Assembly: GCF_020422885.1 (NCBI RefSeq)
Contig: NZ_CP084622.1
Coordinates: 1,879,001-1,943,000 of the forward strand
DNA length: 64,000 bases
From: Mesobacillus sp. S13
Lineage (GTDB): Bacteria > Bacillota > Bacilli > Bacillales > Cytobacillaceae
Reading direction: 5' to 3'
Below the pieces are notes generated by a model. The model was not told the origin of the DNA. It was given only the letters and a program-made list of their open reading frames with translations, and did no database searches. The translations under genes were made by a program, and so were the position numbers. Positions 1 to 64,000 of the stretch are shown piece after piece. Within the stretch, counting starts at the first letter, position 1; each line of letters opens with the position of its first letter.

Positions 1-557
1 TATATAAGCTTCCAACTAGAGAAATCTGGAATGAGATGAAGGAACAGGATCTTCTAAAGAGGCTGGAAGCATCTATCAAGGATCATTACAATATTGCTTT
101 ATCTTTAGAGGAAGTCTTGCCTGAAAACTATGCTGAATTTCAGGAATTATACAGAAGCTCAATTGGAAGCACGCAAACAGCTGCTGCACTTCCGATTGAA
201 TCGCTGTATAAACCGTGGACACAGGATGAAACGTGCACTCTCCCCTTTGCGAGGGATAAAGGCTATGTCCTGGGTGATTCGGCGTTACATATCAACTATC
301 TGCTAGAAAAGCTGAAGATCGAGATACCTGTTGAATTACAGAGCATGCCAGATCACTTGGCAATCCTGCTCGAGTTGCTGGCCTATTTCATAGAGCATGC
401 TCCGGAACACTTTATTGCTGAATATATGGATGACCATTTCGATTGGCTGGATGAATTCGAATCGCAGCTATCAGCAGCAACAGAACATCTCTTTTATCAA
501 AGGTTGACAAGATTATTGATTGGAACTGTGAAGGCATATCGAACCAATTACTTGTAG
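1..557 (+). CDS. TorD/DmsD-family chaperone, 5'-truncated
   Basis: This is the C-terminal part of a TorD-like cytoplasmic chaperone, a family that binds the Tat signal peptide and apo-form of molybdoenzymes and helps cofactor loading. The reading frame is open to the left edge (first full codon at base 3), so the true start lies outside the window. An ATG at 36 is internal: it has no ribosome binding site and would give only 173 residues against about 200 or more for the family. The all-helical sequence and the segment PDHLAILLELLAYF resemble the TorD signature region (H-x-x-x-[LI]-L-x-[LF]). It lies directly upstream of a Tat-dependent molybdenum oxidoreductase, its expected client. The assignment is by family resemblance and context. 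Confidence 0.75.
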   Translation, partial: YKLPTREIWNEMKEQDLLKRLEASIKDHYNIALSLEEVLPENYAEFQELYRSSIGSTQTAAALPIESLYKPWTQDETCTLPFARDKGYVLGDSALHINYLLEKLKIEIPVELQSMPDHLAILLELLAYFIEHAPEHFIAEYMDDHFDWLDEFESQLSAATEHLFYQRLTRLLIGTVKAYRTNYL

Positions 558-572
558 TCTTCATAATTAAAG

Positions 573-782
573 GTGGTGATGCTTTTAGTGATGGACAAAT
601 ATTTGCATAAATATTACGTATTTGAATTATTCCCATCAGCCAGACACTTTGTGAAAGAGTCAATAAGTTTTACTTTTTGCGATGATGGGGAAGCATCAAG
701 TTATCGAAACGTGTGTGAACATGCCTTCATGGCATATGAACAAAATGTTTTATCGTTCGGGAGTAAAAGGAGGGCTAGTTAA
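573..782 (+). CDS. candidate small ORF before the molybdoenzyme gene, unrecognised
   Basis: An open frame of about 69 codons begins GTG-GTG-ATG next to AAAGGTGG and ends with TAA one base before the ATG of the molybdoenzyme gene. Its last codons contain the AGGAGG ribosome binding site of that gene. Such an arrangement fits translational coupling. The product has no recognisable domain, and a start at 579 is equally possible. It could be a chance frame in a leader region, which also holds a small inverted repeat (ATGCC-N5-GGCAT at 721-735). Low confidence that it is a gene. Confidence 0.25.
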   Translation: MVMLLVMDKYLHKYYVFELFPSARHFVKESISFTFCDDGEASSYRNVCEHAFMAYEQNVLSFGSKRRAS

Positions 783-783
783 A

Positions 784-2979
784 ATGGTGGAGACAAAACT
801 ATCACGTCGTGGATTTATTAAAGCTTCTGCTGCTACTGCTGCTTTGGCATCTTCAGGAACAGTAGGGTTCAATGAATGGTCCAAGAATTATGTTAAAGCA
901 GGAGCAAACGCAGTAGTTAATGAGATTCCTAGTACATGTAATGCATGTTCCAGTAAATGCGGAATGATTGGCCATGTCAAAAACGGCCGTTTATGGAAGC
1001 TGACGGGACACCCTGACCATCCTTATTCAAAAGGAAAGCTATGTGCCAGAGGGCATGGTTACGCGACAGTTGTTTATTCCAAAGACAGGCTTTCACAGCC
1101 ATTAAAGCGGATTGGAGATAATAAATTCGAACCCATTTCGTGGGAACAAGCCTACAAAGAAATCGCACAGAAATTGAACCAAATCATAAAAGAACATGGC
1201 CCGCAGTCAGTCGCCTTAACGGAAGATCCACGGGCTTCAGGAAAGTTTTATTCACCTAGATTCATAAATTCTCTTGGATCGTCAAACTACTATACACACC
1301 ATGTCGTTTGTTCTAACTCAAGGGATGCAGGTTTCTTGCATACAGTTGGTGTGTCTTCTACAAGTGCTGATATCAGCAATGCCAAATATATTATGTTCAT
1401 TGGCAGAAGCTATGGAGATGGCATCCGTCCTAGTTCTGTTCAGTCATTAGCAGCAGCAAAAGATAATGGAGCCAAGATCGTCATTGTCGATCCTCGTTTG
1501 AATAATACCGGTAACCTGGCAACGGAATGGCTTGCGATCCGTCCAGGTACTGACTTAGCATTAGTGCTTTCGATGTCACATGTACTGATAAAAGAAAATC
1601 TTCATGACGCAGAGTTCATTAAGAACTACAGTATTGGTTATGAGGAATACGCAAAGGAACTGAAAAAATACACACCAGAATGGGCAAAGGAAATCACAGG
1701 TATATCTGCAGACGCAATCACTCGTATTGCTATTGATATGGGTAAAGCCAAACCGAAGGCGTTGATTGAGCAATCATGGAGAGGCGCTTTCGGCTGCAAC
1801 TATGAAAATAGTACAGAAACCGGCCGTGCAGTAGCGATGTTCAATGCCTTACTTGGAAACTACCAGCAAAAAGGCGGCAGTATATTTGGTGGAAAACCTT
1901 CACTTGGAGAATTGGATGAAGCAAAACATCCGAATCCAAAAGAACCAGAGTCTCCAAAAGCAGGTAAAAAAGAATTTCCGCTTGCTTATCATAGTCATGG
2001 TGTTGCAACAATCGTCGCTAAAGAAGCACTGGAAGGCAAAATGAAAGCGGCAATTTATTATCATTCTAATGCGGCACTGGGATACGGAAATCCTAAAGTC
2101 ATGAAAGAAGCACTTTCAAAAATGGACCTTGTGGTAGCAATAGATGTGCAAATGTCTGAAACTGCACAATTGGCTCACTACGTTCTTCCAGAAGTGACAT
2201 ATATTGAACGCGATGAAGTAATTGAAGGATTATCTGGAAAAATCCCTGGAATTGCCCTTCGCCAACAAATGGTAGAGAAAGTTCATCCAAAAACAAAGCC
2301 AATCGATGAAATTTACACTGAGCTTGCAAAAGCATGCGGAGTGGGCCAGTATTTTAATTTCACTCTGGATGAATTGAATGAAGCAATGCTAGCTCCAACG
2401 GGAGTTACGTATAAACAGCTCAGGGAAAAAGGAACCATTATGTTCCCGAACGAGGAAATTACCATCGGTGAGATGCCGAAATTAAAGACTCCTTCTGGAA
2501 AAGTAGAATTTTATAGTGAAACCTATAAAGAAGCCGGCTTTAAGCCAATCGTCGAATGGATTGAGCCGAAGGTAAGTCCTAAGAATGATTCTTTCCGATT
2601 GATTACGGGCAAGCAGGCGATCCACAGCCATACACAAACTGCGAATATACCAATTTTGATGCAGATTACAAAGGATTATGACCTAGAAAGAATCTGGATC
2701 AATCCAGTCCGAGCCAAAGCACTAGGCATCAAAGATGGTGATCTGGTTGAACTGAAATCGAGTGAAGCAACAAGCAAGATTCGAGTCAAAGTGACAGAGA
2801 GAATCCACCCAGAGGCAATTTTTGTCCCGAGTCACTACGGAATCACTTCCAAGGACCTGAAAACCGGCTATGGTGTTGGCTTTGGATATATGGAGCATGT
2901 TCCATTTGATTTTGAAAAATGGAGCGGAGCAGGAAATATCCACGAAGTAATCGTGAAGGTTAGGAAGGTGAATAGCTGA
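784..2979 (+). CDS. Tat-exported molybdopterin oxidoreductase catalytic subunit (PsrA/PhsA/DMSO reductase type)
   Basis: This is the catalytic subunit of a respiratory molybdoenzyme acting on the outer face of the membrane. The ATG at 784 (731 aa) follows AGGAGGG at good spacing; the frame extends further upstream but without a ribosome binding site. The N-terminus carries a twin-arginine signal (SRRGFIK, R8-R9) and an Ala-rich hydrophobic stretch. A [4Fe-4S] motif follows (C52, C55, C59, C87), and C176 in HHVVCSNSRD is the likely molybdenum ligand, as in polysulfide/thiosulfate reductases rather than Ser-ligated DMSO reductases. A molydopterin-dinucleotide-binding domain closes the protein. 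It overlaps the ferredoxin subunit gene by one base (TGATG). The substrate (polysulfide, thiosulfate, tetrathionate or other) cannot be read from sequence alone. Confidence 0.9.
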   Translation: MVETKLSRRGFIKASAATAALASSGTVGFNEWSKNYVKAGANAVVNEIPSTCNACSSKCGMIGHVKNGRLWKLTGHPDHPYSKGKLCARGHGYATVVYSKDRLSQPLKRIGDNKFEPISWEQAYKEIAQKLNQIIKEHGPQSVALTEDPRASGKFYSPRFINSLGSSNYYTHHVVCSNSRDAGFLHTVGVSSTSADISNAKYIMFIGRSYGDGIRPSSVQSLAAAKDNGAKIVIVDPRLNNTGNLATEWLAIRPGTDLALVLSMSHVLIKENLHDAEFIKNYSIGYEEYAKELKKYTPEWAKEITGISADAITRIAIDMGKAKPKALIEQSWRGAFGCNYENSTETGRAVAMFNALLGNYQQKGGSIFGGKPSLGELDEAKHPNPKEPESPKAGKKEFPLAYHSHGVATIVAKEALEGKMKAAIYYHSNAALGYGNPKVMKEALSKMDLVVAIDVQMSETAQLAHYVLPEVTYIERDEVIEGLSGKIPGIALRQQMVEKVHPKTKPIDEIYTELAKACGVGQYFNFTLDELNEAMLAPTGVTYKQLREKGTIMFPNEEITIGEMPKLKTPSGKVEFYSETYKEAGFKPIVEWIEPKVSPKNDSFRLITGKQAIHSHTQTANIPILMQITKDYDLERIWINPVRAKALGIKDGDLVELKSSEATSKIRVKVTERIHPEAIFVPSHYGITSKDLKTGYGVGFGYMEHVPFDFEKWSGAGNIHEVIVKVRKVNS

Positions 2980-3515
2980 TGGCACGGTATGGAATGGTAA
3001 TAGACACTAGAAAATGCGTCGGCTGTTATGCTTGCCGAGTAAGCTGCCAGATGCAAAATGAACTTCCGGTAGAAGAGTCTTATATTAAATTTTATGAAAA
3101 AGAGACGGGGGTTTTCCCGAACGTCAAAAATGAAATCATCCCTGTACAATGCCAGCACTGTGAGGATGCACCATGTGTAAGTGTTTGTCCGACGAAGGCA
3201 ACCTACACAACAGCCGAAGGCATCGTATTAGTGGATTCTGATAAGTGTATCGGCTGCAAGTATTGTATGGTGGCATGCCATTATGGAGCGAGGACGCAGG
3301 ACCATAAAACTGGGGTAGTGGAGAAATGCCGTTTCTGTGCCGAGCTAGTGGCAGAAGGCAAGCAGCCGGCCTGTGTCAGCACTTGCATAAGCAATGCCAG
3401 GGTATTCGGTGATCTAGATGATCCAAATAGCGAAGTTTCAAAAGCAATCGTGAAAATGAATGCGCAGCCGTTAAGGCCGGACCTAGGCAAGGCAAAAATC
3501 TATTACGTGAGGTGA
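2979..3515 (+). CDS. four-cluster 4Fe-4S electron-transfer subunit (PsrB/PhsB/NrfC type)
   Basis: An iron-sulfur subunit that passes electrons between the membrane anchor and the molybdenum subunit. In 178 residues it shows four Cys groups: C13-x2-C16-x2-C19-x3-C23, then C58/C61/C66/C70, then C90/C93/C96/C100, and a last group formed by C117, C120, C132 and C136. This is the standard arrangement for four [4Fe-4S] clusters in DmsB/PsrB/NrfC proteins. It has no signal peptide, as expected for a partner carried through the Tat system with the catalytic subunit. Its ATG overlaps the stop of the preceding gene, and the NrfD-like gene follows at once, so the three genes form one operon. Confidence 0.92.
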   Translation: MARYGMVIDTRKCVGCYACRVSCQMQNELPVEESYIKFYEKETGVFPNVKNEIIPVQCQHCEDAPCVSVCPTKATYTTAEGIVLVDSDKCIGCKYCMVACHYGARTQDHKTGVVEKCRFCAELVAEGKQPACVSTCISNARVFGDLDDPNSEVSKAIVKMNAQPLRPDLGKAKIYYVR

Positions 3516-3520
3516 TTATT

Positions 3521-4417
3521 ATGGTTTGGGGAACAATTATCGCTGCCTATTTATTCCTTGCCGGTCTTAGTGCCGGTGCGTTTTTAACATCATCCTATGC
3601 AGCAAGGAAGTATCCTGAGGCAAAGACAGTCAGGTTTGTCGGAAGGTTGATCAGTCCGGCTTTGATGGGAATAGGATTGCTGCTGCTCATTGTCGATGCA
3701 GAGGCCGGTTTGAAAGACCCATTGCGCTTCATCTATTTATTTACAAATTTCAGTTCAGTCATGACCATCGGTACCTATTTTATCAGCTTTTTCATGATGG
3801 CTGCAGCCTATATTGCCTTGATGGAATTGTTGAAAAAAGATACGCACAAAATTGTGGAGTATGTCGGCATCGTATTTGCTGTCGCAACAGCAATTTACAC
3901 TGGCTTCCTGATTGGAGTCATTGGAGCTGTGCCACTATGGAATACAGCAATCTTGCCAATATTATTCGTCGTATCGGCGTTTTCAACAGGTATTGCCGGC
4001 ACTATGCTGGTGTCAGCCATAATGGATAAAAAAGTGGTCCATACGGTAATTTCCATCAAAAAAATCCACTTAACCTTGCTGATTGCCGAAGTATTCCTGA
4101 TTTTCACGATGTTCCTAATCACTTCATCAACGAATGAATCTGCAGCACAATCTGTATCCATTCTTCTTTCCGGTGAGTACAGCACTCTATTCTGGATGGG
4201 GCTGATTTTAGTAGGATTAATAGTCCCAATTACAATCGAGGCTTTGGAGTTATGGAATACAAAAAAACTTCATCAAACACCGGCAGGATTGGAAGTTGCC
4301 GCTTCAGGATCACATGGAATCACAGCTACTATGATCACTGAAAGTGCGGTACTGGCAGGCGGATTCATTCTCCGCTATCTGTTGCTTGCCGCAGCAGTTC
4401 CGGTAATATTCTTATAA
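3521..4417 (+). CDS. NrfD/PsrC-family polytopic membrane anchor subunit
   Basis: An integral membrane protein of 298 residues with about eight predicted hydrophobic segments, of the NrfD/PsrC family that oxidises menaquinol and anchors the complex. The ATG at 3521 is preferred over an in-frame GTG at 3512 because GAGGTGA sits six bases before it. The N-terminus (hydrophobic helix with AGLSAGAF) is typical of the family. It is the last gene of the molybdoenzyme operon and is followed by a strong terminator. Together the three proteins should form a quinol-linked reductase or oxidase. Confidence 0.88.
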   Translation: MVWGTIIAAYLFLAGLSAGAFLTSSYAARKYPEAKTVRFVGRLISPALMGIGLLLLIVDAEAGLKDPLRFIYLFTNFSSVMTIGTYFISFFMMAAAYIALMELLKKDTHKIVEYVGIVFAVATAIYTGFLIGVIGAVPLWNTAILPILFVVSAFSTGIAGTMLVSAIMDKKVVHTVISIKKIHLTLLIAEVFLIFTMFLITSSTNESAAQSVSILLSGEYSTLFWMGLILVGLIVPITIEALELWNTKKLHQTPAGLEVAASGSHGITATMITESAVLAGGFILRYLLLAAAVPVIFL

Positions 4418-4429
4418 GTAAATTGAAAG

Positions 4430-4460
4430 AAGACCTGGGCGAAGATGCACAGGTCTTTTA
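4430..4460 (+). terminator. Rho-independent terminator of the molybdoenzyme operon
   Basis: Perfect 8-bp stem AAGACCTG / CAGGTCTT with a 12-base loop, followed by a short T run. Confidence 0.85.
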
Positions 4461-4735
4461 AATATTGAGAGAATTCTCTCGCTTACTTCTTTTCTTTTTA
4501 GTAAAGTTTATTAATTGCAAAATTATATTTCTTAGAATAAAAAAGAAAAAGGCCAGAAAAAGTATGGACTTCCCTGGTTATATCAAAATAGCTTTCAATA
4601 GAAGTGTAATTCTCGGTGATAAACTGATCCCTTCTAAATATTTTCTACAGTGCTCCCTAAAAATGGAGAGTTCCTTCTAAGAACAGATATCATCCTTACG
4701 AATATAATGCCTATGATGAACGAGGAGGGATTATT
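4461..4735. other. intergenic stretch without a supported gene
   Basis: AT-rich, with no convincing gene. It contains the perfect palindrome GAGAGAATTCTCTC (4467-4480) and a TATAAT at 4703-4708 that could be the -10 of the following gene, though no good -35 is visible. The following gene has a strong ribosome binding site (GAGGAGGG). Confidence 0.4.
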
Positions 4736-5245
4736 ATGAATTTTCCAGCTGTGGATTTAGGGATCATGGCGGAACATTTGCCAACGCATGAAGGAGTTAT
4801 CAGCAAGTTAAAGATTTTCAAAGATATTGTAGACAATCAAGAAATAAAAAAACTATTGCAGTTGAATATCCAAATGCTCAGGGAGCATGTGAGAGCGATG
4901 CTTGAACTTATAGATCCGGACCATAATAGAGAAGTGAAGCTGGCCGAACTGCCTGATATGGATTTAAATACCGAAATGCTGAACCTTTCTGAACAGGAAA
5001 AAGATATTGTTCTCGAAGCAAGGGCAGCATCTAAGCTTATGGGGAGCGATAATTTCAATTCTGCTCTTATGATGAAAGATATGAATGTGAAAAACATTCA
5101 TATCCAGATGGCTTATCAGGACGTAAGGATGCAGGTGCTATACAATATGGTCGTTGAACATGTGAATGGAGATTTTACGCCCCATATAACAGAGGCTATG
5201 CAATTGAAGACTTACGAAAAATATAAACATATTTTAAAAGAGTGA
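4736..5245 (+). CDS. helical-bundle protein, possibly spore-coat CotF-like/ferritin-like
   Basis: A soluble 169-residue protein rich in long amphipathic helices, starting at an ATG after GAGGAGGG. The N-terminal part (HEGVISKLKIFKDIVDNQ) and the C-terminal part (HIQMAYQDVRMQVLYN) recall the ferritin-like helical pairs of CotF-type coat proteins, but I do not see a diagnostic motif. It stands alone between the molybdoenzyme operon and an unknown gene. Function is not assigned beyond this resemblance. A helical protein in a spore former without membrane or signal segments fits a spore-associated role, but that is inference. Confidence 0.6.
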   Translation: MNFPAVDLGIMAEHLPTHEGVISKLKIFKDIVDNQEIKKLLQLNIQMLREHVRAMLELIDPDHNREVKLAELPDMDLNTEMLNLSEQEKDIVLEARAASKLMGSDNFNSALMMKDMNVKNIHIQMAYQDVRMQVLYNMVVEHVNGDFTPHITEAMQLKTYEKYKHILKE

Positions 5246-5326
5246 GTACTTAAAAGAAGGAAGTGCTGGCAAGATTAGAGAATTATAATTTATAAATTTT
5301 TCCTTTCATGTAAAAGAGGGATGTAT

Positions 5327-5767
5327 GTGGAGATACAATTTACAGTACCGTGGAGCTATAGTGACGAAGAGGACACTACCTTTCCGCTTCCCGATGATTA
5401 TAAATATTGGAGACCTTTAGTCTCGCATTTCCTGAAGAAAGCAGATACTATAGAGTTTCATTGCTGGAATGAAGAACAGGAAGCGATTAAGGAAATTCAA
5501 TCTATAGTTAATTGTTCTGTTCATGCCGGTGACAACATGACTCTTTTTCAATTCTGTAATGTCCAAAACATACAAGATTTTCTTCTGAACAAGTATGAAA
5601 TAGAAAATAAATTCAAATGGTTTACAGTGAATCTTATCCGGTATGGAGAAATCATTTTTCATTCAGGCCACTGGGCAACGGAATTTGCAGTCAACGCAGA
5701 GAGTGCAGAAGAAACGGCATGGATCCAGTCGGTAACACCAACGAACACGGAATTTCTCTTTTATTGA
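5327..5767 (+). CDS. hypothetical protein, unrecognised
   Basis: A 146-residue acidic, aromatic-rich soluble protein that I do not recognise. The frame can begin at ATG 5321, but the ribosome binding site AAAGAGGG touches that ATG; the GTG at 5327 has the correct spacing and is preferred. There are no membrane segments or Cys motifs. The mixed alpha/beta pattern with a Trp-rich C-terminal third (KWFTVNL, SGHWATEF) suggests a compact globular fold. No operon partner is apparent; about 190 bases of unremarkable sequence separate it from the NUDIX gene. Confidence 0.55.
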   Translation: MEIQFTVPWSYSDEEDTTFPLPDDYKYWRPLVSHFLKKADTIEFHCWNEEQEAIKEIQSIVNCSVHAGDNMTLFQFCNVQNIQDFLLNKYEIENKFKWFTVNLIRYGEIIFHSGHWATEFAVNAESAEETAWIQSVTPTNTEFLFY

Positions 5768-5954
5768 CCGTCTTATTCCAATCTTAATTGCTCCCACAAC
5801 CTGCATTCTTGAAAATAGTCTGCATGTTCTACGGAGTGGCGATGCCGGTATATATGTAAAAGTTATGTCCCAATATTTCATAGTGTAATTTGACATATCA
5901 TTCATACATTGTAATTTTCATATTGATAACCTTTTAGAATGAAGGGATGCAAAG

Positions 5955-6410
5955 ATGATAACTTTTGGTGAAATAAAATCAGGAATAAGCTATACATGGC
6001 GGCCAGGTGTGTATGGAATCATATTAATAGAAGAAAATTTAGTTGCATTGATCGAGACGGATGATGGTAAATATTTTCTTCCAGGCGGTGGAATGGAGGA
6101 AAGTGAAAGTCATGAAGAGTGCTTAATAAGAGAAGGCAAAGAAGAAATGGGAAAGCTTCTTGAACTCGGTGAATGGATCGGAAAAGCACAACAGTATTTT
6201 TACTCTAAGAAGGATTCAACATATTATCAGGTTCAAGGGGATTTTTATTTTGCCAAGATAGCCGGAGACACAGGAGAACCTGCTGAAGCTGACCATCACC
6301 TCAAATGGCTTGATACTAGGGAAGCTGTTAGTATGTTATGTCATAAGCATCAGCGCTGGGCACTGCAAAAGGCTTTGGCCATGATTGAATATAAGGAACA
6401 GCATATTTAG
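5955..6410 (+). CDS. NUDIX hydrolase
   Basis: A 151-residue NUDIX-fold pyrophosphohydrolase that cleaves a nucleoside diphosphate linked to some moiety. The NUDIX box is visible around residues 45-67: GG, then E after five residues, seven residues, then REGKEEMG, giving G-x5-E-x7-R-E-x-x-E-E-x-G with the metal-binding glutamates intact. The start ATG follows AAGGGATG. A perfect TTGACA lies at 5890-5895, but no matching -10 is clear at 17 bases. The substrate cannot be told from sequence: such small NUDIX proteins act on oxidised nucleotides, nucleotide sugars or other compounds. Confidence 0.85.
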   Translation: MITFGEIKSGISYTWRPGVYGIILIEENLVALIETDDGKYFLPGGGMEESESHEECLIREGKEEMGKLLELGEWIGKAQQYFYSKKDSTYYQVQGDFYFAKIAGDTGEPAEADHHLKWLDTREAVSMLCHKHQRWALQKALAMIEYKEQHI

Positions 6411-6583
6411 ACAGGATTTGTCTATATTTGTTGGGAAAAAGCAAATGAACCAAAATACCTCTTTCCTTTCTGGTCTGCTTAATGGTAATGTTAGCATAAT
6501 CATAATCATCCTTATAAAAGTTGTTTGACAATAGGTATAAATGGGAAAATATTTCTTAGAACAGTAAATTAATGAGGGAGATT

Positions 6584-6727
6584 ATGATTAACAACTATGA
6601 ATACCAGATCTTTTACGAAGAATTGAAGAGACTTAATAAAGAATACCAGCGCTGTGAAGATGCCACTATAAAGAAATTTATCTCAATGGACATCAGACTT
6701 ATAGAGAATGCACTGGAAGCCATTTGA
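6584..6727 (+). CDS. small 47-residue hypothetical protein
   Basis: A short frame starting at ATG 6584 with GAGGGAG at good spacing. It encodes a charged, probably helical peptide (begins MINNYEYQIFYEELKRLN, ends IENALEAI) of 47 residues with one Cys and no membrane segment. It lies 27 bases before the DnaB/DnaD-like domain gene, so the two are probably co-transcribed. A TTGACA at 6525-6530 upstream is a possible -35. I do not recognise the family; the ribosome binding site and codon pattern support a real gene. Confidence 0.55.
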   Translation: MINNYEYQIFYEELKRLNKEYQRCEDATIKKFISMDIRLIENALEAI

Positions 6728-6754
6728 TCAAGTAAATGAAGCAGGAGAATTACT

Positions 6755-7084
6755 ATGAATAAACAACAATTAACTGATCCAGAGTTCCTTACTTTTTGCG
6801 AAAATGCCATGCCAATTGAAGTAGTGGAAAAATTCACTGATAATAATATCCGCGGACTAGAGAATATTGCACTCAGATCGATTTCAACCCGCAGTAAACT
6901 CCCGGCCAATGTAGTCAATCTTTTGGTTGCTTATTTTTACAACCATTACGGAAAACAGGTATATAACCGAAATGACCTCGCACGATTATATGATTACTGG
7001 GTATCCAAGGATGTCAGGACAATGGCCCAGGCAACGGAAATGATCAATGAGGATATCGAGCAAGTTCTCAGTTCTTTGAAATGA
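6755..7084 (+). CDS. free-standing DnaB/DnaD-type (DDBH2-like) replication-initiation domain protein
   Basis: A 109-residue protein that looks like the C-terminal domain of Gram-positive DnaB, the helicase-loader component. After MPIEVVEKF, the segment SKLPANVVNLLVAYFYNHYG followed by LYDYWVSKDVRTMAQATEM follows the DDBH2 pattern (L-P-x-x-V-N-x-L-x-x-Y, then W-x-x-K-x-[VI]-x-T-x-x-x-A). Full DnaB and DnaD are two to four times longer, so this is a single-domain relative. The start ATG follows AGGAGA. A 47-residue ORF precedes it and a strong terminator follows. A role in replication or DNA binding is inference from the fold. Confidence 0.65.
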   Translation: MNKQQLTDPEFLTFCENAMPIEVVEKFTDNNIRGLENIALRSISTRSKLPANVVNLLVAYFYNHYGKQVYNRNDLARLYDYWVSKDVRTMAQATEMINEDIEQVLSSLK

Positions 7085-7098
7085 TATTATTACATTAG

Positions 7099-7127
7099 AA
7101 CAGGCTAACTTAAGCCTGTTTTTTTTG
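7099..7127 (+). terminator. Rho-independent terminator
   Basis: Perfect 8-bp stem AACAGGCT / AGCCTGTT with a 6-base loop and an 8-T tail. Confidence 0.92.
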
Positions 7128-7235
7128 TATTAAATCAAAGCCCGTGTTGTACCACACATCTTTATAAAAAGGTTTTTTCGATGAAGGAATATCGATAAAA
7201 ATAAAGAATGGTTTATTGAATAATGGAAAGTAGGT

Positions 7236-7739
7236 GTGAATTTGCTTAAAACGGAGAACGTAAGACTTGCTGTGAGCGATGACGGACAGCGAATTATTGA
7301 TTTGCTAAAAACCACTGCGCAATGGATACAGAACCATGGCATCAATCAATGGCAATACTTACTAAGTGGTGGCGAAGATAAGGAAATTTTGGAGGCTGTA
7401 AAACAACAAGAAACATATATTGTCCTGTCAGATCAAGAATTAATCGCTACCTTCACCCTCTCAGATACTCAGAGTGATTGGGACAGACATATATTTGGTG
7501 AGAACCATGAAGAAGACTCAGTCTATCTCCATAGGCTGGCTATTTTACCATCACAGATGGGTAAAGGTATAGGAAAAGAAATACTGCAATGGATTGACAA
7601 AAATTATTCAACTGATAAGTCTTATCTAAAATTAGACTGTGTTGCTGACAACAGCAAATTGAATCAATTTTATGTGGCAAATGGATTTCAATACGTCGGT
7701 GAAACAGACCAACACAGTAAATATCAAAAAAAGTGGTAA
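7236..7739 (+). CDS. GNAT-family N-acetyltransferase
   Basis: A 167-residue GNAT acetyltransferase that moves an acetyl group from acetyl-CoA to an amine. The acetyl-CoA pyrophosphate-binding motif A is RLAILPSQMGKGIGKEIL (Q-x-x-G-x-G pattern), followed by the usual DNSKLNQFYVANGF motif near the C-terminus. The start is either GTG 7236 (after GGAAAG) or TTG 7242 (after AGGTG); both have plausible ribosome binding sites. The acceptor is unknown. The gene stands alone with its own terminator. Confidence 0.85.
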   Translation: MNLLKTENVRLAVSDDGQRIIDLLKTTAQWIQNHGINQWQYLLSGGEDKEILEAVKQQETYIVLSDQELIATFTLSDTQSDWDRHIFGENHEEDSVYLHRLAILPSQMGKGIGKEILQWIDKNYSTDKSYLKLDCVADNSKLNQFYVANGFQYVGETDQHSKYQKKW

Positions 7740-7764
7740 GGCCTATCAGGGTCTTTTTTTTTTT
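7738..7764 (+). terminator. terminator of the acetyltransferase gene
   Basis: Short stem AAGGCC / GGTCTT (one G-T pair) followed by a long T run; the stem overlaps the stop codon. Confidence 0.65.
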
Positions 7765-7878
7765 GCGGATAAATAAGTATAGATTTCACTTAATGTTAAT
7801 AAACGTGGCGGGGTGAAGGCAAGAAAAGGGGTTAAAATGGAGTTGCGAAGAAGGAATGTTTTAGTGAGGGACTAGCTT

Positions 7879-8901
7879 ATGGAGATGCAAACTGAGTTTC
7901 TAGCGGAGATTGTTGACCATCTGCCCGAGGGCATGATTGTTATGGATAAAGAACGGACAATTCTTTATCTTAATGAAAAAGCTTTTGGCATGACTGGCTG
8001 GAAGCTTAGAGAGAAGGTGCCGTACTGTACCTATTGCCAGGAACGGGAAGTGGAAGAGAATGAAAATCGCTGTATTTTGACCACCGATGACCCGATTCCA
8101 TTTTTCAATTCCCATCTTGCAGTGTATGAGGACCTTGAAGAATTTGAAATGTCATTGAAAAAGATGATGATATCAGAACAGATATATTATGTATTGAGAA
8201 TCCGGCCGCCTGTACAGAATGAAAATAGTGAGAGGGCCCGTTTTCATGAACTGCTTGTTCAAGAAACGCTGCTGGCACAGGAGGCTGAGCGGAAAAGGAT
8301 TGCCATGGAGCTTCATGATCATATTGGCCAGAGTGTCTATAGCATCTTCCTTGGTCTCGAGGTTATAAAACAGAATATAAGCGATGATAAATATCAAAAT
8401 CATGTTACAAATATGGTCAATGTCATGGAAAAAACCCTACAAGATATTAAACGCCTGACCAAAAGCCTCAGACCTGAAATCGTCTATGATATCGGTTTGG
8501 AAAAATCCCTTGTGCAGGCAGTGAAGGACTGGAAAAAGTTATACCAGATTGAAATCTTCCTGGATATGGAGATCCATCGGGAAAAGGAGTTGGATCCTGA
8601 AAAAGAACTTCATCTATTCAGGATCATCCAGGAAAGTATCACGAATTCAGTACGCCACGGAAAAGCCACTTACTTTTCGATTCATTTAAAAAGCAACTAT
8701 CAATATATCTTTTTCCAATTATACGACAATGGCAATGGATTTATTTCAGGCGGATGCAAAACGAAAGGGCTCGGCCTGAAGCATATGTACGAACGTTGCA
8801 AAATGCTTGATGGGGACATTAAGTGGATCAGTAAAGAAGGTGGTCCAACAAGGGTGGAAGGATTTGTATCTTTAATAAGAGCGGAGGGAGAGAGAATATG
8901 A
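7879..8901 (+). CDS. PAS-domain sensor histidine kinase, NarL/NreB-type (HisKA_3)
   Basis: A cytoplasmic sensor kinase of 340 residues without membrane segments. Residues 1-110 form a PAS domain; 125-200 the HisKA_3 dimerisation region with the phospho-acceptor in AMELHDHIGQ (H146); 235-340 the ATPase domain with an N-box (QESITNSVRHGKA) and glycine boxes (DNGNGF, GLGLKHM). The PAS domain has C50-x2-C53-x11-C65-x2-T68. The spacing recalls the four-cysteine Fe-S site of the oxygen sensor NreB, but the fourth position is Thr. The start ATG follows GAGGGA. The gene overlaps its response regulator (ATGA), so the pair works together. The signal may be redox or oxygen; targets are unknown, the nearest being the ABC-2 exporter downstream. 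Confidence 0.9.
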   Translation: MEMQTEFLAEIVDHLPEGMIVMDKERTILYLNEKAFGMTGWKLREKVPYCTYCQEREVEENENRCILTTDDPIPFFNSHLAVYEDLEEFEMSLKKMMISEQIYYVLRIRPPVQNENSERARFHELLVQETLLAQEAERKRIAMELHDHIGQSVYSIFLGLEVIKQNISDDKYQNHVTNMVNVMEKTLQDIKRLTKSLRPEIVYDIGLEKSLVQAVKDWKKLYQIEIFLDMEIHREKELDPEKELHLFRIIQESITNSVRHGKATYFSIHLKSNYQYIFFQLYDNGNGFISGGCKTKGLGLKHMYERCKMLDGDIKWISKEGGPTRVEGFVSLIRAEGERI

Positions 8902-9524
8902 ACCTGATGATTATCGATGATCATGAAATCGTCCGCGAAGGTTTAAGCATGCTGCTGCAGCAATCCTTTTGCATCGATGGCAGGATTTGTGCCTGCGATG
9001 GGTATGAAGCTGTTAAGGCTGCGGCTGAATTTCCCGCCGATTTGGTACTGTTGGATCTTTCAATGCCAGGCGGCCTGGACGGTATGACAACCCTGGAAAG
9101 GCTGCGGAAACTGCTTCCGGATGCCAAAATAGTCATTTTTTCGATGCATGATGATATCATATATCAAAAGAAAGCTTATGAGGCGGGGGCGGACGGTTAT
9201 TTAATCAAGCAGCTGAAGCGGGACGACCTCATCCAATCGCTTGATAAAATCCTGGCCAACCAGAAAGTGTTCGATACACATATATGGGAAGAGGATACGG
9301 GTTGTGACCAAGTCAATCTTGTCGACCTCCCGATCACCAAGCGGGAAAAGGAAGTTTTCATTCTAACGGTTAAAGGATATTCCCAAAAAGATATCGCTGA
9401 AAGGCTTGATATTTCAGTTAAGACCGTGGAGAACCATCGTCAAAAAATCGGTGAGAAACTAGGTACTCATAAACGATATGAATGGGTTGAAACAGCAAGG
9501 AAATATAATGTATTCCAACCTTAG
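8898..9524 (+). CDS. NarL/LuxR-family response regulator
   Basis: A 208-residue DNA-binding response regulator. The receiver domain has the acidic pair D7-D8, the phospho-acceptor D53 in LLDLSMPGG and K104; the C-terminal LuxR-type helix-turn-helix spans about 145-200 (TKREKEVFILTVKGYSQKDI, then DISVKTVENHR). Its ATG overlaps the stop of the sensor kinase gene by four bases, so they are translationally coupled. It should bind promoters when phosphorylated by the upstream kinase. A terminator follows, separating it from the ABC exporter genes. Confidence 0.93.
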   Translation: MNLMIIDDHEIVREGLSMLLQQSFCIDGRICACDGYEAVKAAAEFPADLVLLDLSMPGGLDGMTTLERLRKLLPDAKIVIFSMHDDIIYQKKAYEAGADGYLIKQLKRDDLIQSLDKILANQKVFDTHIWEEDTGCDQVNLVDLPITKREKEVFILTVKGYSQKDIAERLDISVKTVENHRQKIGEKLGTHKRYEWVETARKYNVFQP

Positions 9525-9525
9525 A

Positions 9526-9552
9526 GCAGGACAGACATGTCTTGCTTTTTTA
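9526..9552 (+). terminator. terminator of the two-component operon
   Basis: 8-bp stem GCAGGACA / TGTCTTGC (one G-T pair), 4-base loop, six-T tail. Confidence 0.88.
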
Positions 9553-9734
9553 TGTGGGCGCATTACTCTATATGAAAACCAATCAGTTATAGTTCGGCAT
9601 TCGCGGTACAATGCCTCACGGTTAATCCTTGAGAATCTTTTCTAAATATTTTCATATATTTATTGGAATTTATTTCATGGTTCAATAGTTTCTGGGATAA
9701 TTAAATCAACATAGGTCGAAAGTAGGTGTTCTGA

Positions 9735-10676
9735 ATGGAAGTCTTGAAAGTAAAGCAATTGACTAAGAGGTTTAAAGAGTTCGAGGCAGTCAAGAATGTT
9801 TCTTTTTCCTTGCAGAAGGGTGAATCATATGGTCTTCTGGGACCCAATGGTGCAGGAAAGACGACCACGATCCAAATGATTTCAGGGTTATTCCCGCCGA
9901 GTTCCGGATACATTCAAATTGCAGGCATTGATATGGTCAGACAGCCAAAGCAGGGGCAAGGACTTTTAGGAATCGTTCCTCAGGAGATTGCTCTTTACCA
10001 ACAGATGAGTGCGAGGGAAAACCTGTCATTCTGGGGCAGAATGTACGGTTTAAGCGGCAGCCATTTGCAAGAAAGGATTAAGGAGGTCCTCGATATCATT
10101 GGTTTGACTGATCGGGCCACGGAAAAAGTGGAGACTTTTTCTGGTGGAATGAAGAGGAGAGTCAATATCGGAGCTGCGATATTACATAACCCGGAGTTAT
10201 TGATCATGGATGAACCGACCGTTGGGATTGATCCCCAATCCCGCAGCCATATTCTTGAAACGGTAAAAAGGCTAAATGCAGAAGGGATGACGGTCATCTA
10301 TACAAGTCACTATATGGAAGAAGTTGAGTATCTTTGTGAAAAGATTGGCATTATGGATCAGGGAGAATTCATCACTTCGGGAACCATTTCAGAGTTAAGA
10401 GAGACAATCGGTGATCGCTCACGCATTGTTATGAATTTTTCCGGCGCACCTAAAATTGAAAACCTAAAAACGGCATTAGCTCTTTCAATCCCTGAAAATG
10501 ACCTGTCAGTAAATCATGAGGAGCTGGCGATTTTCCATAAGGAACCACAAAAAGTTCTTAGTGAATTGATACAGACTGTTACAGGTGCCGGCTTTGAAAT
10601 CACATCAGTAGAAGTCGTGGAACCGAACCTTGAGAGTGTGTTCCTCCATCTTACTGGCCGAAGTTTAAGGGATTAA
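9735..10676 (+). CDS. ABC-2 exporter ATP-binding protein
   Basis: The nucleotide-binding subunit (313 aa) of a drug/antibiotic-type ABC exporter. Walker A is GPNGAGKTT (36-44), the signature is FSGGMKRRVNI, and Walker B is LLIMDEPTVGIDP, followed by the H-loop in YTSHYMEE. A C-terminal extension of about 90 residues, common in the DrrA/CcmA subgroup, follows the ATPase core. It starts at ATG 9735 and is followed by two ABC-2 permease genes in the same operon. The transported compound is unknown; linked two-component genes lie just upstream, but a terminator intervenes. Confidence 0.92.
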   Translation: MEVLKVKQLTKRFKEFEAVKNVSFSLQKGESYGLLGPNGAGKTTTIQMISGLFPPSSGYIQIAGIDMVRQPKQGQGLLGIVPQEIALYQQMSARENLSFWGRMYGLSGSHLQERIKEVLDIIGLTDRATEKVETFSGGMKRRVNIGAAILHNPELLIMDEPTVGIDPQSRSHILETVKRLNAEGMTVIYTSHYMEEVEYLCEKIGIMDQGEFITSGTISELRETIGDRSRIVMNFSGAPKIENLKTALALSIPENDLSVNHEELAIFHKEPQKVLSELIQTVTGAGFEITSVEVVEPNLESVFLHLTGRSLRD

Positions 10677-10689
10677 GGAGAGGGTGGAT

Positions 10690-11880
10690 ATGGGGTTTTG
10701 GTGGCTGGCGTTAAAAGATACAATTCTGATGGCGAGGGACCGGAAGGCACTGTTGACACTTGTTCTCATGCCTATCTTATTGATTGGAATTCTTGGTTCA
10801 GCGTTCGGAAATATGATGGATGAAGAAGATGCACCTTCCATAAAAAAATTCAAGGCCGGTATTGTTAATCAGGATCAAGGGCAACTAGGGAGTGTGTTGT
10901 CTCAAGAGGCGTTCATGACAGGACTTCCAAAGCTGATTTCTGCAGAGGAGATGACGGAAGAGGAGCTTGAAGATTATTTACAGCAGCAGGTACTTTCCGT
11001 CGGAATCATTATTCCCGAGGATTTTTCTGATCATATCATTTCTGGTAAAGAGTCTAAAGTACAGATCGTCTCTATTCCATCCGCATCAATTCAATCATCA
11101 ATCGTCGAGAATGTCGTGCTGCAATTCACTCAGGCAGCGGCAGTGAATGTAATAGCCATGGAGGTCGCCGGTCCGGCCAACATGGGCAAAGCTCTTCCGG
11201 CTAGATCTCAATTGTCGGTCTCTGATTATGACTTTGCGGAAGAAGTAGCGGTAGAACAGGATCAAAAACCAGTGGGATCATTCCAGTATTATGCTGCTGG
11301 TATGGGTGTCATGTTTTTGCTGATGACGGTTATAACCGGAGTAAGTGCAATGATTGATGAAAAAGAACAAGATGTATACAGTCGTCTATTGGTTACCAAA
11401 CTGTCGAATAAGCAATACTTAATCGGCAAGTTTATTGGCTTACTGTTTATGTCGTCAATTCAATTTCTCATCATCGTTCTTGGAACGCATTATCTTTATC
11501 ATGTACGTTGGGGAGAATCCATGACAGGTGTCATTATTGTCGGCTTTGCTTTTGTTTTTAGCGTGAGCGGGTTGGGTGTTCTTTTGGGTGCCCTTGTCAA
11601 AAAGGAGAAAACATTCAATGCTGCCGGAATGCTGGCTACTCAAATAATGGCAGCTGTCGGCGGAAGCATGGTCCCATTATATATTTTTCCGGATTGGGTC
11701 AATACGGTCGTGAAAGTCCTGCCCAATGCCCTTGCCCTCCAAACATTCCTGGAGTTGATGTCAGGTGCAGGAGTGGGGAAAGTATGGCTGGAAGCAGGTA
11801 TTTTAATAGTGATTGGTCTTGCGTCTCTCCTCATTGCGTTTGTAACCCTGTCGGCAAGAAGGAGGGCTTTCCATGCGTAA
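10690..11880 (+). CDS. ABC-2 type permease
   Basis: A membrane subunit of the exporter (396 aa) with the ABC-2 layout: one N-terminal membrane helix (LLTLVLMPILLIGILGSAFG), a large extracytoplasmic domain of about 170 residues, then five or six C-terminal helices. ATG 10690 is preferred over an in-frame GTG at 10684 because AAGGAGAGG lies at better spacing. It lies 13 bases after the ATPase gene and overlaps the next permease gene by eight bases. Two permeases of similar layout probably form a heterodimer. Confidence 0.88.
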   Translation: MGFWWLALKDTILMARDRKALLTLVLMPILLIGILGSAFGNMMDEEDAPSIKKFKAGIVNQDQGQLGSVLSQEAFMTGLPKLISAEEMTEEELEDYLQQQVLSVGIIIPEDFSDHIISGKESKVQIVSIPSASIQSSIVENVVLQFTQAAAVNVIAMEVAGPANMGKALPARSQLSVSDYDFAEEVAVEQDQKPVGSFQYYAAGMGVMFLLMTVITGVSAMIDEKEQDVYSRLLVTKLSNKQYLIGKFIGLLFMSSIQFLIIVLGTHYLYHVRWGESMTGVIIVGFAFVFSVSGLGVLLGALVKKEKTFNAAGMLATQIMAAVGGSMVPLYIFPDWVNTVVKVLPNALALQTFLELMSGAGVGKVWLEAGILIVIGLASLLIAFVTLSARRRAFHA

Positions 11881-13003
11881 AGTTTTGCCCATCGCTTTTC
11901 TACACTTAAAAACTTTGTTCAAAACGCCTTCGGCAATTATTCTGATGTTTGTAATGCCGATTTTTTTCAGTATTATTTTTGGAGGAATAGGTTCTGAGGG
12001 AGCTTCAGGGGATAAACCGGTTGTGATGATGGCAGCAAAAAATGATGAAAGTTACAGCAGGATTCTCGATTTAATGTCTTCAAACAGACAGTATACATGG
12101 CTCAAGACGGATGAAAAACAAGCTCGGGAAGCTGTCGAAAATCAAGAAGCCATTGCAGCGGTATTGATTGCTGATTCAATAGTACAGAGTCATGAGCAGA
12201 AGAAGCCGCTTTTTCAAATTGTTGTTAAAAGGAAAACGCAGGAGTATCTTGCGCTAAGCAGCTATGTTGAAGGTGTAGGAAGGACTGTTATTCAAGCACT
12301 TGAAATGGCTCCCGGACAAGATCCAGATCCGTTCAATGCTATTCTTGAGAAAGCATCAGCTCGTGAACCAGTGGATATAAGCAGTAAAGTCATCCAAAAG
12401 GAAAAATCAACAACTGGTTCAGTCAGCATGCTGGCGATCGGCTTTACGATTATGTTCATGATGTTCGGTATTTCAGGAGCTGCCTCCACCATACTTGATG
12501 AAAAAGTCGGTGGAACATGGCAGCGTCTGCTCACATCACCAACGACGAAAGCTCAGGTGATGACAGGGTATTTATTTTCCTATTTTTTGATGGGAGCAAT
12601 CCAATTAACCGTCCTCATGATCGTTATGTTCGTAATTTATGGTTCCATGTGGGGGAATTTATTCTATTTCATCCCATTTGCAGCATTGGTCATCATCACC
12701 ATTGTCGGATTTGGCCTCATGATGGCTAGCATCGTAAAAACAAGGCAGCAGGCAAGTGCGTTGAGCGCTGTGTTAATAGTCAGCACCTGCATGCTGGGAG
12801 GAGTATATTGGCCAATAGAGATTGTCCCAGAATTCATGCAGCAAATAGCAAAAGTGGTGCCCCAGAGCTGGATGATCACAGGATTCCGTGAAATCGTCAG
12901 TGGAAGCCTGTATTTTCCAGCACTTCGCAACTCGACAGCAGTCTTACTTGTTTTCAGTATCCTATTCTTTACAATCGGATTGAAAAGGATGAAATATGAG
13001 TGA
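11873..13003 (+). CDS. ABC-2 type permease, second subunit
   Basis: A second membrane subunit (376 aa) with the same plan as its neighbour: an N-terminal helix (IILMFVMPIFFSIIFGGIG), a soluble extracytoplasmic domain, then several C-terminal helices with the motif DEKVGGTWQRLLTSP just after the first helix of the C-terminal bundle, typical of ABC-2 permeases. The ATG overlaps the end of the preceding permease gene. It is the last gene of the operon and is followed by a strong terminator. Confidence 0.88.
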   Translation: MRKVLPIAFLHLKTLFKTPSAIILMFVMPIFFSIIFGGIGSEGASGDKPVVMMAAKNDESYSRILDLMSSNRQYTWLKTDEKQAREAVENQEAIAAVLIADSIVQSHEQKKPLFQIVVKRKTQEYLALSSYVEGVGRTVIQALEMAPGQDPDPFNAILEKASAREPVDISSKVIQKEKSTTGSVSMLAIGFTIMFMMFGISGAASTILDEKVGGTWQRLLTSPTTKAQVMTGYLFSYFLMGAIQLTVLMIVMFVIYGSMWGNLFYFIPFAALVIITIVGFGLMMASIVKTRQQASALSAVLIVSTCMLGGVYWPIEIVPEFMQQIAKVVPQSWMITGFREIVSGSLYFPALRNSTAVLLVFSILFFTIGLKRMKYE

Positions 13004-13006
13004 TGT

Positions 13007-13041
13007 TTACCAGTCCTTATTTAGGACTGGTAATTCTTTTT
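13007..13041 (+). terminator. terminator of the ABC exporter operon
   Basis: Perfect 11-bp stem TTACCAGTCCT / AGGACTGGTAA with a 5-base loop, followed by a T-rich tail. Confidence 0.92.
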
Positions 13042-13053
13042 AAGGGGATTCTA

Positions 13054-13082
13054 TCGAAAATTATTTTTTGTCGAGTTATAAT
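13054..13082 (+). promoter_or_regulatory. candidate sigma-A promoter for mutS
   Basis: TCGAAA (13054-13059), 17 bases, TATAAT (13077-13082). If used, the 52-bp repeat array downstream would be transcribed as part of a leader of roughly 280 bases before mutS. Confidence 0.45.
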
Positions 13083-13148
13083 AGATATTTAGAGTAAGAG
13101 TCGAAATGAGATTCTTGGATTGACCGAATAGCAAAGAATGAACTAATT

Positions 13149-13340
13149 GGGTAAAAGCAGAATGTCAGTATTGCCCGAAAATGGAGAAAAGCATGAAGTA
13201 CGGTAAAAGCAAAGCGTCTGCATTGCCCGAAAAAGAGAAACAGGATGAAAAACGGTAAAAGCAGAGTGTCTGCATTGCCCGAAAAAGAGAAACAAGGCGA
13301 AAAACGGTAAAAGCAGAGCGTGGCGCATTGCCGTAACAAT
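13149..13340. repeat. 52-bp tandem repeat array upstream of mutS (about 3.5 copies)
   Basis: Units begin at about 13149, 13201, 13253 and 13305 (the last partial). Each carries GGTAAAAGCA, GCATTGCCCGAAAA and often ACAGG, with a small inverted repeat GCAGA-N3-TCTGC in the clearest unit. The period of exactly 52 is not a multiple of three, so the open frames seen on the minus strand shift in every unit and are not a protein repeat. The same period is found in the larger array at 42.2-42.9 kb. Confidence 0.9.
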
Positions 13341-13367
13341 AAAGCAAAGTGAATTTTGGAGGATAAT

Positions 13368-16028
13368 ATGGCTACATATACCCCTATGATCAAGCAATAC
13401 CTGCAAGTGAAGGCAGATTACCAGGATGCCTTTTTATTTTTCCGCTTGGGAGATTTTTATGAAATGTTCTTTGAGGATGCGTTAAAGGCATCCCAGGAGC
13501 TTGAGATTACTCTGACAAGCAGAGAGGGCGGCGGCGAGGAACGGATTCCGATGTGTGGTGTTCCTTACCATTCAGCTCCTAACTATATTGAACAGTTGAT
13601 TAACAAAGGCTATAAAGTTGCGATATGTGAACAAACCGAAGATCCCAAGACGGCAAAGGGTGTCGTCAAGCGGGAAGTTGTCCAGCTAATCACTCCGGGA
13701 ACAGTGATGGAGGGACGAGGGCTTTTAGAAAAGGAAAATAATTTCATCGCTACTGTTTCGGTTTTTCCTGGAAACATGTTCGGGTTTGCATGCAGCGACC
13801 TGTCGACAGGGGAAAGCAGGGCTACCCTCGTCAACGGCAGTATCGAAGATCTTATTAACGAATTATCGATTTCAGGAGCAAAGGAAGTTGTCATTGAAAG
13901 CTCGCTTTCTCCAGAAATCCAGAAAAAGATGAAGGAACGTTCTATTCTTGCGCTTTCAATTGAGGACAACATCGAAGTGAATGAGAATTTTTCATTGCTA
14001 TTTGCGGACCTCGAGGATGAACAGTTAAGAAACACAGCTTCAAGGTTATTCAATTACTTATACAGAACTCAGAAGCGCAGCCTTGACCACCTGCAAAAGG
14101 TATCTGTCTACAAGGTACAGCAATTTATGAAAATTGATTATTTTTCAAAGCGCAATCTTGAATTGACAGAGACAATTAGGTCGACGGCGAAAAAAGGAAC
14201 ACTTCTATGGCTGCTTGATGAGACAATGACCGCAATGGGCGGCAGGATGCTGAAGCAATGGATCAACAGGCCGTTGATTGACAAAACTGAAATTGTCCGC
14301 CGCCAGGAATTGGTCCAGCTTTTTGTCGGACAGTTTTTTGAACGCCAGGAATTACGTGAGAAGCTGAAAGAGGTCTACGATCTTGAACGCCTGGCTGGCA
14401 GGGTTGCCTTTGGCAATTTGAATCCAAGGGACTTAATGCAGTTAAAAAGGTCTTTATTACAAGTACCATCTTTAAAATATATTTTGGAGAGCCTTTCCCA
14501 TGAAGAAGCTGCCTCCATGGCTGATAGACTCGATCCTTGTGAGGAGGCAGCCGATCTGCTTGAACAGGCAATCGTTGATAACCCTCCTATTTCTGTAAAG
14601 GAAGGGAATATCATCAGGGATGGCTACGATCATCAGCTAGACCAATACCGAGATGCCAGCCGGAATGGCAAAACGTGGATTGCCATGTTAGAGCGGGACG
14701 AGCGTGAGAAAACAGGGATCAAATCATTGAAAATTGGCTACAACAGGGTGTTTGGCTACTATATTGAAGTAACGAAGGCCAACCTTCATCTTTTACAGGA
14801 AGGCCAATATGAGCGGAAGCAGACTTTATCGAATGCCGAGCGGTTTATCACTCCTGAGCTGAAGGAAAAGGAAGATTTGATCCTTGCAGCCGAGGAAAAA
14901 AGCATCGAGTTAGAATACCAGCTGTTTACCGGAATTCGCGAAAGGATTAAAGAGTTCATTCCTAGATTACAAGGGCTTGCCAGAGCATTGAGTGAACTGG
15001 ATGTCATTCTAGGCTTTGCAGAGCTGAGTGAACAGCGTCAATATGTAAGACCGCAGTTCTCAGCAGATAGGAAAATTGTTCTGAAGGATGGACGCCACCC
15101 GGTTGTCGAAAAAGTGATGGATGCTCAAGAATATGTGCCAAACGATTGCTTTATGGACAATGACCGCGAAGTACTGCTGATTACTGGACCAAATATGTCT
15201 GGTAAAAGCACATATATGCGCCAGGTTGCCCTGACGGCAATCATGGCACAAATCGGCTGTTTCGTTCCGGCGACTGAGGCGGTCATGCCGATATTTGACC
15301 AAGTTTTCACCAGGATTGGGGCGGCAGATGATCTTGTTTCTGGGCAAAGTACTTTTATGGTAGAGATGCTTGAGGCAAAGAACGCAATAACCAATGCGAC
15401 GAAGGACAGCTTGATTCTTTTTGATGAAATCGGCCGGGGCACATCCACATACGACGGAATGGCACTTGCTCAGGCGATGATTGAATATATACATGATAAA
15501 ATCAGCGCTAAGACGCTGTTTTCGACCCACTACCATGAAATGACTTCACTGGAAAATGATTTGGATAAATTGAAGAATGTGCATGTCAGTGCTGTCGAGC
15601 AGAATGGAAAGGTCGTTTTTCTTCATAAAATCAGGGAAGGTGCAGCGGATAAGAGTTACGGGATCCATGTTGCCCAGCTTGCTGAATTGCCGGCAGACCT
15701 GATCGAACGTGCTGCTGAAATCCTGCAGACACTTGAACAAACAGACACACAAGTTTCATCTGAACTTAATCGTCAGGAGAGCTTCAACTCTGTAAGGGAA
15801 ACTTTGCATAACGAAGAAGAAAACCAAAGCATGCTTCAAGCAGCTGAAACAGCAGCCGCGGCTCAGCTATCATTTTTTGATGAGGAGCCTGAACAGAAGA
15901 AAGCTAGTGGTTCAAGCAAGAAGGAAAAGCAGGTTCTTGAACAATTAGTTGGACTGGAAATCCTTGATATGACTCCTTTGCAGGCTATGAATATGCTTTA
16001 CGAGCTGCAAAAAAAGCTAAGGAAATAA
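13368..16028 (+). CDS. mutS: DNA mismatch repair protein MutS
   Basis: MutS recognises mispaired and looped bases and recruits MutL. The 886-residue product begins [13 protein letters not shown] at ATG 13368, eight bases after GGAGG; a TTG at 13356 would overlap the ribosome binding site. Near the N-terminus is the mismatch-binding [11 protein letters not shown] motif (Phe-x-Glu wedge). The C-terminal ATPase has Walker [10 protein letters not shown], the signature STFMVEMLE, Walker [17 protein letters not shown], and an H-loop STHYHE. A C-terminal tail follows. mutL lies 36 bases downstream, the standard Firmicutes arrangement. A 52-bp repeat array lies immediately upstream; the genes usual at this place in Bacillus subtilis (cotE, ymcA) are not there. 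Confidence 0.98.
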
Positions 16029-16064
16029 TGCGGCTAAAACTATTGAAAAGCTGGAGGTGACAGA

Positions 16065-18020
16065 ATGGCGAAAATTATTCAGCTGGACGACGCCTTATCA
16101 AACAAGATTGCTGCCGGTGAGGTAGTTGAACGGCCGGCATCGGTTGTGAAGGAATTGCTGGAGAATGCAATTGATGCTAATAGTACCGTGATCGAGATTG
16201 ATCTTGAGGAAGCTGGACTAGCCAGGATCAGGATCACAGACAATGGAGACGGCATAGAGGAAGACGATGTTCTCGTCGCCTTCCAGCGGCATGCCACTAG
16301 CAAAATCAAGAACGAAAATGACTTGTTCCGAATCAGGACTCTTGGGTTCAGGGGCGAGGCTCTGCCGAGTATTGCCTCTGTTTCAAGGCTTGAAATGAAA
16401 ACATCGACCGGCATCGAAGGCAATAAAGTGGTCATCGAAGGCGGAAAGGTAGAGTCAGTGGAGAAAGCCGACAGCCGAAAAGGTACGGATATCATCATTT
16501 CGGATCTGTTTTTCAATACTCCGGCACGGCTTAAATATATGAAAACCATTCATACAGAACTTGGCAATATAACGGATGTTGTTAACCGTCTGGCGCTGGC
16601 AAATCCAGAGATTTCCTTCAGGCTTGTCCATAATGGACGACAGCTTTTAAAGACGACAGGAAATGGGGACGTACGCCAGGTGTTGGCCGCCATCTATGGT
16701 ATTAATATGGTGAAATCCATGATTCCTATTTCGGGAGAATCATTGGATTATAGAATTAGCGGCTATATCTCAATGCCAGAAATCACCAGGGCATCAAGAA
16801 ACTATATTTCGACGATGATTAATGGCCGTTTTATCAAAAACTATGCTCTCGTAAAGGCGATTCAGGAAGGCTACCATACATTGCTTCCTATAGGCAGATA
16901 TCCTGTCGTTCTTTTGAATATTGAAATGGACCCGCTTCTGATAGATGTGAACGTTCATCCGTCCAAGATGGAAGTACGATTGAGCAAGGAGCATGAATTG
17001 AATGAGCTTGTCTCGAGTGTCATAAAAGGTGCCTTTAAAACGAAGGAATTGATTCCGGCTGGGATGGTCACTCAGAAGCAGGAAAAGCCAAAATCAGAAC
17101 AAACTTTTATGGATCTCGATCATTTGCCTGAAGCTGAAAATAAGCCCAACTTAGTCCCTACACCCAACGTTGGAAGATCATTTGTTGAGGAGAAGGCCAT
17201 TGAGCTTGGAAATAGCTATAAAACGGCGGATCTCAGCAACAGCTTCAATGCTCCCGAACTTGCGATTAATCAACAGCAGGAAGCACCAGACTGGAGAAAT
17301 GCTTTTGTAGCCCAAGAGAATTCCATATCTTCATCAGTTTCACCAGTTGAAGACGAATCTGTACAAGGTGAGGAGGAAGTGATTGCTCCAGCTGCTGCCT
17401 CACCAGTTGTCGGACCGGCTGCTGAAGTGCAGGCTTCTCGAGTCCCTCCTCTTTATCCAATAGGGCAAATGCACGGGACCTATATTCTCGCACAGAACGA
17501 TCGTGGTTTATATATCATTGACCAGCATGCCGCCCAGGAGAGAATCAAATATGAATACTTCAGGGACAAGGTAGGCGAGGTGGCGACTGAGCTTCAGGAA
17601 ATGCTTGTCCCAATCACACTTGAATATTCGGCGGATGAATGCATCAAAATCAATGAGTATCAGCATGAACTTGAAAAAGTGGGGGTGTTCCTTGAGCCAT
17701 TTGGCTACAATAGTTTCATCGTTCGATCACACCCGCAATGGTTCCCTCGCGGTGAGGAAAAAGATCTGATTGAAGATATGATTGAACAGCTGCTCATGAT
17801 GAAGAAAGTGGATCTTAAAAAGCTTCGAGAAGAAGCAGCGATTATGATGAGCTGCAAGGCATCAATCAAAGCCAATCACCATCTGCGAAACGATGAGATT
17901 CAGGCATTGCTGGATGAATTGCGGCGTTCATCGGATCCGTTCACTTGTCCGCATGGCCGGCCAATCATCGTCCACTACTCCACATATGAAATGGAGAAAA
18001 TGTTCAAAAGGGTAATGTGA
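16065..18020 (+). CDS. mutL: DNA mismatch repair endonuclease MutL
   Basis: MutL couples MutS recognition to strand incision. The GHKL ATPase domain (1-330) shows [16 protein letters not shown] and [11 protein letters not shown] low-complexity linker of about 120 residues leads to the C-terminal dimerisation/endonuclease domain, with the metal motif [12 protein letters not shown] (D-Q-H-A-x2-E-x4-E), [10 protein letters not shown] and CPHGRP, so it is a nicking MutL of the type found outside the E. coli group. 651 aa, slightly longer than B. subtilis MutL, mainly in the linker. The start follows GGAGGTGACAG. A strong terminator follows. Confidence 0.98.
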
Positions 18021-18056
18021 TAAGAATAGCGAGATAAAAATGAAAATTCATATATG

Positions 18057-18094
18057 AAAAAACAGTGTTTCCAGTGGGGACACTGTTTTTTTGT
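18057..18094 (+). terminator. terminator of mutSL
   Basis: Perfect 10-bp stem AAAACAGTGT / ACACTGTTTT, extended inside, followed by a T run. Confidence 0.92.
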
Positions 18095-18147
18095 GTAATG
18101 AAAATTTTACTTGAGATGGATAATAATTCTTTAAATCCGCCTGAACA

Positions 18148-18165
18148 TAGTGTAAAATTACACTA
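18148..18165. promoter_or_regulatory. 18-bp palindrome, operator-like
   Basis: TAGTGTAAAATTACACTA: perfect 8-bp arms around a 2-base centre, 65 bases before the start of the next gene and overlapping a TAAAAT that may be the -10 box. It is a candidate binding site for a dimeric repressor; no regulator gene is adjacent. Confidence 0.5.
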
Positions 18166-18230
18166 ATAGGAAAAATGTAAATCCATTGATTTGGTTATTG
18201 GCTCTTATACTTATCAAAGGGGGCGAAAGA

Positions 18231-18677
18231 TTGTTTGCTTTCTCATTAGTATTTTCCGTTTTACCTGTAGCTTTATTGGTATTTATAGTGGCTTTTGCAG
18301 TGAAAAATAAGGAGCAAGGAGGAGAGAAAGTGGTCAGACATTTATATACTTATCTAGTATTGTTTGCTACATTGATGATGGTAATTGGCGGAGGGGTTTC
18401 GATATTCATGGCAACAGCCGATCTTGTCAGTCCAACCGGATATTATCAAAGTTTTACTGAATACAAACAAATGGTGAACAATGGAAAAATCGAAGGTTCC
18501 AAATCAGAACTGACTGAGGAAGAACTTCGCAGCAATTATGATGTGTATGTTACAGAAGAAAAGCAACGGCAAAAAGACAGGGCAGTCAATCAGATTATCA
18601 AGAGCCTTGGCTTTATTGTCATTCCTTTGCCGGTATTCTTGTATTTCAATAGGCTAAGGAAACAATATAAGGAATGA
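18231..18677 (+). CDS. small membrane protein, unrecognised
   Basis: A 148-residue protein with a hydrophobic N-terminal helix (VFSVLPVALLVFIVAFAV), a second helix (YLVLFATLMMVIGGGVSIFM), a charged 65-residue loop rich in Glu/Lys, and a final hydrophobic segment (SLGFIVIPLPVFLYF). The TTG at 18231 is preferred because AAAGGGGG lies seven bases upstream; the frame is open to a TTG at 18186 that lacks one. Three membrane spans are predicted. I do not recognise a family. It is a single-gene unit with an operator-like palindrome upstream and its own terminator. Confidence 0.7.
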   Translation: MFAFSLVFSVLPVALLVFIVAFAVKNKEQGGEKVVRHLYTYLVLFATLMMVIGGGVSIFMATADLVSPTGYYQSFTEYKQMVNNGKIEGSKSELTEEELRSNYDVYVTEEKQRQKDRAVNQIIKSLGFIVIPLPVFLYFNRLRKQYKE

Positions 18678-18683
18678 AATGGA

Positions 18684-18717
18684 GGGCACTGTTAAAGAAC
18701 AGTGTCCTTTTATTTTG
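18684..18717 (+). terminator. terminator of the membrane protein gene
   Basis: 10-bp stem GGGCACTGTT / AACAGTGTCC (one G-T pair), 4-base loop, T-rich tail. Confidence 0.9.
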
Positions 18718-18800
18718 ACGCAAGGAAACAAGCATTTTAAAAGGGAAAAATCTGTTTTGCACGAATTACTATATAAGAAAAGAATGAAGGGGGTTTTATA

Positions 18801-19325
18801 ATGTTCAAAAAGCCAGCTTTAGAAATGTTTCCTGAGTATACAAGGGGCTATATTAAACTGGTCCCAGAAGGAGACATTACCAATATTCTTGCTGAACAGC
18901 TTGAGACTACGTACAAATTATTATCCAAAGTAACCGAGGTTCAGGCCAACTATCGCTATGGGGAAGGGAAATGGACTTTGTCCGAGGTGCTTGGACACCT
19001 GACAGATACTGAAAGGATCATGTCCTATAGAATCCTTCGCATTGCAAGAGGAGATACAACTCCTCTAATGGGATTCGATGAGAACGAGTTTGTAAAGAGA
19101 GCTACCTTTTACACGCGCACGATGACAGATCTTTTGGAAGATTATCAGAACGTTAGAAGAGCAACAATCAGTCTGTTAAAAGGCCTTCCGCAAAAATCTT
19201 TACTTATCATGAGCAAAGCCAATGGGTACGATGTATCGGTAGAAACCATCGCTTACATGATCAGCGGGCATGAACTCCATCATCTGAAGATTATTAAAGA
19301 GAAGTATTTATTAAGTGGCAGCTAA
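18801..19325 (+). CDS. DinB-fold putative metal-dependent protein
   Basis: A 174-residue four-helix-bundle protein of the DinB/YfiT-like superfamily, whose members include thiol transferases dependent on bacillithiol or mycothiol and metal-dependent hydrolases. The metal-binding triad is visible as H66 in VLGHLTDTE and H157/H161 in GHELHHLK. The start ATG follows AAGGGGG. The length is typical for the family. It faces mreBH convergently across a bidirectional terminator. The physiological substrate is unknown. Confidence 0.85.
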   Translation: MFKKPALEMFPEYTRGYIKLVPEGDITNILAEQLETTYKLLSKVTEVQANYRYGEGKWTLSEVLGHLTDTERIMSYRILRIARGDTTPLMGFDENEFVKRATFYTRTMTDLLEDYQNVRRATISLLKGLPQKSLLIMSKANGYDVSVETIAYMISGHELHHLKIIKEKYLLSGS

Positions 19326-19409
19326 AAATGGTTTTAGACTTTTTAGGAGCATTTATGAGAGAGGATGGATAAAATCTTCTTTGCAGATTATTTGTGTGAA
19401 TGAAAGTAA

Positions 19410-19446
19410 ACTAAAAGATCGCGTATTCTATCGCGATCTTTTAGTG
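19410..19446. terminator. bidirectional terminator between the DinB-like gene and mreBH
   Basis: Perfect 14-bp stem ACTAAAAGATCGCG / CGCGATCTTTTAGT with an 8-base loop. T runs on both strands allow it to serve both convergent genes. Confidence 0.93.
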
Positions 19447-19455
19447 ACAGTTATT

Positions 19456-20463
19456 TTACTTTACAGCAGGCTGTAACTTATGAATGTACTGCAATGCTTT
19501 ACCAGTTCCTATCGCAACCGATTCAAGCGGATTTGGAGCAATGTGTACTGGAACGACCATTTCGCCTCCAAGCCAATCCTGCATCCCGTTCAACAAAGCG
19601 CCGCCACCAGAAAGGATCACGCCGCGGTCTACAATATCACCGCTTAGTTCTGCAGGGCAGTCCTCTAGTGTAGCACGTATCGCTTCCATGATATGAAGCA
19701 GGGATTCTTTCAGAGTGTCCCTGATTTCATAGGAATTGAGGGTCACGGTCTTTGGAAGGCCTGTTACAAGGTCACGGCCTCGGATTTCCATTTCCAACAT
19801 TTCATGGTCAACAAGCGCATACCCAATCTCCATTTTGATTTTCTCAGCTGTTCTTTCACCAATGAGGACATTGTATTCTTTACGTACATAATGGACGATG
19901 TCTTCGTCCAATCTGTCGCCAGCGATGCGAATGGAATGGCAGGCAACGACACCGCCATATGAAATGATTGCGACTTCCGTTGTGCCGCCACCGATATCAA
20001 CGACAACGTTCGCTACCGGCTCATCAACAGGCAGTCCAGCTCCAATTGCCGCGGCAACTGGTTCCTCAATCAGATGTACCTTCTTTGCTCCAGCATTTCT
20101 GACTGCATCCTGGATCGCACGGCGTTCAACACTGGTTGAGCCAGACGGTGTGCAGACGACAACATCCGGTTTACGGAGTGTAAAGCCGCCCTTTTTTGAA
20201 GCTTTCTTCATGATTTGTTTAAGCATTTCCGTTGTTACGTCGAAATCAGCAATGACTCCATCTTTCAACGGACGGATCGCCACGATTTTTCCAGGTGTCT
20301 TGCCGATCATTTCCTTCGCTTCCTTGCCGACAGCAAGAACATTTTTCGTTTCAGTATCGATCGCCACTACTGAAGGTTCATTCAAGGCGACTCCTTTATT
20401 TTTACTATATACTAGTGTATTGGCTGTACCTAGATCAATCCCTATTTCTGTAGTTGATAACAT
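19456..20463 (-). CDS. mreBH: MreB-family actin homologue MreBH
   Basis: An actin-like protein that polymerises under the membrane and directs lateral wall synthesis and, in B. subtilis, the hydrolase LytE. The 335-residue length and sequence (begins [19 protein letters not shown], phosphate loops IGIDLGTAN and [14 protein letters not shown], adenosine motif LSGGGALL) match MreBH more closely than MreB or Mbl, as I recall them. It is a lone minus-strand gene inserted between mutL and miaA. The start follows GGGTGAAG. A hexamer ACCCCC on the coding strand (20532-20537) recalls the -35 of SigI promoters, which control mreBH in B. subtilis, but no clear CGAA -10 is seen at the right distance. 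Confidence 0.92.
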
Positions 20464-20733
20464 AGTGTCTTCACCCAGTTCCCTAAAAAATTATTAACCA
20501 TCATAGACTTCTACTAAACTATCATGAATCTGGGGGTGAAAGCTTGTTTGTTACTGAATCGTTATCTAACTGTAAAGGTTGAGGAAAATTTTTTCAGAAG
20601 ATGATATAAGAGAATAATATTTGTAAAATACGGGTATAATGCATAGATGTTCAACTGCTTTCTATTTAATGGTAAGATAAATTTAAGTTGTCAGAAAGCT
20701 GACACCCTATATGAAAAGGCAGTGTGAAATTTT

Positions 20734-21687
20734 TTGGAACAAAAACAGAAATTGATTGTGTTAATTGGGCCGACTGCTGTTGGCAAAACGAAGCTAAGCA
20801 TTGAGCTTGCGAAGAAATTCGACGGTGAAATCATAAGCGGTGATTCCATGCAAATTTACAAAGGGATGGATATAGGAACCGCAAAGATCACCGTGCAAGA
20901 GATGGAGGGGATCGCCCACCATTTAATTGATATCAAGGAACCGGATGAAAGCTTTTCAACGGCTGAATTTCAGGAGCTTGTCCGGGAGAAAATCAATGAG
21001 ATTAGCTCTCGCGGGAAAATGCCGATGATTGTTGGCGGTACAGGGTTATACATCCAGTCAGTTATTTTTGATTATCATTTTACGGATGCTCCCTCTGACC
21101 CAGCTTTCAGGCACAGTTTGGAACAAGTAGCAGAGGCTGAAGGTCAGGAATTTTTACATGAAAAATTACAAGAAGCCGACCCCGAAAGTGCATCAAGAAT
21201 CCATCCTAATAATGTCCGCCGTGTGATTAGAGCGCTGGAAATCATTCACTGTACAGGCAAAACTGCGAGCGAACTGCAGGAAAACCAATCACCGGAACTT
21301 TTGTATGATATTGCACTAATCGGACTGACAATGGACCGGGAAATGCTATACAACCGAATCAATTACCGCGTCGACTTAATGATGGAACAGGGGTTGCTAG
21401 ATGAGGTTAAGTACTTTTATGAGAAGGGCTTAAGAGACTGCCAGTCCATCCAGGCGATTGGATATAAAGAGCTTTATGACTACTTTGATGGCAAGGTTCC
21501 TCTGGAAAAGGCAATCGAGAATTTAAAGCAAAATTCGCGCAGATATGCAAAAAGGCAGCTAACATGGTTTCGAAACAAGATGAATGTGGAATGGTTTGAT
21601 ATGTCAGAGTCTAATGACGATGAAAAAAAATTCGCCGAAATTTCCAAGTTCATTGAAGGAAAGCTCGAGATAAAAGCGAATACATAA
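20734..21687 (+). CDS. miaA: tRNA dimethylallyltransferase MiaA
   Basis: MiaA transfers a dimethylallyl group from DMAPP to N6 of A37 in tRNAs that read UNN codons. The 317-residue protein has the P-loop GPTAVGKT near residue 12, [17 protein letters not shown] (the DSxQ motif contacting A37), GGTGLYIQS, and a C-terminal [13 protein letters not shown] segment, all diagnostic. The start is TTG 20734 (MEQKQKLIV); the ribosome binding site is weak. hfq follows after 29 bases, the usual order. TATAAT at 20635-20640 is a possible -10 box. Confidence 0.98.
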
Positions 21688-21716
21688 TAATAGAGATAAA
21701 AGAGGAGGATCCGCCC

Positions 21717-21947
21717 ATGAAACAAGTGAATATTCAGGACCAGTATTTAAACCAGCTCCGCAAGGACAATATCAATGTGACCGTCTTCTTATTGAATGGA
21801 TTTCAATTGAGAGGCCAAATCAAAGGCTTTGATAACTTTACGGTGCTGTTTGAATCCGAAGGAAAACAGCAGCTTGTCTATAAGCATGCCATTTCGACTT
21901 TCGCGCCGCAAAAGAATGTACAGATTGATTTCGATGTTCAGGCTTAA
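21717..21947 (+). CDS. hfq: RNA chaperone Hfq
   Basis: The Sm-like hexameric RNA chaperone, 76 residues, as usual in Bacillus. Sm1 ([20 protein letters not shown]) and Sm2 ([12 protein letters not shown], with the Y-K-H motif at the proximal face) are intact. The start follows AGAGGAGG. It is transcribed with miaA and followed by a strong terminator. Confidence 0.98.
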
Positions 21948-21966
21948 TTAAATAACGAGTAAGAAG

Positions 21967-21990
21967 ACCCGCCAGAGCGCGGGTTTTTTC
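21967..21990 (+). terminator. terminator of miaA-hfq
   Basis: Stem ACCCGC / GCGGGT, 6-base loop and a six-T tail. Confidence 0.9.
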
Positions 21991-22039
21991 TTTGTATGAT
22001 AAAAGTATTTTTGTGTGGATAACTCTATTTGGGTATCTT

Positions 22040-22105
22040 GATCCAGTTTCCGTGCCTAGCCCCTCGTGACGCTTGGGTCCTGCACCCCGGGTCTTCTTAA
22101 GCTTC
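22040..22105. repeat. probable degenerate fragment of a dispersed Bacillaceae repeat
   Basis: A GC-richer island inside AT-rich DNA with the string GTGCCTAGCCCCTCGTGAC and CTTGGGTCCTGCACC. It resembles, from memory, the CTCCAG...GCCTAGCCCCTCG repeat scattered in many Bacillus genomes. The matching second arm is not seen, so it appears truncated. The rest of the gap to spoVK (22106-22387) is AT-rich with no supported feature. Confidence 0.4.
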
Positions 22106-22387
22106 TCATTCCAACCGTTTGCTCCTTTTACCGCGATAATTGTTTATTTTAAAAATGAATTTCCACCTTCTTGAATACATATAAATATAGAAGTTTATTT
22201 CTTGGGAAACCGCATATTGTGACAAAACCAAAATAAACTGCCGGAGCTTGTCGAACAATCAAGTTACTCCCGTAGTGTGAACCTTTAAGAATATAGTTAG
22301 ATAAAGCCAAGATAGAAGATGTTATTGGCGGATATCACACATGCAGCCATGATGCGTATACTGTTTCCAGAATGAGAGGTGAAATCT

Positions 22388-23347
22388 TTGGACCAACCGC
22401 TTCGTAAGAAAAACAACGGACAAATCAGTATTGTGTTGAATGCACAGCAAAGGAAAACCTTGACTAAGGAATTGCCCGAGTCGCAGCTGGTCCCAAAGTC
22501 AATCCCGCAGGAGCATGCAGCTTTAAAAGAAATCGAAGAAGAGCTCGGTGCACTTGTTGGCATGGAAGAAATGAAAAGGATGATCAAGGAGATTTATGCC
22601 TGGATCTATGTGAACAAGAAACGGGAAGAAATGGGCCTGAAAGCTGGAAAACAGGCTCTTCATATGATGTTCAAGGGCAATCCGGGAACAGGAAAGACAA
22701 CGGTCGCCAGGATTATCGGGAAGCTCTTCCTTAAGATGAATGTCCTGTCAAAGGGGCATTTGATCGAAGCGGAGAGAGCGGATCTTGTTGGCGAGTATAT
22801 TGGCCATACCGCGCAAAAAACGCGCGATTTAATAAAAAAAGCAATGGGAGGCATCCTTTTCATTGATGAAGCTTACTCGCTTGGCCGGGGAGGGGAAAAA
22901 GATTTCGGCAAGGAAGCGATCGATACCCTCGTTAAACATATGGAGGATAAGCAGCATGAGTTCATCTTGATCCTTGCCGGGTATTCGAGAGAAATGGAAT
23001 TTTTCTTAACACTAAACCCGGGGCTTCATTCAAGGTTCCCGCTCGTGATTGATTTTCCTGACTATTCAATAGAACAGCTAATGGAAATTGGCCAGCGAAT
23101 GCTGAAGGACAGGGAATATAGCCTTAGCCACGAGGCAGAACGTAAGTTGCGGGAACATCTCGTAAATGTAAAATCAACACTGGGGGCGGCGGCTTTCTCG
23201 AATGGCCGCTATGTTCGTAACGTGATAGAGAAATCGATCCGGGCACAGGCCATGCGGTTGTTAATGCAGAATCAGTATGATCGCCATGAACTAATGACAC
23301 TCCGCAGCAATGACCTTGTTTTTACAGATGATAACAAGGGGAAATAA
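22388..23347 (+). CDS. spoVK: stage V sporulation protein K, AAA+ ATPase
   Basis: A CbxX/CfqX-type AAA+ ATPase needed for spore maturation; its order after hfq and close similarity to SpoVK as I recall it support the name. Walker A GNPGTGKTT, Walker B GGILFIDEAYSL and the C-terminal sensor region with NGRYVRNVIE are visible. The frame opens at GTG 22379, but TTG 22388 lies at the right distance from AGGTGA and is preferred (319 aa). The stop is followed by a terminator that also holds the -35 of the next gene. Confidence 0.95.
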   Translation: MDQPLRKKNNGQISIVLNAQQRKTLTKELPESQLVPKSIPQEHAALKEIEEELGALVGMEEMKRMIKEIYAWIYVNKKREEMGLKAGKQALHMMFKGNPGTGKTTVARIIGKLFLKMNVLSKGHLIEAERADLVGEYIGHTAQKTRDLIKKAMGGILFIDEAYSLGRGGEKDFGKEAIDTLVKHMEDKQHEFILILAGYSREMEFFLTLNPGLHSRFPLVIDFPDYSIEQLMEIGQRMLKDREYSLSHEAERKLREHLVNVKSTLGAAAFSNGRYVRNVIEKSIRAQAMRLLMQNQYDRHELMTLRSNDLVFTDDNKGK

Positions 23348-23377
23348 TGTCAGCAGATTTGTTGACATTATTTTTTT
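23341..23377 (+). terminator. spoVK terminator overlapping the next promoter
   Basis: Stem AAATAATGTCA / TGACATTATTT (11 bp) with a 10-base loop and a T tail. The descending arm contains the TTGACA -35 box of the glutaredoxin-like gene. Confidence 0.8.
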
Positions 23378-23390
23378 AGTTCTCTATTAT
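23362..23390 (+). promoter_or_regulatory. sigma-A promoter of the glutaredoxin-like gene
   Basis: TTGACA (23362-23367), 17-base spacer, TATTAT (23385-23390); 43 bases before the start codon. Confidence 0.8.
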
Positions 23391-23432
23391 ACCCGTACAT
23401 GTATTTATTTTTATTCATTGGGGGAATTCAGA

Positions 23433-23663
23433 ATGAACGAAATTACAGTTTACACCACAAACACTTGTCCTTACTGCACAATGTTAAAGAACTTTCTTGA
23501 CGATAAAGGGTTAGCATATAAAGAAGTGAACGTACAGCAAGACCCGATCGCCGCACAGAGATTGGTCAATGCAACCGGCCAAATGGGTGTGCCTCAATCA
23601 AACGTAAATGGAAATTGGGTACTAGGGTTCGACCCTAATTCAGTCATGTCTTTCTTGAAATAA
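23433..23663 (+). CDS. glutaredoxin-like thiol-disulfide protein
   Basis: A 76-residue NrdH/glutaredoxin-like protein with the redox motif C12-P-Y-C15 and the cis-Pro site in MGVPQSNVNG. The final segment WVLGFDPNSVMSFL matches the end of the small YruB/NrdH-type domain. The frame is open further upstream, but ATG 23433 follows GGGGGAATTC and the upstream part would include the promoter. It is a single-gene unit with its own sigma-A promoter and terminator. Likely role: reduction of protein or small-molecule disulfides in the cytoplasm. Confidence 0.9.
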   Translation: MNEITVYTTNTCPYCTMLKNFLDDKGLAYKEVNVQQDPIAAQRLVNATGQMGVPQSNVNGNWVLGFDPNSVMSFLK

Positions 23664-23670
23664 TGACAGG

Positions 23671-23700
23671 GGATTCCAGTTTTACTGGAATCCTTATTTA
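23671..23700 (+). terminator. terminator of the glutaredoxin-like gene
   Basis: Perfect 10-bp stem GGATTCCAGT / ACTGGAATCC, 3-base loop, T-rich tail. Confidence 0.88.
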
Positions 23701-23861
23701 TTTACAGCCAAATAACTTCCTCATGACTTATAACTCTTCCTCATAGAAGTCTTTCTGGAGTTTCGGTCGTTTTTTGCACCGCCCCCTCCCCTCTATCTAC
23801 CGTAGTTCTAACCTATATTATCAAGTGGGGGCAATTCTGGTTATGAGAAGTTGGAAATCAA

Positions 23862-23887
23862 GTTTAAGAGAATTGAAAAAAGGGTAA
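23862..23887 (+). promoter_or_regulatory. probable sigma-B promoter of the STAS gene
   Basis: GTTTAA (23862-23867), 14-base spacer, GGGTAA (23882-23887). This matches the B. subtilis sigma-B consensus (GTTTAA, N12-15, GGGTAT) at 11 of 12 positions, about 90 bases before the start of a stressosome-like gene. The remainder of the 313-base gap (23701-23861) shows no other feature. Confidence 0.65.
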
Positions 23888-23976
23888 ATGAAGGTGGCTT
23901 CCCTAGGTTCATTTTGGGAAAACTATTCATTATTGCAAAAGCTTAAAATTATATAGATAAAAAGGAGCTATAATAT

Positions 23977-24996
23977 ATGGGGTATGAGTATAATTATGAC
24001 ATCGCAGGTTATGAGTTCGGATGGGATGTCAAATCAGGGAAGTTTACGTTCGAGGGCGATGATGCCGTGCTTTTTTGGATTTCATCGGCAATGAAAACCT
24101 TTTTCGATACAATTGAAGAGATCTCTGGTGAAGAGGCATCCAACCTGGTTTTCGAATCTACTGGGTTTCGCCAGGGACTTGTGGTCGGCCAATACTTTGA
24201 AAAAATGAAAGAAGTCAGTGTTGCTGAAGCAGCTGATATGATCACCAATACATATGCAACCGCCGGCTGGGGGTTAACGCTAATTAAGGATCTGAATTTT
24301 GAAACAAAAACTTTTACGACGTTCATGAAGGACAGCTGGGAGCATAAGGTGAATGTTGCCCAGGGCAAGAAAAAGGGCGGGAGCTTTCTGCCCGCTCATT
24401 ATGCTGGAGTTTTCACGGCGCTTTTCGGAACAAATATTTGGTATGAAATCAAGCAGCATCAACTAGAAGGGCATGAATACAGCGTAATTGAATATTTCCC
24501 TTCTGATGTGACTATCGCCGATAATATTCATCAGCTTGCACGTAAGAAAGAATCGGAACAAATCAAGAAGCTGGAAGGACTGGTCGAAGGGAAAACTGCG
24601 GAATTAAAGGAACTGGTCAATAAGCTTTCTTCCCCAATCATTCCAGTTCTTGAGGGTATCGTCGTCGTTCCCTTGATCGGAAAATATGAGGAAGACAGAG
24701 CAGATCAGCTAATTGTAAATACGCTGAATCGACTGCCGTCTTATAAAGCAAGCTATCTTGTTCTGGATTTGACAGGCATGGACCAGGAAATCGGCCAGCA
24801 TGCTGTCAGCCTGATCGAAAAAATTGGTTCAGCAGCAAGGATTATCGGTACAAAGACAATCCTAGTAGGTATTTCATCGAATCTTGGGATTGAAATCACT
24901 CAATCCAACATTAATTTATCGAAGTTTGATTGCTTCCAGACACTTCAGCATGGCATCCACTACGCAATCGGGCAAATGGGCAGGAAAATCATATAG
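23977..24996 (+). CDS. RsbR-like protein with N-terminal sensor domain and C-terminal STAS domain
   Basis: A 339-residue cytoplasmic protein. Residues 1-180 form a sensor-like domain resembling V4R/haem-NO-type small-molecule sensors (HYAGVFTALFGTNIWYEI, EYSVIEYFPS). A charged helix at 185-215 links it to a STAS domain (225-335), as in RsbR stressosome proteins. In the STAS domain the two positions that are phosphorylated Thr in B. subtilis RsbRA (T171, T205) align here with E239 (GKYEEDRA) and G273 (EIGQHA), so kinase RsbT could not modify them. The start ATG follows AAAAAGGAG. A probable sigma-B promoter upstream links it to the general stress response. The ligand is unknown. Confidence 0.85.
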   Translation: MGYEYNYDIAGYEFGWDVKSGKFTFEGDDAVLFWISSAMKTFFDTIEEISGEEASNLVFESTGFRQGLVVGQYFEKMKEVSVAEAADMITNTYATAGWGLTLIKDLNFETKTFTTFMKDSWEHKVNVAQGKKKGGSFLPAHYAGVFTALFGTNIWYEIKQHQLEGHEYSVIEYFPSDVTIADNIHQLARKKESEQIKKLEGLVEGKTAELKELVNKLSSPIIPVLEGIVVVPLIGKYEEDRADQLIVNTLNRLPSYKASYLVLDLTGMDQEIGQHAVSLIEKIGSAARIIGTKTILVGISSNLGIEITQSNINLSKFDCFQTLQHGIHYAIGQMGRKII

Positions 24997-25009
24997 AAAT
25001 TATATAAAT

Positions 25010-25053
25010 AAAAAAGCAGAGTTGATCATAAAAAAGATCAGCTCTGCTTTTTT
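25010..25053. terminator. bidirectional terminator
   Basis: 12-bp stem GCAGAGTTGATC / GATCAGCTCTGC (one G-T pair) flanked by A and T runs; it serves the STAS gene and the convergent channel gene. Confidence 0.92.
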
Positions 25054-25057
25054 CTCT

Positions 25058-25666
25058 TTAGTGGACTCCGAGTTTACGTACTGGCAAGTGCCATTTGTAG
25101 GTATACGACAGAACGCGAAGTGCTGTGATGACAGCAAATAGACCGTAAAGTTCAACAGCTTTATTAGCCATACCAAGGCCGATGACAAGTCCGGCAAGAA
25201 CAGCCCATACTGCATAAATTTCAGCCTTCAGCACCAATGGTTTTCTGCCTGCCAGGAGATCACGGATTATGCCGCCGCCGCTTCCAGTCAATACAGCGGC
25301 CACGATGATGGCGCTAATTGGATGGCCCATATTGGATGCATAAATGGCACCTTGAATCGCAAAAGCCGCAAGCCCGATTGCGTCAAAGAAGTTGCCCCAA
25401 CGCTGCCAGTGTTTTAATAGATTGCTAGGAAATAAAAAAACGATAGTGATAGACAACAATGCTAAATTGAAGAATATACCCTGTTCCCATAAAGCTGAGA
25501 CCGGTACCCCAATAAGCAGGTTTCGGATGGCACCGCCCCCAAATGCTGTCACGATTCCTAATATATATACACCGAAAATATCATATTCTTCTTCCATTGC
25601 GATAAACGCACCGCTGATCGCGAATGCTACTGTTCCAATCATGCTGAGTACTTCCCATGTCATCAT
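25058..25666 (-). CDS. TRIC-type (UPF0126) cation-channel family membrane protein
   Basis: A 202-residue membrane protein made of two similar halves of about three helices each. The glycine-rich motifs FGGGAIRNLL in the first half and GSGGGIIRDLLAG in the second are the signature of the UPF0126/TRIC family, whose bacterial members form trimeric monovalent-cation channels. It is a lone minus-strand gene; the coding-strand start ATG follows GAGGAG. The physiological role in Bacillaceae is not known. Confidence 0.9.
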   Translation of the reverse strand: MMTWEVLSMIGTVAFAISGAFIAMEEEYDIFGVYILGIVTAFGGGAIRNLLIGVPVSALWEQGIFFNLALLSITIVFLFPSNLLKHWQRWGNFFDAIGLAAFAIQGAIYASNMGHPISAIIVAAVLTGSGGGIIRDLLAGRKPLVLKAEIYAVWAVLAGLVIGLGMANKAVELYGLFAVITALRVLSYTYKWHLPVRKLGVH

Positions 25667-25778
25667 GCTTTTCTCCTCGTGTTAAGTTGATGCTTTAAAC
25701 TAAAACGGTAAATGAAAACATATTGATTTTATCATGTATATTCTAATTTACAACCACTTTTTCCCCAGCTTTCAAAAT

Positions 25779-25807
25779 TTTTGTTTCTGGCGTTATTTTG
25801 GTATGAT
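25779..25807 (+). promoter_or_regulatory. candidate promoter of hflX
   Basis: Extended -10 TGGTATGAT (TATGAT at 25802-25807) with a poor -35 (TTTTGT or TTGTTT, 15-17 bases upstream). Confidence 0.4.
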
Positions 25808-25842
25808 GTCTTTAGCTATATATATGGAAAGAAGGGTGTTAT

Positions 25843-27102
25843 TTGGAACGAGAAAACGTATTTGAAAAAGTGATTCTTGTTGGCTGCCAGACGGCTGAAG
25901 AGGAAGATCTTCGTTTTCAATATTCAATGGAGGAACTTGAATCACTTACGGAAACGGCTAAGGGCAATGTCCTGATGCAGGTTGTCCAAAAACGGCCAAG
26001 GGTTCATCCTGCTACATACATAGGCAAAGGGAAGGTGGAAGAGCTTCAAGCACTTGAAGAGGAGCTCGAGCCGGAATTAATCATATTCAATGATGAACTG
26101 TCTCCAAGCCAAAACAGAAATCTTTCTGCCGGTTTGAAGGCGAGAGTCATAGATCGTACCCAGCTGATCCTTGATATTTTCGCTCAAAGAGCCCGGTCAA
26201 AAGAAGGGAAGCTGCAGGTAGAGCTTGCTCAGCTGCAGTACCTGCTGCCACGTCTTGGCGGCAAGGGGATTGAAATGTCACGTCTTGGTGCCGGGATCGG
26301 GACGAGAGGACCAGGGGAGACAAAGTTGGAGTCCGATCGCCGTCACATCCGGAAACGAATCGACGATATTAAAACGCAATTATCGGTGATCGTTCAGCAC
26401 CGTGACCGCTACCGGGAGCGCCGGAAGAAAAACAAGGCATTCCAAATTGCCCTTGTCGGATACACGAACGCAGGGAAATCAACGCTGTTTAACCGGTTGA
26501 CAGAGGCAGACTCCTTTGAAGAAAACCAGTTGTTTGCCACCCTCGATCCAATGACAAGGAAAGCGATCTTGCCAAGCGGCTTTACGGCTCTATTAACAGA
26601 TACGGTTGGTTTCATACAGGACTTGCCAACGACTTTGATTGCTGCTTTCCGCTCTACTTTGGAAGAGGTTCGTGAAGCAGATTTGCTCTTGCATGTAGTG
26701 GATATGTCCAATGAGGATTACTACTCACATGAACAAACAGTTAATAAACTGCTGGAGGACCTTGAAGTCCACCAAATCCCACAGGTTACCGTTTACAATA
26801 AACGCGACATCGCACACCAGGATTTTGTGCCAAACGCAAAAAATGAGACGGCTTTTATTAGTGCGTACAATGAGGAAGACCGCAAGAACTTGCTTGTAAA
26901 AATTGAACAGTCAATCATTGGAATGATGGAACCTTTCCATGTACTCGTGCCGTCAGATGAAGGGAAACTCCTGGCACAATTGAAAAATGAAACCATTCTT
27001 CGTGAGCTTGCATTTGACGAAGAAAAGCAAGGCTATGTCTGCAAGGGCTATTCTTTAGCTGATCATCAGATTACCGGCCAGCTGAAGCGGTTCTCGATAT
27101 AA
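25843..27102 (+). CDS. hflX: ribosome-associated GTPase HflX
   Basis: HflX binds the ribosome and can split stalled 70S ribosomes under stress. The 419-residue protein shows the N-terminal HflX domain, the glycine-rich linker ([19 protein letters not shown], then [12 protein letters not shown]), a GTPase domain with G1 [10 protein letters not shown]3 DTVGFI and G4 NKRD, and a short C-terminal domain. The start is TTG 25843 after GAAGGGTG. Its place before ynbB and glnRA matches B. subtilis ynbA. Confidence 0.96.
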
Positions 27103-27132
27103 TTTGATACTTATACAAGATAGGAGAGCAAC

Positions 27133-28404
27133 ATGTTTACACACTTGAAAAATGGGCAAATGCTGCAGCCGCTTGTCAGCGAAATTGAGCAGCAGATTGC
27201 TGATATCCACAAAAAAATAGACGGACGGATTGATTCAAATCAGTTCAGGGTATTGCAAAGTTTCCAGAAGCATCGAGTGAGTGATTCTCATTTCATTCCG
27301 ACGACTGGTTATGGATACGACGATGCGGGCAGGGAGACGCTCGAAAAAATTTATGCCGAGGTGTTTGGTGCTGAAGCTGGGCTGGTTCGCCCTCAAATCA
27401 TTTCAGGAACTCATGCGATTTCGATTTCGTTATTTGGCATCCTTCGGCCTGGTGATGAGCTGCTATATATCACTGGGAAACCATATGACACTCTGGAAGA
27501 GATTGTCGGGATACGGGGAACCGGAAACGGATCATTGAAGGAATTCGGAATCTCCTATGATTCCGTCCATCTAACGGAAACTGGAGAAATCAATTGGGGT
27601 GCAGTAGAGAAGGCCATCAAGCCTGAAACGAAAATGATCGGCATCCAGCGTTCGAAAGGGTATGCGACACGACCTTCATTCACTGTGGCGCAAATTGGTG
27701 AAATGGTGAAGTTCGTAAAGGAAATCAAATCCGATGTCGTTGTCTTTGTTGATAACTGCTATGGTGAGTTTGTCGAAGAGCTGGAACCATGCCATGTTGG
27801 CGCTGATCTGATGGCTGGATCCTTGATTAAAAATCCAGGCGGCGGTATTGCCAAGACAGGCGGATATATTGTTGGCAAGGAAGAGTTTGTCGAGTCATGT
27901 TCTTACCGGATGACATCTCCTGGTATCGGTGCCGAAGCCGGTGCTTCACTTTATTCATTACAGGAAATGTACCAGGGGTTTTTCATGGCACCGCATATTG
28001 TGGCGCAGGCTTTGAAGGGGGCAGTTTTCACAGCCGCGATGCTGGATCGTTTAGGAATGAATTCAATGCCTGAATGGGACGCGGAAAGAACTGATCTTAT
28101 CCAGGCAGTCCAATTCGACGACCGTGAAAAGATGGTTGCTTTTTGCCAGGCAATTCAATATGCATCCCCAATCAATTCTCACGTAACCGCACACCCCGCT
28201 TACATGCCGGGATATGAAGATGAAGTAATCATGGCTGCTGGTACATTCGTCCAGGGAGCTAGCATTGAATTGACGGCTGATGGACCGATCAGGCCGCCGT
28301 ATGTTGCATATGTACAAGGAGGCTTAACGTATTCACATGTGAAAATGGCCGTGTGCATAGCTCTCGATTCTTTAATTGAAAAAGGTTTAATACTTTTAAA
28401 ATAG
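27133..28404 (+). CDS. ynbB: YnbB, PLP-dependent methionine gamma-lyase-like protein
   Basis: A fold-type I PLP enzyme of 423 residues in the family once labelled aluminium-resistance protein. It has the PLP-binding Lys context in MAGSLIKNPGGGIAKTGGY and FVDNCYGEFVEE, where Asp contacts the cofactor ring. The family resembles cystathionine/methionine gamma-lyases, but the true reaction is not known. It lies 30 bases downstream of hflX with a ribosome binding site TAGGAGAG, so both are co-transcribed, and it ends at a terminator just before the glnRA promoter. Confidence 0.93.
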   Translation: MFTHLKNGQMLQPLVSEIEQQIADIHKKIDGRIDSNQFRVLQSFQKHRVSDSHFIPTTGYGYDDAGRETLEKIYAEVFGAEAGLVRPQIISGTHAISISLFGILRPGDELLYITGKPYDTLEEIVGIRGTGNGSLKEFGISYDSVHLTETGEINWGAVEKAIKPETKMIGIQRSKGYATRPSFTVAQIGEMVKFVKEIKSDVVVFVDNCYGEFVEELEPCHVGADLMAGSLIKNPGGGIAKTGGYIVGKEEFVESCSYRMTSPGIGAEAGASLYSLQEMYQGFFMAPHIVAQALKGAVFTAAMLDRLGMNSMPEWDAERTDLIQAVQFDDREKMVAFCQAIQYASPINSHVTAHPAYMPGYEDEVIMAAGTFVQGASIELTADGPIRPPYVAYVQGGLTYSHVKMAVCIALDSLIEKGLILLK

Positions 28405-28414
28405 GTAAATATAC

Positions 28415-28451
28415 AACAGGACGCTTGCTAAATAAGTCCTGTTCTTTTTTT
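28415..28451 (+). terminator. terminator of hflX-ynbB
   Basis: 8-bp stem AACAGGAC / GTCCTGTT with a 13-base loop and a long T run. Confidence 0.88.
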
Positions 28452-28462
28452 ATGAAATTTCA

Positions 28463-28479
28463 TGTTAGATAATCTAACA
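28463..28479. promoter_or_regulatory. GlnR/TnrA operator 1
   Basis: TGTTAGATAATCTAACA fits TGTNA-N7-TNACA perfectly and is itself a near-perfect palindrome. It lies upstream of the glnRA -35 box, as glnRAo1 does in B. subtilis. Confidence 0.92.
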
Positions 28480-28484
28480 TATAT

Positions 28485-28513
28485 TTGACAGGATTCCTTA
28501 CATTGAATATAAT
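28485..28513 (+). promoter_or_regulatory. sigma-A promoter of glnRA with overlapping GlnR operator 2
   Basis: TTGACA (28485-28490), 17 bases, TATAAT (28508-28513): consensus at every position. A second GlnR site, TGACA-N7-TTACA, occupies 28486-28502 across the -35 and spacer, so GlnR would block polymerase when nitrogen is plentiful. Confidence 0.92.
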
Positions 28514-28546
28514 AAGATTATCTTAAAAGGGAGGAGGAGAAATCAT

Positions 28547-28951
28547 ATGGGCGGAAGTGAAATTCGCCGGAATATGCCGCTCTTTAGTATTGGAATTGTC
28601 ATGCAGCTGACAGATCTAACCGCAAGGCAAATTCGGTACTATGAAGAGCATGAATTGATTTCTCCGGCAAGAACAGAGGGCAATAAACGCCTCTTTTCCT
28701 TAAATGATATCGACAAGCTCCTAGAGATCAAAGACTTGATTGACCAGGGAGTCAATATGGCAGGCATCAAGAAGGTTTTCAATGTTCAACAACAGGCAAA
28801 ACTAAGTGCCGCTGAGAAAAAACAGGCTGAAAAAACGAGAAGAGATCTTTCTGATTCTGAGTTGAGAAAACTGCTCAGGAAAGAGCTTCTCCAGGCAGGT
28901 CGTTTCAATAGGTCCACTGACCGCGGCGACATGTCGAGATTTTTCCATTAA
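28547..28951 (+). CDS. glnR: nitrogen-responsive repressor GlnR
   Basis: A MerR-family regulator of 134 residues that represses glnRA when glutamine synthetase is feedback-inhibited. The winged helix is at the N-terminus ([17 protein letters not shown]), and the C-terminal tail interacts with GlnA in B. subtilis. The start ATG follows GGGAGGAGGAG. Two GlnR operators and a consensus promoter lie directly upstream; glnA follows after 51 bases. Confidence 0.97.
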
Positions 28952-29002
28952 GGATTTAAAAACTATTAATTCATTTGTTGAAAATTTTAGGAGGAAATTG
29001 GG

Positions 29003-30343
29003 ATGGCAAAAAAGTTCACTAGAGAAGACATTATTCGTTTATCAAAAGAAGAAAATGTAAAATTCATCCGTCTGCAGTTCACAGACATTTTAGGAACAAT
29101 CAAGAACGTAGAGATTCCAATCAGCCAGCTTGAAAAAGCTCTTGATAACAAAATGATGTTCGACGGATCTTCAATTGAAGGTTTCGTTCGTATCGAAGAA
29201 TCTGATATGTACCTGATTCCTGACTTGGATACATGGGTGGTCTTCCCTTGGACAGCTGAAAAAGGTAAGGTTGCACGTTTGATTTGTGATATCAATAATG
29301 CTGATGGTACACCATTTGCTGGTGACCCGCGCGGTAACCTGAAGCGAATCCTGAAGGAAATGGAAGAGTTGGGCTTCACTAACTTCAATCTTGGGCCAGA
29401 ACCGGAATTCTTCCTCTTCAAGCTTGATGTAAATGGCGAACCAACACTTGAATTGAATGATAACGGTGGATATTTTGACCTTGCGCCTACTGACCTTGGT
29501 GAAAACTGCCGCCGTGATATCGTGCTTGAGCTTGAAGAGATGGGCTTTGAAATTGAAGCATCACACCATGAGGTTGCTCCTGGACAGCACGAAATCGACT
29601 TCAAATATGCAGATGCTTTGACAGCTTGTGACCAGATCCAGACTTTCAAGCTAGTTGTTAAAACAATCGCTCGCAAACACGGCCTTCACGCAACATTCAT
29701 GCCGAAACCATTGTTCGGAGTGAACGGATCCGGAATGCACTGCAATATGTCATTGTTCCGCAACGGCGAGAACTCATTCTTTGATCCTTCTGATAAAAAA
29801 CTAGAGTTAAGCGAAACTGCTTACCAGTTCATCGCAGGAACACTGAAGCATGCTTCTGGATTTACAGCTGTAACAAACCCAACTGTAAACTCATATAAGC
29901 GTCTAGTACCTGGCTATGAAGCACCTTGCTATGTTGCATGGTCTGCCAAAAATCGTTCACCATTGATCCGTATTCCTGCATCTCGCGGAATGAGTACACG
30001 AGTTGAGGTCCGCAGTGTTGACCCAGCAGCAAACCCATACCTTGCAATGGCAGTATTGCTTGCAGCAGGTCTTGACGGAATCAAGAACAAAATGACTCCT
30101 CCAGCATCAGTAGACCGCAACATCTACGTGATGAACAAGGAAGAGCGCGTAGAAGAAGGAATCGACGATCTGCCGCCAACATTGGCAGCAGCCCTTGACC
30201 AGCTGAAAAAGAACGAAGTCATCAGCGCTGCACTCGGCGATCACATCCTAGAACACTTCATCGAAGCGAAAGAAATCGAATGGGATATGTTCAGAACTCA
30301 AGTTCACCCATGGGAACGCGAACAATACATGAGCATGTATTAA
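29003..30343 (+). CDS. glnA: glutamine synthetase, type I
   Basis: GlnA makes glutamine from glutamate, ammonia and ATP. At 446 residues it matches the Bacillus GSI-alpha type. Visible active-site segments include [49 protein letters not shown] and NRSPLIRIP. The adenylylation-site Tyr region of enterobacterial enzymes is absent, in line with regulation by feedback and GlnR/TnrA. The start follows AGGAGG. It is followed by a terminator and then by the aromatic catabolism island. Confidence 0.98.
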
Positions 30344-30352
30344 TAGAAAAGA

Positions 30353-30388
30353 ATGGCCTCCTGACTCTGTCAGGTGGTCATTTTTTTG
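30353..30388 (+). terminator. terminator of glnRA
   Basis: Long stem ATGGCCTCCTGAC / GTCAGGTGGTCAT with one mismatch and one G-T pair, 3-base loop and a seven-T tail. Confidence 0.9.
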
Positions 30389-30569
30389 CATAAGAAATGG
30401 CAATAATCGGCTGCCAGTAATCATTCTGCTTTTTATGAATCCCATACGAATCACCTCGAAATTAAGACGATATTTCCACAACCACTGCGTAAATTGCTGA
30501 AATTACGTTTTTCTCCCAATCCTCTGGTAAAGAAACTGTCGTCAAATATTAAAATTTTCAGAAAAATAA

Positions 30570-30652
30570 TTGACTTTTTCCTATTTACACGTTATCTTTG
30601 TTTTAAAATATATAACACTTTTATTGTGTTACGATTATATAACGTTATATAA
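30570..30652 (+). promoter_or_regulatory. paa operon promoter region with palindromic operators
   Basis: A candidate promoter is TTGACT (30570-30575), 17 bases, TATCTT (30593-30598). Downstream lie TAACAC-N7-GTGTTA (30613-30631) and the perfect 18-bp palindrome TTATATAACGTTATATAA (30635-30652), 33 bases before the paaK start. The AACGTTATA core recurs at the importer and phenylalanine dehydrogenase promoters. The rest of the gap (30389-30569) has no feature I can support. Confidence 0.6.
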
Positions 30653-30684
30653 ATAAAATTTTATGTAATACAGGGGGCGAAATC

Positions 30685-32010
30685 TTGATTTTACATGAAA
30701 TCGAAACGAGCAGTCGTGAGGTCATTGAAGAAATTCAGCTCCAAAGACTCAAGACAGTAGTTGAGAAAATCGCTAATAGGGTGCCGTTCTACAAGAAGAA
30801 ATTTGAGGACGCGAATTTTTCTCCTGAAATGCTAAATAGTCTGATAGATTTGGAAGCGCTTCCTTTCACCGAGAAGCAGGATTTGCGTAATCACTATCCT
30901 TTTGGGTTGTTCGCAGTTCCGCAAAGTGAATTGGTCAGGGTGCACGCCTCATCTGGAACGAGCGGGAAGCCGACGGTGGTTGGCTATACACAAAATGATA
31001 TTGATATGTGGGGAGAGATTGTCGCCAGGTCAATTGCACTTGGTGGTGGTGAACCAGGCAATTTCCTTCAAAACGCTTATGGTTATGGACTTTTTACCGG
31101 TGGATTGGGCCTGCATTACGGTAGTGAAAAACTGGGAATGGTGACAGTGCCTGTTTCAGGTGGTAATACCCAAAGACAAATCATGTTAATAGAAGATTTT
31201 AAACCGCAAGTCATTTGCGGGACACCTTCTTATATCCTGAATATTGCTGAAACGATGGAGGAAATGGGCAAGGACCCGCGCGACACTTCCCTTAAGTACG
31301 GTATCTTCGGAGCTGAACCTTGGTCTGAAGAAATGAGAAAAACGCTAGAAGAGAAGCTCGGAATAAAGGCATGCGATATTTATGGACTGAGTGAAGTGAT
31401 CGGGCCAGGTGTCGCTAATGAATGCCATGAAGCACAGGCAGGACTCCATGTTGCTGAGGATCATTTTTATGTGGAAGTCATTAACCCTGATACTCTGAAA
31501 CCTGTTCCTGATGGGGAAGAAGGCGAACTGGTTTTTACCAGCCTGACAAAGGAAGCGTTTCCGGTCATCCGCTACCGGACTGGAGACATCGCTTCCATAA
31601 CGAAGGAAAAATGCAGCTGTGGAAGAACGACAGTAAGGATGTCACGAGTCAAAGGACGTATTGATGACATGCTGATCATCAATGGAGTCAATGTCTTCCC
31701 TTCTCAGATTGAACATTGCTTGCTGGCAGTACCTGAACTTGCGCCGCATTACCAAATTCAAATTTTACAGAAGCGAACATTAAAGGTCCTGGAATTGCAT
31801 GTTGAGATGAATGAGGAGTATTTCACGATGATCGGGGCGGATCCGATTTCTGATTCTGTTTACCAGCTGGAGAAGAGGATACAGTCATTGCTTAGAAGTC
31901 AGTGTCTGATCTCGATGGAAGTGCGTGTGCATCGACCAAAAACAATCCCCCGTTCTGAGGGAAAGGCAGTCCGGATTGTTGATAAAACGAAAGAACCGAT
32001 TGGAACTTAA
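30685..32010 (+). CDS. paaK: phenylacetate-CoA ligase
   Basis: PaaK activates phenylacetate with ATP and CoA to phenylacetyl-CoA, the entry step of the aerobic hybrid pathway. The 441-residue protein has the AMP-binding motif HASSGTSGKPTVVGYT, the GAEPWSEEMR and YGLSEVIGPGV segments, FPVIRYRTGDIA, and the C-terminal RIDDMLIINGVNVFPSQIE. The start is TTG 30685 after GGGGGCG. It is the first gene of the paa operon, followed at 20 bases by paaA. Confidence 0.97.
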   Translation: MILHEIETSSREVIEEIQLQRLKTVVEKIANRVPFYKKKFEDANFSPEMLNSLIDLEALPFTEKQDLRNHYPFGLFAVPQSELVRVHASSGTSGKPTVVGYTQNDIDMWGEIVARSIALGGGEPGNFLQNAYGYGLFTGGLGLHYGSEKLGMVTVPVSGGNTQRQIMLIEDFKPQVICGTPSYILNIAETMEEMGKDPRDTSLKYGIFGAEPWSEEMRKTLEEKLGIKACDIYGLSEVIGPGVANECHEAQAGLHVAEDHFYVEVINPDTLKPVPDGEEGELVFTSLTKEAFPVIRYRTGDIASITKEKCSCGRTTVRMSRVKGRIDDMLIINGVNVFPSQIEHCLLAVPELAPHYQIQILQKRTLKVLELHVEMNEEYFTMIGADPISDSVYQLEKRIQSLLRSQCLISMEVRVHRPKTIPRSEGKAVRIVDKTKEPIGT

Positions 32011-32030
32011 AACTTAAGGAGGAAAGCAGC

Positions 32031-32990
32031 ATGGAAAACACAATTTCATTCGATCAGCTGACTGAAGAGGCGAAATATGAGCACTTCATGAAGCGGATCG
32101 AAGCTGGCGATAAGATTGAAGCAGAAGATTGGATGCCGGATGACTATCGAATGACACTGATCAAGCTGATATCCATGCACGGCATCAGTGAGATAATGGG
32201 CGCGCTCCCTGAAAAGGAATGGGTGCCGAAAGCCCCTTCCTTGAAAAGAAAGCTTGGGATCATGGCCAAGGTGCAGGATGAAATGGGCCACGGCCAACTT
32301 TTGTTAAGGGTAGCCGAGGATTTGATGAAACCGCTCGGGAAATCACGCGAGAACATCATTCATGATTTGCTTTCCGGCGACTTGAAATTCCACAATGTCT
32401 TCCACATGGAAGCTAAAACGTGGGGAGATGCGGGGTTGATTGGCTGGCTTGTCGATGGCGCCGCCATCATCTCCCAAACGAATATGCTTGATGCTTCCTA
32501 CGGTCCGTATGCAAGAGCGCTGAAGCGAATTTGTGCCGAGGAGGTTTTCCACGCCCAGCATGGTGAGGCGATCATCATGGCGCTTGCCGAAGGAACCGAT
32601 GAACAAAAAGCGATGATCCAGGATTCAATCGACAGATGGTGGGAAGCGCTTCTCATGTTCTTCGGACCGGCGGATGCGTCTACTACAGGAACTTCCAAAC
32701 AGGATACAACCATTAAATACAGGATCAGAACGAAAACGAATGAGGAGCTCCGCCAGGACTTTTTTACAAAATATATTCCAAGAGTCCTGTCACTTGGCTT
32801 GAAGCTGCCAGATGAGACGATGCATTTTGACCAGGAGTCAGGCATGTGGCAATACAAGCAGCCAGATTGGAGCAAGTTCAAACAAATCATCAAGAATAAT
32901 GGTCCGAAATCAAAGGATCGTTTAAGGCTGAGGGAAATCTCCTACAGTAATAACAAGTGGGTCATCGACGCATTAAGCGGTAAAGCTTAA
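32031..32990 (+). CDS. paaA: phenylacetyl-CoA 1,2-epoxidase subunit A (catalytic)
   Basis: The diiron catalytic subunit of the multicomponent monooxygenase that turns phenylacetyl-CoA into the ring-1,2-epoxide. The 319-residue ferritin-like protein shows the iron-binding helices with VQDEMGHGQLLLR and AEEVFHAQHGEA, where E-x-x-H pairs bind the metals, and the substrate-region motif EDWMPDDYR. The ribosome binding site is AAGGAGG. PaaB and PaaC follow; A and C form the core and B bridges them. Confidence 0.97.
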   Translation: MENTISFDQLTEEAKYEHFMKRIEAGDKIEAEDWMPDDYRMTLIKLISMHGISEIMGALPEKEWVPKAPSLKRKLGIMAKVQDEMGHGQLLLRVAEDLMKPLGKSRENIIHDLLSGDLKFHNVFHMEAKTWGDAGLIGWLVDGAAIISQTNMLDASYGPYARALKRICAEEVFHAQHGEAIIMALAEGTDEQKAMIQDSIDRWWEALLMFFGPADASTTGTSKQDTTIKYRIRTKTNEELRQDFFTKYIPRVLSLGLKLPDETMHFDQESGMWQYKQPDWSKFKQIIKNNGPKSKDRLRLREISYSNNKWVIDALSGKA

Positions 32991-33049
32991 AACAACTAGA
33001 AAACGTTATAGTAACAGTCCAGGAATATCACCGGAAAGGAGAGAGGATC

Positions 33050-33397
33050 ATGTCTGGGAGTGGATTTTACCAGGAATTCGAAGTCTTCAGCAAGAGGACG
33101 GCAACTTCCCCGATGCAGTACCAGTTCTCATTGCTGGCACCGAACCATGAGCTGGCCCTTGTGATGGCCCAGGAAAATTTCATGAGACGGGAGCCAGTTG
33201 CCGATATTTGGGTCGTCAAGCGCGATGATGTCAGAAAGATGTCGCTTGAAGAGAGGCAAACATTGCAGAGGCTTGATAATAAGGATTACAGGAATACGAA
33301 AGGCTACGGCTATTTGAAAAAGAAATGGCGCCATTACGAGCAGGAAATGCTTGATGAAAAAGAGATCTTGTCATGGGGAGGGAAGCAGGAGAAATGA
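33050..33397 (+). CDS. paaB: phenylacetyl-CoA epoxidase subunit B
   Basis: A small structural/electron-path subunit of the epoxidase, 115 residues. The N-terminal FYQEFEVFSKRTATSPMQYQ and central ANHELALVMAQENFMRREPV type of sequence match the PaaB family. The gap of 59 bases after paaA contains an AAAACGTTATAG half-site resembling the putative operator. The stop overlaps the paaC start (ATGA). Confidence 0.95.
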   Translation: MSGSGFYQEFEVFSKRTATSPMQYQFSLLAPNHELALVMAQENFMRREPVADIWVVKRDDVRKMSLEERQTLQRLDNKDYRNTKGYGYLKKKWRHYEQEMLDEKEILSWGGKQEK

Positions 33398-34212
33398 AAT
33401 ATGAACTAGAAGATGCGTTGAAAAATGAAGCCCTTCGTGACGCTGCAGTTGAGCTCCTGTTCCAGCTCGCAGATGATGATTTCATGATTGCCTACCGAGG
33501 TTCAGAATGGCTTGGGCTTGCCCCTCATATTGAAGAAGACGTCGCTTTTTCCTCAATCAGCCAGGATACAATGGGCCACGCGGCGATGTTCTATCAGCTT
33601 CTAAGCGACCTGGGAGCTGGGGATGCAGATCAGCTTGCCCATGCAAGGCCATCAGAAGAACGAAAGAATGCGATTTTACTAGAAAAAGTGAACGGACCGG
33701 GTACGTATTTGACTGAACCGCATTATGACTGGGCATTGGCGGTAGTAAGGAACTATTTTTACGCCCAGGCCAAGAAAGTGAAGATTGAATCACTGAAGAA
33801 TTCATCCTACCAGCCATTGGCGGAGGCAGCAGTCAAAGTCAATATGGAACTTTACTACCATCTATTGCACTGGAAGACATGGTTCTCCCAGCTAGTGAGT
33901 GCCGGTGGAGAGGCAAGGCCGAGGATGGAAGAAGCGATAGCAAAAGTGTTTGATGAACTAGAAGGACTGTTCTCCATGGGTGATCAGGCCGAAGAGTTCA
34001 CAAAACACCATTTGATAGATTCAGAGGAAGATTTAAGGACGAGATGGATTCAAATGATGTCACCTGTTTTTGAAAGCCTGGGTCTCAAGATGCCGGATCA
34101 ATTCGGAATGAAAAGCGGAAATGGGCGAAATGGCGAGCATACAGCTGATTTGCAGGCTGCTTTGGATACTTTGGGCGAGGTCTATAGCTTCGATCCGGCA
34201 GCGAGCTGGTGA
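33394..34212 (+). CDS. paaC: phenylacetyl-CoA epoxidase subunit C (structural)
   Basis: The inactive ferritin-like partner of PaaA, 272 residues. ATG 33394 is chosen over ATG 33373 because it follows GGAGAA and overlaps the paaB stop, giving MKYELEDALKNEALRD. The helices with QLADDDFMIAYRGSEWLG and SQDTMGHAAMFYQ resemble PaaC proteins; the metal ligands are incomplete compared with PaaA, as usual for this subunit. Confidence 0.95.
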   Translation: MKYELEDALKNEALRDAAVELLFQLADDDFMIAYRGSEWLGLAPHIEEDVAFSSISQDTMGHAAMFYQLLSDLGAGDADQLAHARPSEERKNAILLEKVNGPGTYLTEPHYDWALAVVRNYFYAQAKKVKIESLKNSSYQPLAEAAVKVNMELYYHLLHWKTWFSQLVSAGGEARPRMEEAIAKVFDELEGLFSMGDQAEEFTKHHLIDSEEDLRTRWIQMMSPVFESLGLKMPDQFGMKSGNGRNGEHTADLQAALDTLGEVYSFDPAASW

Positions 34213-34218
34213 TGCTTG

Positions 34219-34701
34219 ATGCTAAGAGATAAAGTCATTGAAGCCTTGCAAGCTGTCAAAGACCCTGAAATCGACAGTGTATCGATTGTCGAGCTCGGCA
34301 TGCTTGAGGAGCTGGAAATCCAAACAGACAAAGTCTTGATAAAGCTATTGCCGACCTTCATGGGCTGTCCGGCACTTGATATTATTAAAAACAATGTGAT
34401 CAATACGGTATCGAGCGTTGAAGGAGTGGAAAACGTCGAAGTGAAATTCATTTTCCATCCTCCTTGGACTTCAGACCGGGTGACTGAGCTAGGCAGGGAA
34501 AAGCTAAAGGAATTTGGCATCGCACCGCCGCCAAGGCATATTGAGGAAACGGGCGAGTGGCAAGCTGATTGCCCTTACTGTGGATCCACCTATACGACAA
34601 TGGAAAACCTTTTTGGCCCGACTGCCTGCCGCAGCATCCTATACTGCAAATCATGCAAAAACCCATTCGAAGCAATGAAACCTGTATCAACTTTGATGTG
34701 A
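34219..34701 (+). CDS. paaD: PaaD, DUF59/MIP18-type maturation factor with zinc ribbon
   Basis: PaaD is thought to help assemble metal centres of the epoxidase. The 160-residue protein has a DUF59 domain (ALQAVKDPEID, then FMGCPALDII) and a C-terminal zinc-ribbon-like segment with CPYCGS and CKSCKNPFEAM. The ATG at 34219 lies seven bases after the paaC stop; an in-frame TTG directly precedes it. In E. coli paaE (the reductase) would follow, but here an EthD-like gene does. Confidence 0.93.
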   Translation: MLRDKVIEALQAVKDPEIDSVSIVELGMLEELEIQTDKVLIKLLPTFMGCPALDIIKNNVINTVSSVEGVENVEVKFIFHPPWTSDRVTELGREKLKEFGIAPPPRHIEETGEWQADCPYCGSTYTTMENLFGPTACRSILYCKSCKNPFEAMKPVSTLM

Positions 34702-34818
34702 CGCCAAAGTCGAAAAAAGAAACTCTGGTGCCATATCAATTGATTAATAGCTTCAAGAAGCAAAGCATATATTCTATTTGGTCTATAAAAATTTGAAAAG
34801 AAAAGGGAGAGATTTTTA

Positions 34819-35127
34819 ATGGTAAAACTAATCGCGATTTATAAGCATCCACAGGATAAAGAGGCATTTGACAAGCACTATTTTGAAACACACGCTCCAC
34901 TGACTGCAAAAATCCCAGGACTTCGCAAAATGGAAGTGACTCGCATCGTCGGCAGCCCAATGGGTGGAGAGGGCAAATACTATTTAATGTGTGAAATGTA
35001 CTATGACGACCATGAAGCATTAAAAGCTGGGATGAAATCTGCTGAAGGCAAAGCTTCTGGAAAGGATGTTATGAGTTTTGCGGGTGATCTGGTCACGATG
35101 ATGATCGGTGAAGAAGTGAATGAATAA
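34819..35127 (+). CDS. EthD-family small protein in the paa operon
   Basis: A 102-residue ferredoxin-like-fold protein of the EthD/dimeric alpha-beta barrel group (YKHPQDKEAFDKHYFETHAPL, then EMYYDDHEALKAGMKSAEG). Family members include small decarboxylases, isomerases and proteins of unknown role. It starts after AAGGGAG, 117 bases after paaD, and overlaps paaF by eight bases, so it belongs to the operon. It occupies the place where paaE stands in proteobacterial operons but has no reductase domain. Its role is unknown. Confidence 0.88.
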   Translation: MVKLIAIYKHPQDKEAFDKHYFETHAPLTAKIPGLRKMEVTRIVGSPMGGEGKYYLMCEMYYDDHEALKAGMKSAEGKASGKDVMSFAGDLVTMMIGEEVNE

Positions 35128-35899
35128 AAACTTTGAAATGATCGAAACGACTGTAAAAGGACAAATCGGATTAATCGAGCTGAACCGCCCGAAAGTCTTG
35201 AATGCCCTGAACAGGCAAATGGTTTCTGAAGTTCTTTCTGCTATGGAAGCATACGACAATGATCCCGCGGTGAAGGTCATTGTCCTCGCCGGAAAAGGAA
35301 GGGCATTCGCTGCAGGCGCAGATATCGATGAAATGATGGACGCGAATGCCATCAGCATGGAAACGTTGAATCAGTTCACCGACTGGGACCGGCTTGCCTG
35401 GATCAAGAAACCGGTCATCGGGGCTGTGCACGGGTTCGCGCTTGGAGGTGCTTTTGAATTGGCACTATGCTGCGATATGCTGTTCGCTGCTGAGACTGCA
35501 GAGTTTGGGTTTCCAGAAGTCAACCTTGGCGTGATGCCGGGAGCAGGCGGTACCCAGAGACTGACAAAGCTCGTCGGGAAAACGAAGGCAATGGAATGGA
35601 TTCTTAGCGGCAAGCGTATTACCGCAAAGGAAGCCTTGCATTATGGAATCATCAATTCAACTTTTGCAGAGGAAGTATTGATGGAAGAAACCCTGAAGTT
35701 TGCGCATACAATCGCAAAACAGGCGCCAATTGCCGTCAGGCTGATCAAGGAGTCTGTACTTAAAGCGGTCGATTACCCTTTATATGAAGGCATGCAATAT
35801 GAGCGCAAGAACTTCTATATGCTTTTTGCGACAGAAGATCAGAAGGAAGGCATGAGGGCTTTCAAAGAAAAACGAAAGCCAGATTTTAAAGGGAAATAA
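35120..35899 (+). CDS. paaF: enoyl-CoA hydratase, PaaF type
   Basis: A crotonase-fold enzyme of 259 residues that should hydrate 2,3-dehydroadipyl-CoA to 3-hydroxyadipyl-CoA. The oxyanion-hole segments (GRAFAAGADI and HGFALGGAFELAL) and both catalytic glutamates (E113 and E133 in FPEVNLG) are present, so it is a true hydratase. Its start overlaps the EthD-like gene by eight bases. Confidence 0.88.
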   Translation: MNKNFEMIETTVKGQIGLIELNRPKVLNALNRQMVSEVLSAMEAYDNDPAVKVIVLAGKGRAFAAGADIDEMMDANAISMETLNQFTDWDRLAWIKKPVIGAVHGFALGGAFELALCCDMLFAAETAEFGFPEVNLGVMPGAGGTQRLTKLVGKTKAMEWILSGKRITAKEALHYGIINSTFAEEVLMEETLKFAHTIAKQAPIAVRLIKESVLKAVDYPLYEGMQYERKNFYMLFATEDQKEGMRAFKEKRKPDFKGK

Positions 35900-35913
35900 G
35901 GGGGTACATATCT

Positions 35914-36687
35914 GTGTTTGAAACCGTTTTATATGAAGTGCGGAATCAGGTAGCCTACATCACCCTGAACCGTCCTGATAAATTGAATGCCTTCACTCAG
36001 CAGTTGAACAAGGAAATCCAGAGTGCAATCAAGTCTGCATCCCGCGATAAAGAAGTAAGAGCACTGGTGATCACAGGTGCAGGCAGAGCTTTTTGCTCCG
36101 GGGAGGACCTGGCTGGTGTATCCGATGAGATGGACCACGGTGAGGTGCTTCGCAAACGCTATAATCCAATGCTGATGGAGCTAAACCGTTGTGAAAAGCC
36201 TGTGATAGCAGCTGTCAATGGTGTGGCGGCAGGAGCCGGGATGAGCCTTGCGCTCGCCTGTGATTTCCGGATTGCTTCTGAAAAAGCTAGTTTTGTAGAA
36301 GCGTTTATCCATGTCGGCCTTGTGCCTGATGCCGGCAATCTGTATTATCTTCCACGGCTTATCGGCCATGCAAAAGCGATGGAGCTTGCTGTATTTGGGG
36401 AGAAAATACCGGCAGATAAGGCAAAGGATCTTGGTCTTGTTACGGAAGTCTATTCATTGGACAACTGGAACGACCATGTCGCTTCATTTGCAGAAAGACT
36501 GGCCAATATGCCAACGAAGGCAATCGGCCTGATCAAGAGGAACTTGAAGGCGAGCTGGGATTCAAGTATTGAGGAATTTCTGGAAAGAGATGCCCAGAGC
36601 CAGAGAATTGCAGGGCAATCTGCCGACCATAAGGAAGGCGTCCAGGCATTCATGGAAAAAAGAAAACCCGTATTCAAAGGTGAATAA
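35914..36687 (+). CDS. paaG: 1,2-epoxyphenylacetyl-CoA isomerase
   Basis: A crotonase-fold isomerase of 257 residues that converts the ring epoxide into oxepin-CoA. The hydratase glutamates are absent, while an aspartate (D139 in VGLVPDAGN) stands where PaaG has its catalytic Asp, which supports PaaG rather than a hydratase. The start is GTG 35914 after AAGGGGG. It lies 14 bases after paaF. Confidence 0.88.
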   Translation: MFETVLYEVRNQVAYITLNRPDKLNAFTQQLNKEIQSAIKSASRDKEVRALVITGAGRAFCSGEDLAGVSDEMDHGEVLRKRYNPMLMELNRCEKPVIAAVNGVAAGAGMSLALACDFRIASEKASFVEAFIHVGLVPDAGNLYYLPRLIGHAKAMELAVFGEKIPADKAKDLGLVTEVYSLDNWNDHVASFAERLANMPTKAIGLIKRNLKASWDSSIEEFLERDAQSQRIAGQSADHKEGVQAFMEKRKPVFKGE

Positions 36688-36723
36688 GGAAAGTATTCAA
36701 TCTACTTAAAGGAGATGTTAAGC

Positions 36724-38241
36724 GTGACAACAGTAAAAGAGCAAAAATTCGAAGCAATGGCAGTAAAACGCGAGACATATCAATTGATCATCAATGGAGT
36801 TCGCCAGGACAGCGTAAATGGTGAAACGTACAAAGTCTACAATCCAGCGACAGGCGCGGAAGTTGCAACTGTGGCCAAGGCATCAAAGGAAGATGCAGAA
36901 CTTGCAGTCCAGGCGGCGAGAAATGCGTTCGACTTCGGAAAGTGGCGTCATTTCCCTGTGAACAAGCGCTCTCGCACACTGAATAAAATCGCTTCAATTA
37001 TGCGGTCCAGGTTCAATGAGCTAGTAGAGTTGGAGATTCTTGATACAGGTAAATCACTCGCTGCAGCGCAGGGACAAGTAATGCAGGCGATTGAGGACTT
37101 TGAATTTTACGCAGGTGCCATCGTCAGCCACCGCGGTGCAGTAAACAGCATGCCTGGTGCATTCCAGAATATCACCGAAAAAGAACCTGTCGGCGTTTGT
37201 GCCCAAATCATTCCTTGGAACTATCCAATGATGATGGCAGCGTGGAAAATCGCCCCAGCGATCGCAGTTGGCTGCTCCGTTGTAGTTAAACCAGCTTCAT
37301 TAACACCGCTGACTGCCATTGTCCTTGGTGAGATTTGTATTGAAGCAGGCGTTCCGGAAGGCGTAGTGAATGTCATTCCTGGTTCAGGTTCTGTTGTGGG
37401 CAACTATCTAGTTGAACATGAAAAAGTCGACAAAGTTGCGTTCACAGGATCCACGCCTATCGGTAAGGATATCATGGCGAGAGCTTCCCAAACGTTAAAG
37501 CGCGTGACCCTTGAACTTGGCGGAAAGTCACCGAGCATCGTTTTTGAAGATGCGGATGTGGATGCTGCCGTAGCAGGTTCTCTTTTCGGGATCTTCTACA
37601 ATACAGGACAATCATGTGAAGCGCGTTCTCGTTTGTATGTACATGAGGATGTATACGATGAGTTCATGGAGAAATTCGTCGCAAAAACAAAGCAGCTTAA
37701 GCTTGGCAATCCATTTGATAAAGAAACGCATGTTGGTGCTGTCATCAGCCAGGAGCAAATGAATGTAATCGACGGCTATGTGAAATCCGCGGTCGAAGAT
37801 GGAGCACAAGTTCTGACAGGCGGTAAGGCTGCGAGTCTTGAAGGCTATGAAAATGGCTACTGGTATGAGCCTACCATCATCGCTGAAACAGATCACAGCA
37901 TGAAAGCTGTGAACGAAGAAATCTTCGGGCCAGTTGTCGTGGTCATGAAATTCAAGGATGAAAAGGAAGCAGTCAAACTGGCAAATGACAGTGAATATGG
38001 ACTTGGATCTGCGATCTGGACAAAGGACTACGGCCGTGCAACAAGGGTATCAAAGCAAATCCAGGCAGGTATCGTCATGGTAAACTGCCCGTTCTCCGCT
38101 TTCCCTGGCACACCGTTCGGCGGCTACAAACAATCCGGGTTCGGCCGCGAACTTTGCATCGAAACACTGGACTTATATACAGAAACAAAGAGTATCGTCT
38201 CTTACTACGGCAGCCGCCCGCTAAATCCGTTTAACGTCTAA
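36724..38241 (+). CDS. NAD(P)-dependent aldehyde dehydrogenase of the paa operon
   Basis: An ALDH-superfamily enzyme of 505 residues with IIPWNYPM, ELGGKSPSIV (catalytic Glu) and the nucleophile near residue 298 in NTGQSCEARS. The start is GTG 36724, nine bases after GGAG; the ATG at 36715 touches the ribosome binding site. In E. coli the open-chain semialdehyde is oxidised by the ALDH half of PaaZ; here no MaoC-type hydratase is fused. This stand-alone enzyme may do that step, or may oxidise phenylacetaldehyde to phenylacetate. It is followed by a terminator. Confidence 0.9.
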   Translation: MTTVKEQKFEAMAVKRETYQLIINGVRQDSVNGETYKVYNPATGAEVATVAKASKEDAELAVQAARNAFDFGKWRHFPVNKRSRTLNKIASIMRSRFNELVELEILDTGKSLAAAQGQVMQAIEDFEFYAGAIVSHRGAVNSMPGAFQNITEKEPVGVCAQIIPWNYPMMMAAWKIAPAIAVGCSVVVKPASLTPLTAIVLGEICIEAGVPEGVVNVIPGSGSVVGNYLVEHEKVDKVAFTGSTPIGKDIMARASQTLKRVTLELGGKSPSIVFEDADVDAAVAGSLFGIFYNTGQSCEARSRLYVHEDVYDEFMEKFVAKTKQLKLGNPFDKETHVGAVISQEQMNVIDGYVKSAVEDGAQVLTGGKAASLEGYENGYWYEPTIIAETDHSMKAVNEEIFGPVVVVMKFKDEKEAVKLANDSEYGLGSAIWTKDYGRATRVSKQIQAGIVMVNCPFSAFPGTPFGGYKQSGFGRELCIETLDLYTETKSIVSYYGSRPLNPFNV

Positions 38242-38246
38242 TCACG

Positions 38247-38289
38247 AGGCGAGCACTCTATGATCCGGGTGCTCGCCTTTCAATTTTTA
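38247..38289 (+). terminator. terminator inside the paa gene cluster
   Basis: Perfect 10-bp stem AGGCGAGCAC / GTGCTCGCCT, 12-base loop and T-rich tail; it separates paaK-ALDH from paaHJ, though readthrough is possible. Confidence 0.85.
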
Positions 38290-38308
38290 TGATCAGGAGG
38301 AGTATATA

Positions 38309-39172
38309 ATGAAGAAACTCGTCGTAATCGGTTCTGGCGTTATGGGCAGAGGCATCGCATACGTCAGCTGCATAGGCGGATTCGAGACCGTACTGATTGA
38401 TGTGGAAGAAAAACAGCTTCTTAACGCCGAACAAGAAATCAACAGCATATTTGAAAAAGGGATTGCTCGAGGTAAAGTAACGATAGACGATGCAGAAACT
38501 GCCAAGGCAAGGTTAAAATATTCAAACTTCCTTGCCGAGAACGTGAGGGATGCGGATTTGATTATCGAGGCAGTACCTGAAAAGATCGATATCAAGAAAA
38601 CGATCTTTGAAGTGATTGACCAGCACGCGCCAGAACATTGCTTGTTTGCGTCTAATACTTCGACTATGAGCCCGACAGAAATTGCTTCTTTTACGAAGCG
38701 ACCTGAAAAGGTCATTGCGATGCATTTCTTTAACCCGGTGCATAAAATGCCGCTTGTTGAGATTATTCGTGGTCTTGAAACGAGCGATGAAACAGCAGAA
38801 GCAATCCAGAATGCTGCAATCCAAATGGGCAAGGAAACTGTCATCATCAATGAATTTCCTGGCTTTGTCACAAGCCGGATCAGCGCGCTTGTTGGCAATG
38901 AGGCATTTTACATGCTACAAGAAGGATTGGGCTCTCCAGAAGATATCGACAAAGCCATCAAGCTAGGGTTGAATTACCCGATGGGCCCGTTCGAATTGGG
39001 TGATCTGGTAGGTCTTGATACTCGTCTGAACAATTTGAAATACCTGCATGAGAAGCTCGGTGAAAAATACCGCCCGGCTCCATTGCTAGAGCAATATGTA
39101 AAAGCAGGCCGCCTTGGCAGGAAGACCGGGCGCGGTGTGTACGATTATAGAGAGTCAGTTACCACGAAATAA
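38309..39172 (+). CDS. paaH: 3-hydroxyacyl-CoA dehydrogenase
   Basis: A 287-residue NAD-dependent enzyme that should oxidise 3-hydroxyadipyl-CoA to 3-oxoadipyl-CoA. The Rossmann motif is VIGSGVMGRGIA, the catalytic His lies in AMHFFNPVHKMPLVEI, and the C-terminal domain has NYPMGPFELGDLVGLD, all typical. The start ATG follows AGGAGG. paaJ follows after 11 bases. Confidence 0.93.
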   Translation: MKKLVVIGSGVMGRGIAYVSCIGGFETVLIDVEEKQLLNAEQEINSIFEKGIARGKVTIDDAETAKARLKYSNFLAENVRDADLIIEAVPEKIDIKKTIFEVIDQHAPEHCLFASNTSTMSPTEIASFTKRPEKVIAMHFFNPVHKMPLVEIIRGLETSDETAEAIQNAAIQMGKETVIINEFPGFVTSRISALVGNEAFYMLQEGLGSPEDIDKAIKLGLNYPMGPFELGDLVGLDTRLNNLKYLHEKLGEKYRPAPLLEQYVKAGRLGRKTGRGVYDYRESVTTK

Positions 39173-39183
39173 GGGGGATGGCA

Positions 39184-40392
39184 ATGAGAGAAGTTGTAAT
39201 TGTCGATGCAGTCAGGACACCTATTGGAAGATACAACGGCAGCCTCCGTCAAATCCGTCCGGATGATTTAGGGGCAATTGTCATCAAAGCATTGGTCGAA
39301 CGCAATCCTGGCGTGCCTGCAGCTGAAATTGAAGAAGTAGTTCTGGGCAATGCGAACCAGGCAGGCGAAGATAACCGGAATGTCGCAAGAATGTCCGGAC
39401 TTTTGGCGGGACTGCCTGTAGAGGTTGCTGGGACCACCATCAACCGATTATGCGGGTCCGGCCTGGATGCAGTCAACTATGCGGCCAGAGCAATTTTAGC
39501 AGGAGAAGGTGACATCTTCATTGCCGGCGGGACGGAAAGCATGACAAGGGCGCCATTCGTGATGGCGAAGCCGGAAAAGGATTTTCCACGTGGCAATATG
39601 GAGATGTTCGACACGACCATTGGCTGGCGTTTCGTCAATAGCAAACTGAAGGAAATGTATGGAACAGACAGCATGCCAGAGACAGCAGAGAATGTCGCGA
39701 AAAAGTATGGCATCTCAAGGGAAGCACAGGACGAATTTGCTGCAGAAAGCCAGCTGCGTGCACAAAATGCGATTGAAGCCGGGCGATTTGAAAACGAAAT
39801 CGTTCCAGTTGTTTATGAAGATAAAAAGGGAAACAAGACGGTAATTGACCGTGACGAACATCCACGGCCCGGAACGAAGGTTGAAAAACTGGCAAAGTTG
39901 AAGCCTTTATTCATGGATGGGACGGTCACTGCGGGCAATGCATCTGGTGTGAATGACGGTGCATCGGCTTTGTTATTGATGAGTCGTGAGAAAGCAGAAG
40001 AACTTGGATTGAAGCCGCTGGCTAAATATATTGTGTCAGCGACAGCTGGGTTGGAGCCTTCGATCATGGGGATGGGTCCTGTTTATGCGGTCCAAAAGGC
40101 TTTGAAGCGGGCCAATTTAACCGTAAGGGATATGGACCTGATTGAATTGAATGAGGCGTTCGCTGCCCAGTCCCTAGGATGCATCCAGGAGCTGGAACTT
40201 GACCAATCCAAGGTAAATGTAAATGGAGGAGCAATAGCATTCGGCCATCCGCTTGGTGCAAGTGGTGCCCGGATATTGACAACCCTTTTATATGAAATGA
40301 AAAAGCGGGATTCCAAATACGGACTTGCGACTATGTGTGTCGGTGTAGGCCAGGGAATCGCCACAATTATCGAGAATATAGGAGAGAAATAG
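39184..40392 (+). CDS. paaJ: 3-oxoadipyl-CoA/acetyl-CoA acyltransferase (thiolase)
   Basis: A thiolase of 402 residues that should cleave 3-oxoadipyl-CoA into succinyl-CoA and acetyl-CoA. The nucleophile is C90 in [11 protein letters not shown], the His is in [12 protein letters not shown], and the second Cys is in [11 protein letters not shown] 39184 is chosen because AAGGGGG ends six bases before it, while ATG 39178 touches that site. A following crotonase gene begins directly after the stop. Confidence 0.92.
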
Positions 40393-41169
40393 ATGGACAA
40401 CATAAAATTCCAGAAAGAGCAGCATATTGCATATGTGACGATCGACCGCCCAGAATCACTGAACTGCTTCAATTATGAGACTCTTCGGGAACTCGGGGAT
40501 TTAGTAGACAGTCTGCATACAGATAGCGACGTCCGAGTGGTCATTTTTACCGGTGCAGGCGAGAAAGCCTTCAGCGCAGGAGCGGACTTGAAGGAAAGGA
40601 AGCATCTTACTGAGGAAGAAGTGCGACGGAATGTGAAGAAGATTCGTGATGTATTCAGTGCAATCGCTGAACTTCCGCATCCAACGATTGCTGCAGTTAA
40701 CGGCTTTGCCTTTGGCGGCGGCTTCGAATTGATGCTTGCCTGCGATTTTAAAATTGCCGCAGACAGTGCCTTAATGGGGATGACGGAAGTTAGCTGGGGA
40801 ATCATTCCGGGGGCAGGGGGAACACAGCGCCTTTCAAGGCTGATTGGTGAGATGAAAGCGAAGGAGTTGATTTTTACAGCTAGAAAAATTTCTGCTGAGA
40901 AAGCTTTTGAACTCGGGATTCTTACTGCTGTGGAATCAAAAGAGAATGTTATCAGAGCCAGCAAGGAACTAGCCGGAGAAATCCTCCAGAATGCACCGAT
41001 TGCAGTAAGGCAGGCGAAGTATGCCATCCAGCATGGCAGCAGCACCGACCTGCAGACTGGTCTGGCAATTGAGTCCAAAGCTTATGAAGTAACGATTCCA
41101 ACCAAGGACCGTGTTGAAGCACTGAATGCCTTCAGTGAAAAACGCAAGCCTGTTTTTACTGCTCAATAA
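40393..41169 (+). CDS. enoyl-CoA hydratase/isomerase family protein
   Basis: A third crotonase of the cluster (258 aa) with [15 protein letters not shown] and both catalytic glutamates (E112, and E132 in MTEVSWGI), so a hydratase or hydrolase activity is plausible. It begins right after the paaJ stop. Since no PaaZ hydratase is present, this enzyme is a candidate for oxepin-CoA hydrolysis, but the assignment is inference; it may duplicate PaaF. Confidence 0.85.
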
Positions 41170-41170
41170 T

Positions 41171-41199
41171 CCATAGGGAGAAATCCCTATGGTTTTTTC
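41171..41199 (+). terminator. terminator of paaHJ-crotonase
   Basis: Perfect 8-bp stem CCATAGGG / CCCTATGG, 6-base loop and six-T tail. Confidence 0.92.
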
Positions 41200-41300
41200 G
41201 CTTTTTGAGTAAAAAGTTTTTGCAAAATAATGATTATACTGTAAAATGTTCTATAACGGTTTTATTACGTACAATAAAAACGGACGAGGATGACATAAGC

Positions 41301-42176
41301 TTGAATACTAGATCAATGATTTTTACCTTATACGGTGACTATATCTCCCATTATGGGAGTAAGATTTGGATTGGCAGCCTGATTCGGCTGCTGAATGAAT
41401 TTGGCCACAATGACCAATCGGTGAGAGCGGCGATTTCCCGCATGAACAAGCAAGGCTGGGTACAGGCCGAAAAGATTGGCAACAAGAGTTATTATTCTCT
41501 GACTCCTCGCGGCCAAAAAAGGATCGACGAGGCAGGCAAGCGTATCTTTAAATTGAAGCCAGAGGAATGGGACGGAAAATGGAGAATCCTTATGTACACG
41601 ATTCCTGAGGAAATCCGCAATGTTCGTGACGAGCTGCGTAAAGAACTGATTTGGAGCGGATTCGGTTCGATGTCGAACAGTTTCTGGATTTCAGCCAATA
41701 ATCTCGAAAGACAAGTCAGGGATCTGATCGAGAAATACGAAATCGAGCAATATGTTGATTTCTTTGTTGCTGAGTACAAAGGGCCGCATGAAAATCTGCG
41801 CCTAGTCGAAAAAAGCTGGGACCTGAAGGAGATCAATGCGAAGTACCAGGAATTTATCAGTGAGTACAGCCAGAAATACATCATTGATAAAAACAAAATC
41901 CAGAAGGGCAGCATGTCTGACGCAGAATGCTTCGTCGAACGCACGAAGCTGGTCCATGAATACAGGAAGTTCCTCTTCTTCGACCCGGGCCTTCCTGAGG
42001 AGCTTTTGCCGGAAAAATGGCTCGGAAGCCACGCTGCCGCATTGTTCAGCGAATACTACAAAGAGCTAGCAGAACCCGCATCCCGCTTTTTCGAATCCGT
42101 CTTCAAAGAAGGAAACGAAATCAAACATAAAGACGTGGACTATAACGTAATGGACCACCCATATATACTAGAATAG
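41301..42176 (+). CDS. paaX: PaaX-family transcriptional repressor
   Basis: A GntR-like winged-helix repressor that in other bacteria releases paa promoters when it binds phenylacetyl-CoA. The frame is open from 41205, but PaaX proteins start with the NTRSMIFTLYGDYI segment, and the TTG at 41301 places it at the N-terminus (291 aa) with GAGGATGA upstream. DNA-binding residues lie within about 20-75 (LNEFGHNDQSVRAAISRMNK). It stands in its own unit between terminators. The leader at 41250-41275 has a degenerate TATAACGGTT, weakly like the shared AACGTTATA element. It is the only visible candidate regulator for that element. Confidence 0.93.
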   Translation: MNTRSMIFTLYGDYISHYGSKIWIGSLIRLLNEFGHNDQSVRAAISRMNKQGWVQAEKIGNKSYYSLTPRGQKRIDEAGKRIFKLKPEEWDGKWRILMYTIPEEIRNVRDELRKELIWSGFGSMSNSFWISANNLERQVRDLIEKYEIEQYVDFFVAEYKGPHENLRLVEKSWDLKEINAKYQEFISEYSQKYIIDKNKIQKGSMSDAECFVERTKLVHEYRKFLFFDPGLPEELLPEKWLGSHAAALFSEYYKELAEPASRFFESVFKEGNEIKHKDVDYNVMDHPYILE

Positions 42177-42180
42177 CAAC

Positions 42181-42216
42181 AAGCCATCCTTGCATAGTCT
42201 TGGATGGCTTTCTTTC
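42181..42216 (+). terminator. terminator of paaX
   Basis: Perfect 9-bp stem AAGCCATCC / GGATGGCTT, 12-base loop, T-rich tail. Confidence 0.92.
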
Positions 42217-42244
42217 ATCATATTCGAAGGTTAAGCACTTTAGG

Positions 42245-42915
42245 TTCTGGCAGGTTGGTAATGGAAAGAGGAAAAGCTGTCAAAAGAAGAGGTAACTTAA
42301 TACAGGTTTGGTGTCAAACGGAGCAAAGCTGTCAAAAGAAAGCCGAACTTAAGACAGGTTTGGCATCAAACGGAGCAAAGCTGTCAGAAGAAAGCCCGAC
42401 TTAAGACAGGTTTGGCATCAAATGGAGCAAAGCTGTCAAAAGAAAGCCCGACTTAAGACAGGTTTGGCATCAAACGCAGCAAAGCTGTCAAAAGAAGGAG
42501 CAACTTAAGACAGGTTTGGCATCAAATGGAGCAAAGCTGTCAAAAGAAAGCCGAACTTAAGACAGGTTTGGCATCAAATGGAGCAAAGCTGTCAAAAGAA
42601 AGCCCGACTTAAGACAGCTTTGGCATCAAACGGAGCAAAGCTGTCAAAAGAAAGCCGAACTTAAGACAGGTTTGGCACCAAATGCAGCAAAGCTGTCAAA
42701 AGAAAGCCCAACTTCAGACAGGTTTGGCTTCAAACACAGCAAAGCTGTCAAAAGAAAGCCCGACTTAAGACAGGTTTGGCATCAAACGCAGCAAAGCTGT
42801 CAAAAGAAAGCTCAACTTAAAACAGGTTTGGGTTAAAACACAGTGAAGCTGTCAAAAGAAAGCCCGACTTAAGACAGGTTTGATGCCAAAAGATGAAAAG
42901 CTGTCAGAAGTGGTT
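42245..42915. repeat. 52-bp tandem repeat array, 13 copies
   Basis: The element AGCTGTC occurs 13 times at exactly 52-base steps: 42275, 42327, 42379, 42431, 42483, 42535, 42587, 42639, 42691, 42743, 42795, 42847 and 42899. Each unit reads approximately AGCTGTCAAAAGAAAGCCCG, then ACTTAAGACAGGTTTGGC, then ATCAAACGGAGCAA. Within a unit, CTGTC and GACAG form an inverted repeat about 20 bases apart. The inner copies are about 90 percent alike by eye and the outer ones more diverged. The period is not a multiple of three, so it does not code a protein repeat. Confidence 0.97.
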
Positions 42916-43020
42916 GCGAATTAGAAATGTTCGGACGCCCCGGGTATGTCTGAAGCTAACCTCATTTGTTTAGCGTTACAGACGTGATCTTTCGAAAATA
43001 GCAGTCCTAGGAGGAATCAT

Positions 43021-44067
43021 ATGAAAGTTCGAGACAGAGGCATTATCATTGGCAAAATGTCACCGGGGATCAATAACTGTATAACCGATGTGCCGGGTGT
43101 GAAGGTTGGCCATGTGACACTGGATTTCCCACTGGATGACAAAGGTGAGGAGTATGCATGTACCGGTGTGACAGCAATCCTGCCGCATGGCGGTAATTTA
43201 TTCAAAGAGAAAGTTACGGCGGCTAGCTACGTGCTTAATGGTTTTGGCAAAACGACGGGACTGGTACAGGTGAATGAACTTGGCACAATTGAGTCGCCAA
43301 TTATGCTGACAAATACATTTGGAGTGCCGGCTGTTACCCAGGGCACGCTGGAGTATATGCTTGCCCAAAATGAAGAGATTGGCGAGACGACAGGCACGAT
43401 CAATATTGTCGTCGGAGAATGCAATGACAGCCATTTAAACTCAATCCGACTTTTTCCGGTAAAGCCCGAGCATGCGATACAAGCAATAGAGAAATCTTCG
43501 GCGAATCCGGCAGAGGAAGGGGCAGTCGGAGCAGGAAAAGGAATGGTCTGCTTTGGGCATAAAGGAGGCATTGGGACAGCATCAAGAATGATTGAATCTG
43601 ACGTTTCTTATACGATAGCCTGTCTGGTGCTCAGCAATTTTGGCAAAAAAGAAGAATTCTTGGCAGGGAACTACGGTGCTGAATCAACGAAATCAGGACT
43701 ATCCGAGACAGCGGACGGTTCCATTATCATCATCCTTGCAACCGATGCCCCCTTAAGCGAGCGCCAGTTGTTGCGCCTTGCAAAGAGATGTGGAATCGGC
43801 CTTGGCAGGACCGGAAGTCATTTCAGTCATGGAAGCGGTGATATCGTGATCGCTTTTTCAACTTCCAATAAAACGATGCATGATTCAGACGATCTCTTGC
43901 AAACAAGCAGGACCATAAGAGATGACCATCACTCGATGAACGAACTCTTCACGGCTTCAGCAGAAGTATCAGAAGAAGCCATCCTGAATTCATTATCCCA
44001 GGCTGAGCCAACTAAAGGGAGAAAAGGCAGAGTAATAGAGGCATACCCTTTTTCTAGGCAATTTTAA
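43021..44067 (+). CDS. P1-family (DmpA-like, S58) aminopeptidase
   Basis: A 348-residue member of the Ntn-hydrolase-like P1/DmpA family, which cut themselves to expose an N-terminal Ser and then release N-terminal residues or act on beta-peptides or amides. The N-terminal segment NNCITDVPGVKVGH, the GAVGAGKG loop, and the self-cleavage site Gly233-Ser234 in ADGSIIIILATDAPL are all visible. The start ATG follows TAGGAGG. The gene lies alone between the repeat array and the nitroreductase gene; its substrate is not known. Confidence 0.92.
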   Translation: MKVRDRGIIIGKMSPGINNCITDVPGVKVGHVTLDFPLDDKGEEYACTGVTAILPHGGNLFKEKVTAASYVLNGFGKTTGLVQVNELGTIESPIMLTNTFGVPAVTQGTLEYMLAQNEEIGETTGTINIVVGECNDSHLNSIRLFPVKPEHAIQAIEKSSANPAEEGAVGAGKGMVCFGHKGGIGTASRMIESDVSYTIACLVLSNFGKKEEFLAGNYGAESTKSGLSETADGSIIIILATDAPLSERQLLRLAKRCGIGLGRTGSHFSHGSGDIVIAFSTSNKTMHDSDDLLQTSRTIRDDHHSMNELFTASAEVSEEAILNSLSQAEPTKGRKGRVIEAYPFSRQF

Positions 44068-44116
44068 AAGAAATATGATAAGTTTAAAAAAACAAAACTT
44101 GGAAGGAGAGATACAT

Positions 44117-44791
44117 ATGCGAGACAAAGAGACTTTGAAGCAGGAGATTCTTGATGCTTTCAACTTTAGGCATGCGACAAAGGAATTCGATCCAGGCAAA
44201 AAGATTCCAGAGGAAGACTTCCGCTTTATTCTGGAGACAGGCCAGTTATCTCCAAGCTCTTTTGGTTTTGAACCTTGGCGTTTTCTAGTCGTCCAGAGTG
44301 AAGAGCTTCGCGAGAAAGTTAAGAATACTGCATGGGGAGCGTTTGGCAAGCTTCCGGAAGCAAGCCATTTTGTGATTATCCTTGCGAGGACGAAAGTCGA
44401 TACTAAATATGATTCTGAATATCTTCAGGATCATTTTAGAAACAAGAAAAAGATGCCTGAGGAATTCATGGCGAATTATCTCAAGCGAATCGAGGAATTC
44501 CAGAAGTCTGATTTTAAATTGCTCGAAGGAGACCGCCCGCTGTTTGATTGGGCTTGCAAGCAAACCTATATCGTATTAGCCAACATGATGACGGCGGCAG
44601 CGCAAATCGGAATTGATTCCTGTCCAATAGAGGGCTTCAATTTTGAAAACATGAACAAACTTTTGGAGGAAGAGGGATTGCTTGAAGAGGGCCATTTCGG
44701 TATTTCCGTAATGTGTGCGTTCGGCTATCGTGTAAAAGAACCGAATCCAAAGACAAGAAGACCATTGGATGATATCGTCAAATGGGTATAA
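44117..44791 (+). CDS. nitroreductase-family NAD(P)H:FMN oxidoreductase
   Basis: A 224-residue flavoenzyme of the nitroreductase fold. The N-terminal FMN contact region RHATKEFDPGKKI and the LSPSSFGFEPWRFLVV segment, plus the C-terminal YRVKEPNPKTRRPLDDIV, are typical. ATG 44117 is chosen because GGAAGGAGAG lies upstream; an earlier ATG at 44075 has none. It may reduce nitro or quinone compounds. It converges with the gamma-carbonic-anhydrase-like gene. Confidence 0.92.
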   Translation: MRDKETLKQEILDAFNFRHATKEFDPGKKIPEEDFRFILETGQLSPSSFGFEPWRFLVVQSEELREKVKNTAWGAFGKLPEASHFVIILARTKVDTKYDSEYLQDHFRNKKKMPEEFMANYLKRIEEFQKSDFKLLEGDRPLFDWACKQTYIVLANMMTAAAQIGIDSCPIEGFNFENMNKLLEEEGLLEEGHFGISVMCAFGYRVKEPNPKTRRPLDDIVKWV

Positions 44792-44802
44792 GAGAGTGAA
44801 AA

Positions 44803-44830
44803 AAGAGCCAGGCAAATGCCTGGCTCTTGT
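44803..44830. terminator. bidirectional terminator
   Basis: Perfect 12-bp inverted repeat AAGAGCCAGGCA / TGCCTGGCTCTT with a tiny loop between convergent genes. Confidence 0.88.
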
Positions 44831-44832
44831 CT

Positions 44833-45354
44833 TCAAGTGATATCTTTTAAGCTTTCCCGGTATTCCTTACCCTTTTGCACATATGTATCAATCGATAATT
44901 GAATCAGCTCGAGATCTTTATCACCAATCTCCCTTACGACTTTTCCTGGTGCGCCGACAACGAGAGACCGAGGAGGGATTTTCTTTCCCGCAGGGATCAA
45001 AGTATTGGCGCCGATGATGCACTCTTCCCCGATTTCTGCTCCGTCAAGGATTGTTGAGCCCATGCCAATAATGCATCGTTTTTTAATTGTGCATCCATGA
45101 AGGATTGCATTGTGGCCGACCGTGACTTCATCTTCAATCACAAGTGGCGAGCCCTCATAAAGGTGGCATGTGACATTATCCTGGATGCTGCAGCTTTCGC
45201 CGATGGTGATCGTATCCTCATCACCCCGCAAAACCGCATTGAACCACACGCTGGAATTCTTGCCGATTTTCACGTCTCCAATAATAAAACTCCCCGGTGC
45301 CCGGAAAACTGTTTCATCCACAACCGGTTTTTTATCAGAATAACTTAGAATCAA
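44833..45354 (-). CDS. gamma-carbonic-anhydrase-like hexapeptide-repeat protein (YtoA/PaaY group)
   Basis: A 173-residue left-handed beta-helix protein built of hexapeptide repeats ([LIV]-G-x4), with the metal-binding histidines H64, H81 and H86 (TCHLYEG, TVGHNAILHG). The family includes gamma-carbonic anhydrases and PaaY, a thioesterase of the phenylacetate pathway, so its place inside an aromatic island is suggestive. It starts at TTG 45354 on the minus strand after AAGGGGG. Which activity it has cannot be told from sequence. Confidence 0.88.
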   Translation of the reverse strand: MILSYSDKKPVVDETVFRAPGSFIIGDVKIGKNSSVWFNAVLRGDEDTITIGESCSIQDNVTCHLYEGSPLVIEDEVTVGHNAILHGCTIKKRCIIGMGSTILDGAEIGEECIIGANTLIPAGKKIPPRSLVVGAPGKVVREIGDKDLELIQLSIDTYVQKGKEYRESLKDIT

Positions 45355-45428
45355 TGAAAATTCCCCCTTTTTTAATTGTCATAATTTTAGAACTAGTATA
45401 ACATTAATTTAACGAAGGGGGAATTTTT

Positions 45429-46376
45429 GTGAATGGAATTACTTCTGTTCTGGGCGTAAAATATCCAATCATCCAGGGTGGAATGGGCAATATCAGCAAC
45501 GCCATTTTAACAGCTGCTGTTTCCGAAGCTGGTGGTCTTGGTACAATTGGCGCCGGTACGATGCCTGCTGACGAAGTGGAGAAAATTATTCTGGAAACGA
45601 AATCGAGGACACAGAAGCCTTTTTCAGTGAATGTAGCAATAAGTGTTTCGCCGAATGTGGTGGAAATCCTTCGCCTCGCCGTCAAACATAAGGTTCAAGT
45701 TGTAACATTATCAGCAGGTAATCCTGCCCCTTTCATCCCTAAGCTAAAAGAGGCAGGAATCAAGATTATTACCGTTGTTGCATCAGTGAAGCAAGCCAAG
45801 AAAGCTGAAGCGGCTGGTGCTGATATTTTAGTTGCTGAGGGATATGAAGCGGCTGGTATAAACTCGAACCTGGAAACAACGACTCTGGCGCTGATTCCTC
45901 AGATTGTTGCTCAGGTGAACATACCTGTTGTTGCGGCCGGTGGAATTGGTGATGGGAAGGGCCTTGCAGCTATGCTTGCGCTTGGAGCGAGCGGCGTCCA
46001 GATGGGAACGAGGTTCATCGCGACAAAGGAAGCTCCTTTCCATGAAAACTATAAGGAAAAACTTTTGCAGGCAAGTGACCATGAAACCGTTATAGTCGGC
46101 AGATCTGTCGGCAGAATTCGCAGGCTAATGAATACTTCTTATGCAGGCAAATTGCTCGAGGCAGAAAGACAAGGTCTTACTCCGGAAGAATTCGCTGAAC
46201 TGACGACGGAGGAACTACATAAAAAAGGTGCACTGGAAGGCAGCGAGGAACACGGCTTCATGAATGGAGGCCAGGTGTCAGGACTGGTTTCAGATGTCCC
46301 ATCGGTACAAGAATTACTTGATCGAATGGTAATTGAAGCAAAGGACCGATTAAGGGTTGCAGAACTCTTACTATAA
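45429..46376 (+). CDS. nitronate monooxygenase/FabK-like flavoprotein
   Basis: An FMN-binding TIM-barrel enzyme of 315 residues. The N-terminal YPIIQGGMGNISNA, the VAEGYEAAGI segment, VVAAGGIGDGKGLAAML and GASGVQMGTRFIAT are typical of the family that includes nitronate monooxygenase and the enoyl-ACP reductase FabK. Telling them apart by eye is not safe; it is not beside fatty-acid synthesis genes, which favours an NMO-like role. The start is GTG 45429 after GAAGGGGG. Divergent from the gamma-carbonic-anhydrase-like gene. Confidence 0.88.
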   Translation: MNGITSVLGVKYPIIQGGMGNISNAILTAAVSEAGGLGTIGAGTMPADEVEKIILETKSRTQKPFSVNVAISVSPNVVEILRLAVKHKVQVVTLSAGNPAPFIPKLKEAGIKIITVVASVKQAKKAEAAGADILVAEGYEAAGINSNLETTTLALIPQIVAQVNIPVVAAGGIGDGKGLAAMLALGASGVQMGTRFIATKEAPFHENYKEKLLQASDHETVIVGRSVGRIRRLMNTSYAGKLLEAERQGLTPEEFAELTTEELHKKGALEGSEEHGFMNGGQVSGLVSDVPSVQELLDRMVIEAKDRLRVAELLL

Positions 46377-46381
46377 TCTTT

Positions 46382-46416
46382 AAAAAGCGTGCTCAAACAT
46401 GGAGCACGCTTTTTTA
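46382..46416 (+). terminator. terminator of the NMO-like gene
   Basis: Stem AAAAAGCGTGCTC / GAGCACGCTTTTTT with a 7-base loop and T tail. Confidence 0.93.
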
Positions 46417-46628
46417 TGTTTTTTGCAAATATTGTTTTTTAAAATGATGTCCCTAACTGGCACTATTAACTAGTCGAAAACAGAAAAGCCTTTAAAATGG
46501 GTGTTTATCAGTTACTTTCGTGCTTAAAAGCGAAAAAGTTATATTATTTTTAAAAAACATCTTGATAGTTTGCTAAAGTGATGGTTTAATTATTAAAAAT
46601 CATAACATACTAAATTTTCGGAATTTTG

Positions 46629-46669
46629 TTGACTTTAAATTATTGCTGGTGTTAATATAACGTTATATT
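46629..46669 (+). promoter_or_regulatory. promoter and palindromic operator of the TrpXYZ-like importer
   Basis: TTGACT (46629-46634), 18 bases, extended -10 TGTTAATAT (TAATAT at 46653-46658). The perfect 16-bp palindrome AATATAACGTTATATT (46654-46669) overlaps the -10, a position expected for a repressor. Its core is the same as in the paa promoter palindrome. The remainder of the gap (46417-46628) shows nothing I can support. Confidence 0.6.
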
Positions 46670-46699
46670 TACGGTGTCTATAGTGAATATCATACTTTT

Positions 46700-46713
46700 T
46701 GGAATCGCTTTCA
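46700..46713. promoter_or_regulatory. candidate CcpA cre site
   Basis: TGGAATCGCTTTCA matches the cre consensus TGWAANCGNTNWCA at all but one specified position. It lies just downstream of the importer promoter, where CcpA would block transcription. Confidence 0.5.
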
Positions 46714-46828
46714 AAAATTGTCAGCAAGATCTTAGCCTAACTTTTTTTAAAATGGTGCATTCCGGCTGCTTGCAAGATTAATTCTACATAGTTTTACTGC
46801 CGGTTAAAAATATTCAAGGGGGATTTAT

Positions 46829-47827
46829 ATGAAAAAATCAGTAAAAGCTATTTCTCTTGTTCTTGCCAGTGCCTTGTTCATGGCTGGCTGCGGAGGGAAT
46901 GAAGCATCAAATGGTTCTTCAGACAAAGATCAGTACAAGATTGGCCTGACTCAATTCGCAGAGCATCCATCGCTTGATGCCGCAACTGAGGGGTTTAAAA
47001 AAGCACTTGAGGACAAAGGATTCAAAGAGGGTGACAATGTAACGTATGATTTCCAGAACGCACAGGCAGACATGAATAACACAGCAAGCATTGCTAATAA
47101 TTTTGTCGGCGATAAAGTGGACCTCATCTTCGCTAATGCTACACCAAGCGCTGTTGCAGCATTGAATGCGACGAAAGATATTCCAATCATTTTCACTTCT
47201 GTGACGGACCCTGTTGGTGCAGGACTTGTCGAAGCATTCGATAAGCCTGGTGACAATATCACAGGAACTACCGACAACCATCCGGATGCAACTAAAAAGA
47301 CGGTAGATTTCATGACGAATGAAATTGGAGCCAAGAAGATTGGTGTGATCTACAACGCTGGGGAGCAGAACTCTGAAGTCCAGCTGAAGGAAGTCAAGAA
47401 GCTTGCAGAAGCGAATGGAGCGAAGGTTGTTGAAGCCTCCATCTCAACTTCAGCTGAAGTTAAGCAGGCTGCAGAATCTCTTGTCGGACGCGTTGATGCC
47501 ATCTATGTTCCTACGGATAATACAGTCGTATCTGCACTTGAATCTGTTATTTCTGTAGCTAATGGCAAAAAGATCCCATTATTCGTTGGTGAGCTTGATT
47601 CGATGAAGCGAGGAGCAGTTGCTGCCAGCGGTTTCAATTACTATGACATTGGTTACCAGTCAGGCTTGATGGCTGCTGAAATTTTATCAGGCAACAAGAA
47701 AGCTTCTGAGATCCCTGTTGAACTTCCGAAATCATTAACACTTACAATCAACAAAAAAGCCGCTGAGGAGCAAGGTGTTGAAGTCAAGGAAGCATGGGGA
47801 GACGACGCTGAGTTTTACGAAGAATAA
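46829..47827 (+). CDS. TrpX-type ABC transporter substrate-binding lipoprotein
   Basis: A 332-residue lipoprotein with an N-terminal signal and lipobox (LFMAGC, lipidated C21), followed by a Ser/Asn-rich tether and a periplasmic-binding-like fold of the ABC_sub_bind family (PF04392). Family members in Streptococcus (TrpX) are linked to aromatic amino acids. The start ATG follows AAGGGGG. Permease and ATPase genes follow in the same operon. The context among Phe/Tyr catabolic genes makes uptake of an aromatic amino or keto acid likely, but this is inference. Confidence 0.92.
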   Translation: MKKSVKAISLVLASALFMAGCGGNEASNGSSDKDQYKIGLTQFAEHPSLDAATEGFKKALEDKGFKEGDNVTYDFQNAQADMNNTASIANNFVGDKVDLIFANATPSAVAALNATKDIPIIFTSVTDPVGAGLVEAFDKPGDNITGTTDNHPDATKKTVDFMTNEIGAKKIGVIYNAGEQNSEVQLKEVKKLAEANGAKVVEASISTSAEVKQAAESLVGRVDAIYVPTDNTVVSALESVISVANGKKIPLFVGELDSMKRGAVAASGFNYYDIGYQSGLMAAEILSGNKKASEIPVELPKSLTLTINKKAAEEQGVEVKEAWGDDAEFYEE

Positions 47828-47845
47828 GAGAAAGGATGATTCAAC

Positions 47846-48877
47846 TTGTTTACTTCAATATTTGGAGCATTTGAGTCCGGCATTATCTATGCCATCATGG
47901 CTCTGGGTGTATACTTATCCTTTCGGGTACTTGATTTTCCGGATTTGACGGTTGATGGCAGCTTCGTAACTGGAGCTGCGGTCGCCGCCATCATGATTGT
48001 AAATGGAGCGAATCCATTTGCTGCTACGATGGTAGCAATGGTTGCAGGTTTCATTGCTGGATGCTTGACAGGCTTCATTCATACAGTCGGTAAGGTCAAT
48101 GCGCTTCTGTCGGGAATCCTGATGATGATCGCCTTGTATTCTATCAATCTAAGAATCATGGGCAAATCAAATGTACCGCTGCTGAATACCGATACTGCCA
48201 TGACAGCGGTAAGGGACTTTTTCGAAAAAACGGGAATTGACGGTTTCTTCAATGGAATCCTGACGGCAGTCGGACTTGGCGACAGTCTCCCGAGAACATG
48301 GGGAATCCTGCTGTTCATGATTGTCGTCACGCTGGCAATCAAATTCCTTACGGATGCTTTCCTTAAAACAGAACTTGGACTGGCAATCCGGGCAACTGGC
48401 GACAACAAAAGAATGATCCGCAGTTTTTCTTCTAATACGAACCTGATGATCATCCTAGGTCTTGGCCTTTCAAATGCGATGGTAGCTTTTTCTGGCGCAT
48501 TGATCGCCCAGCAGGGTGGTTTTGCGGACGTTGGTATGGGGATCGGGATGATTATCATCGGTCTTGCGTCTGTCATCATCGGTGAGGCTTTGTTCGGTAC
48601 AAAATCGATTGCTAGAACAACGCTCGCTGTTATTGGCGGAGCGATCATCTATCGAATCGTAGTCACACTAGCCCTAAGGGTGGAGTTCCTTGAGCCAGGC
48701 GACATGAAGCTGATCACGGCTATTATCGTCATAATGGCACTGACTGCACCGAAAATGATAGATAGCTACAAAGAGAAAAAACGGAAGGTGAAAAGACAGC
48801 TTGAGCACATGAAGATGTCAGCTGTTCCTTCTGAAGGAAAGGGTGAAGCTGGTGCTGCACTTAAATCAGATTCATAG
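47846..48877 (+). CDS. TrpY-type ABC transporter permease
   Basis: A membrane permease of 343 residues with about eight to nine hydrophobic segments and the BPD_transp_2-like layout used by ribose/branched-chain amino acid and TrpXYZ importers. A conserved cytoplasmic stretch GLAIRATGDNKRMIRSF is the ATPase-contact region. The C-terminal tail is charged. The start is TTG 47846 after AAAGGATGA. The last 26 bases overlap the ATPase gene if GTG 48852 is its start. Confidence 0.9.
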   Translation: MFTSIFGAFESGIIYAIMALGVYLSFRVLDFPDLTVDGSFVTGAAVAAIMIVNGANPFAATMVAMVAGFIAGCLTGFIHTVGKVNALLSGILMMIALYSINLRIMGKSNVPLLNTDTAMTAVRDFFEKTGIDGFFNGILTAVGLGDSLPRTWGILLFMIVVTLAIKFLTDAFLKTELGLAIRATGDNKRMIRSFSSNTNLMIILGLGLSNAMVAFSGALIAQQGGFADVGMGIGMIIIGLASVIIGEALFGTKSIARTTLAVIGGAIIYRIVVTLALRVEFLEPGDMKLITAIIVIMALTAPKMIDSYKEKKRKVKRQLEHMKMSAVPSEGKGEAGAALKSDS

Positions 48878-49646
48878 AGTCTTCAATGAGGGTACTCCCG
48901 ATGAGAAAATCGCCCTGGATAATATAAATCTCACCTTGGAAAAAGGAGACTTCGTCACTGTCATCGGGAGTAACGGGGCCGGAAAGTCAACGTTAATGAA
49001 CGTCATTTCCGGTGTCATGATACCAGACCATGGACAGGTAGAACTGGATAGTAAGGATGTAACATACATGAGCGAATATAACCGCTCGAAATTGATTGGC
49101 CGAGTATTCCAGGATCCGATGGCTGGCACTGCTCCAAGCATGACAATTGAAGAAAACCTGGCGATTGCCTATTCAAGGAACAAGCGTCGCTCTCTGCGCC
49201 GAGGCGTCACGAAAAAACGCCGTGAACTTTTCCAGGAGGTACTTGAATCATTGCACCTGGGACTTGAAAATCGCTTGAATGCGAAGGTTGGCCTGTTATC
49301 AGGAGGAGAACGCCAGGCCTTATCCCTGCTGATGGCAACATTCACTGAGCCGTCCATTCTTTTACTGGATGAGCATACCGCGGCACTTGATCCTGCTCGT
49401 GCCGAGTTAATCACCAATCTAACAAAAGAAATCGTCGATAAATACCATCTCACTACACTGATGGTTACGCACAACATGCAGCAGGCACTCGATCTCGGCA
49501 ACAGGCTGATTATGATGGACAAAGGCCAGATCATCCTCGAGGTGAACGAAGAACAAAAAGCAAAGCTGACAATCGAAGACTTGCTCAATGAGTTCCAGCG
49601 GATCCGTGGTACAAAACTGGCAAGCGACCGCGCATTGTTAGGATAG
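48852..49646 (+). CDS. TrpZ-type ABC transporter ATP-binding protein
   Basis: The ATPase of the importer, about 264 residues. Walker A is GSNGAGKST, the signature LLSGGERQALSL, Walker B ILLLDEHTAALDP, with the unusual DEHTAALDP in place of DEPT that is common in this subgroup. Two GTG starts are possible: 48852 (AGGGTGA five bases upstream, preferred) or 48843, both inside the end of the permease gene. The protein begins MLHLNQIHRVFNEGT. It is the last gene of the importer operon. Confidence 0.9.
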   Translation: MLHLNQIHRVFNEGTPDEKIALDNINLTLEKGDFVTVIGSNGAGKSTLMNVISGVMIPDHGQVELDSKDVTYMSEYNRSKLIGRVFQDPMAGTAPSMTIEENLAIAYSRNKRRSLRRGVTKKRRELFQEVLESLHLGLENRLNAKVGLLSGGERQALSLLMATFTEPSILLLDEHTAALDPARAELITNLTKEIVDKYHLTTLMVTHNMQQALDLGNRLIMMDKGQIILEVNEEQKAKLTIEDLLNEFQRIRGTKLASDRALLG

Positions 49647-49683
49647 AAAAAATGCCAGGAATATAAAAATTTGCACATTTGAA

Positions 49684-49729
49684 AAAGTCGAAGTGATTCC
49701 ATTATTTTGGAATTATTCCGGCTTTTTTT
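49684..49729 (+). terminator. terminator of the importer operon
   Basis: Imperfect long hairpin: outer AAGTCG / CGGCTT, inner GATTCC / GGAATT, followed by a seven-T run. Confidence 0.7.
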
Positions 49730-49753
49730 ATTGTTATATCTTTAACAGCACCA

Positions 49754-49887
49754 GGTTGATTGGAACGGAAGGTGCGTAGACTCCTGCGGGATCAGCGGGA
49801 CAGGTGAGACCCCGCAGGCGCTTTAGCGCTGAGGAGGCTCACCGCACGCCCCGCGGAAAGCGAAGCAACCTGGAGTGGAAATCAACC
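49754..49887. repeat. 134-bp structured dispersed repeat of Bacillaceae type
   Basis: A GC-rich element bounded by the inverted repeat GGTTGATT / AATCAACC. Inside are nested inverted repeats: CCTGCGGG / CCCGCAGG, GCGCTTTAGCGC, GGTGAG / CTCACC and GCGGG / CCCGC. It has no coding potential. From memory, near-identical sequences occur in many copies in Bacillaceae genomes, usually between genes. It could move as a non-autonomous element or act as a structured RNA or transcription-end signal; none of these is shown here. Confidence 0.8.
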
Positions 49888-49971
49888 GTCCCAAATTCTA
49901 ATCATAACTTTTGGAGTCAAATATTATACCAATATTATTTTTAAGAAAATACCAAAATTTCTTACAATTTA

Positions 49972-50023
49972 TTGACCGTTTATTTAACGAAATGTTATGA
50001 TAGCGTTAAATAAACGTTATACA
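49972..50023 (+). promoter_or_regulatory. promoter and inverted-repeat operator of the phenylalanine dehydrogenase operon
   Basis: TTGACC (49972-49977), 18 bases, extended -10 TGTTATGAT (TATGAT at 49996-50001). A perfect 12-bp inverted repeat, GTTTATTTAACG (49978-49989) and CGTTAAATAAAC (50004-50015), surrounds the -10. The second arm continues as AAACGTTATAC, sharing AACGTTATA with the paa and importer operators. Confidence 0.6.
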
Positions 50024-50051
50024 TATTTGCAACTTGGAAAGGTGGGATATG

Positions 50052-50441
50052 ATGCGAGATGGTTTGATCGCTGGGCATACGGCTTCCATCGATGTCATTG
50101 TTACACCAGATATGTTTGCCCGCTTTGAGGGAAAAGTCGTCCACCCGGTATACTCCACTGTTTCGATGGTGTATCACATGGAGTGGGTATCGAGGCAGAT
50201 TATTATTCCCTTTTTAGAGGATCATGAAGAAGGTATGGGCGGCGCTGTGACAGTAAAACACATCGCTCCATGTATCGAGGGTGCTGAGGTGACTGTAACC
50301 GCAACCGTTACGGGACTAGAGGGAAATACAATCCTTACCGACGTAAAGGCTGAAAGCAAAGGCCGTTTGATCGGACTGGGAAAAGTCAAGCAAGTTGTCC
50401 TTCCTAAAGAGAAGATAAAGGAATTACTTACAGGCAGCTAA
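50052..50441 (+). CDS. hot-dog thioesterase, FlK (fluoroacetyl-CoA thioesterase)-like
   Basis: A 129-residue hot-dog-fold protein resembling FlK, a thioesterase that removes toxic acyl-CoA. The likely catalytic region is STVSMVYHMEW (Thr and Glu) with a His in VKHIAPC. ATG 50052 is chosen for its spacing from AAAGGTGG; ATG 50049 and TTG 50034 are in frame. As the first gene of an operon that should make phenylacetyl-CoA, it may release phenylacetate or other acids from CoA when it accumulates. This role is inference. Confidence 0.82.
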   Translation: MRDGLIAGHTASIDVIVTPDMFARFEGKVVHPVYSTVSMVYHMEWVSRQIIIPFLEDHEEGMGGAVTVKHIAPCIEGAEVTVTATVTGLEGNTILTDVKAESKGRLIGLGKVKQVVLPKEKIKELLTGS

Positions 50442-50442
50442 A

Positions 50443-50471
50443 ATTTTTGCGCAAAAATGAAAGCGCTAACA
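50443..50471. promoter_or_regulatory. palindrome and perfect CcpA cre site inside the operon
   Basis: The 16-bp palindrome ATTTTTGCGCAAAAAT (50443-50458) runs into TGAAAGCGCTAACA (50458-50471), which matches the cre consensus TGWAANCGNTNWCA at every specified position. It lies between the thioesterase and phenylalanine dehydrogenase genes, so glucose could lower expression of the downstream genes by a roadblock. Confidence 0.7.
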
Positions 50472-50501
50472 TGGTTTAACGGAATAAAGGGGGAAAGAAC
50501 A

Positions 50502-51608
50502 ATGGATATGTTCGAACAAATTCGTGAACACGAGCAGGTAGTATTTTGTAATGATGAAGCAACGGGACTTAAGGCGATTATTGCAATCCATAGCACACGG
50601 TTGGGGCCGGCTTTGGGCGGATGCCGTATGTACCCTTATAAATCAGTTGATGATGCACTTGAAGATGTACTGCGGCTTTCTAAAGGCATGACGTACAAAT
50701 GTGCTGCGGCTGACGTCGACTTCGGTGGAGGGAAGGCTGTTATCATTGGCGATCCTACTAAGGATAAGAGCCCGGAATTATTCAGGGCATTTGGCCAGTT
50801 TGTAGAGTCGATCCAGGGCCGTTTTTATACGGGAACAGATATGGGGACAGATCCGGAAGACTTTGTCCATGCACTAAAAGAAACGAATTGTATCGTTGGT
50901 GTCGATGAAGTTTATGGCGGCAGCGGTGATTCTTCAGTACCAACGGCTCAAGGCGTCATCTTTGGTTTGCAGGCAACGAGCAAGGCGCTTTGGGATACAG
51001 ATGATTTATCAGGGAAATCCTATGCAATCCAGGGGCTGGGCAAGGTTGGCTACAAGGTAGCAGAGTACCTGCTGGAAAATGGGGCAGACCTGTATGTAAC
51101 AGATATCAACCAGAAAGCGATCGACCAAATTGTCCAGAAAGCGAAGGATATGGGAGCGGGCATCAAGGTTGTAAACAGTGACGAAATCTATTCCCAGCCT
51201 GCAGACGTTTTCATTCCATGCGCAATGGGAGGAATCATTAACGATGAGACGATTCCACAGCTTCAGGTCAAAGCGGTGGTTGGGTCAGCGAATAATCAGC
51301 TCAAAGAAGAAAGACACGGTCACATCCTTCAGGAGAAAGGGATTCTTTATGCGCCTGATTATATTGTCAACGCTGGCGGGTTGATCCAGGTGGCGGATGA
51401 GCTATATTCACCTAACAAGGAACGAGTCTTAAAGAAGACGAAGGCTATCTATAATTCTCTTTTAAATATTTACAGGCAGGCAGAGGGTGAAGGAATCACC
51501 ACTGTAGAAGCGGCGAATAAATTCTGTGAAAACCGCATCGAAGCCAGAACAAGACGCAATAGCTTCTTCTCTCATATGAAGCGTCCTAAATGGGCAGTAA
51601 GGATGTAA
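50502..51608 (+). CDS. phenylalanine dehydrogenase
   Basis: An NAD-dependent oxidative deaminase that converts phenylalanine to phenylpyruvate and ammonia. The 368-residue sequence closely follows Bacillus PheDH as I recall it: [31 protein letters not shown] (catalytic Lys region), [18 protein letters not shown], Rossmann motif [11 protein letters not shown], and the NSFFS-KPKW-type tail. Leucine dehydrogenases have GGTRMW and KNAAAGLNLGG in these places. ATG 50502 is chosen (AAGGGGG upstream); the longer frame from 50457 lacks a site. 2-Oxoacid dehydrogenase genes follow, which fits use of the phenylpyruvate. Confidence 0.9.
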
Positions 51609-51641
51609 TAGATTCATAGACTTTAAAAAAAGGGTGAGCCG

Positions 51642-52709
51642 ATGGAAAAGGATTTTCCGATTTTTCAAGTGATGGACCAAAACGGAAACATTGTGTCTGA
51701 GGAATATAAGGAATTGGTGACCGAGGAACGAGTGAAAAAGTTTTATTCTGAAATGGTAAGGATCCGGACGCTGGACAGGAAATCAATCAGTCTCCAGCGG
51801 CAGGGCAGAATCGGAACATATGCGCCATTTGAAGGGCAGGAAGCATCCCAGGTAGGAACGGCTCTCGCGCTTGACAGTGAAGACTGGATGTTTCCGACCT
51901 ACCGTGATCATGGAGCGGCTACAGTGTTCGGCCACTCGCTGAGGAATATTTTATTGTTCTGGAACGGACGGAACGAGGGCTGTGTGCCGCCGGATGGAAA
52001 AAAAATCTTCCCGCCAGCTATACCAATCGCCACACAAATTCCGCACGCTGCGGGTGCTGCTTTTGCAGAAAAACAAAAAGGCACAAAGAATGCGGCGATT
52101 TGTTATTTCGGCGATGGTGCGACATCAGAAGGGGACTTTCATGAAGGCTTGAATTTTGCCAGCGTCTTCAAATCTCCGGTCGTCTATTTTTGCCAGAATA
52201 ATCAATACGCGATATCCGTCCCAATCAGCAAACAAATGAATTCCGCAACGATCGCACAAAAAGCTCTTGCATATGATATTCCGGGCGTTAGAGTGGATGG
52301 AAACGATGTTTTTGCCGTTTTTGCTGAAACAGAAAAGGCTTTAGAGCGTGCACGCAATGGCGATGGGCCAACACTTATTGAAGCAATGACGTGGCGGTAT
52401 GGATCCCATACAACCGCTGATGATGCCACAAAATATCGTGACCAGGGAGAAAGTGCTCTTAAGCGAATGGAAACCGATCCATTGCTAAGACTGGAACGCT
52501 GGCTGAAAAATGAAGGGCTTTTCGATGAAGCATGGGTGAAGGAAGTAGAAGAGCAGGCAGCTGCAGAAATTGACGCAGCTGTACAGGAAATGGAAAAGTT
52601 CCCTAAAGCTGACCCTGCCGTGATCTTTGATTATGTTTTTGAAAAGCCTACGTGGACAATTGAGAAGCAAAAACGGGAATACCTTGAGCTGATCGGAGGT
52701 GAAGCATGA
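51642..52709 (+). CDS. 2-oxoacid dehydrogenase E1 alpha subunit
   Basis: The thiamine diphosphate-dependent decarboxylase alpha chain of a pyruvate/branched-chain 2-oxoacid dehydrogenase-type complex, 355 residues. The ThDP motif begins GDGATSEGDFHEGLNFA and ends CQNNQYAIS, giving the usual GDG-NN spacing; the phosphorylation-loop region YGSHTTADDATKYR is also present. The start follows GGGTGAG, 33 bases after the phenylalanine dehydrogenase gene. With that neighbour, phenylpyruvate is a likely substrate, giving phenylacetyl-CoA; branched-chain or other oxoacids are alternatives. Confidence 0.93.
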   Translation: MEKDFPIFQVMDQNGNIVSEEYKELVTEERVKKFYSEMVRIRTLDRKSISLQRQGRIGTYAPFEGQEASQVGTALALDSEDWMFPTYRDHGAATVFGHSLRNILLFWNGRNEGCVPPDGKKIFPPAIPIATQIPHAAGAAFAEKQKGTKNAAICYFGDGATSEGDFHEGLNFASVFKSPVVYFCQNNQYAISVPISKQMNSATIAQKALAYDIPGVRVDGNDVFAVFAETEKALERARNGDGPTLIEAMTWRYGSHTTADDATKYRDQGESALKRMETDPLLRLERWLKNEGLFDEAWVKEVEEQAAAEIDAAVQEMEKFPKADPAVIFDYVFEKPTWTIEKQKREYLELIGGEA

Positions 52710-53704
52710 TGGAAATAGCGCTTCAGACTAAGACTTTGACCCTGGTCCAGGCGATCACAGATGGACTTGATACGATGCTTGGTGAAAGCAAGGAGGTCAT
52801 CCTTCTTGGCGAAGATATCGGAAAAAACGGCGGGGTTTTCCGGGCAACCGATGGCTTGCAGGAAAAGTATGGAGAGGACCGCGTCATAGACACTCCTTTA
52901 AGTGAAGCTGGTTTTGTTGGTGCAGCGATCGGCATGGCAGTGAATGGGTTCAGGCCAGTTGTGGAAATCCAGTTCCTTGGCTTCATCTATCCTGCCTATG
53001 AACAAATCATGACCCATGCTTCAAGACTTCGAATGAGAACAATGGGTCACTTCACTGTGCCGATGGTCATTCGTGCTCCATATGGCGCTGGTGTTCGTGC
53101 ACCTGAAATTCATTGTGACAGCACGGAATCGCTTTTTACCCATATGCCAGGCATGAAAGTGGTCTGTCCATCCAATGCCTACGATGCAAAAGGGCTCATG
53201 ATTGCTGCCATCGAAGATCCCGATCCTGTTCTTTTCCTAGAACCAATGAGAAGCTACCGTTCCTCTCGTAATGAGGTACCTGAAGGGAAGTACGTAGTTG
53301 AAATAGGCAAAGGAAAGAAATTGACTGAAGGGGAAGATGTGACGGTCATCTCCTGGGGAGCCATGGTTCCGGTTGCAATGAAGGCTGCAGAAGAGATGAA
53401 TCAGAAGGGAATCAATTGTGAGGTCATTGATTTAAGAACACTCTATCCGATTGACAAGGACCTTGTCATAGAGTCAGTCCAGAAAACCGGGCGGACGGTA
53501 ATAGTTCATGAAGCCCATGCGACAGGAGGCACTGGCAGTGATTTGATTTCATTGATCAATGATGAAGCATTCCTTTACCAAAAGGCTCCTGCAGAAAGAG
53601 TGACAGGCTATGATACGCCTGTGCCGTATTTTGGGTTTGAAGATCATTATCTGCCGACGCCGAAAAGAGTCGCAGCTGCAATAGAGAAAGTAATGAAGTT
53701 TTAG
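52706..53704 (+). CDS. 2-oxoacid dehydrogenase E1 beta subunit
   Basis: The beta chain (332 aa) that completes the E1 active site: LVQAITDGLDTML, LLGEDIGKNGGVFRAT, DTPLSEAGFVGAAIGMA, RAPYGAGVRAPEIH and the EAHATGGTGSDL region are typical. Its ATG overlaps the E1 alpha stop by four bases; a second ATG follows at once. The E2 gene begins 11 bases after its stop. The product should act as an alpha2-beta2 tetramer in the cytoplasm. Confidence 0.94.
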   Translation: MMEIALQTKTLTLVQAITDGLDTMLGESKEVILLGEDIGKNGGVFRATDGLQEKYGEDRVIDTPLSEAGFVGAAIGMAVNGFRPVVEIQFLGFIYPAYEQIMTHASRLRMRTMGHFTVPMVIRAPYGAGVRAPEIHCDSTESLFTHMPGMKVVCPSNAYDAKGLMIAAIEDPDPVLFLEPMRSYRSSRNEVPEGKYVVEIGKGKKLTEGEDVTVISWGAMVPVAMKAAEEMNQKGINCEVIDLRTLYPIDKDLVIESVQKTGRTVIVHEAHATGGTGSDLISLINDEAFLYQKAPAERVTGYDTPVPYFGFEDHYLPTPKRVAAAIEKVMKF

Positions 53705-53715
53705 GAGGCGTGCCG

Positions 53716-55080
53716 ATGGTTGAAGTAAAGCTCCACGATATTGGGGAAGGCATGACCGAAGCGGACATCAATTGTTACCTGGTGAAGCCGGGGGATTTCG
53801 TCAAGGCAGATGATCCTTTGGTGGAGGTCCAGACAGACAAGATGACCGCAGAGATTCCTGCTCCCCGCTCAGGTGTAATTAAAGAATTGCTGTTATCACC
53901 GGGGCAAACGGTACAGGTAGGGACTACCCTGCTGATCATGGAAGACCGTTCCGGTGGAGATCATTCAGCAGAGTTCCAGAAGGTAAATGACATAATAAAG
54001 AAAGAATCCCAGCCTGCGGAAGCTGCAATTGCTGTATTGGACAGACCCGCTCAAGTAAAGGTTCCTGTAGGTGTGAGTGCGAGATTGGGGCAGATTCTTG
54101 CATCTCCTTATACAAGGAAAGTTGCACGCGAAAATGGCGTCAATATTATGGAGATTAAAGGAACCGGTCCAGCAGGCCGAATCACCGAAGAGGATGTATT
54201 GGCCTTTGTTAAATTAAGAGAGGCTGGGGTTGCGAACACTTCGGAACCAGGCTCCGAGCAGCAGGTTCCGAACGTTTCGAAAGCAGGTTCTGAGAATCTG
54301 GTTCCGAAGGTTTCGGAAGCAAGTTCCGAACTGCAGGCTCCGAATGTTTCAGAATCTGGTTCCGAAGAACAGCATACTGTCGTTCACAAGGATACAATGC
54401 CATTCCGCGGCCGCCGCAAACAGATTGCGAAAAAGATGGTCCAATCCATGTACACCATCCCTCACTGCACCCATTTTGAGGAGATTGATGTTAGCGAGTT
54501 GATCGCTTTAAGGGGAGAAATCAAGGAAGCCGGAAACTCAATTTCTGCGACCGCTTTCTTCATTAAAGCTCTTTCGATTGGGTTAAAAGAATTCCCTGTG
54601 TTTAATGCAAAGCTCGATGAAGAAAATGAAAGCATCCAGCTGCTGCGTGAGCATCATGTCGGGATTGCTGTGGACACTCCGGATGGATTGATTGTACCGG
54701 TTATCCGCAATGTGGAGAAAAAGAACTTGAAGCAAATCCATAATGAAATGAAGCGTCTGACAAAGCTTGCACTTGATGACAAGCTAACGGTCAAGGATAT
54801 ATCGGGCGGTACCTTCACAATAAGCAATGTCGGTCCGCTGGGCGGCAGCATTGGTGCCACACCGATCATCCAGCATCCGCAGACAGCGCTCGTTTCATTC
54901 CATAAGACAAAGAAGCGGCCAGTTGTCACGGATCAAGATGAAATTGCAATCAGGTCAATTATGAATCTATCAATGGCATTTGACCATAGAGTCGCAGACG
55001 GTGCAACAGCTGTGGCTTTCACCAACCGTTTCGCACAGCTGATTGAAAACCCAAAATTGATGCTGCTGGAATTGATGTAA
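53716..55080 (+). CDS. 2-oxoacid dehydrogenase E2 (lipoyl acyltransferase)
   Basis: The acyltransferase core that passes the acyl group to CoA, 454 residues from ATG 53716 (TAGGAGG seven bases upstream; GTG 53710 is too close). Domains: one lipoyl domain (lipoyl Lys K42 in QTDKMTAE), the E1/E3-binding domain near 115-155 (ASPYTRKVARENGV, then GTGPAGRITEEDV), a linker with three and a half copies of a 12-residue repeat of the type SExGSExxVPNV, and the catalytic domain with DHRVADGAT near the end. An E3 gene is not present; the complex probably borrows one from elsewhere. With PheDH in the operon, phenylacetyl-CoA is the inferred product. Confidence 0.94.
   Translation: MVEVKLHDIGEGMTEADINCYLVKPGDFVKADDPLVEVQTDKMTAEIPAPRSGVIKELLLSPGQTVQVGTTLLIMEDRSGGDHSAEFQKVNDIIKKESQPAEAAIAVLDRPAQVKVPVGVSARLGQILASPYTRKVARENGVNIMEIKGTGPAGRITEEDVLAFVKLREAGVANTSEPGSEQQVPNVSKAGSENLVPKVSEASSELQAPNVSESGSEEQHTVVHKDTMPFRGRRKQIAKKMVQSMYTIPHCTHFEEIDVSELIALRGEIKEAGNSISATAFFIKALSIGLKEFPVFNAKLDEENESIQLLREHHVGIAVDTPDGLIVPVIRNVEKKNLKQIHNEMKRLTKLALDDKLTVKDISGGTFTISNVGPLGGSIGATPIIQHPQTALVSFHKTKKRPVVTDQDEIAIRSIMNLSMAFDHRVADGATAVAFTNRFAQLIENPKLMLLELM
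54241..54372 (+). repeat. 36-bp in-frame repeat in the E2 linker
   Basis: Units at 54241-54276, 54277-54312, 54313-54348 and a partial at 54349-54372. Each encodes a 12-residue segment with Ser-Glu, Gly/Ser-Ser-Glu and a Pro, forming a flexible linker between the subunit-binding and catalytic domains. Confidence 0.92.
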
Positions 55081-55138
55081 CAGATAATATGAAAGGCCTC
55101 TTTAGTGCTCAAAAGCATTATAGCTTTACATCGTGCTC

Positions 55139-55166
55139 TTGAGAGTGCAAGGACAATTACTATAAA
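55139..55166 (+). promoter_or_regulatory. candidate promoter of the homogentisate operon
   Basis: TTGAGA (55139-55144), 16 bases, TATAAA (55161-55166), 43 bases before the hppD start. No AACGTTATA element is seen here. Confidence 0.55.
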
Positions 55167-55208
55167 ATTATTTTAAATATTATAAATATTCTTTCGGGAG
55201 GTTTTACA

Positions 55209-56324
55209 ATGCAAGAAAAAGTGATGGTATCTGGCCAAAGTACAGAGGACTTTTTTCCGGTCCAGGATGTTGATTATTTAGAGCTATACGTAGGGAATGC
55301 CAAGCAGGCAGCTCACTTTTTCCAGACGGCTTTCGGTTTTAAGGTAGTTGCATATTCCGGACTTGAGACAGGCAACCGCGAAACAGCGTCCTTTGTACTT
55401 CAACAGCGTAAAATCCGCCTGGTTGTAACTGGAACATACAATGACTCTTCACGCGTTGCTCAGTTTGTAAAGACTCATGGAGATGGCGTCAAGGATATCG
55501 CGCTTGCAGTTGATGATGTCGATAAGGCGTATGAGGGAGCGGTTAAGCGAGGAGCAATCGAGATCCAGCTGCCGCATGAGGTTTCTGATGAGCACGGTAC
55601 GTTAAAAAAGGCAGTCATCGGTACATATGGTGACACGATCCATACTTTAGTTGAAAGAAAAGATTATAAAGGTATTTTCATGCCTGGTTATGTTGAGCAT
55701 GAATCGGCTGTTCCTGTGAATGACGCAGGGTTCATCGGCATCGACCACGTTGTTGGCAATGTTGAGAGAATGGAAGAATGGGTTAACTATTATGCGAATG
55801 TCATGGGCTTCAAGGAGATGAAGCACTTTACAGATAAGGACATCGTGACAGAGTATTCAGCGCTGATGTCCAAGGTTATGCACAATGGCGGCCGCATCAA
55901 ATTCCCGATCAATGAGCCTGCAGAAGGAAAGCGCAAATCGCAAATCCAGGAATACCTTGAGTTCTACAACGGACCTGGTGTCCAGCATCTTGCGATTTTG
56001 ACAGAAGACATCGTCAGCACTGTAGCACAATTGCGTAAAAATGGTGTGGAATTCTTGAACACTCCTGATTCTTACTACGAAATGCTATCTGAGCGCGTCG
56101 GAGAAATTGATGAAGAAATCGATAAACTTAAAGAGCTTAGTATATTAGTAGACCGTGATGACGAAGGCTATTTGCTGCAGATCTTCACAAAACCGATCGT
56201 CGACCGTCCGACGCTGTTCATTGAGATCATCCAGCGTAAAGGTGCTAGAGGCTTCGGTGAAGGAAACTTCAAAGCGCTATTCGAATCAATCGAGCGTGAA
56301 CAGGAAAGACGCGGCAACCTTTAA
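55209..56324 (+). CDS. hppD: 4-hydroxyphenylpyruvate dioxygenase
   Basis: HppD turns 4-hydroxyphenylpyruvate into homogentisate with O2 and Fe(II). The 371-residue protein has two vicinal-oxygen-chelate halves; the iron ligands lie in IDHVVGNVERM (His), GVQHLAILT (His) and TLFIEIIQRKG (Glu), with GYLLQIFTKP between. The start follows GGGAGG. It heads an operon with an aminotransferase, a flavin reductase-like gene, a fumarylacetoacetate hydrolase-like gene and homogentisate dioxygenase, so tyrosine degradation is clear. Confidence 0.97.
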   Translation: MQEKVMVSGQSTEDFFPVQDVDYLELYVGNAKQAAHFFQTAFGFKVVAYSGLETGNRETASFVLQQRKIRLVVTGTYNDSSRVAQFVKTHGDGVKDIALAVDDVDKAYEGAVKRGAIEIQLPHEVSDEHGTLKKAVIGTYGDTIHTLVERKDYKGIFMPGYVEHESAVPVNDAGFIGIDHVVGNVERMEEWVNYYANVMGFKEMKHFTDKDIVTEYSALMSKVMHNGGRIKFPINEPAEGKRKSQIQEYLEFYNGPGVQHLAILTEDIVSTVAQLRKNGVEFLNTPDSYYEMLSERVGEIDEEIDKLKELSILVDRDDEGYLLQIFTKPIVDRPTLFIEIIQRKGARGFGEGNFKALFESIEREQERRGNL

Positions 56325-56393
56325 TAGCCGGGAGAGAAGGGGGCGGTTCGCTCCCTTTTCGTTATAAGTGCGACTGATTATGGGGGGATCATC

Positions 56394-57485
56394 TTGAATG
56401 TAAAAGCAAGAGCAGAACTGGAAGGCATCACGCCATATGCCCTCGGCCGAAGCATCGAGGAAATCAAGGAACAGTATGGAATCAAGACAGTAAGGAAGCT
56501 TTCGGATAATGAAAATGTGTATGGCACCTCGCCAAAGGTCCAGAAAGCAATCATGCAGGCATCTGCTAACCTGGCATTATATCCGGACGGAATGACATCA
56601 GGAATTATAGAGAAACTGTCCGTACATTATCAATTGGATCAAAAGCATTTACTTGTTTCCAATGGTTCGGAGGAAATCATCCGCCTGCTGACAAGAGCGT
56701 ATATTGATAAAAATGACGATGCTGTGATGGCTGAGGTCACTTTCCCGAGATATAAAACGAATGTGATGATCGAGGGCGGCAGAGCTGTAACTATACCGAT
56801 GATTGACGGCAGGCATGACCTCAAAAAAATGCTGGAAGCAATCAGCGAAAAAACGAAGATGGTTTTTGTCTGCAATCCGAATAATCCAACCGGGACGATT
56901 GTGGCGAAGCAGGAACTGCTTGAGTTTTTCGGCAATGTACCTTCAAATGTACTGATTATCATGGACGAAGCTTATTTTGAATATGCTGATTCCGAGGAAT
57001 ATCTGGATACGATGCCATTGCTTAAGCAATATGAAAATCTTGTGATCCTAAGGACTTTTTCGAAAATCTACGGCCTTGCCAGTTTGCGTGTTGGCTATGG
57101 CATCATGCATGAAGACGTTGCGAAAGAGCTTCACAAAGTCAGGGATGTATTCAATGTCAACCAGCTGGCACAGGCGGCAGCGATGGCAGCGCTTGAGGAT
57201 CAGTCATTCGTCCAGGACTGTTCAGCTAAAAATAGCGCAGAAAGAGACTTCCTGAAAGGTAAGTTCAAAGAGTTGGAGATTGATAGTTTCCCATCGCAAT
57301 CCAACTTCTTGTTTGCCTTCACGAATAGGCCGATTATCCAGACGCTGACGGAAAATGGCGTCCTCGTCAGACAGATGCAGCTTTCGGGATACAAGGAAGC
57401 ATTCAGAATCACCCTCGGCAGCCGTGAAGACCATGAGTTCATCCTCCGGATCGTCAGCCAGCTTTTTCATGAAAGGGCGGTGTAA
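56394..57485 (+). CDS. HisC-family aminotransferase, likely aromatic aminotransferase
   Basis: A PLP-dependent fold-type I aminotransferase of 363 residues related to histidinol-phosphate aminotransferase. The PLP Lys is in ILRTFSKIYGLASLRVGYG, and NPNNPTGT and DEAYFEY are typical. In B. subtilis HisC-type enzymes also transaminate Tyr and Phe. Its place between hppD and the homogentisate genes suggests it makes 4-hydroxyphenylpyruvate from tyrosine. The start is TTG 56394 after GGGGGGA. It is separated by three bases from the next gene. Confidence 0.9.
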   Translation: MNVKARAELEGITPYALGRSIEEIKEQYGIKTVRKLSDNENVYGTSPKVQKAIMQASANLALYPDGMTSGIIEKLSVHYQLDQKHLLVSNGSEEIIRLLTRAYIDKNDDAVMAEVTFPRYKTNVMIEGGRAVTIPMIDGRHDLKKMLEAISEKTKMVFVCNPNNPTGTIVAKQELLEFFGNVPSNVLIIMDEAYFEYADSEEYLDTMPLLKQYENLVILRTFSKIYGLASLRVGYGIMHEDVAKELHKVRDVFNVNQLAQAAAMAALEDQSFVQDCSAKNSAERDFLKGKFKELEIDSFPSQSNFLFAFTNRPIIQTLTENGVLVRQMQLSGYKEAFRITLGSREDHEFILRIVSQLFHERAV

Positions 57486-57488
57486 GCC

Positions 57489-58100
57489 TTGGAAATAAAA
57501 ACAGATCAACTTGAATGGAGAGACGCATACAAGCTATTACAAGGCTCTGTCCTGCCACGGCCCATTGCCTTTGTTTCCAGCCACGATGAAAACGGGAACG
57601 CCAATCTGGCTCCATTCAGTTTTTTTACTGTCATCAGCGCGAATCCGATGATGGTCTGCTTTTCGCCGATGAGAAGAGGGACTGATGGAGCGAAAAAGGA
57701 TACTTTGCAAAATATTGAAGCCACAAAGGAGTTCGTCATTAATATTGTCAGCGAGGAATTCGTTCAGCAGATGAATGACTGTGCGACTGAATTTCCTTCA
57801 GATGTCGATGAATTCGAGGCATCTGGACTGACCAAGGCTGACAGTATGGCAGTAAAACCATCGCGGGTAAAAGAATCGAAGGTACAATTAGAATGCTTGT
57901 TGGATCAGGTCCTCCACTTTGGTGGCGAAGAAGCCGGAGCTGGCAGTCTGGTCATCGGGAAGGTCGTCCATGTACATGTCGAAGATGAACTGTATGAAAA
58001 CGGACGAATCAATTCGGAAAAATTGAATCCGGTGGGAAGGCTGGCAGGCGCCACATACACTCAGCCGCTGGCAAAAACCTTTGAGCTTCAAAGAAAATAG
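57489..58100 (+). CDS. flavin reductase-like (FMN split-barrel) protein
   Basis: A 203-residue protein with the flavin reductase-like split barrel: LPRPIAFVSSHDENGNANLAPFSFF binds FMN in this family, with VGRLAGATY near the C-terminus. It starts at TTG 57489, three bases after the aminotransferase stop. It lies exactly between the hppD/aminotransferase genes and the ring-cleavage genes. It may supply reduced flavin, or may have another role such as dealing with maleylacetoacetate, for which no isomerase gene is seen. Function not assigned. Confidence 0.85.
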   Translation: MEIKTDQLEWRDAYKLLQGSVLPRPIAFVSSHDENGNANLAPFSFFTVISANPMMVCFSPMRRGTDGAKKDTLQNIEATKEFVINIVSEEFVQQMNDCATEFPSDVDEFEASGLTKADSMAVKPSRVKESKVQLECLLDQVLHFGGEEAGAGSLVIGKVVHVHVEDELYENGRINSEKLNPVGRLAGATYTQPLAKTFELQRK

Positions 58101-58108
58101 GTGATTTC

Positions 58109-59032
58109 ATGAAATTCATAACTTTTACGAAAAAAGACGGAACCGTAAGTGCTGGCTGGATCAATTCACGCAATGAAGTTGTCGATATGAATGAAGTATC
58201 AAACGGGATGTTGCCTGATAATATACTGGCATTCATCGAAAACCACGAGCAATTTATGGAATACATCGAAAAAAATAAGGGACTGATTGAGACAGGCAAT
58301 GGTTCTTATCTTCTGGAAGATGTAACCTTGAACGCGCCGCTGCCTAATCCGAAGAGCGTCCGCGATTTTTATGCATTCGAGCAGCATGTGAAAACAGCCA
58401 GGGAGAACCGAGGCCTTGAAATGATTCCTGAATGGTATGAAATCCCGGTGTTTTATTTCACCAACCATCTTGCCGTCAAAGGCCCTGAGGAAGAAATCAG
58501 GCGGCCGCAGAACTGTGAATGGATGGACTATGAACTTGAAATTGCTTGTGTTATCGGCAAGGAAGGACGGAATATCAAGGCTGAGGATGCTGAACAGCAT
58601 ATTTTTGGCTTTTTTATCATGAATGACTGGAGTGCCCGCGATTTGCAGCGGAAGGAAATGAAGGTCGGACTTGGGCCGGCGAAGGGCAAGGATTTTGCGA
58701 CATCATTCGGTCCCTGCCTGGTAACGAAGGATGAATTGATGCCCCGCAAAGCGGCGAAAGGCTTCAATTTGCAAATGACAGCAAGAGTGAACGGAAAAGA
58801 GCTTTCAAACGGCAATGTGAAGGACCTTTATTATTCCTTCGGAGAAATGATTGAGCGCGCTTCCGAGGGTACGACACTGTATCCTGGTGAGGTAATCGGT
58901 TCAGGCACAGTGGGAACAGGATGTATCCTCGAATTGGGAACGGATATTCATCGCTGGCTCGAGCCCGGCGATGAAGTAGAACTTGAGATTGAAGGACTTG
59001 GTGTCCTGAGAAATAAAATTATTCAAGATTAG
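58109..59032 (+). CDS. fumarylacetoacetate hydrolase family protein
   Basis: A FAH-fold C-C hydrolase of 307 residues. Metal-binding acidic residues appear in MDYELEIACVIG (E-x-E) and NDWSARDLQ (Asp), with GKDFATSFGPCLVT as the active-site segment and TVGTGCILELG near the end. In this operon it should split fumarylacetoacetate (or maleylacetoacetate) into fumarate/maleate and acetoacetate. The start follows AGGTGAT. It lies eight bases after the flavin reductase-like gene and 15 before hmgA. Confidence 0.92.
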   Translation: MKFITFTKKDGTVSAGWINSRNEVVDMNEVSNGMLPDNILAFIENHEQFMEYIEKNKGLIETGNGSYLLEDVTLNAPLPNPKSVRDFYAFEQHVKTARENRGLEMIPEWYEIPVFYFTNHLAVKGPEEEIRRPQNCEWMDYELEIACVIGKEGRNIKAEDAEQHIFGFFIMNDWSARDLQRKEMKVGLGPAKGKDFATSFGPCLVTKDELMPRKAAKGFNLQMTARVNGKELSNGNVKDLYYSFGEMIERASEGTTLYPGEVIGSGTVGTGCILELGTDIHRWLEPGDEVELEIEGLGVLRNKIIQD

Positions 59033-59047
59033 AAAGAAGGTGTTTAT

Positions 59048-60205
59048 ATGTATTACCGCCAGCTGGGAGAAATCCCGAAGAAACGCCATACGATTTTTAA
59101 AAAGGAAGACGGTTCTCTTTTCCGCGAGCAGGTAATGGGGACGAAGGGCTTTTCCGGCACGCAGTCAATCCTTTATCATCACCATATGCCGACTGAGGTA
59201 GTAAAAAGTGAATTGATCGGCAGTTACCTGCCTGAATATGAGGAACAGGAATCACTGAACCACAGGCACTTCCTTACCGACCAGATTTCGAAAACCGGAG
59301 ATGCCTTAAGTGGAAGGGAATATATTCTCGGTAATGACGATCTTCTGATTGGGTTTGCGAATATCAATGAACCAATGAAGCAATTCTACCGCAATGGTGA
59401 TGGTGATGAAATGTTCTTTTTCCATCATGGCTCCGGCAAGGTGGAGACGATGTTCGGTACATTGAACTATCGTCCTGGTGATTATGTCGTTATTCCGATT
59501 GGAACAATATATCGAGTGGTCCCTGATGATTCTGAAATGACTAAAGCGCTGATTGTAGAATCGTTCAGCCAGATCACGACTCCTCGACGTTACCGTAATG
59601 AATATGGCCAGCTGCTCGAGCACAGCCCATTCTGTGAACGTGATATTCGCGGGCCGGAAATGCTGGAAACCTTCTCTGAAAAAGGGGAGCATGAGGTGAT
59701 CACGAAGACACGCGGCCATATGCATCGCCACGTATTGAACCATCATCCGCTTGATGTCGTCGGCTGGGACGGTTATTTGTATCCTTGGGCGTTCAATATT
59801 GAGGATTTCGAGCCAATTACTGGCCGGATCCATCAGCCGCCTCCGGTCCACCAGACGTTCGAAGGCCATAATTATGTGGTATGTTCCTTCGTGCCAAGAC
59901 TTTACGATTATCATCCTGAAGCGATTCCAGCTCCATATTACCACAGCAACGTCAATAGCGATGAGCTACTGTACTATGTGGAAGGAAACTTCATGAGCCG
60001 CAAAGGAATCAAAGAAGGTTCGATTACATTGCATCCGAGCGGAATCCCGCACGGACCGCATCCGGGCAAGACAGAAGCAAGCATCGGCAAAAAAGAAACG
60101 CTTGAGCTTGCCGTCATGATCGATACATTCCGCCCGTTGAAAACGGTGAAGAAAGCCAAGGACATCGAAGACGGCCAGTATATGTATACTTGGATCGAAA
60201 AATAA
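59048..60205 (+). CDS. hmgA: homogentisate 1,2-dioxygenase
   Basis: HmgA opens the homogentisate ring to maleylacetoacetate with Fe(II) and O2. The 385-residue protein shows the two-cupin layout of the family: the N-terminal HHHMPTEVV and NGDGDEMFFFHHG segments, MHRHVLNHHPLDVVGWDGYLYPW, and the iron-site segments YYHSNVNSDELLYYVEGNF and HPSGIPHGPHPG. It is shorter than the eukaryotic enzyme but usual for bacteria of this group. It is the last gene of the operon and is followed by a terminator. Confidence 0.95.
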   Translation: MYYRQLGEIPKKRHTIFKKEDGSLFREQVMGTKGFSGTQSILYHHHMPTEVVKSELIGSYLPEYEEQESLNHRHFLTDQISKTGDALSGREYILGNDDLLIGFANINEPMKQFYRNGDGDEMFFFHHGSGKVETMFGTLNYRPGDYVVIPIGTIYRVVPDDSEMTKALIVESFSQITTPRRYRNEYGQLLEHSPFCERDIRGPEMLETFSEKGEHEVITKTRGHMHRHVLNHHPLDVVGWDGYLYPWAFNIEDFEPITGRIHQPPPVHQTFEGHNYVVCSFVPRLYDYHPEAIPAPYYHSNVNSDELLYYVEGNFMSRKGIKEGSITLHPSGIPHGPHPGKTEASIGKKETLELAVMIDTFRPLKTVKKAKDIEDGQYMYTWIEK

Positions 60206-60214
60206 GGAAAGACG

Positions 60215-60248
60215 ACCAATTCGCTATGGAGTGGGTTGGTTTTTTTGT
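60215..60248 (+). terminator. terminator of the homogentisate operon
   Basis: 11-bp stem ACCAATTCGCT / AGTGGGTTGGT (G-T pairs), 4-base loop and a seven-T tail. Confidence 0.82.
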
Positions 60249-60284
60249 GTGGGAAATTGGAAATAATCCAGTTTTTTTTCCAGT

Positions 60285-60375
60285 TCGCCAATAAACATGT
60301 GAAAATCGCCAATTAAATCATTTTTTCGCCAATAAACTGGTGGAATCGCCAATAAAATGAAATGATCGCCAAAAA
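60285..60375. repeat. short tandem array of TCGCCAA units, 20-21 bp period
   Basis: TCGCCAA begins at 60285, 60306, 60326, 60346 and 60366. Most units read TCGCCAATAAA followed by nine or ten variable bases. It lies between the homogentisate terminator and the RNase J gene and has no coding potential. Confidence 0.9.
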
Positions 60376-60483
60376 AATTTTCGGGTTTCTTTTTAGAGGA
60401 TGCATTTTTCCCAGCGATACCAAATAATCGGAAAATCAATGGGCAATACTAACAAAATCGACTACGGATTAGGAGGATAAGAC

Positions 60484-62142
60484 GTGACTTTATCTATATT
60501 CGCCTTGGGCGGCATCAATGAAATCGGGAAAAACATGTATGTTGTCCAGTATGAGGACGATATTTTTGTGATTGACTGTGGAGGAAAGTTTCCTGATGAA
60601 AGCTTATTGGGTATCGATTTGATTATCCCGGAAATGACTTATCTAGAAGAAAATAGAGAGAAAATCCGCGGACTGATTGTGACTCATGGACACGAGGACC
60701 ATATCGGCGGGGTCCCTTATTTTTTCAAAAAGCTGAAGGCACCTGTGTATGCAACAAATTTCACTCTTGGTTTAATTGAACTCAAACTGAGTGAACACAA
60801 GCTTTTAAGAGGAACTGAACTCAATAAAATCAACTCGGATTCACAATTGGATTTTGGCAAGGTGAAGGTTTCTTTTTTCAAAGTGAGCCACAGCATCCCG
60901 GATTGCTTGGGAATTGTGTTCCATACTCCTGAGGGAAGTATTGTCCATACGGGAGACTTCAAATTCGATTTGACGCCCGCCAATGATGAACAATCAGAAA
61001 TCCATAAGATGGCGAAGATTGGAACGGAAGGTGTAATTGCGCTGCTGTCAGAGAGCACGAATGCAGAGCGGACCGGGTTGACGCCATCTGAGCGGATGGT
61101 AGCCAGCCATCTTGAAGAAGCTTTCATGAAGGCAGAAGGGAAAATCTTTGTTTCGACTTTTGCATCAAACGTTAACCGAGTTCAGCAGGTTGTCGAGGCA
61201 GCGATCAAAACGAACAGGAAGCTTGCCTTACTGGGCAGGAGCATGGTTAATGTGGTTGATGTTGCGATCGAAAGAGGTTATTTAAATGTCCCTGAAGGAA
61301 TGTTGATCCAGCCGAATGTTGTTGACCAATTGGATCCTGGGAAAGTAGCAATCCTGTGTACTGGCAGCCAAGGGGAACCGATGGCCGCACTTTCCCGCCT
61401 TTCTTCCGGTAATTACCGCGATGTCTCAATCTATCCAGGGGATACCGTCATCATGGCGGCGTCGCCTATTCCCGGAAATGAAAAGGATGTTTCCAAGATC
61501 ATTGATAATTTGTTCAAGCTCGGGGCGAAAGTCATCTACGGCTCCGGCAGCACAACAGGCATGCATGTTTCCGGCCACGGCTACCAGGAAGACCTTAAGC
61601 TGATGCTGACCCTGATGAAGCCTAAATATTTCATCCCGATCCATGGGGAGTATAGGATGCTGCATCATCATCGCTTGCTGGCGGAATCCGTTGGCGTTGA
61701 AAAAGGAAATACATTCATTATTCGGAATGGGGATATCGTTGACATTGAAAACGGCGAAGCGCGCCAGACACGAAATGTCCCAGCAGGTGATACTTACGTT
61801 GATGGCGTAAGTGTTGGGGATGTAGGCGAAATCGTACTCAGGGACAGGAAGCAGCTATCTGAGGACGGAATGCTGGTCATTGTCCTGACATTGAGCAAAG
61901 CAGAACGGAAAATCATTTCCGGTCCGGATACCATCTCGCGTGGCTTTGTTTTTGTGAAAAATTCCGAGGACCTGATGAGAGATGTGAACAAATTGGTGAC
62001 CAAAACAGTGACCGATCTTCAAGAAGACAATGTACATCGCTGGAATGTCATTAAACAAGGAATCAAAAAAGCAGTGGGCCAGCATATTTTCCAACAGACT
62101 AGAAGAAAGCCGATGATTTTGCCAATCATTATTGAAATTTAA
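60484..62142 (+). CDS. ribonuclease J paralogue
   Basis: A metallo-beta-lactamase/beta-CASP ribonuclease of 552 residues. The metal motif is THGHEDHIGG, with HTGDFKFD, CTGSQGEPMAALSR, SGHGYQEDLKLM and IPIHGEYRMLHHH as later catalytic motifs, and a C-terminal domain ending MILPIIIEI. RNase J acts as a 5' exonuclease and endonuclease in RNA decay. It resembles both RnjA and RnjB but is clearly neither by eye, and neither of the usual neighbours is here. The start is GTG 60484 after AGGAGG. It may be a third RNase J. Confidence 0.92.
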   Translation: MTLSIFALGGINEIGKNMYVVQYEDDIFVIDCGGKFPDESLLGIDLIIPEMTYLEENREKIRGLIVTHGHEDHIGGVPYFFKKLKAPVYATNFTLGLIELKLSEHKLLRGTELNKINSDSQLDFGKVKVSFFKVSHSIPDCLGIVFHTPEGSIVHTGDFKFDLTPANDEQSEIHKMAKIGTEGVIALLSESTNAERTGLTPSERMVASHLEEAFMKAEGKIFVSTFASNVNRVQQVVEAAIKTNRKLALLGRSMVNVVDVAIERGYLNVPEGMLIQPNVVDQLDPGKVAILCTGSQGEPMAALSRLSSGNYRDVSIYPGDTVIMAASPIPGNEKDVSKIIDNLFKLGAKVIYGSGSTTGMHVSGHGYQEDLKLMLTLMKPKYFIPIHGEYRMLHHHRLLAESVGVEKGNTFIIRNGDIVDIENGEARQTRNVPAGDTYVDGVSVGDVGEIVLRDRKQLSEDGMLVIVLTLSKAERKIISGPDTISRGFVFVKNSEDLMRDVNKLVTKTVTDLQEDNVHRWNVIKQGIKKAVGQHIFQQTRRKPMILPIIIEI

Positions 62143-62150
62143 TCTTCGCT

Positions 62151-62190
62151 GATGGACCGGGTACTATAAAGAGTGCCTGGTCCATCTTAT
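62151..62190 (+). terminator. hairpin after the RNase J gene, possible terminator
   Basis: 8-bp stem GATGGACC / GGTCCATC with further inner pairing; the T run after it is short, so termination may be weak. Confidence 0.55.
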
Positions 62191-62245
62191 TGACGTGACA
62201 CTAAAAGGTGTTATATACTGTAAAAGCGACACCAAATAGTGTTAT
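62190..62245 (+). promoter_or_regulatory. promoter and twin ArsR-type operators of the SRPBCC-ArsR operon
   Basis: TTGACG (62190-62195), 18 bases, TATACT (62214-62219). Two near-identical imperfect palindromes with ACAC-N6-GTGT cores, TGACACTAAAAGGTGTTAT (62196-62214) and CGACACCAAATAGTGTTAT (62227-62245), are 31 bases apart, so they lie on the same face of the helix. One overlaps the promoter spacer, the other follows the -10. They fit autorepression by the ArsR-type protein of the operon. Confidence 0.7.
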
Positions 62246-62266
62246 TAACTGATGGAGGCAAAAAAC

Positions 62267-62680
62267 ATGGAAACACAAAGAGAAATTCGCAAAACCATTA
62301 TTTTAAATGCACCGATCGAAAAAGTATGGAAAGCAGTCGCAACATCAGAAGGCATTGCTGCCTGGTGGATGCCGAATACGTTTGAGCCAGAACTTGGCAA
62401 AGAGTTCATCCTCCACGCAGGTCCTTTTGGAGATTCACCATGCAAAGTGACAGAATTGGAGCCGCCGAATCGACTCGGTTTTGATTGGGGAAAAGATTGG
62501 CATCTTCTATTCGAATTGAAAGAACTTGATGGCCGAACGGAGTTTACTTTAATTCACTCAGGATGGGATCCTGAAAAGGTCACTGAATTCGGACAACCTC
62601 ATTCAATTATCCAGGGAATCATGGATAATGGTTGGGATAAAATCGTTAACGAAGCACTTCCAGCCTATATCGAGGGTTAA
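62267..62680 (+). CDS. SRPBCC (AHSA1-like) ligand-binding protein
   Basis: A 137-residue START-like/AHSA1-type protein: KTIILNAPIEKVWKAVATSEGIAAWWMP at the N-terminus and VTEFGQPHSIIQGIMDNGWDKI at the end are typical of the group that pairs with ArsR regulators. ATG 62267 is chosen because GGAGG lies eight bases before it; ATG 62252 overlaps that site. The fold binds hydrophobic small molecules; the ligand is unknown. The ArsR-type gene begins one base after its stop. Confidence 0.9.
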   Translation: METQREIRKTIILNAPIEKVWKAVATSEGIAAWWMPNTFEPELGKEFILHAGPFGDSPCKVTELEPPNRLGFDWGKDWHLLFELKELDGRTEFTLIHSGWDPEKVTEFGQPHSIIQGIMDNGWDKIVNEALPAYIEG

Positions 62681-62681
62681 T

Positions 62682-63005
62682 ATGACAGCCTTAGAAGCGA
62701 GATATGATGTGTTCCAGGCTGTTGCCGATCCAACTCGCCGTAAAATCCTGAAGCTGCTCGCAGACAAGGAGATGCCGATTGCTTCCATAACTGAAAAGTT
62801 TCCGATTACAAGGACGGCCGTCAATAAGCACTTATTTGTTTTATCTGAAGCAGGACTGGTATCTAGTAAGAAAATTGGGCGGGAAACTCGCTATGCCCTA
62901 CAGCCAGAACCGCTTCAGGAATTGCAAGAATGGCTTTCATTTTTTGAATTATATTGGGATAATAAGCTATCTGCACTTAAACATTTTGTGGAAGATGATG
63001 ATTAG
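62682..63005 (+). CDS. ArsR-family transcriptional regulator
   Basis: A 107-residue winged-helix regulator: VFQAVADPTRRKILKLLAD, then ITRTAVNKHLFVLSEAGLV as the recognition helix region, then the wing. No Cys metal site is visible, so it is likely of the type that works with a partner SRPBCC protein rather than a metal sensor. ATG 62682 is preferred (GAGGG seven bases upstream); the frame is open earlier but overlaps the SRPBCC gene. It probably represses its own operon through the two operators upstream. Confidence 0.92.
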   Translation: MTALEARYDVFQAVADPTRRKILKLLADKEMPIASITEKFPITRTAVNKHLFVLSEAGLVSSKKIGRETRYALQPEPLQELQEWLSFFELYWDNKLSALKHFVEDDD

Positions 63006-63095
63006 ATCAGCCTTTCGAAAGGTTGCCCCTTTTTAGATAGCTCTCAGATGAAAATTAGCCTCGATCATCCATTCCAGGCCGCATATTTAACTTCC

Positions 63096-63124
63096 AAGCA
63101 TGGAGCAATTCCATGCTTTTTTAC
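63096..63124 (+). terminator. terminator of the SRPBCC-ArsR operon
   Basis: 9-bp stem AAGCATGGA / TCCATGCTT with a 5-base loop and six-T tail. A second small hairpin, CAGCCTTT / AAAGGTTG followed by a T run, lies at 63008-63035. Confidence 0.9.
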
Positions 63125-63202
63125 ATTCCTGCTTAACAAATGAGTACATAAGGTCTACACTAATAATTATTGAGAATTGCATCTTCCAGGAGGGAGCAGT
63201 CC

Positions 63203-64000
63203 ATGGATATCATACTAAGTCAAAAAAACATTAAAGATTTATGCGGAACTGTTTCCTTCAAGCGGGGGGATGCGTTTTACCGAGCGGGAAAAGTTGAGTT
63301 TACTGATGACAATGTGGATCGGGTTAGCGCAACCGTAACGGGAGCGGATATATTCCATGTTATGGTCACGGAAACAGGGGACGGCCGTTTCGCAGCTGAG
63401 TGCACTTGTCCAAAGCTGGCGTCTGTCAAGCATGAGTGCCAGCATGTGGCCGCAGTCTTACTTGCGATCATGGACGAGCAAAAAAAAGGGACTTCACATG
63501 CACATAAAAATGATAAACATAAAGGAAGCGATCTGGCTGAAAGCCTGCTGACTATTTTCAGTGAAGGACCTAGCAGGACAAGCGGCCATCAGCTCCACTT
63601 TGAAACAAGAAAAATCCTGAACACATTATTCAATATTGAACCTGTCAAAATGAGTGACAGGGAAATGCTCCTGGGTATTTCGATGAGCATTGGTCCAATT
63701 GGAATCGTGGATATTCAGGGGTTTTTGTTGAGTATAGCAAATAGGGAGGCAGCACATTTATCTGAAGTATTCACTTACGATCCACAGCTTCATTGCTTTC
63801 AAAATGATATTGATTCAATCATCAACATCCTCATTCAAATCGTCGAGGACGCTGATAATGAGGCGAAAAACGGTACTCTTACCTCAACATTAATTATTCC
63901 GACATCCTTCTGGGTTCGGCTGTTGCCGCTGCTGGAAAATATTCAGGATGTTAAGTTTATTGAGGAAGGCAAGATCACTGGGCCATTTTCAGTTTCAAAA
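63203..64000 (+). CDS. SWIM zinc-finger protein, 3'-truncated (probable SNF2-type helicase N-terminus)
   Basis: An open frame of 266 codons from ATG 63203 (AGGAGGG eight bases upstream) that runs off the window. Residues 67-81 form a SWIM zinc finger (C67-x-C69-x9-C79-x-H81). In Bacillaceae such N-termini commonly belong to large SNF2/Swi2-type helicases, whose motor would lie further downstream; this cannot be seen here. The region after the finger (from about 95) is unrecognised, mixed helix and strand. A helicase or chromatin-remodelling-like role is inference from the family. Confidence 0.85.
   Translation, partial: MDIILSQKNIKDLCGTVSFKRGDAFYRAGKVEFTDDNVDRVSATVTGADIFHVMVTETGDGRFAAECTCPKLASVKHECQHVAAVLLAIMDEQKKGTSHAHKNDKHKGSDLAESLLTIFSEGPSRTSGHQLHFETRKILNTLFNIEPVKMSDREMLLGISMSIGPIGIVDIQGFLLSIANREAAHLSEVFTYDPQLHCFQNDIDSIINILIQIVEDADNEAKNGTLTSTLIIPTSFWVRLLPLLENIQDVKFIEEGKITGPFSVSK

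Follow-up and report, generated by a model that had tools for sequence, protein, structure and literature searches.

A predicted phenylpyruvate dehydrogenase complex coupled to phenylacetyl-CoA catabolism in bacilli

An operon of Mesobacillus sp. S13 coding for an FlK-type thioesterase, a phenylalanine dehydrogenase (PheDH) and the E1alpha, E1beta and E2 subunits of a 2-oxoacid dehydrogenase very probably represents a dedicated phenylpyruvate dehydrogenase route. Judging from sequence, these soil bacilli seem to possess, as a third complex, a probably misnamed relative of pyruvate dehydrogenase (PDH) that would convert phenylpyruvate directly to phenylacetyl-CoA, with which a known pathway for breaking down aromatic rings begins. 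The initial annotation had predicted a phenylpyruvate-directed complex, and three lines of evidence, which are largely independent, agree with that prediction: gene context, i.e., neighborhood and co-occurrence with paaA; an operator-like palindrome shared with the paa genes; and a signature residue of E1alpha, together with its placement in a separate clade.

The window, i.e., the whole stretch of 64,000 nucleotides that was analyzed, contains the five genes consecutively on the + strand, downstream of an aromatic-type ABC importer and upstream of homogentisate genes. The importer, on the same strand, comprises a substrate-binding protein (SBP; 46829..47827; nearest PDB chain, 6hni), a permease (47846..48877; PF02653) and an ATPase (48843..49646; PF00005). 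As the SBP scores 287.3 bits with the TrpX model NF041285, below the curated cut-off of 390 bits, we call it TrpX-like only. The operon starts with the FlK-type acyl-CoA thioesterase gene (50034..50441; PF22636, 4.3e-33; PDB 2cwz, 4.2e-27), followed by the genes for PheDH (50457..51608), E1alpha (51642..52709; PF00676), E1beta (52706..53704; PF02779 and PF02780) and E2 (53710..55080). The genes for HPPD (55209-56324) and a HisC-type aminotransferase (56394-57485) come next, and then flavin-reductase-like (57489-58100), FAH-like (58109-59032) and HGD-like (59048-60205) genes. The importer, PheDH, E1alpha, E1beta, E2 and tyrosine-pathway genes were all found where the initial annotation had placed them, but it had overlooked the thioesterase gene at the head of the operon. 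The paa genes, also on the + strand, are located 8 to 20 kb from the E1/E2 cluster, in agreement with the proximity (10 kb) claimed for them. They comprise paaK for phenylacetate-CoA ligase (30685..32010; TIGR02155, 627.7 bits, slightly below the cut-off of 646.3), paaABCD for phenylacetyl-CoA epoxidase (32031..34701; TIGR02156-02159, above cut-offs), the lower paa genes for enoyl-CoA hydratases/isomerase, an aldehyde dehydrogenase (ALDH), 3-hydroxyacyl-CoA dehydrogenase and 3-oxoadipyl-CoA thiolase (35120..41169), and paaX, coding for a likely aryl-CoA-responsive repressor (41205..42176; TIGR02277, 346.9 bits for a cut-off of 264.55).

PheDH contains ELFV dehydrogenase domains (PF02812 and PF00208). 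Its start is uncertain, as many relatives have 368 residues, which would place it at 50502 rather than 50457, and others have 383. Gly126 and Leu309 replace the Ala and Val of the leucine dehydrogenase (LeuDH) of the same genome, at positions that we take, from mutagenesis work, to form the side-chain pocket; in the alignment, Gly is present in 100 of 101 sequences (one gap) and Leu in all 101. Passages of PMC8967036 did not reveal these pocket residues. Close relatives carry the name PheDH in JGI, but many of their NCBI entries read leucine or Leu/Phe/Val dehydrogenase. Family and signature indicate that the enzyme would deaminate phenylalanine to phenylpyruvate.

The E1-E2 set has the features of a 2-oxoacid dehydrogenase complex, with a TPP motif in E1alpha, an E1beta subunit, and an E2 composed of lipoyl, E3-binding and catalytic domains (PF00364, PF02817 and PF00198; DHRVADG at residue 425). 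The set downstream of the PheDH gene had been described as full, which is correct for these three subunits but not for E3: the cluster contains no E3 gene, with no ORF of at least 90 residues between E2 and HPPD. Lpd (E3) genes of this genome are found one each in the PDH operon and the branched-chain 2-oxoacid dehydrogenase (BCKDH) operon. As the genome harbors a complete PDH operon with its own E3 and a separate ptb-leuDH-buk-lpd-bkd operon, the E1/E2 proteins of the window represent a third complex. PDH and BCKDH E1alpha were both present, as separate proteins, in 30 of 30 genomes that we selected. The E1alpha of the window passes the PDH E1alpha model TIGR03181 of NCBIfam (479.9 bits; cut-off, 411.35), the nearest solved E1 structure is that of a PDH E1 (1w85), and the relatives, among the 120 best listed, are called pyruvate or 2-oxoisovalerate dehydrogenase where the source gives a name. 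Phylogenetic analyses nevertheless placed the family of the window E1alpha in its own clade, apart from PDH and BCKDH, and outside the clade formed by the PDH sequences (SH-aLRT, 100). Thus, despite its TIGR03181 score, this E1alpha is not orthologous to that of PDH, and neither orthology nor bkd context identifies the E1/E2 pair as a branched-chain dehydrogenase. In Bacillus subtilis, the housekeeping PDH genes lie beside an RNase J gene. Identification of the window E1/E2 as such a housekeeping PDH was rejected because the full pdh operon, E3 included, is elsewhere in the genome. Close to that operon are a further RNase J gene and a gene resembling those for deformylases, both labelled by eye.

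Residue 59 of E1alpha, which we take to be a substrate-pocket residue corresponding to Phe66 of the Thermus enzyme, is Thr in 119 of 120 family members (the last having a gap), whereas Phe occupies this column in 31 of 31 PDH and 31 of 31 BCKDH sequences. The one open PMC paper listed for the pocket residues of the Thermus E1 does not contain Phe66. Residues other than Phe are also found at column 59 in actinobacterial E1alpha proteins (Leu or Val), and Thr in one haloarchaeal E1. A gene for a HisC-type aminotransferase adjoins one of these actinobacterial loci; no aromatic catabolic genes were seen among the six neighbors scanned at this locus and the four scanned at another.

We analyzed the distribution of E1 in 299 sampled genomes of the order, with a threshold of at least 390 bits. 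E1 is carried by 123 genomes, 116 of which also have paaA; 7 genomes have E1 alone, 10 have paaA alone (i.e., E1 falls below the cut-off in 10 of 126 paaA-containing genomes), and 166 have neither (Fisher P = 3.7e-61). The association held at cut-offs of 330, 440 and 480 bits, with P values of 4.5e-47 or lower. When E1 and paaA are on the same contig, they are no more than 25 kb apart in 92 of 101 pairs. In the 20 genera where E1 is variable, paaA is present in 44 of 49 genomes with E1, the other 5 having hpaF, and in only 3 of 44 genomes devoid of E1. Overall, paaA or hpaF was found in all 123 genomes with E1. Same-strand neighbors of E1 in 118 loci included genes for E3 (102 loci), PheDH (99), FlK (86) and a paa gene (83), and HPPD occurred in 36. 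Priestia koreensis is one of the relatives that have this cluster. The conserved PheDH-E1 association sought in other genomes is thus there, and its frequency argues that the arrangement is not due to chance.

A 22-bp palindrome precedes the paaK/paa operon (30633..30654, + strand; score, 25.9), the importer genes (46651..46672, + strand; 29.8) and the FlK-PheDH-E1-E2 operon (49994..50015, + strand; 21.7), according to a matrix built from the FlK and SBP promoters found in other genomes. Two weaker sites, at 49978 and 50005, overlap the latter. The exact 12-bp core, TATAACGTTATA, present in the first two sites, occurs twice in the 4.8-Mb genome, both times in the window; with up to two mismatches, 4 matches are found in the window for 1.5 expected, which has little meaning alone. 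At that same tolerance the core was detected, in relatives, in 49 of 86 FlK promoters and 39 of 65 SBP promoters, versus means of 4.6 and 3.9, respectively, for 30 control palindromes. One further set of counts in favor of the shared operator includes sites used to build the matrix. Outside the genus, a palindrome scoring at least 13 is next to paaA in only 4 of 11 inspected paaA-holding loci. The occurrence of the palindrome upstream of all three transcription units of Mesobacillus sp. S13 suggests that they form one regulon. PaaX, whose nearest PDB chain (8a39) is named aryl-CoA-responsive repressor of phenylacetic acid degradation, probably controls this shared site, with phenylacetyl-CoA as the inducer.

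In the proposed route, phenylalanine would be taken up by the TrpX-like ABC system and deaminated by PheDH, and E1/E2, with E3 supplied from the PDH or BCKDH operon, would catalyze oxidative decarboxylation of phenylpyruvate to phenylacetyl-CoA. The latter would be consumed by PaaABCD, whose family role is established, and by the products of the lower paa genes. The FlK-type thioesterase probably hydrolyzes surplus phenylacetyl-CoA to CoA and phenylacetate, which PaaK may reload. A bypass of free phenylacetate and PaaK had been proposed; entry at the CoA level is supported, but paaK is kept, with the same operator before it, arguing that entry through free phenylacetate is supplemented rather than abolished.

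In the 7 genomes that have E1 without paaA, E1 is near 4-hydroxyphenylacetate (HPA) genes, and the corresponding proteins form one nested clade in the E1 family, predicted to be its tyrosine-side branch. We consider it reasonably probable, as a joint reading, that 123 of the 299 genomes encode arylpyruvate dehydrogenases mislabelled as pyruvate dehydrogenase, in both branches of which the replacement of Phe by Thr in E1alpha makes room in the pocket. One branch, acting on phenylpyruvate, would work together with PheDH, the paa regulon and a thioesterase serving as a valve for phenylacetyl-CoA. The nested one, acting on 4-hydroxyphenylpyruvate, would be linked to the 4-hydroxyphenylacetate pathway, with a HisC-type aminotransferase and an alpha/beta hydrolase as partners.

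Alternatively, and rather doubtfully, the complex might be a broad aromatic 2-oxoacid dehydrogenase acting on phenylpyruvate, 4-hydroxyphenylpyruvate and indolepyruvate alike, with phenylalanine as one source among several. The TrpX-like importer, the homogentisate genes directly downstream of the cluster and the HPA-linked clade, which implies a fold able to serve a hydroxylated substrate, would all fit; however, co-occurrence is with paaA, whose product acts on phenylacetyl-CoA, and PheDH is a far more usual neighbor than HPPD. It is improbable that phenylalanine is degraded mainly through phenylacetaldehyde and free phenylacetate, by a decarboxylase, an ALDH and PaaK, with E1/E2 contributing little or serving biosynthesis, for instance by providing phenylacetyl-CoA. 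Although PaaK and an ALDH are encoded in the paa operon, the usual substrate of ALDHs encoded in operons of this type is the ring-opened semialdehyde, and for the one decarboxylase family searched in this genome, TIGR03393, the best match reached 115.3 bits for a cut-off of 946. The one IorA family searched there, TIGR03336, gave no match reaching its cut-off.

We regard as very unlikely a second pyruvate or branched-chain dehydrogenase lying near aromatic genes by chance. The TIGR03181 score and the database names favor it, but both enzymes already exist in the selected genomes, the E1alpha clade is distinct from theirs, gene and operator linkage ties the operon to paa, and E1 always co-occurs with paaA or hpaF.

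The phenylpyruvate dehydrogenase proposed here resembles known systems in part. It shares fold, domains and E1 alpha/beta plus E2 layout with the Bacillaceae PDH (pdhABCD), which differs by its separate clade, Phe at column 59 and an own operon with E3. The bkd systems similarly combine E1 alpha/beta and E2 with a nearby amino acid dehydrogenase gene (LeuDH), but in the ptb-leuDH-buk-lpd-bkd context, and their E1alpha proteins have Phe at column 59 and form a separate clade. PMC7089894 describes PglB/PglC of Streptomyces pristinaespiralis as PDH-like E1 alpha/beta proteins with the same suggested reaction, phenylpyruvate to phenylacetyl-CoA, for L-phenylglycine biosynthesis. The pgl-type E1alpha, about 41% identical to that of the window, groups with its family apart from PDH and BCKDH (support, 94/92, not starred, with long branches). 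Two pgl-type loci have Val at the Thr59 column, non-Phe as in the window family; as independent proof this is weakened by the Val or Leu of their actinobacterial tree neighbors. These loci serve antibiotic biosynthesis beside NRPS genes, and the two have no annotated E2 or PheDH; conversely, the neighborhood in the window lacks NRPS, PglA, PglD and PglE genes. IorAB, Ior1 and HpdDEFG convert arylpyruvates to aryl-acetyl-CoA in one step (PMC9765128, PMC5577590 and PMC13285125), but these arylpyruvate:ferredoxin oxidoreductases are another enzyme type and use ferredoxin. Among the matches listed from the open PMC literature, we recognized no description of a catabolic phenylpyruvate dehydrogenase complex, and no open PMC paper combined 'phenylpyruvate dehydrogenase' with phenylacetyl-CoA. 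The complex had been called new or little described; this must be qualified, as the reaction was proposed earlier for PglB/PglC.

If the proposal is correct, many records named pyruvate dehydrogenase are probably wrong. Bacillary PheDH is a well-used industrial enzyme, and we know of no clear account of its cellular fate downstream; the complex would supply the step that follows it. It would also feed the paa pathway at the level of the CoA thioester, sparing the ATP used by PaaK, and suggests a way in which the PDH fold came to accommodate aromatic substrates.

The window lies in a 4.81-Mb genome of a single contig, and gene calls with family matches bore out the gene list of the initial annotation. 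A FlK-type thioesterase gene (50034-50441), immediately 5' of the phenylalanine dehydrogenase (PheDH) gene, was added to that list; the FlK-PheDH-E1alpha-E1beta-E2 genes span 50034-55080, with intergenic gaps of at most 33 bases, or overlaps. An E1 family search of the whole genome matched six places, i.e., the window E1alpha, the bkd operon (L007; ptb, LeuDH, buk, lpd, bkdAA, bkdAB and bkdB by our reading), the pdh operon with its E3 gene (L008), a 959-codon frame presumably coding for the 2-oxoglutarate enzyme, and two weak matches below 30 bits. The window E1/E2 genes represent a third complex beside pyruvate dehydrogenase (PDH) and branched-chain 2-oxoacid dehydrogenase (BCKDH). Distinct orthologues of PDH E1alpha (at least 69% identity) and BCKDH E1alpha (at least 65%) were present in 30 of 30 selected genomes of the order.

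No E3 gene was found in the window between E2 and the HPPD gene. Among close relatives, Lpd (E3) follows E2 in loci L017, L019 and L021 and is absent there from L011-L016, L018 and L020, as from the window (55080-55209), so that the gene was lost or gained recently in this group. Inspection by eye revealed a GC-rich stretch (49740-49890) in the interval from the ABC ATPase gene to FlK, which we take to resemble a dispersed intergenic repeat of bacilli. A 52-bp unit is repeated in tandem 11.7 times (89% matches) at 42273-42882, flanked by paaX and a peptidase S58 gene. No maleylacetoacetate isomerase was recognised among the genes from HPPD to homogentisate dioxygenase (55209-60205). The latter (59048-60205) is very divergent (70.8 bits; curated cut-off, 510.75).

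Scanning named genomes with E1alpha yielded 34 loci, some of them incomplete, the nearest being those of Bacillus sp. ISL strains and Mesobacillus. PheDH was nearby in 22 of the 34, and paaA-D, paaK or paaX in 19. The genes run consecutively as PheDH-E1-E2-paaK-paaA in Neobacillus, and E1-E2 is close to paaA or paaK in two Alicyclobacillus loci. Two records titled Chryseobacterium (L018) and Roseburia (L032), with E1alpha 93% and 60% identical to that of the window, are probably misnamed or contaminated. We then drew 299 genomes evenly from the order and, leaving out the window's genus, collected all E1 matches that scored 390 bits or more. In the resulting 118 loci, same-strand neighbours within about 10 kb were named after whichever window or own-genome protein matched them best. 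The PheDH-E1-E2 arrangement, whose conservation elsewhere the initial annotation had proposed as a check, recurred, with E1beta in all 118 loci, E2 in 108, E3 in 102 and PheDH in 99, accompanied by a FabK-like gene (89), FlK (86), at least one of paaA-D, paaK and paaX (83), the importer substrate-binding protein (SBP) gene (63) and HPPD (36). The flavin-reductase-like gene (57489-58100) was kept in 35 of the 118. Genome G042 holds three E1 genes of this family (L127, L143 and L191), and about 10 kb separates two of these.

When paaA was sought with TIGR02156 in the same 299 genomes, 116 had both E1 and paaA, 7 E1 alone, 10 paaA alone and 166 neither (Fisher p=3.7e-61). The 390-bit E1 cut-off was chosen after the scores had been seen; cut-offs of 330, 440 and 480 bits gave p = 3.4e-59, 1.5e-54 and 4.5e-47. 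E1 and paaA shared a contig in 101 of the 116 genomes, within 25 kb in 92 of these. Among the ten genomes with paaA alone, G105 has an incomplete E1 of 66% identity. Within the 20 genera with variable E1, all 49 E1-positive genomes carried paaA (44) or hpaF (5), and 3 and 4, respectively, of the 44 E1-negative genomes did. As the link persists within these genera, shared descent is insufficient to explain it.

All seven genomes with E1 and no paaA have hpaF, coding for CHMI, which is found in 54 of the 299 overall. Six of these seven loci have genes for HpaG and CHMI near E1-E2, two of them also having HpaB and HpaE; the remaining one (G212) has CHMI on the same contig at a distance of about 19 kb. 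The HPA-linked loci contain a HisC-type aminotransferase and an alpha/beta hydrolase, and PheDH is absent. A quick tree, built from 95 of the 204 available rows, placed their E1 proteins in a single clade (SH-aLRT 100) nested inside the paa-linked family. We infer that these loci convert tyrosine to 4-hydroxyphenylacetyl-CoA and then to 4-hydroxyphenylacetate.

Of 120 family members, 119 have Thr at E1alpha residue 59 (the other has a gap), as do all 120 best database relatives, versus Phe in 31/31 PDH and 31/31 BCKDH sequences. Alignment with 1um9 pairs residue 59 with Phe66alpha of the Thermus enzyme, which we take to line the substrate pocket; replacement of Phe by Thr would give space for a phenyl ring. 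Thr59 should not be over-read, because non-Phe residues also occur in four actinobacterial relatives (Leu or Val), in two pgl-type E1alpha (Val), and in a haloarchaeal aminotransferase-E1alpha-E1beta cluster on a Haloferax larsenii plasmid (L263; Thr). At the two positions presumed to distinguish PheDH from LeuDH, PheDH has Gly126 in 100 of 101 sequences (one gap) and Leu309 in 101 of 101; the genome's own LeuDH has Ala and Val.

A palindrome, TATAACGTTATA, was spotted by eye 5' of paaK and 5' of the importer genes. Its exact 12-mer core occurs twice genome-wide, both times in the window; inexact core matches are at chance level, since one mismatch or fewer gave 17 places versus 20 for the reversed control. 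In promoters from the 118 loci, the palindrome was present at two mismatches or fewer in 49/86 FlK promoters (30 control palindromes of the same letter composition: mean 4.6, largest 17) and 39/65 SBP promoters (mean 3.9, largest 12). It also exceeded the controls in paaX (18/77; largest control 8) and FabK (29/91; largest control 11) promoters, and did not in those of HPPD, E1beta and the ATPase. A 22-column matrix built from 88 FlK and SBP sites (consensus GTTAATATAACGTTATATTAAC) found window sites at 46651 (importer; score 29.8), 30633 (paaK; 25.9) and 49994 (FlK-PheDH-E1-E2; 21.7). All further window sites scored at most 14.1, and first-order random sequence totalling 640 kb gave one site that reached 14. 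As no paa promoter was used in training, the match at paaK is independent. Less favourably, a site of at least 13 adjoined paaA in only 4 of 11 inspected loci elsewhere that hold the gene, some of these loci ending close to it. Scores of at least 16 were obtained in 85/92 loci with FlK or SBP (training sites included) and 8/19 others, and the seven HPA-linked loci reached 11.6 at most, indicating that the palindrome tracks the paa context. It may constitute an operator common to the paaK, importer and FlK-PheDH-E1-E2 units. The paa cluster encodes PaaX, which matches a solved aryl-CoA-responsive repressor; a review gives the first pathway intermediate, not phenylacetate, as inducer of PaaX and PaaR (PMC9493321).

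Among solved structures, the FlK-type protein is closest to 2cwz, which we take to be Thermus TTHA0967. TTHA0967 is listed as a hypothetical protein from a PaaR-controlled operon that includes a phenylacetyl-CoA ligase (PMC6651687, Table 5). The likeliest role of the thioesterase is that of a putative CoA release valve.

Computation thus supports the proposal of a phenylpyruvate-directed complex next to PheDH, with a specificity predicted from sequence. The machine type is already known. For phenylglycine biosynthesis, PglB/C has been suggested to carry out the same conversion of phenylpyruvate to phenylacetyl-CoA (PMC7089894). Two plasmid loci share the pgl operon's gene order, plus an extra MbtH gene, and pgl-type E1 groups with the window's E1 family rather than with PDH or BCKDH (support 94/92, long branches). 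Ferredoxin-linked and decarboxylase routes are described in other sources (PMC9765128, PMC5577590, PMC13285125); in this genome, the one decarboxylase family (TIGR03393) and the one ferredoxin-linked family (IorA, TIGR03336) sought were both below cut-off. The open literature searched yielded no account of a dedicated arylpyruvate dehydrogenase that acts in catabolism and has a regulon of its own. Where given, source names on the listed E1alpha relatives are pyruvate dehydrogenase or 2-oxoisovalerate dehydrogenase E1alpha. The window E1alpha passes TIGR03181, the NCBIfam equivalog for pyruvate dehydrogenase E1alpha (479.9 versus a cut-off of 411.35), and despite this is apparently not a PDH component; TIGR03181 may be the origin of wrong names in public records.
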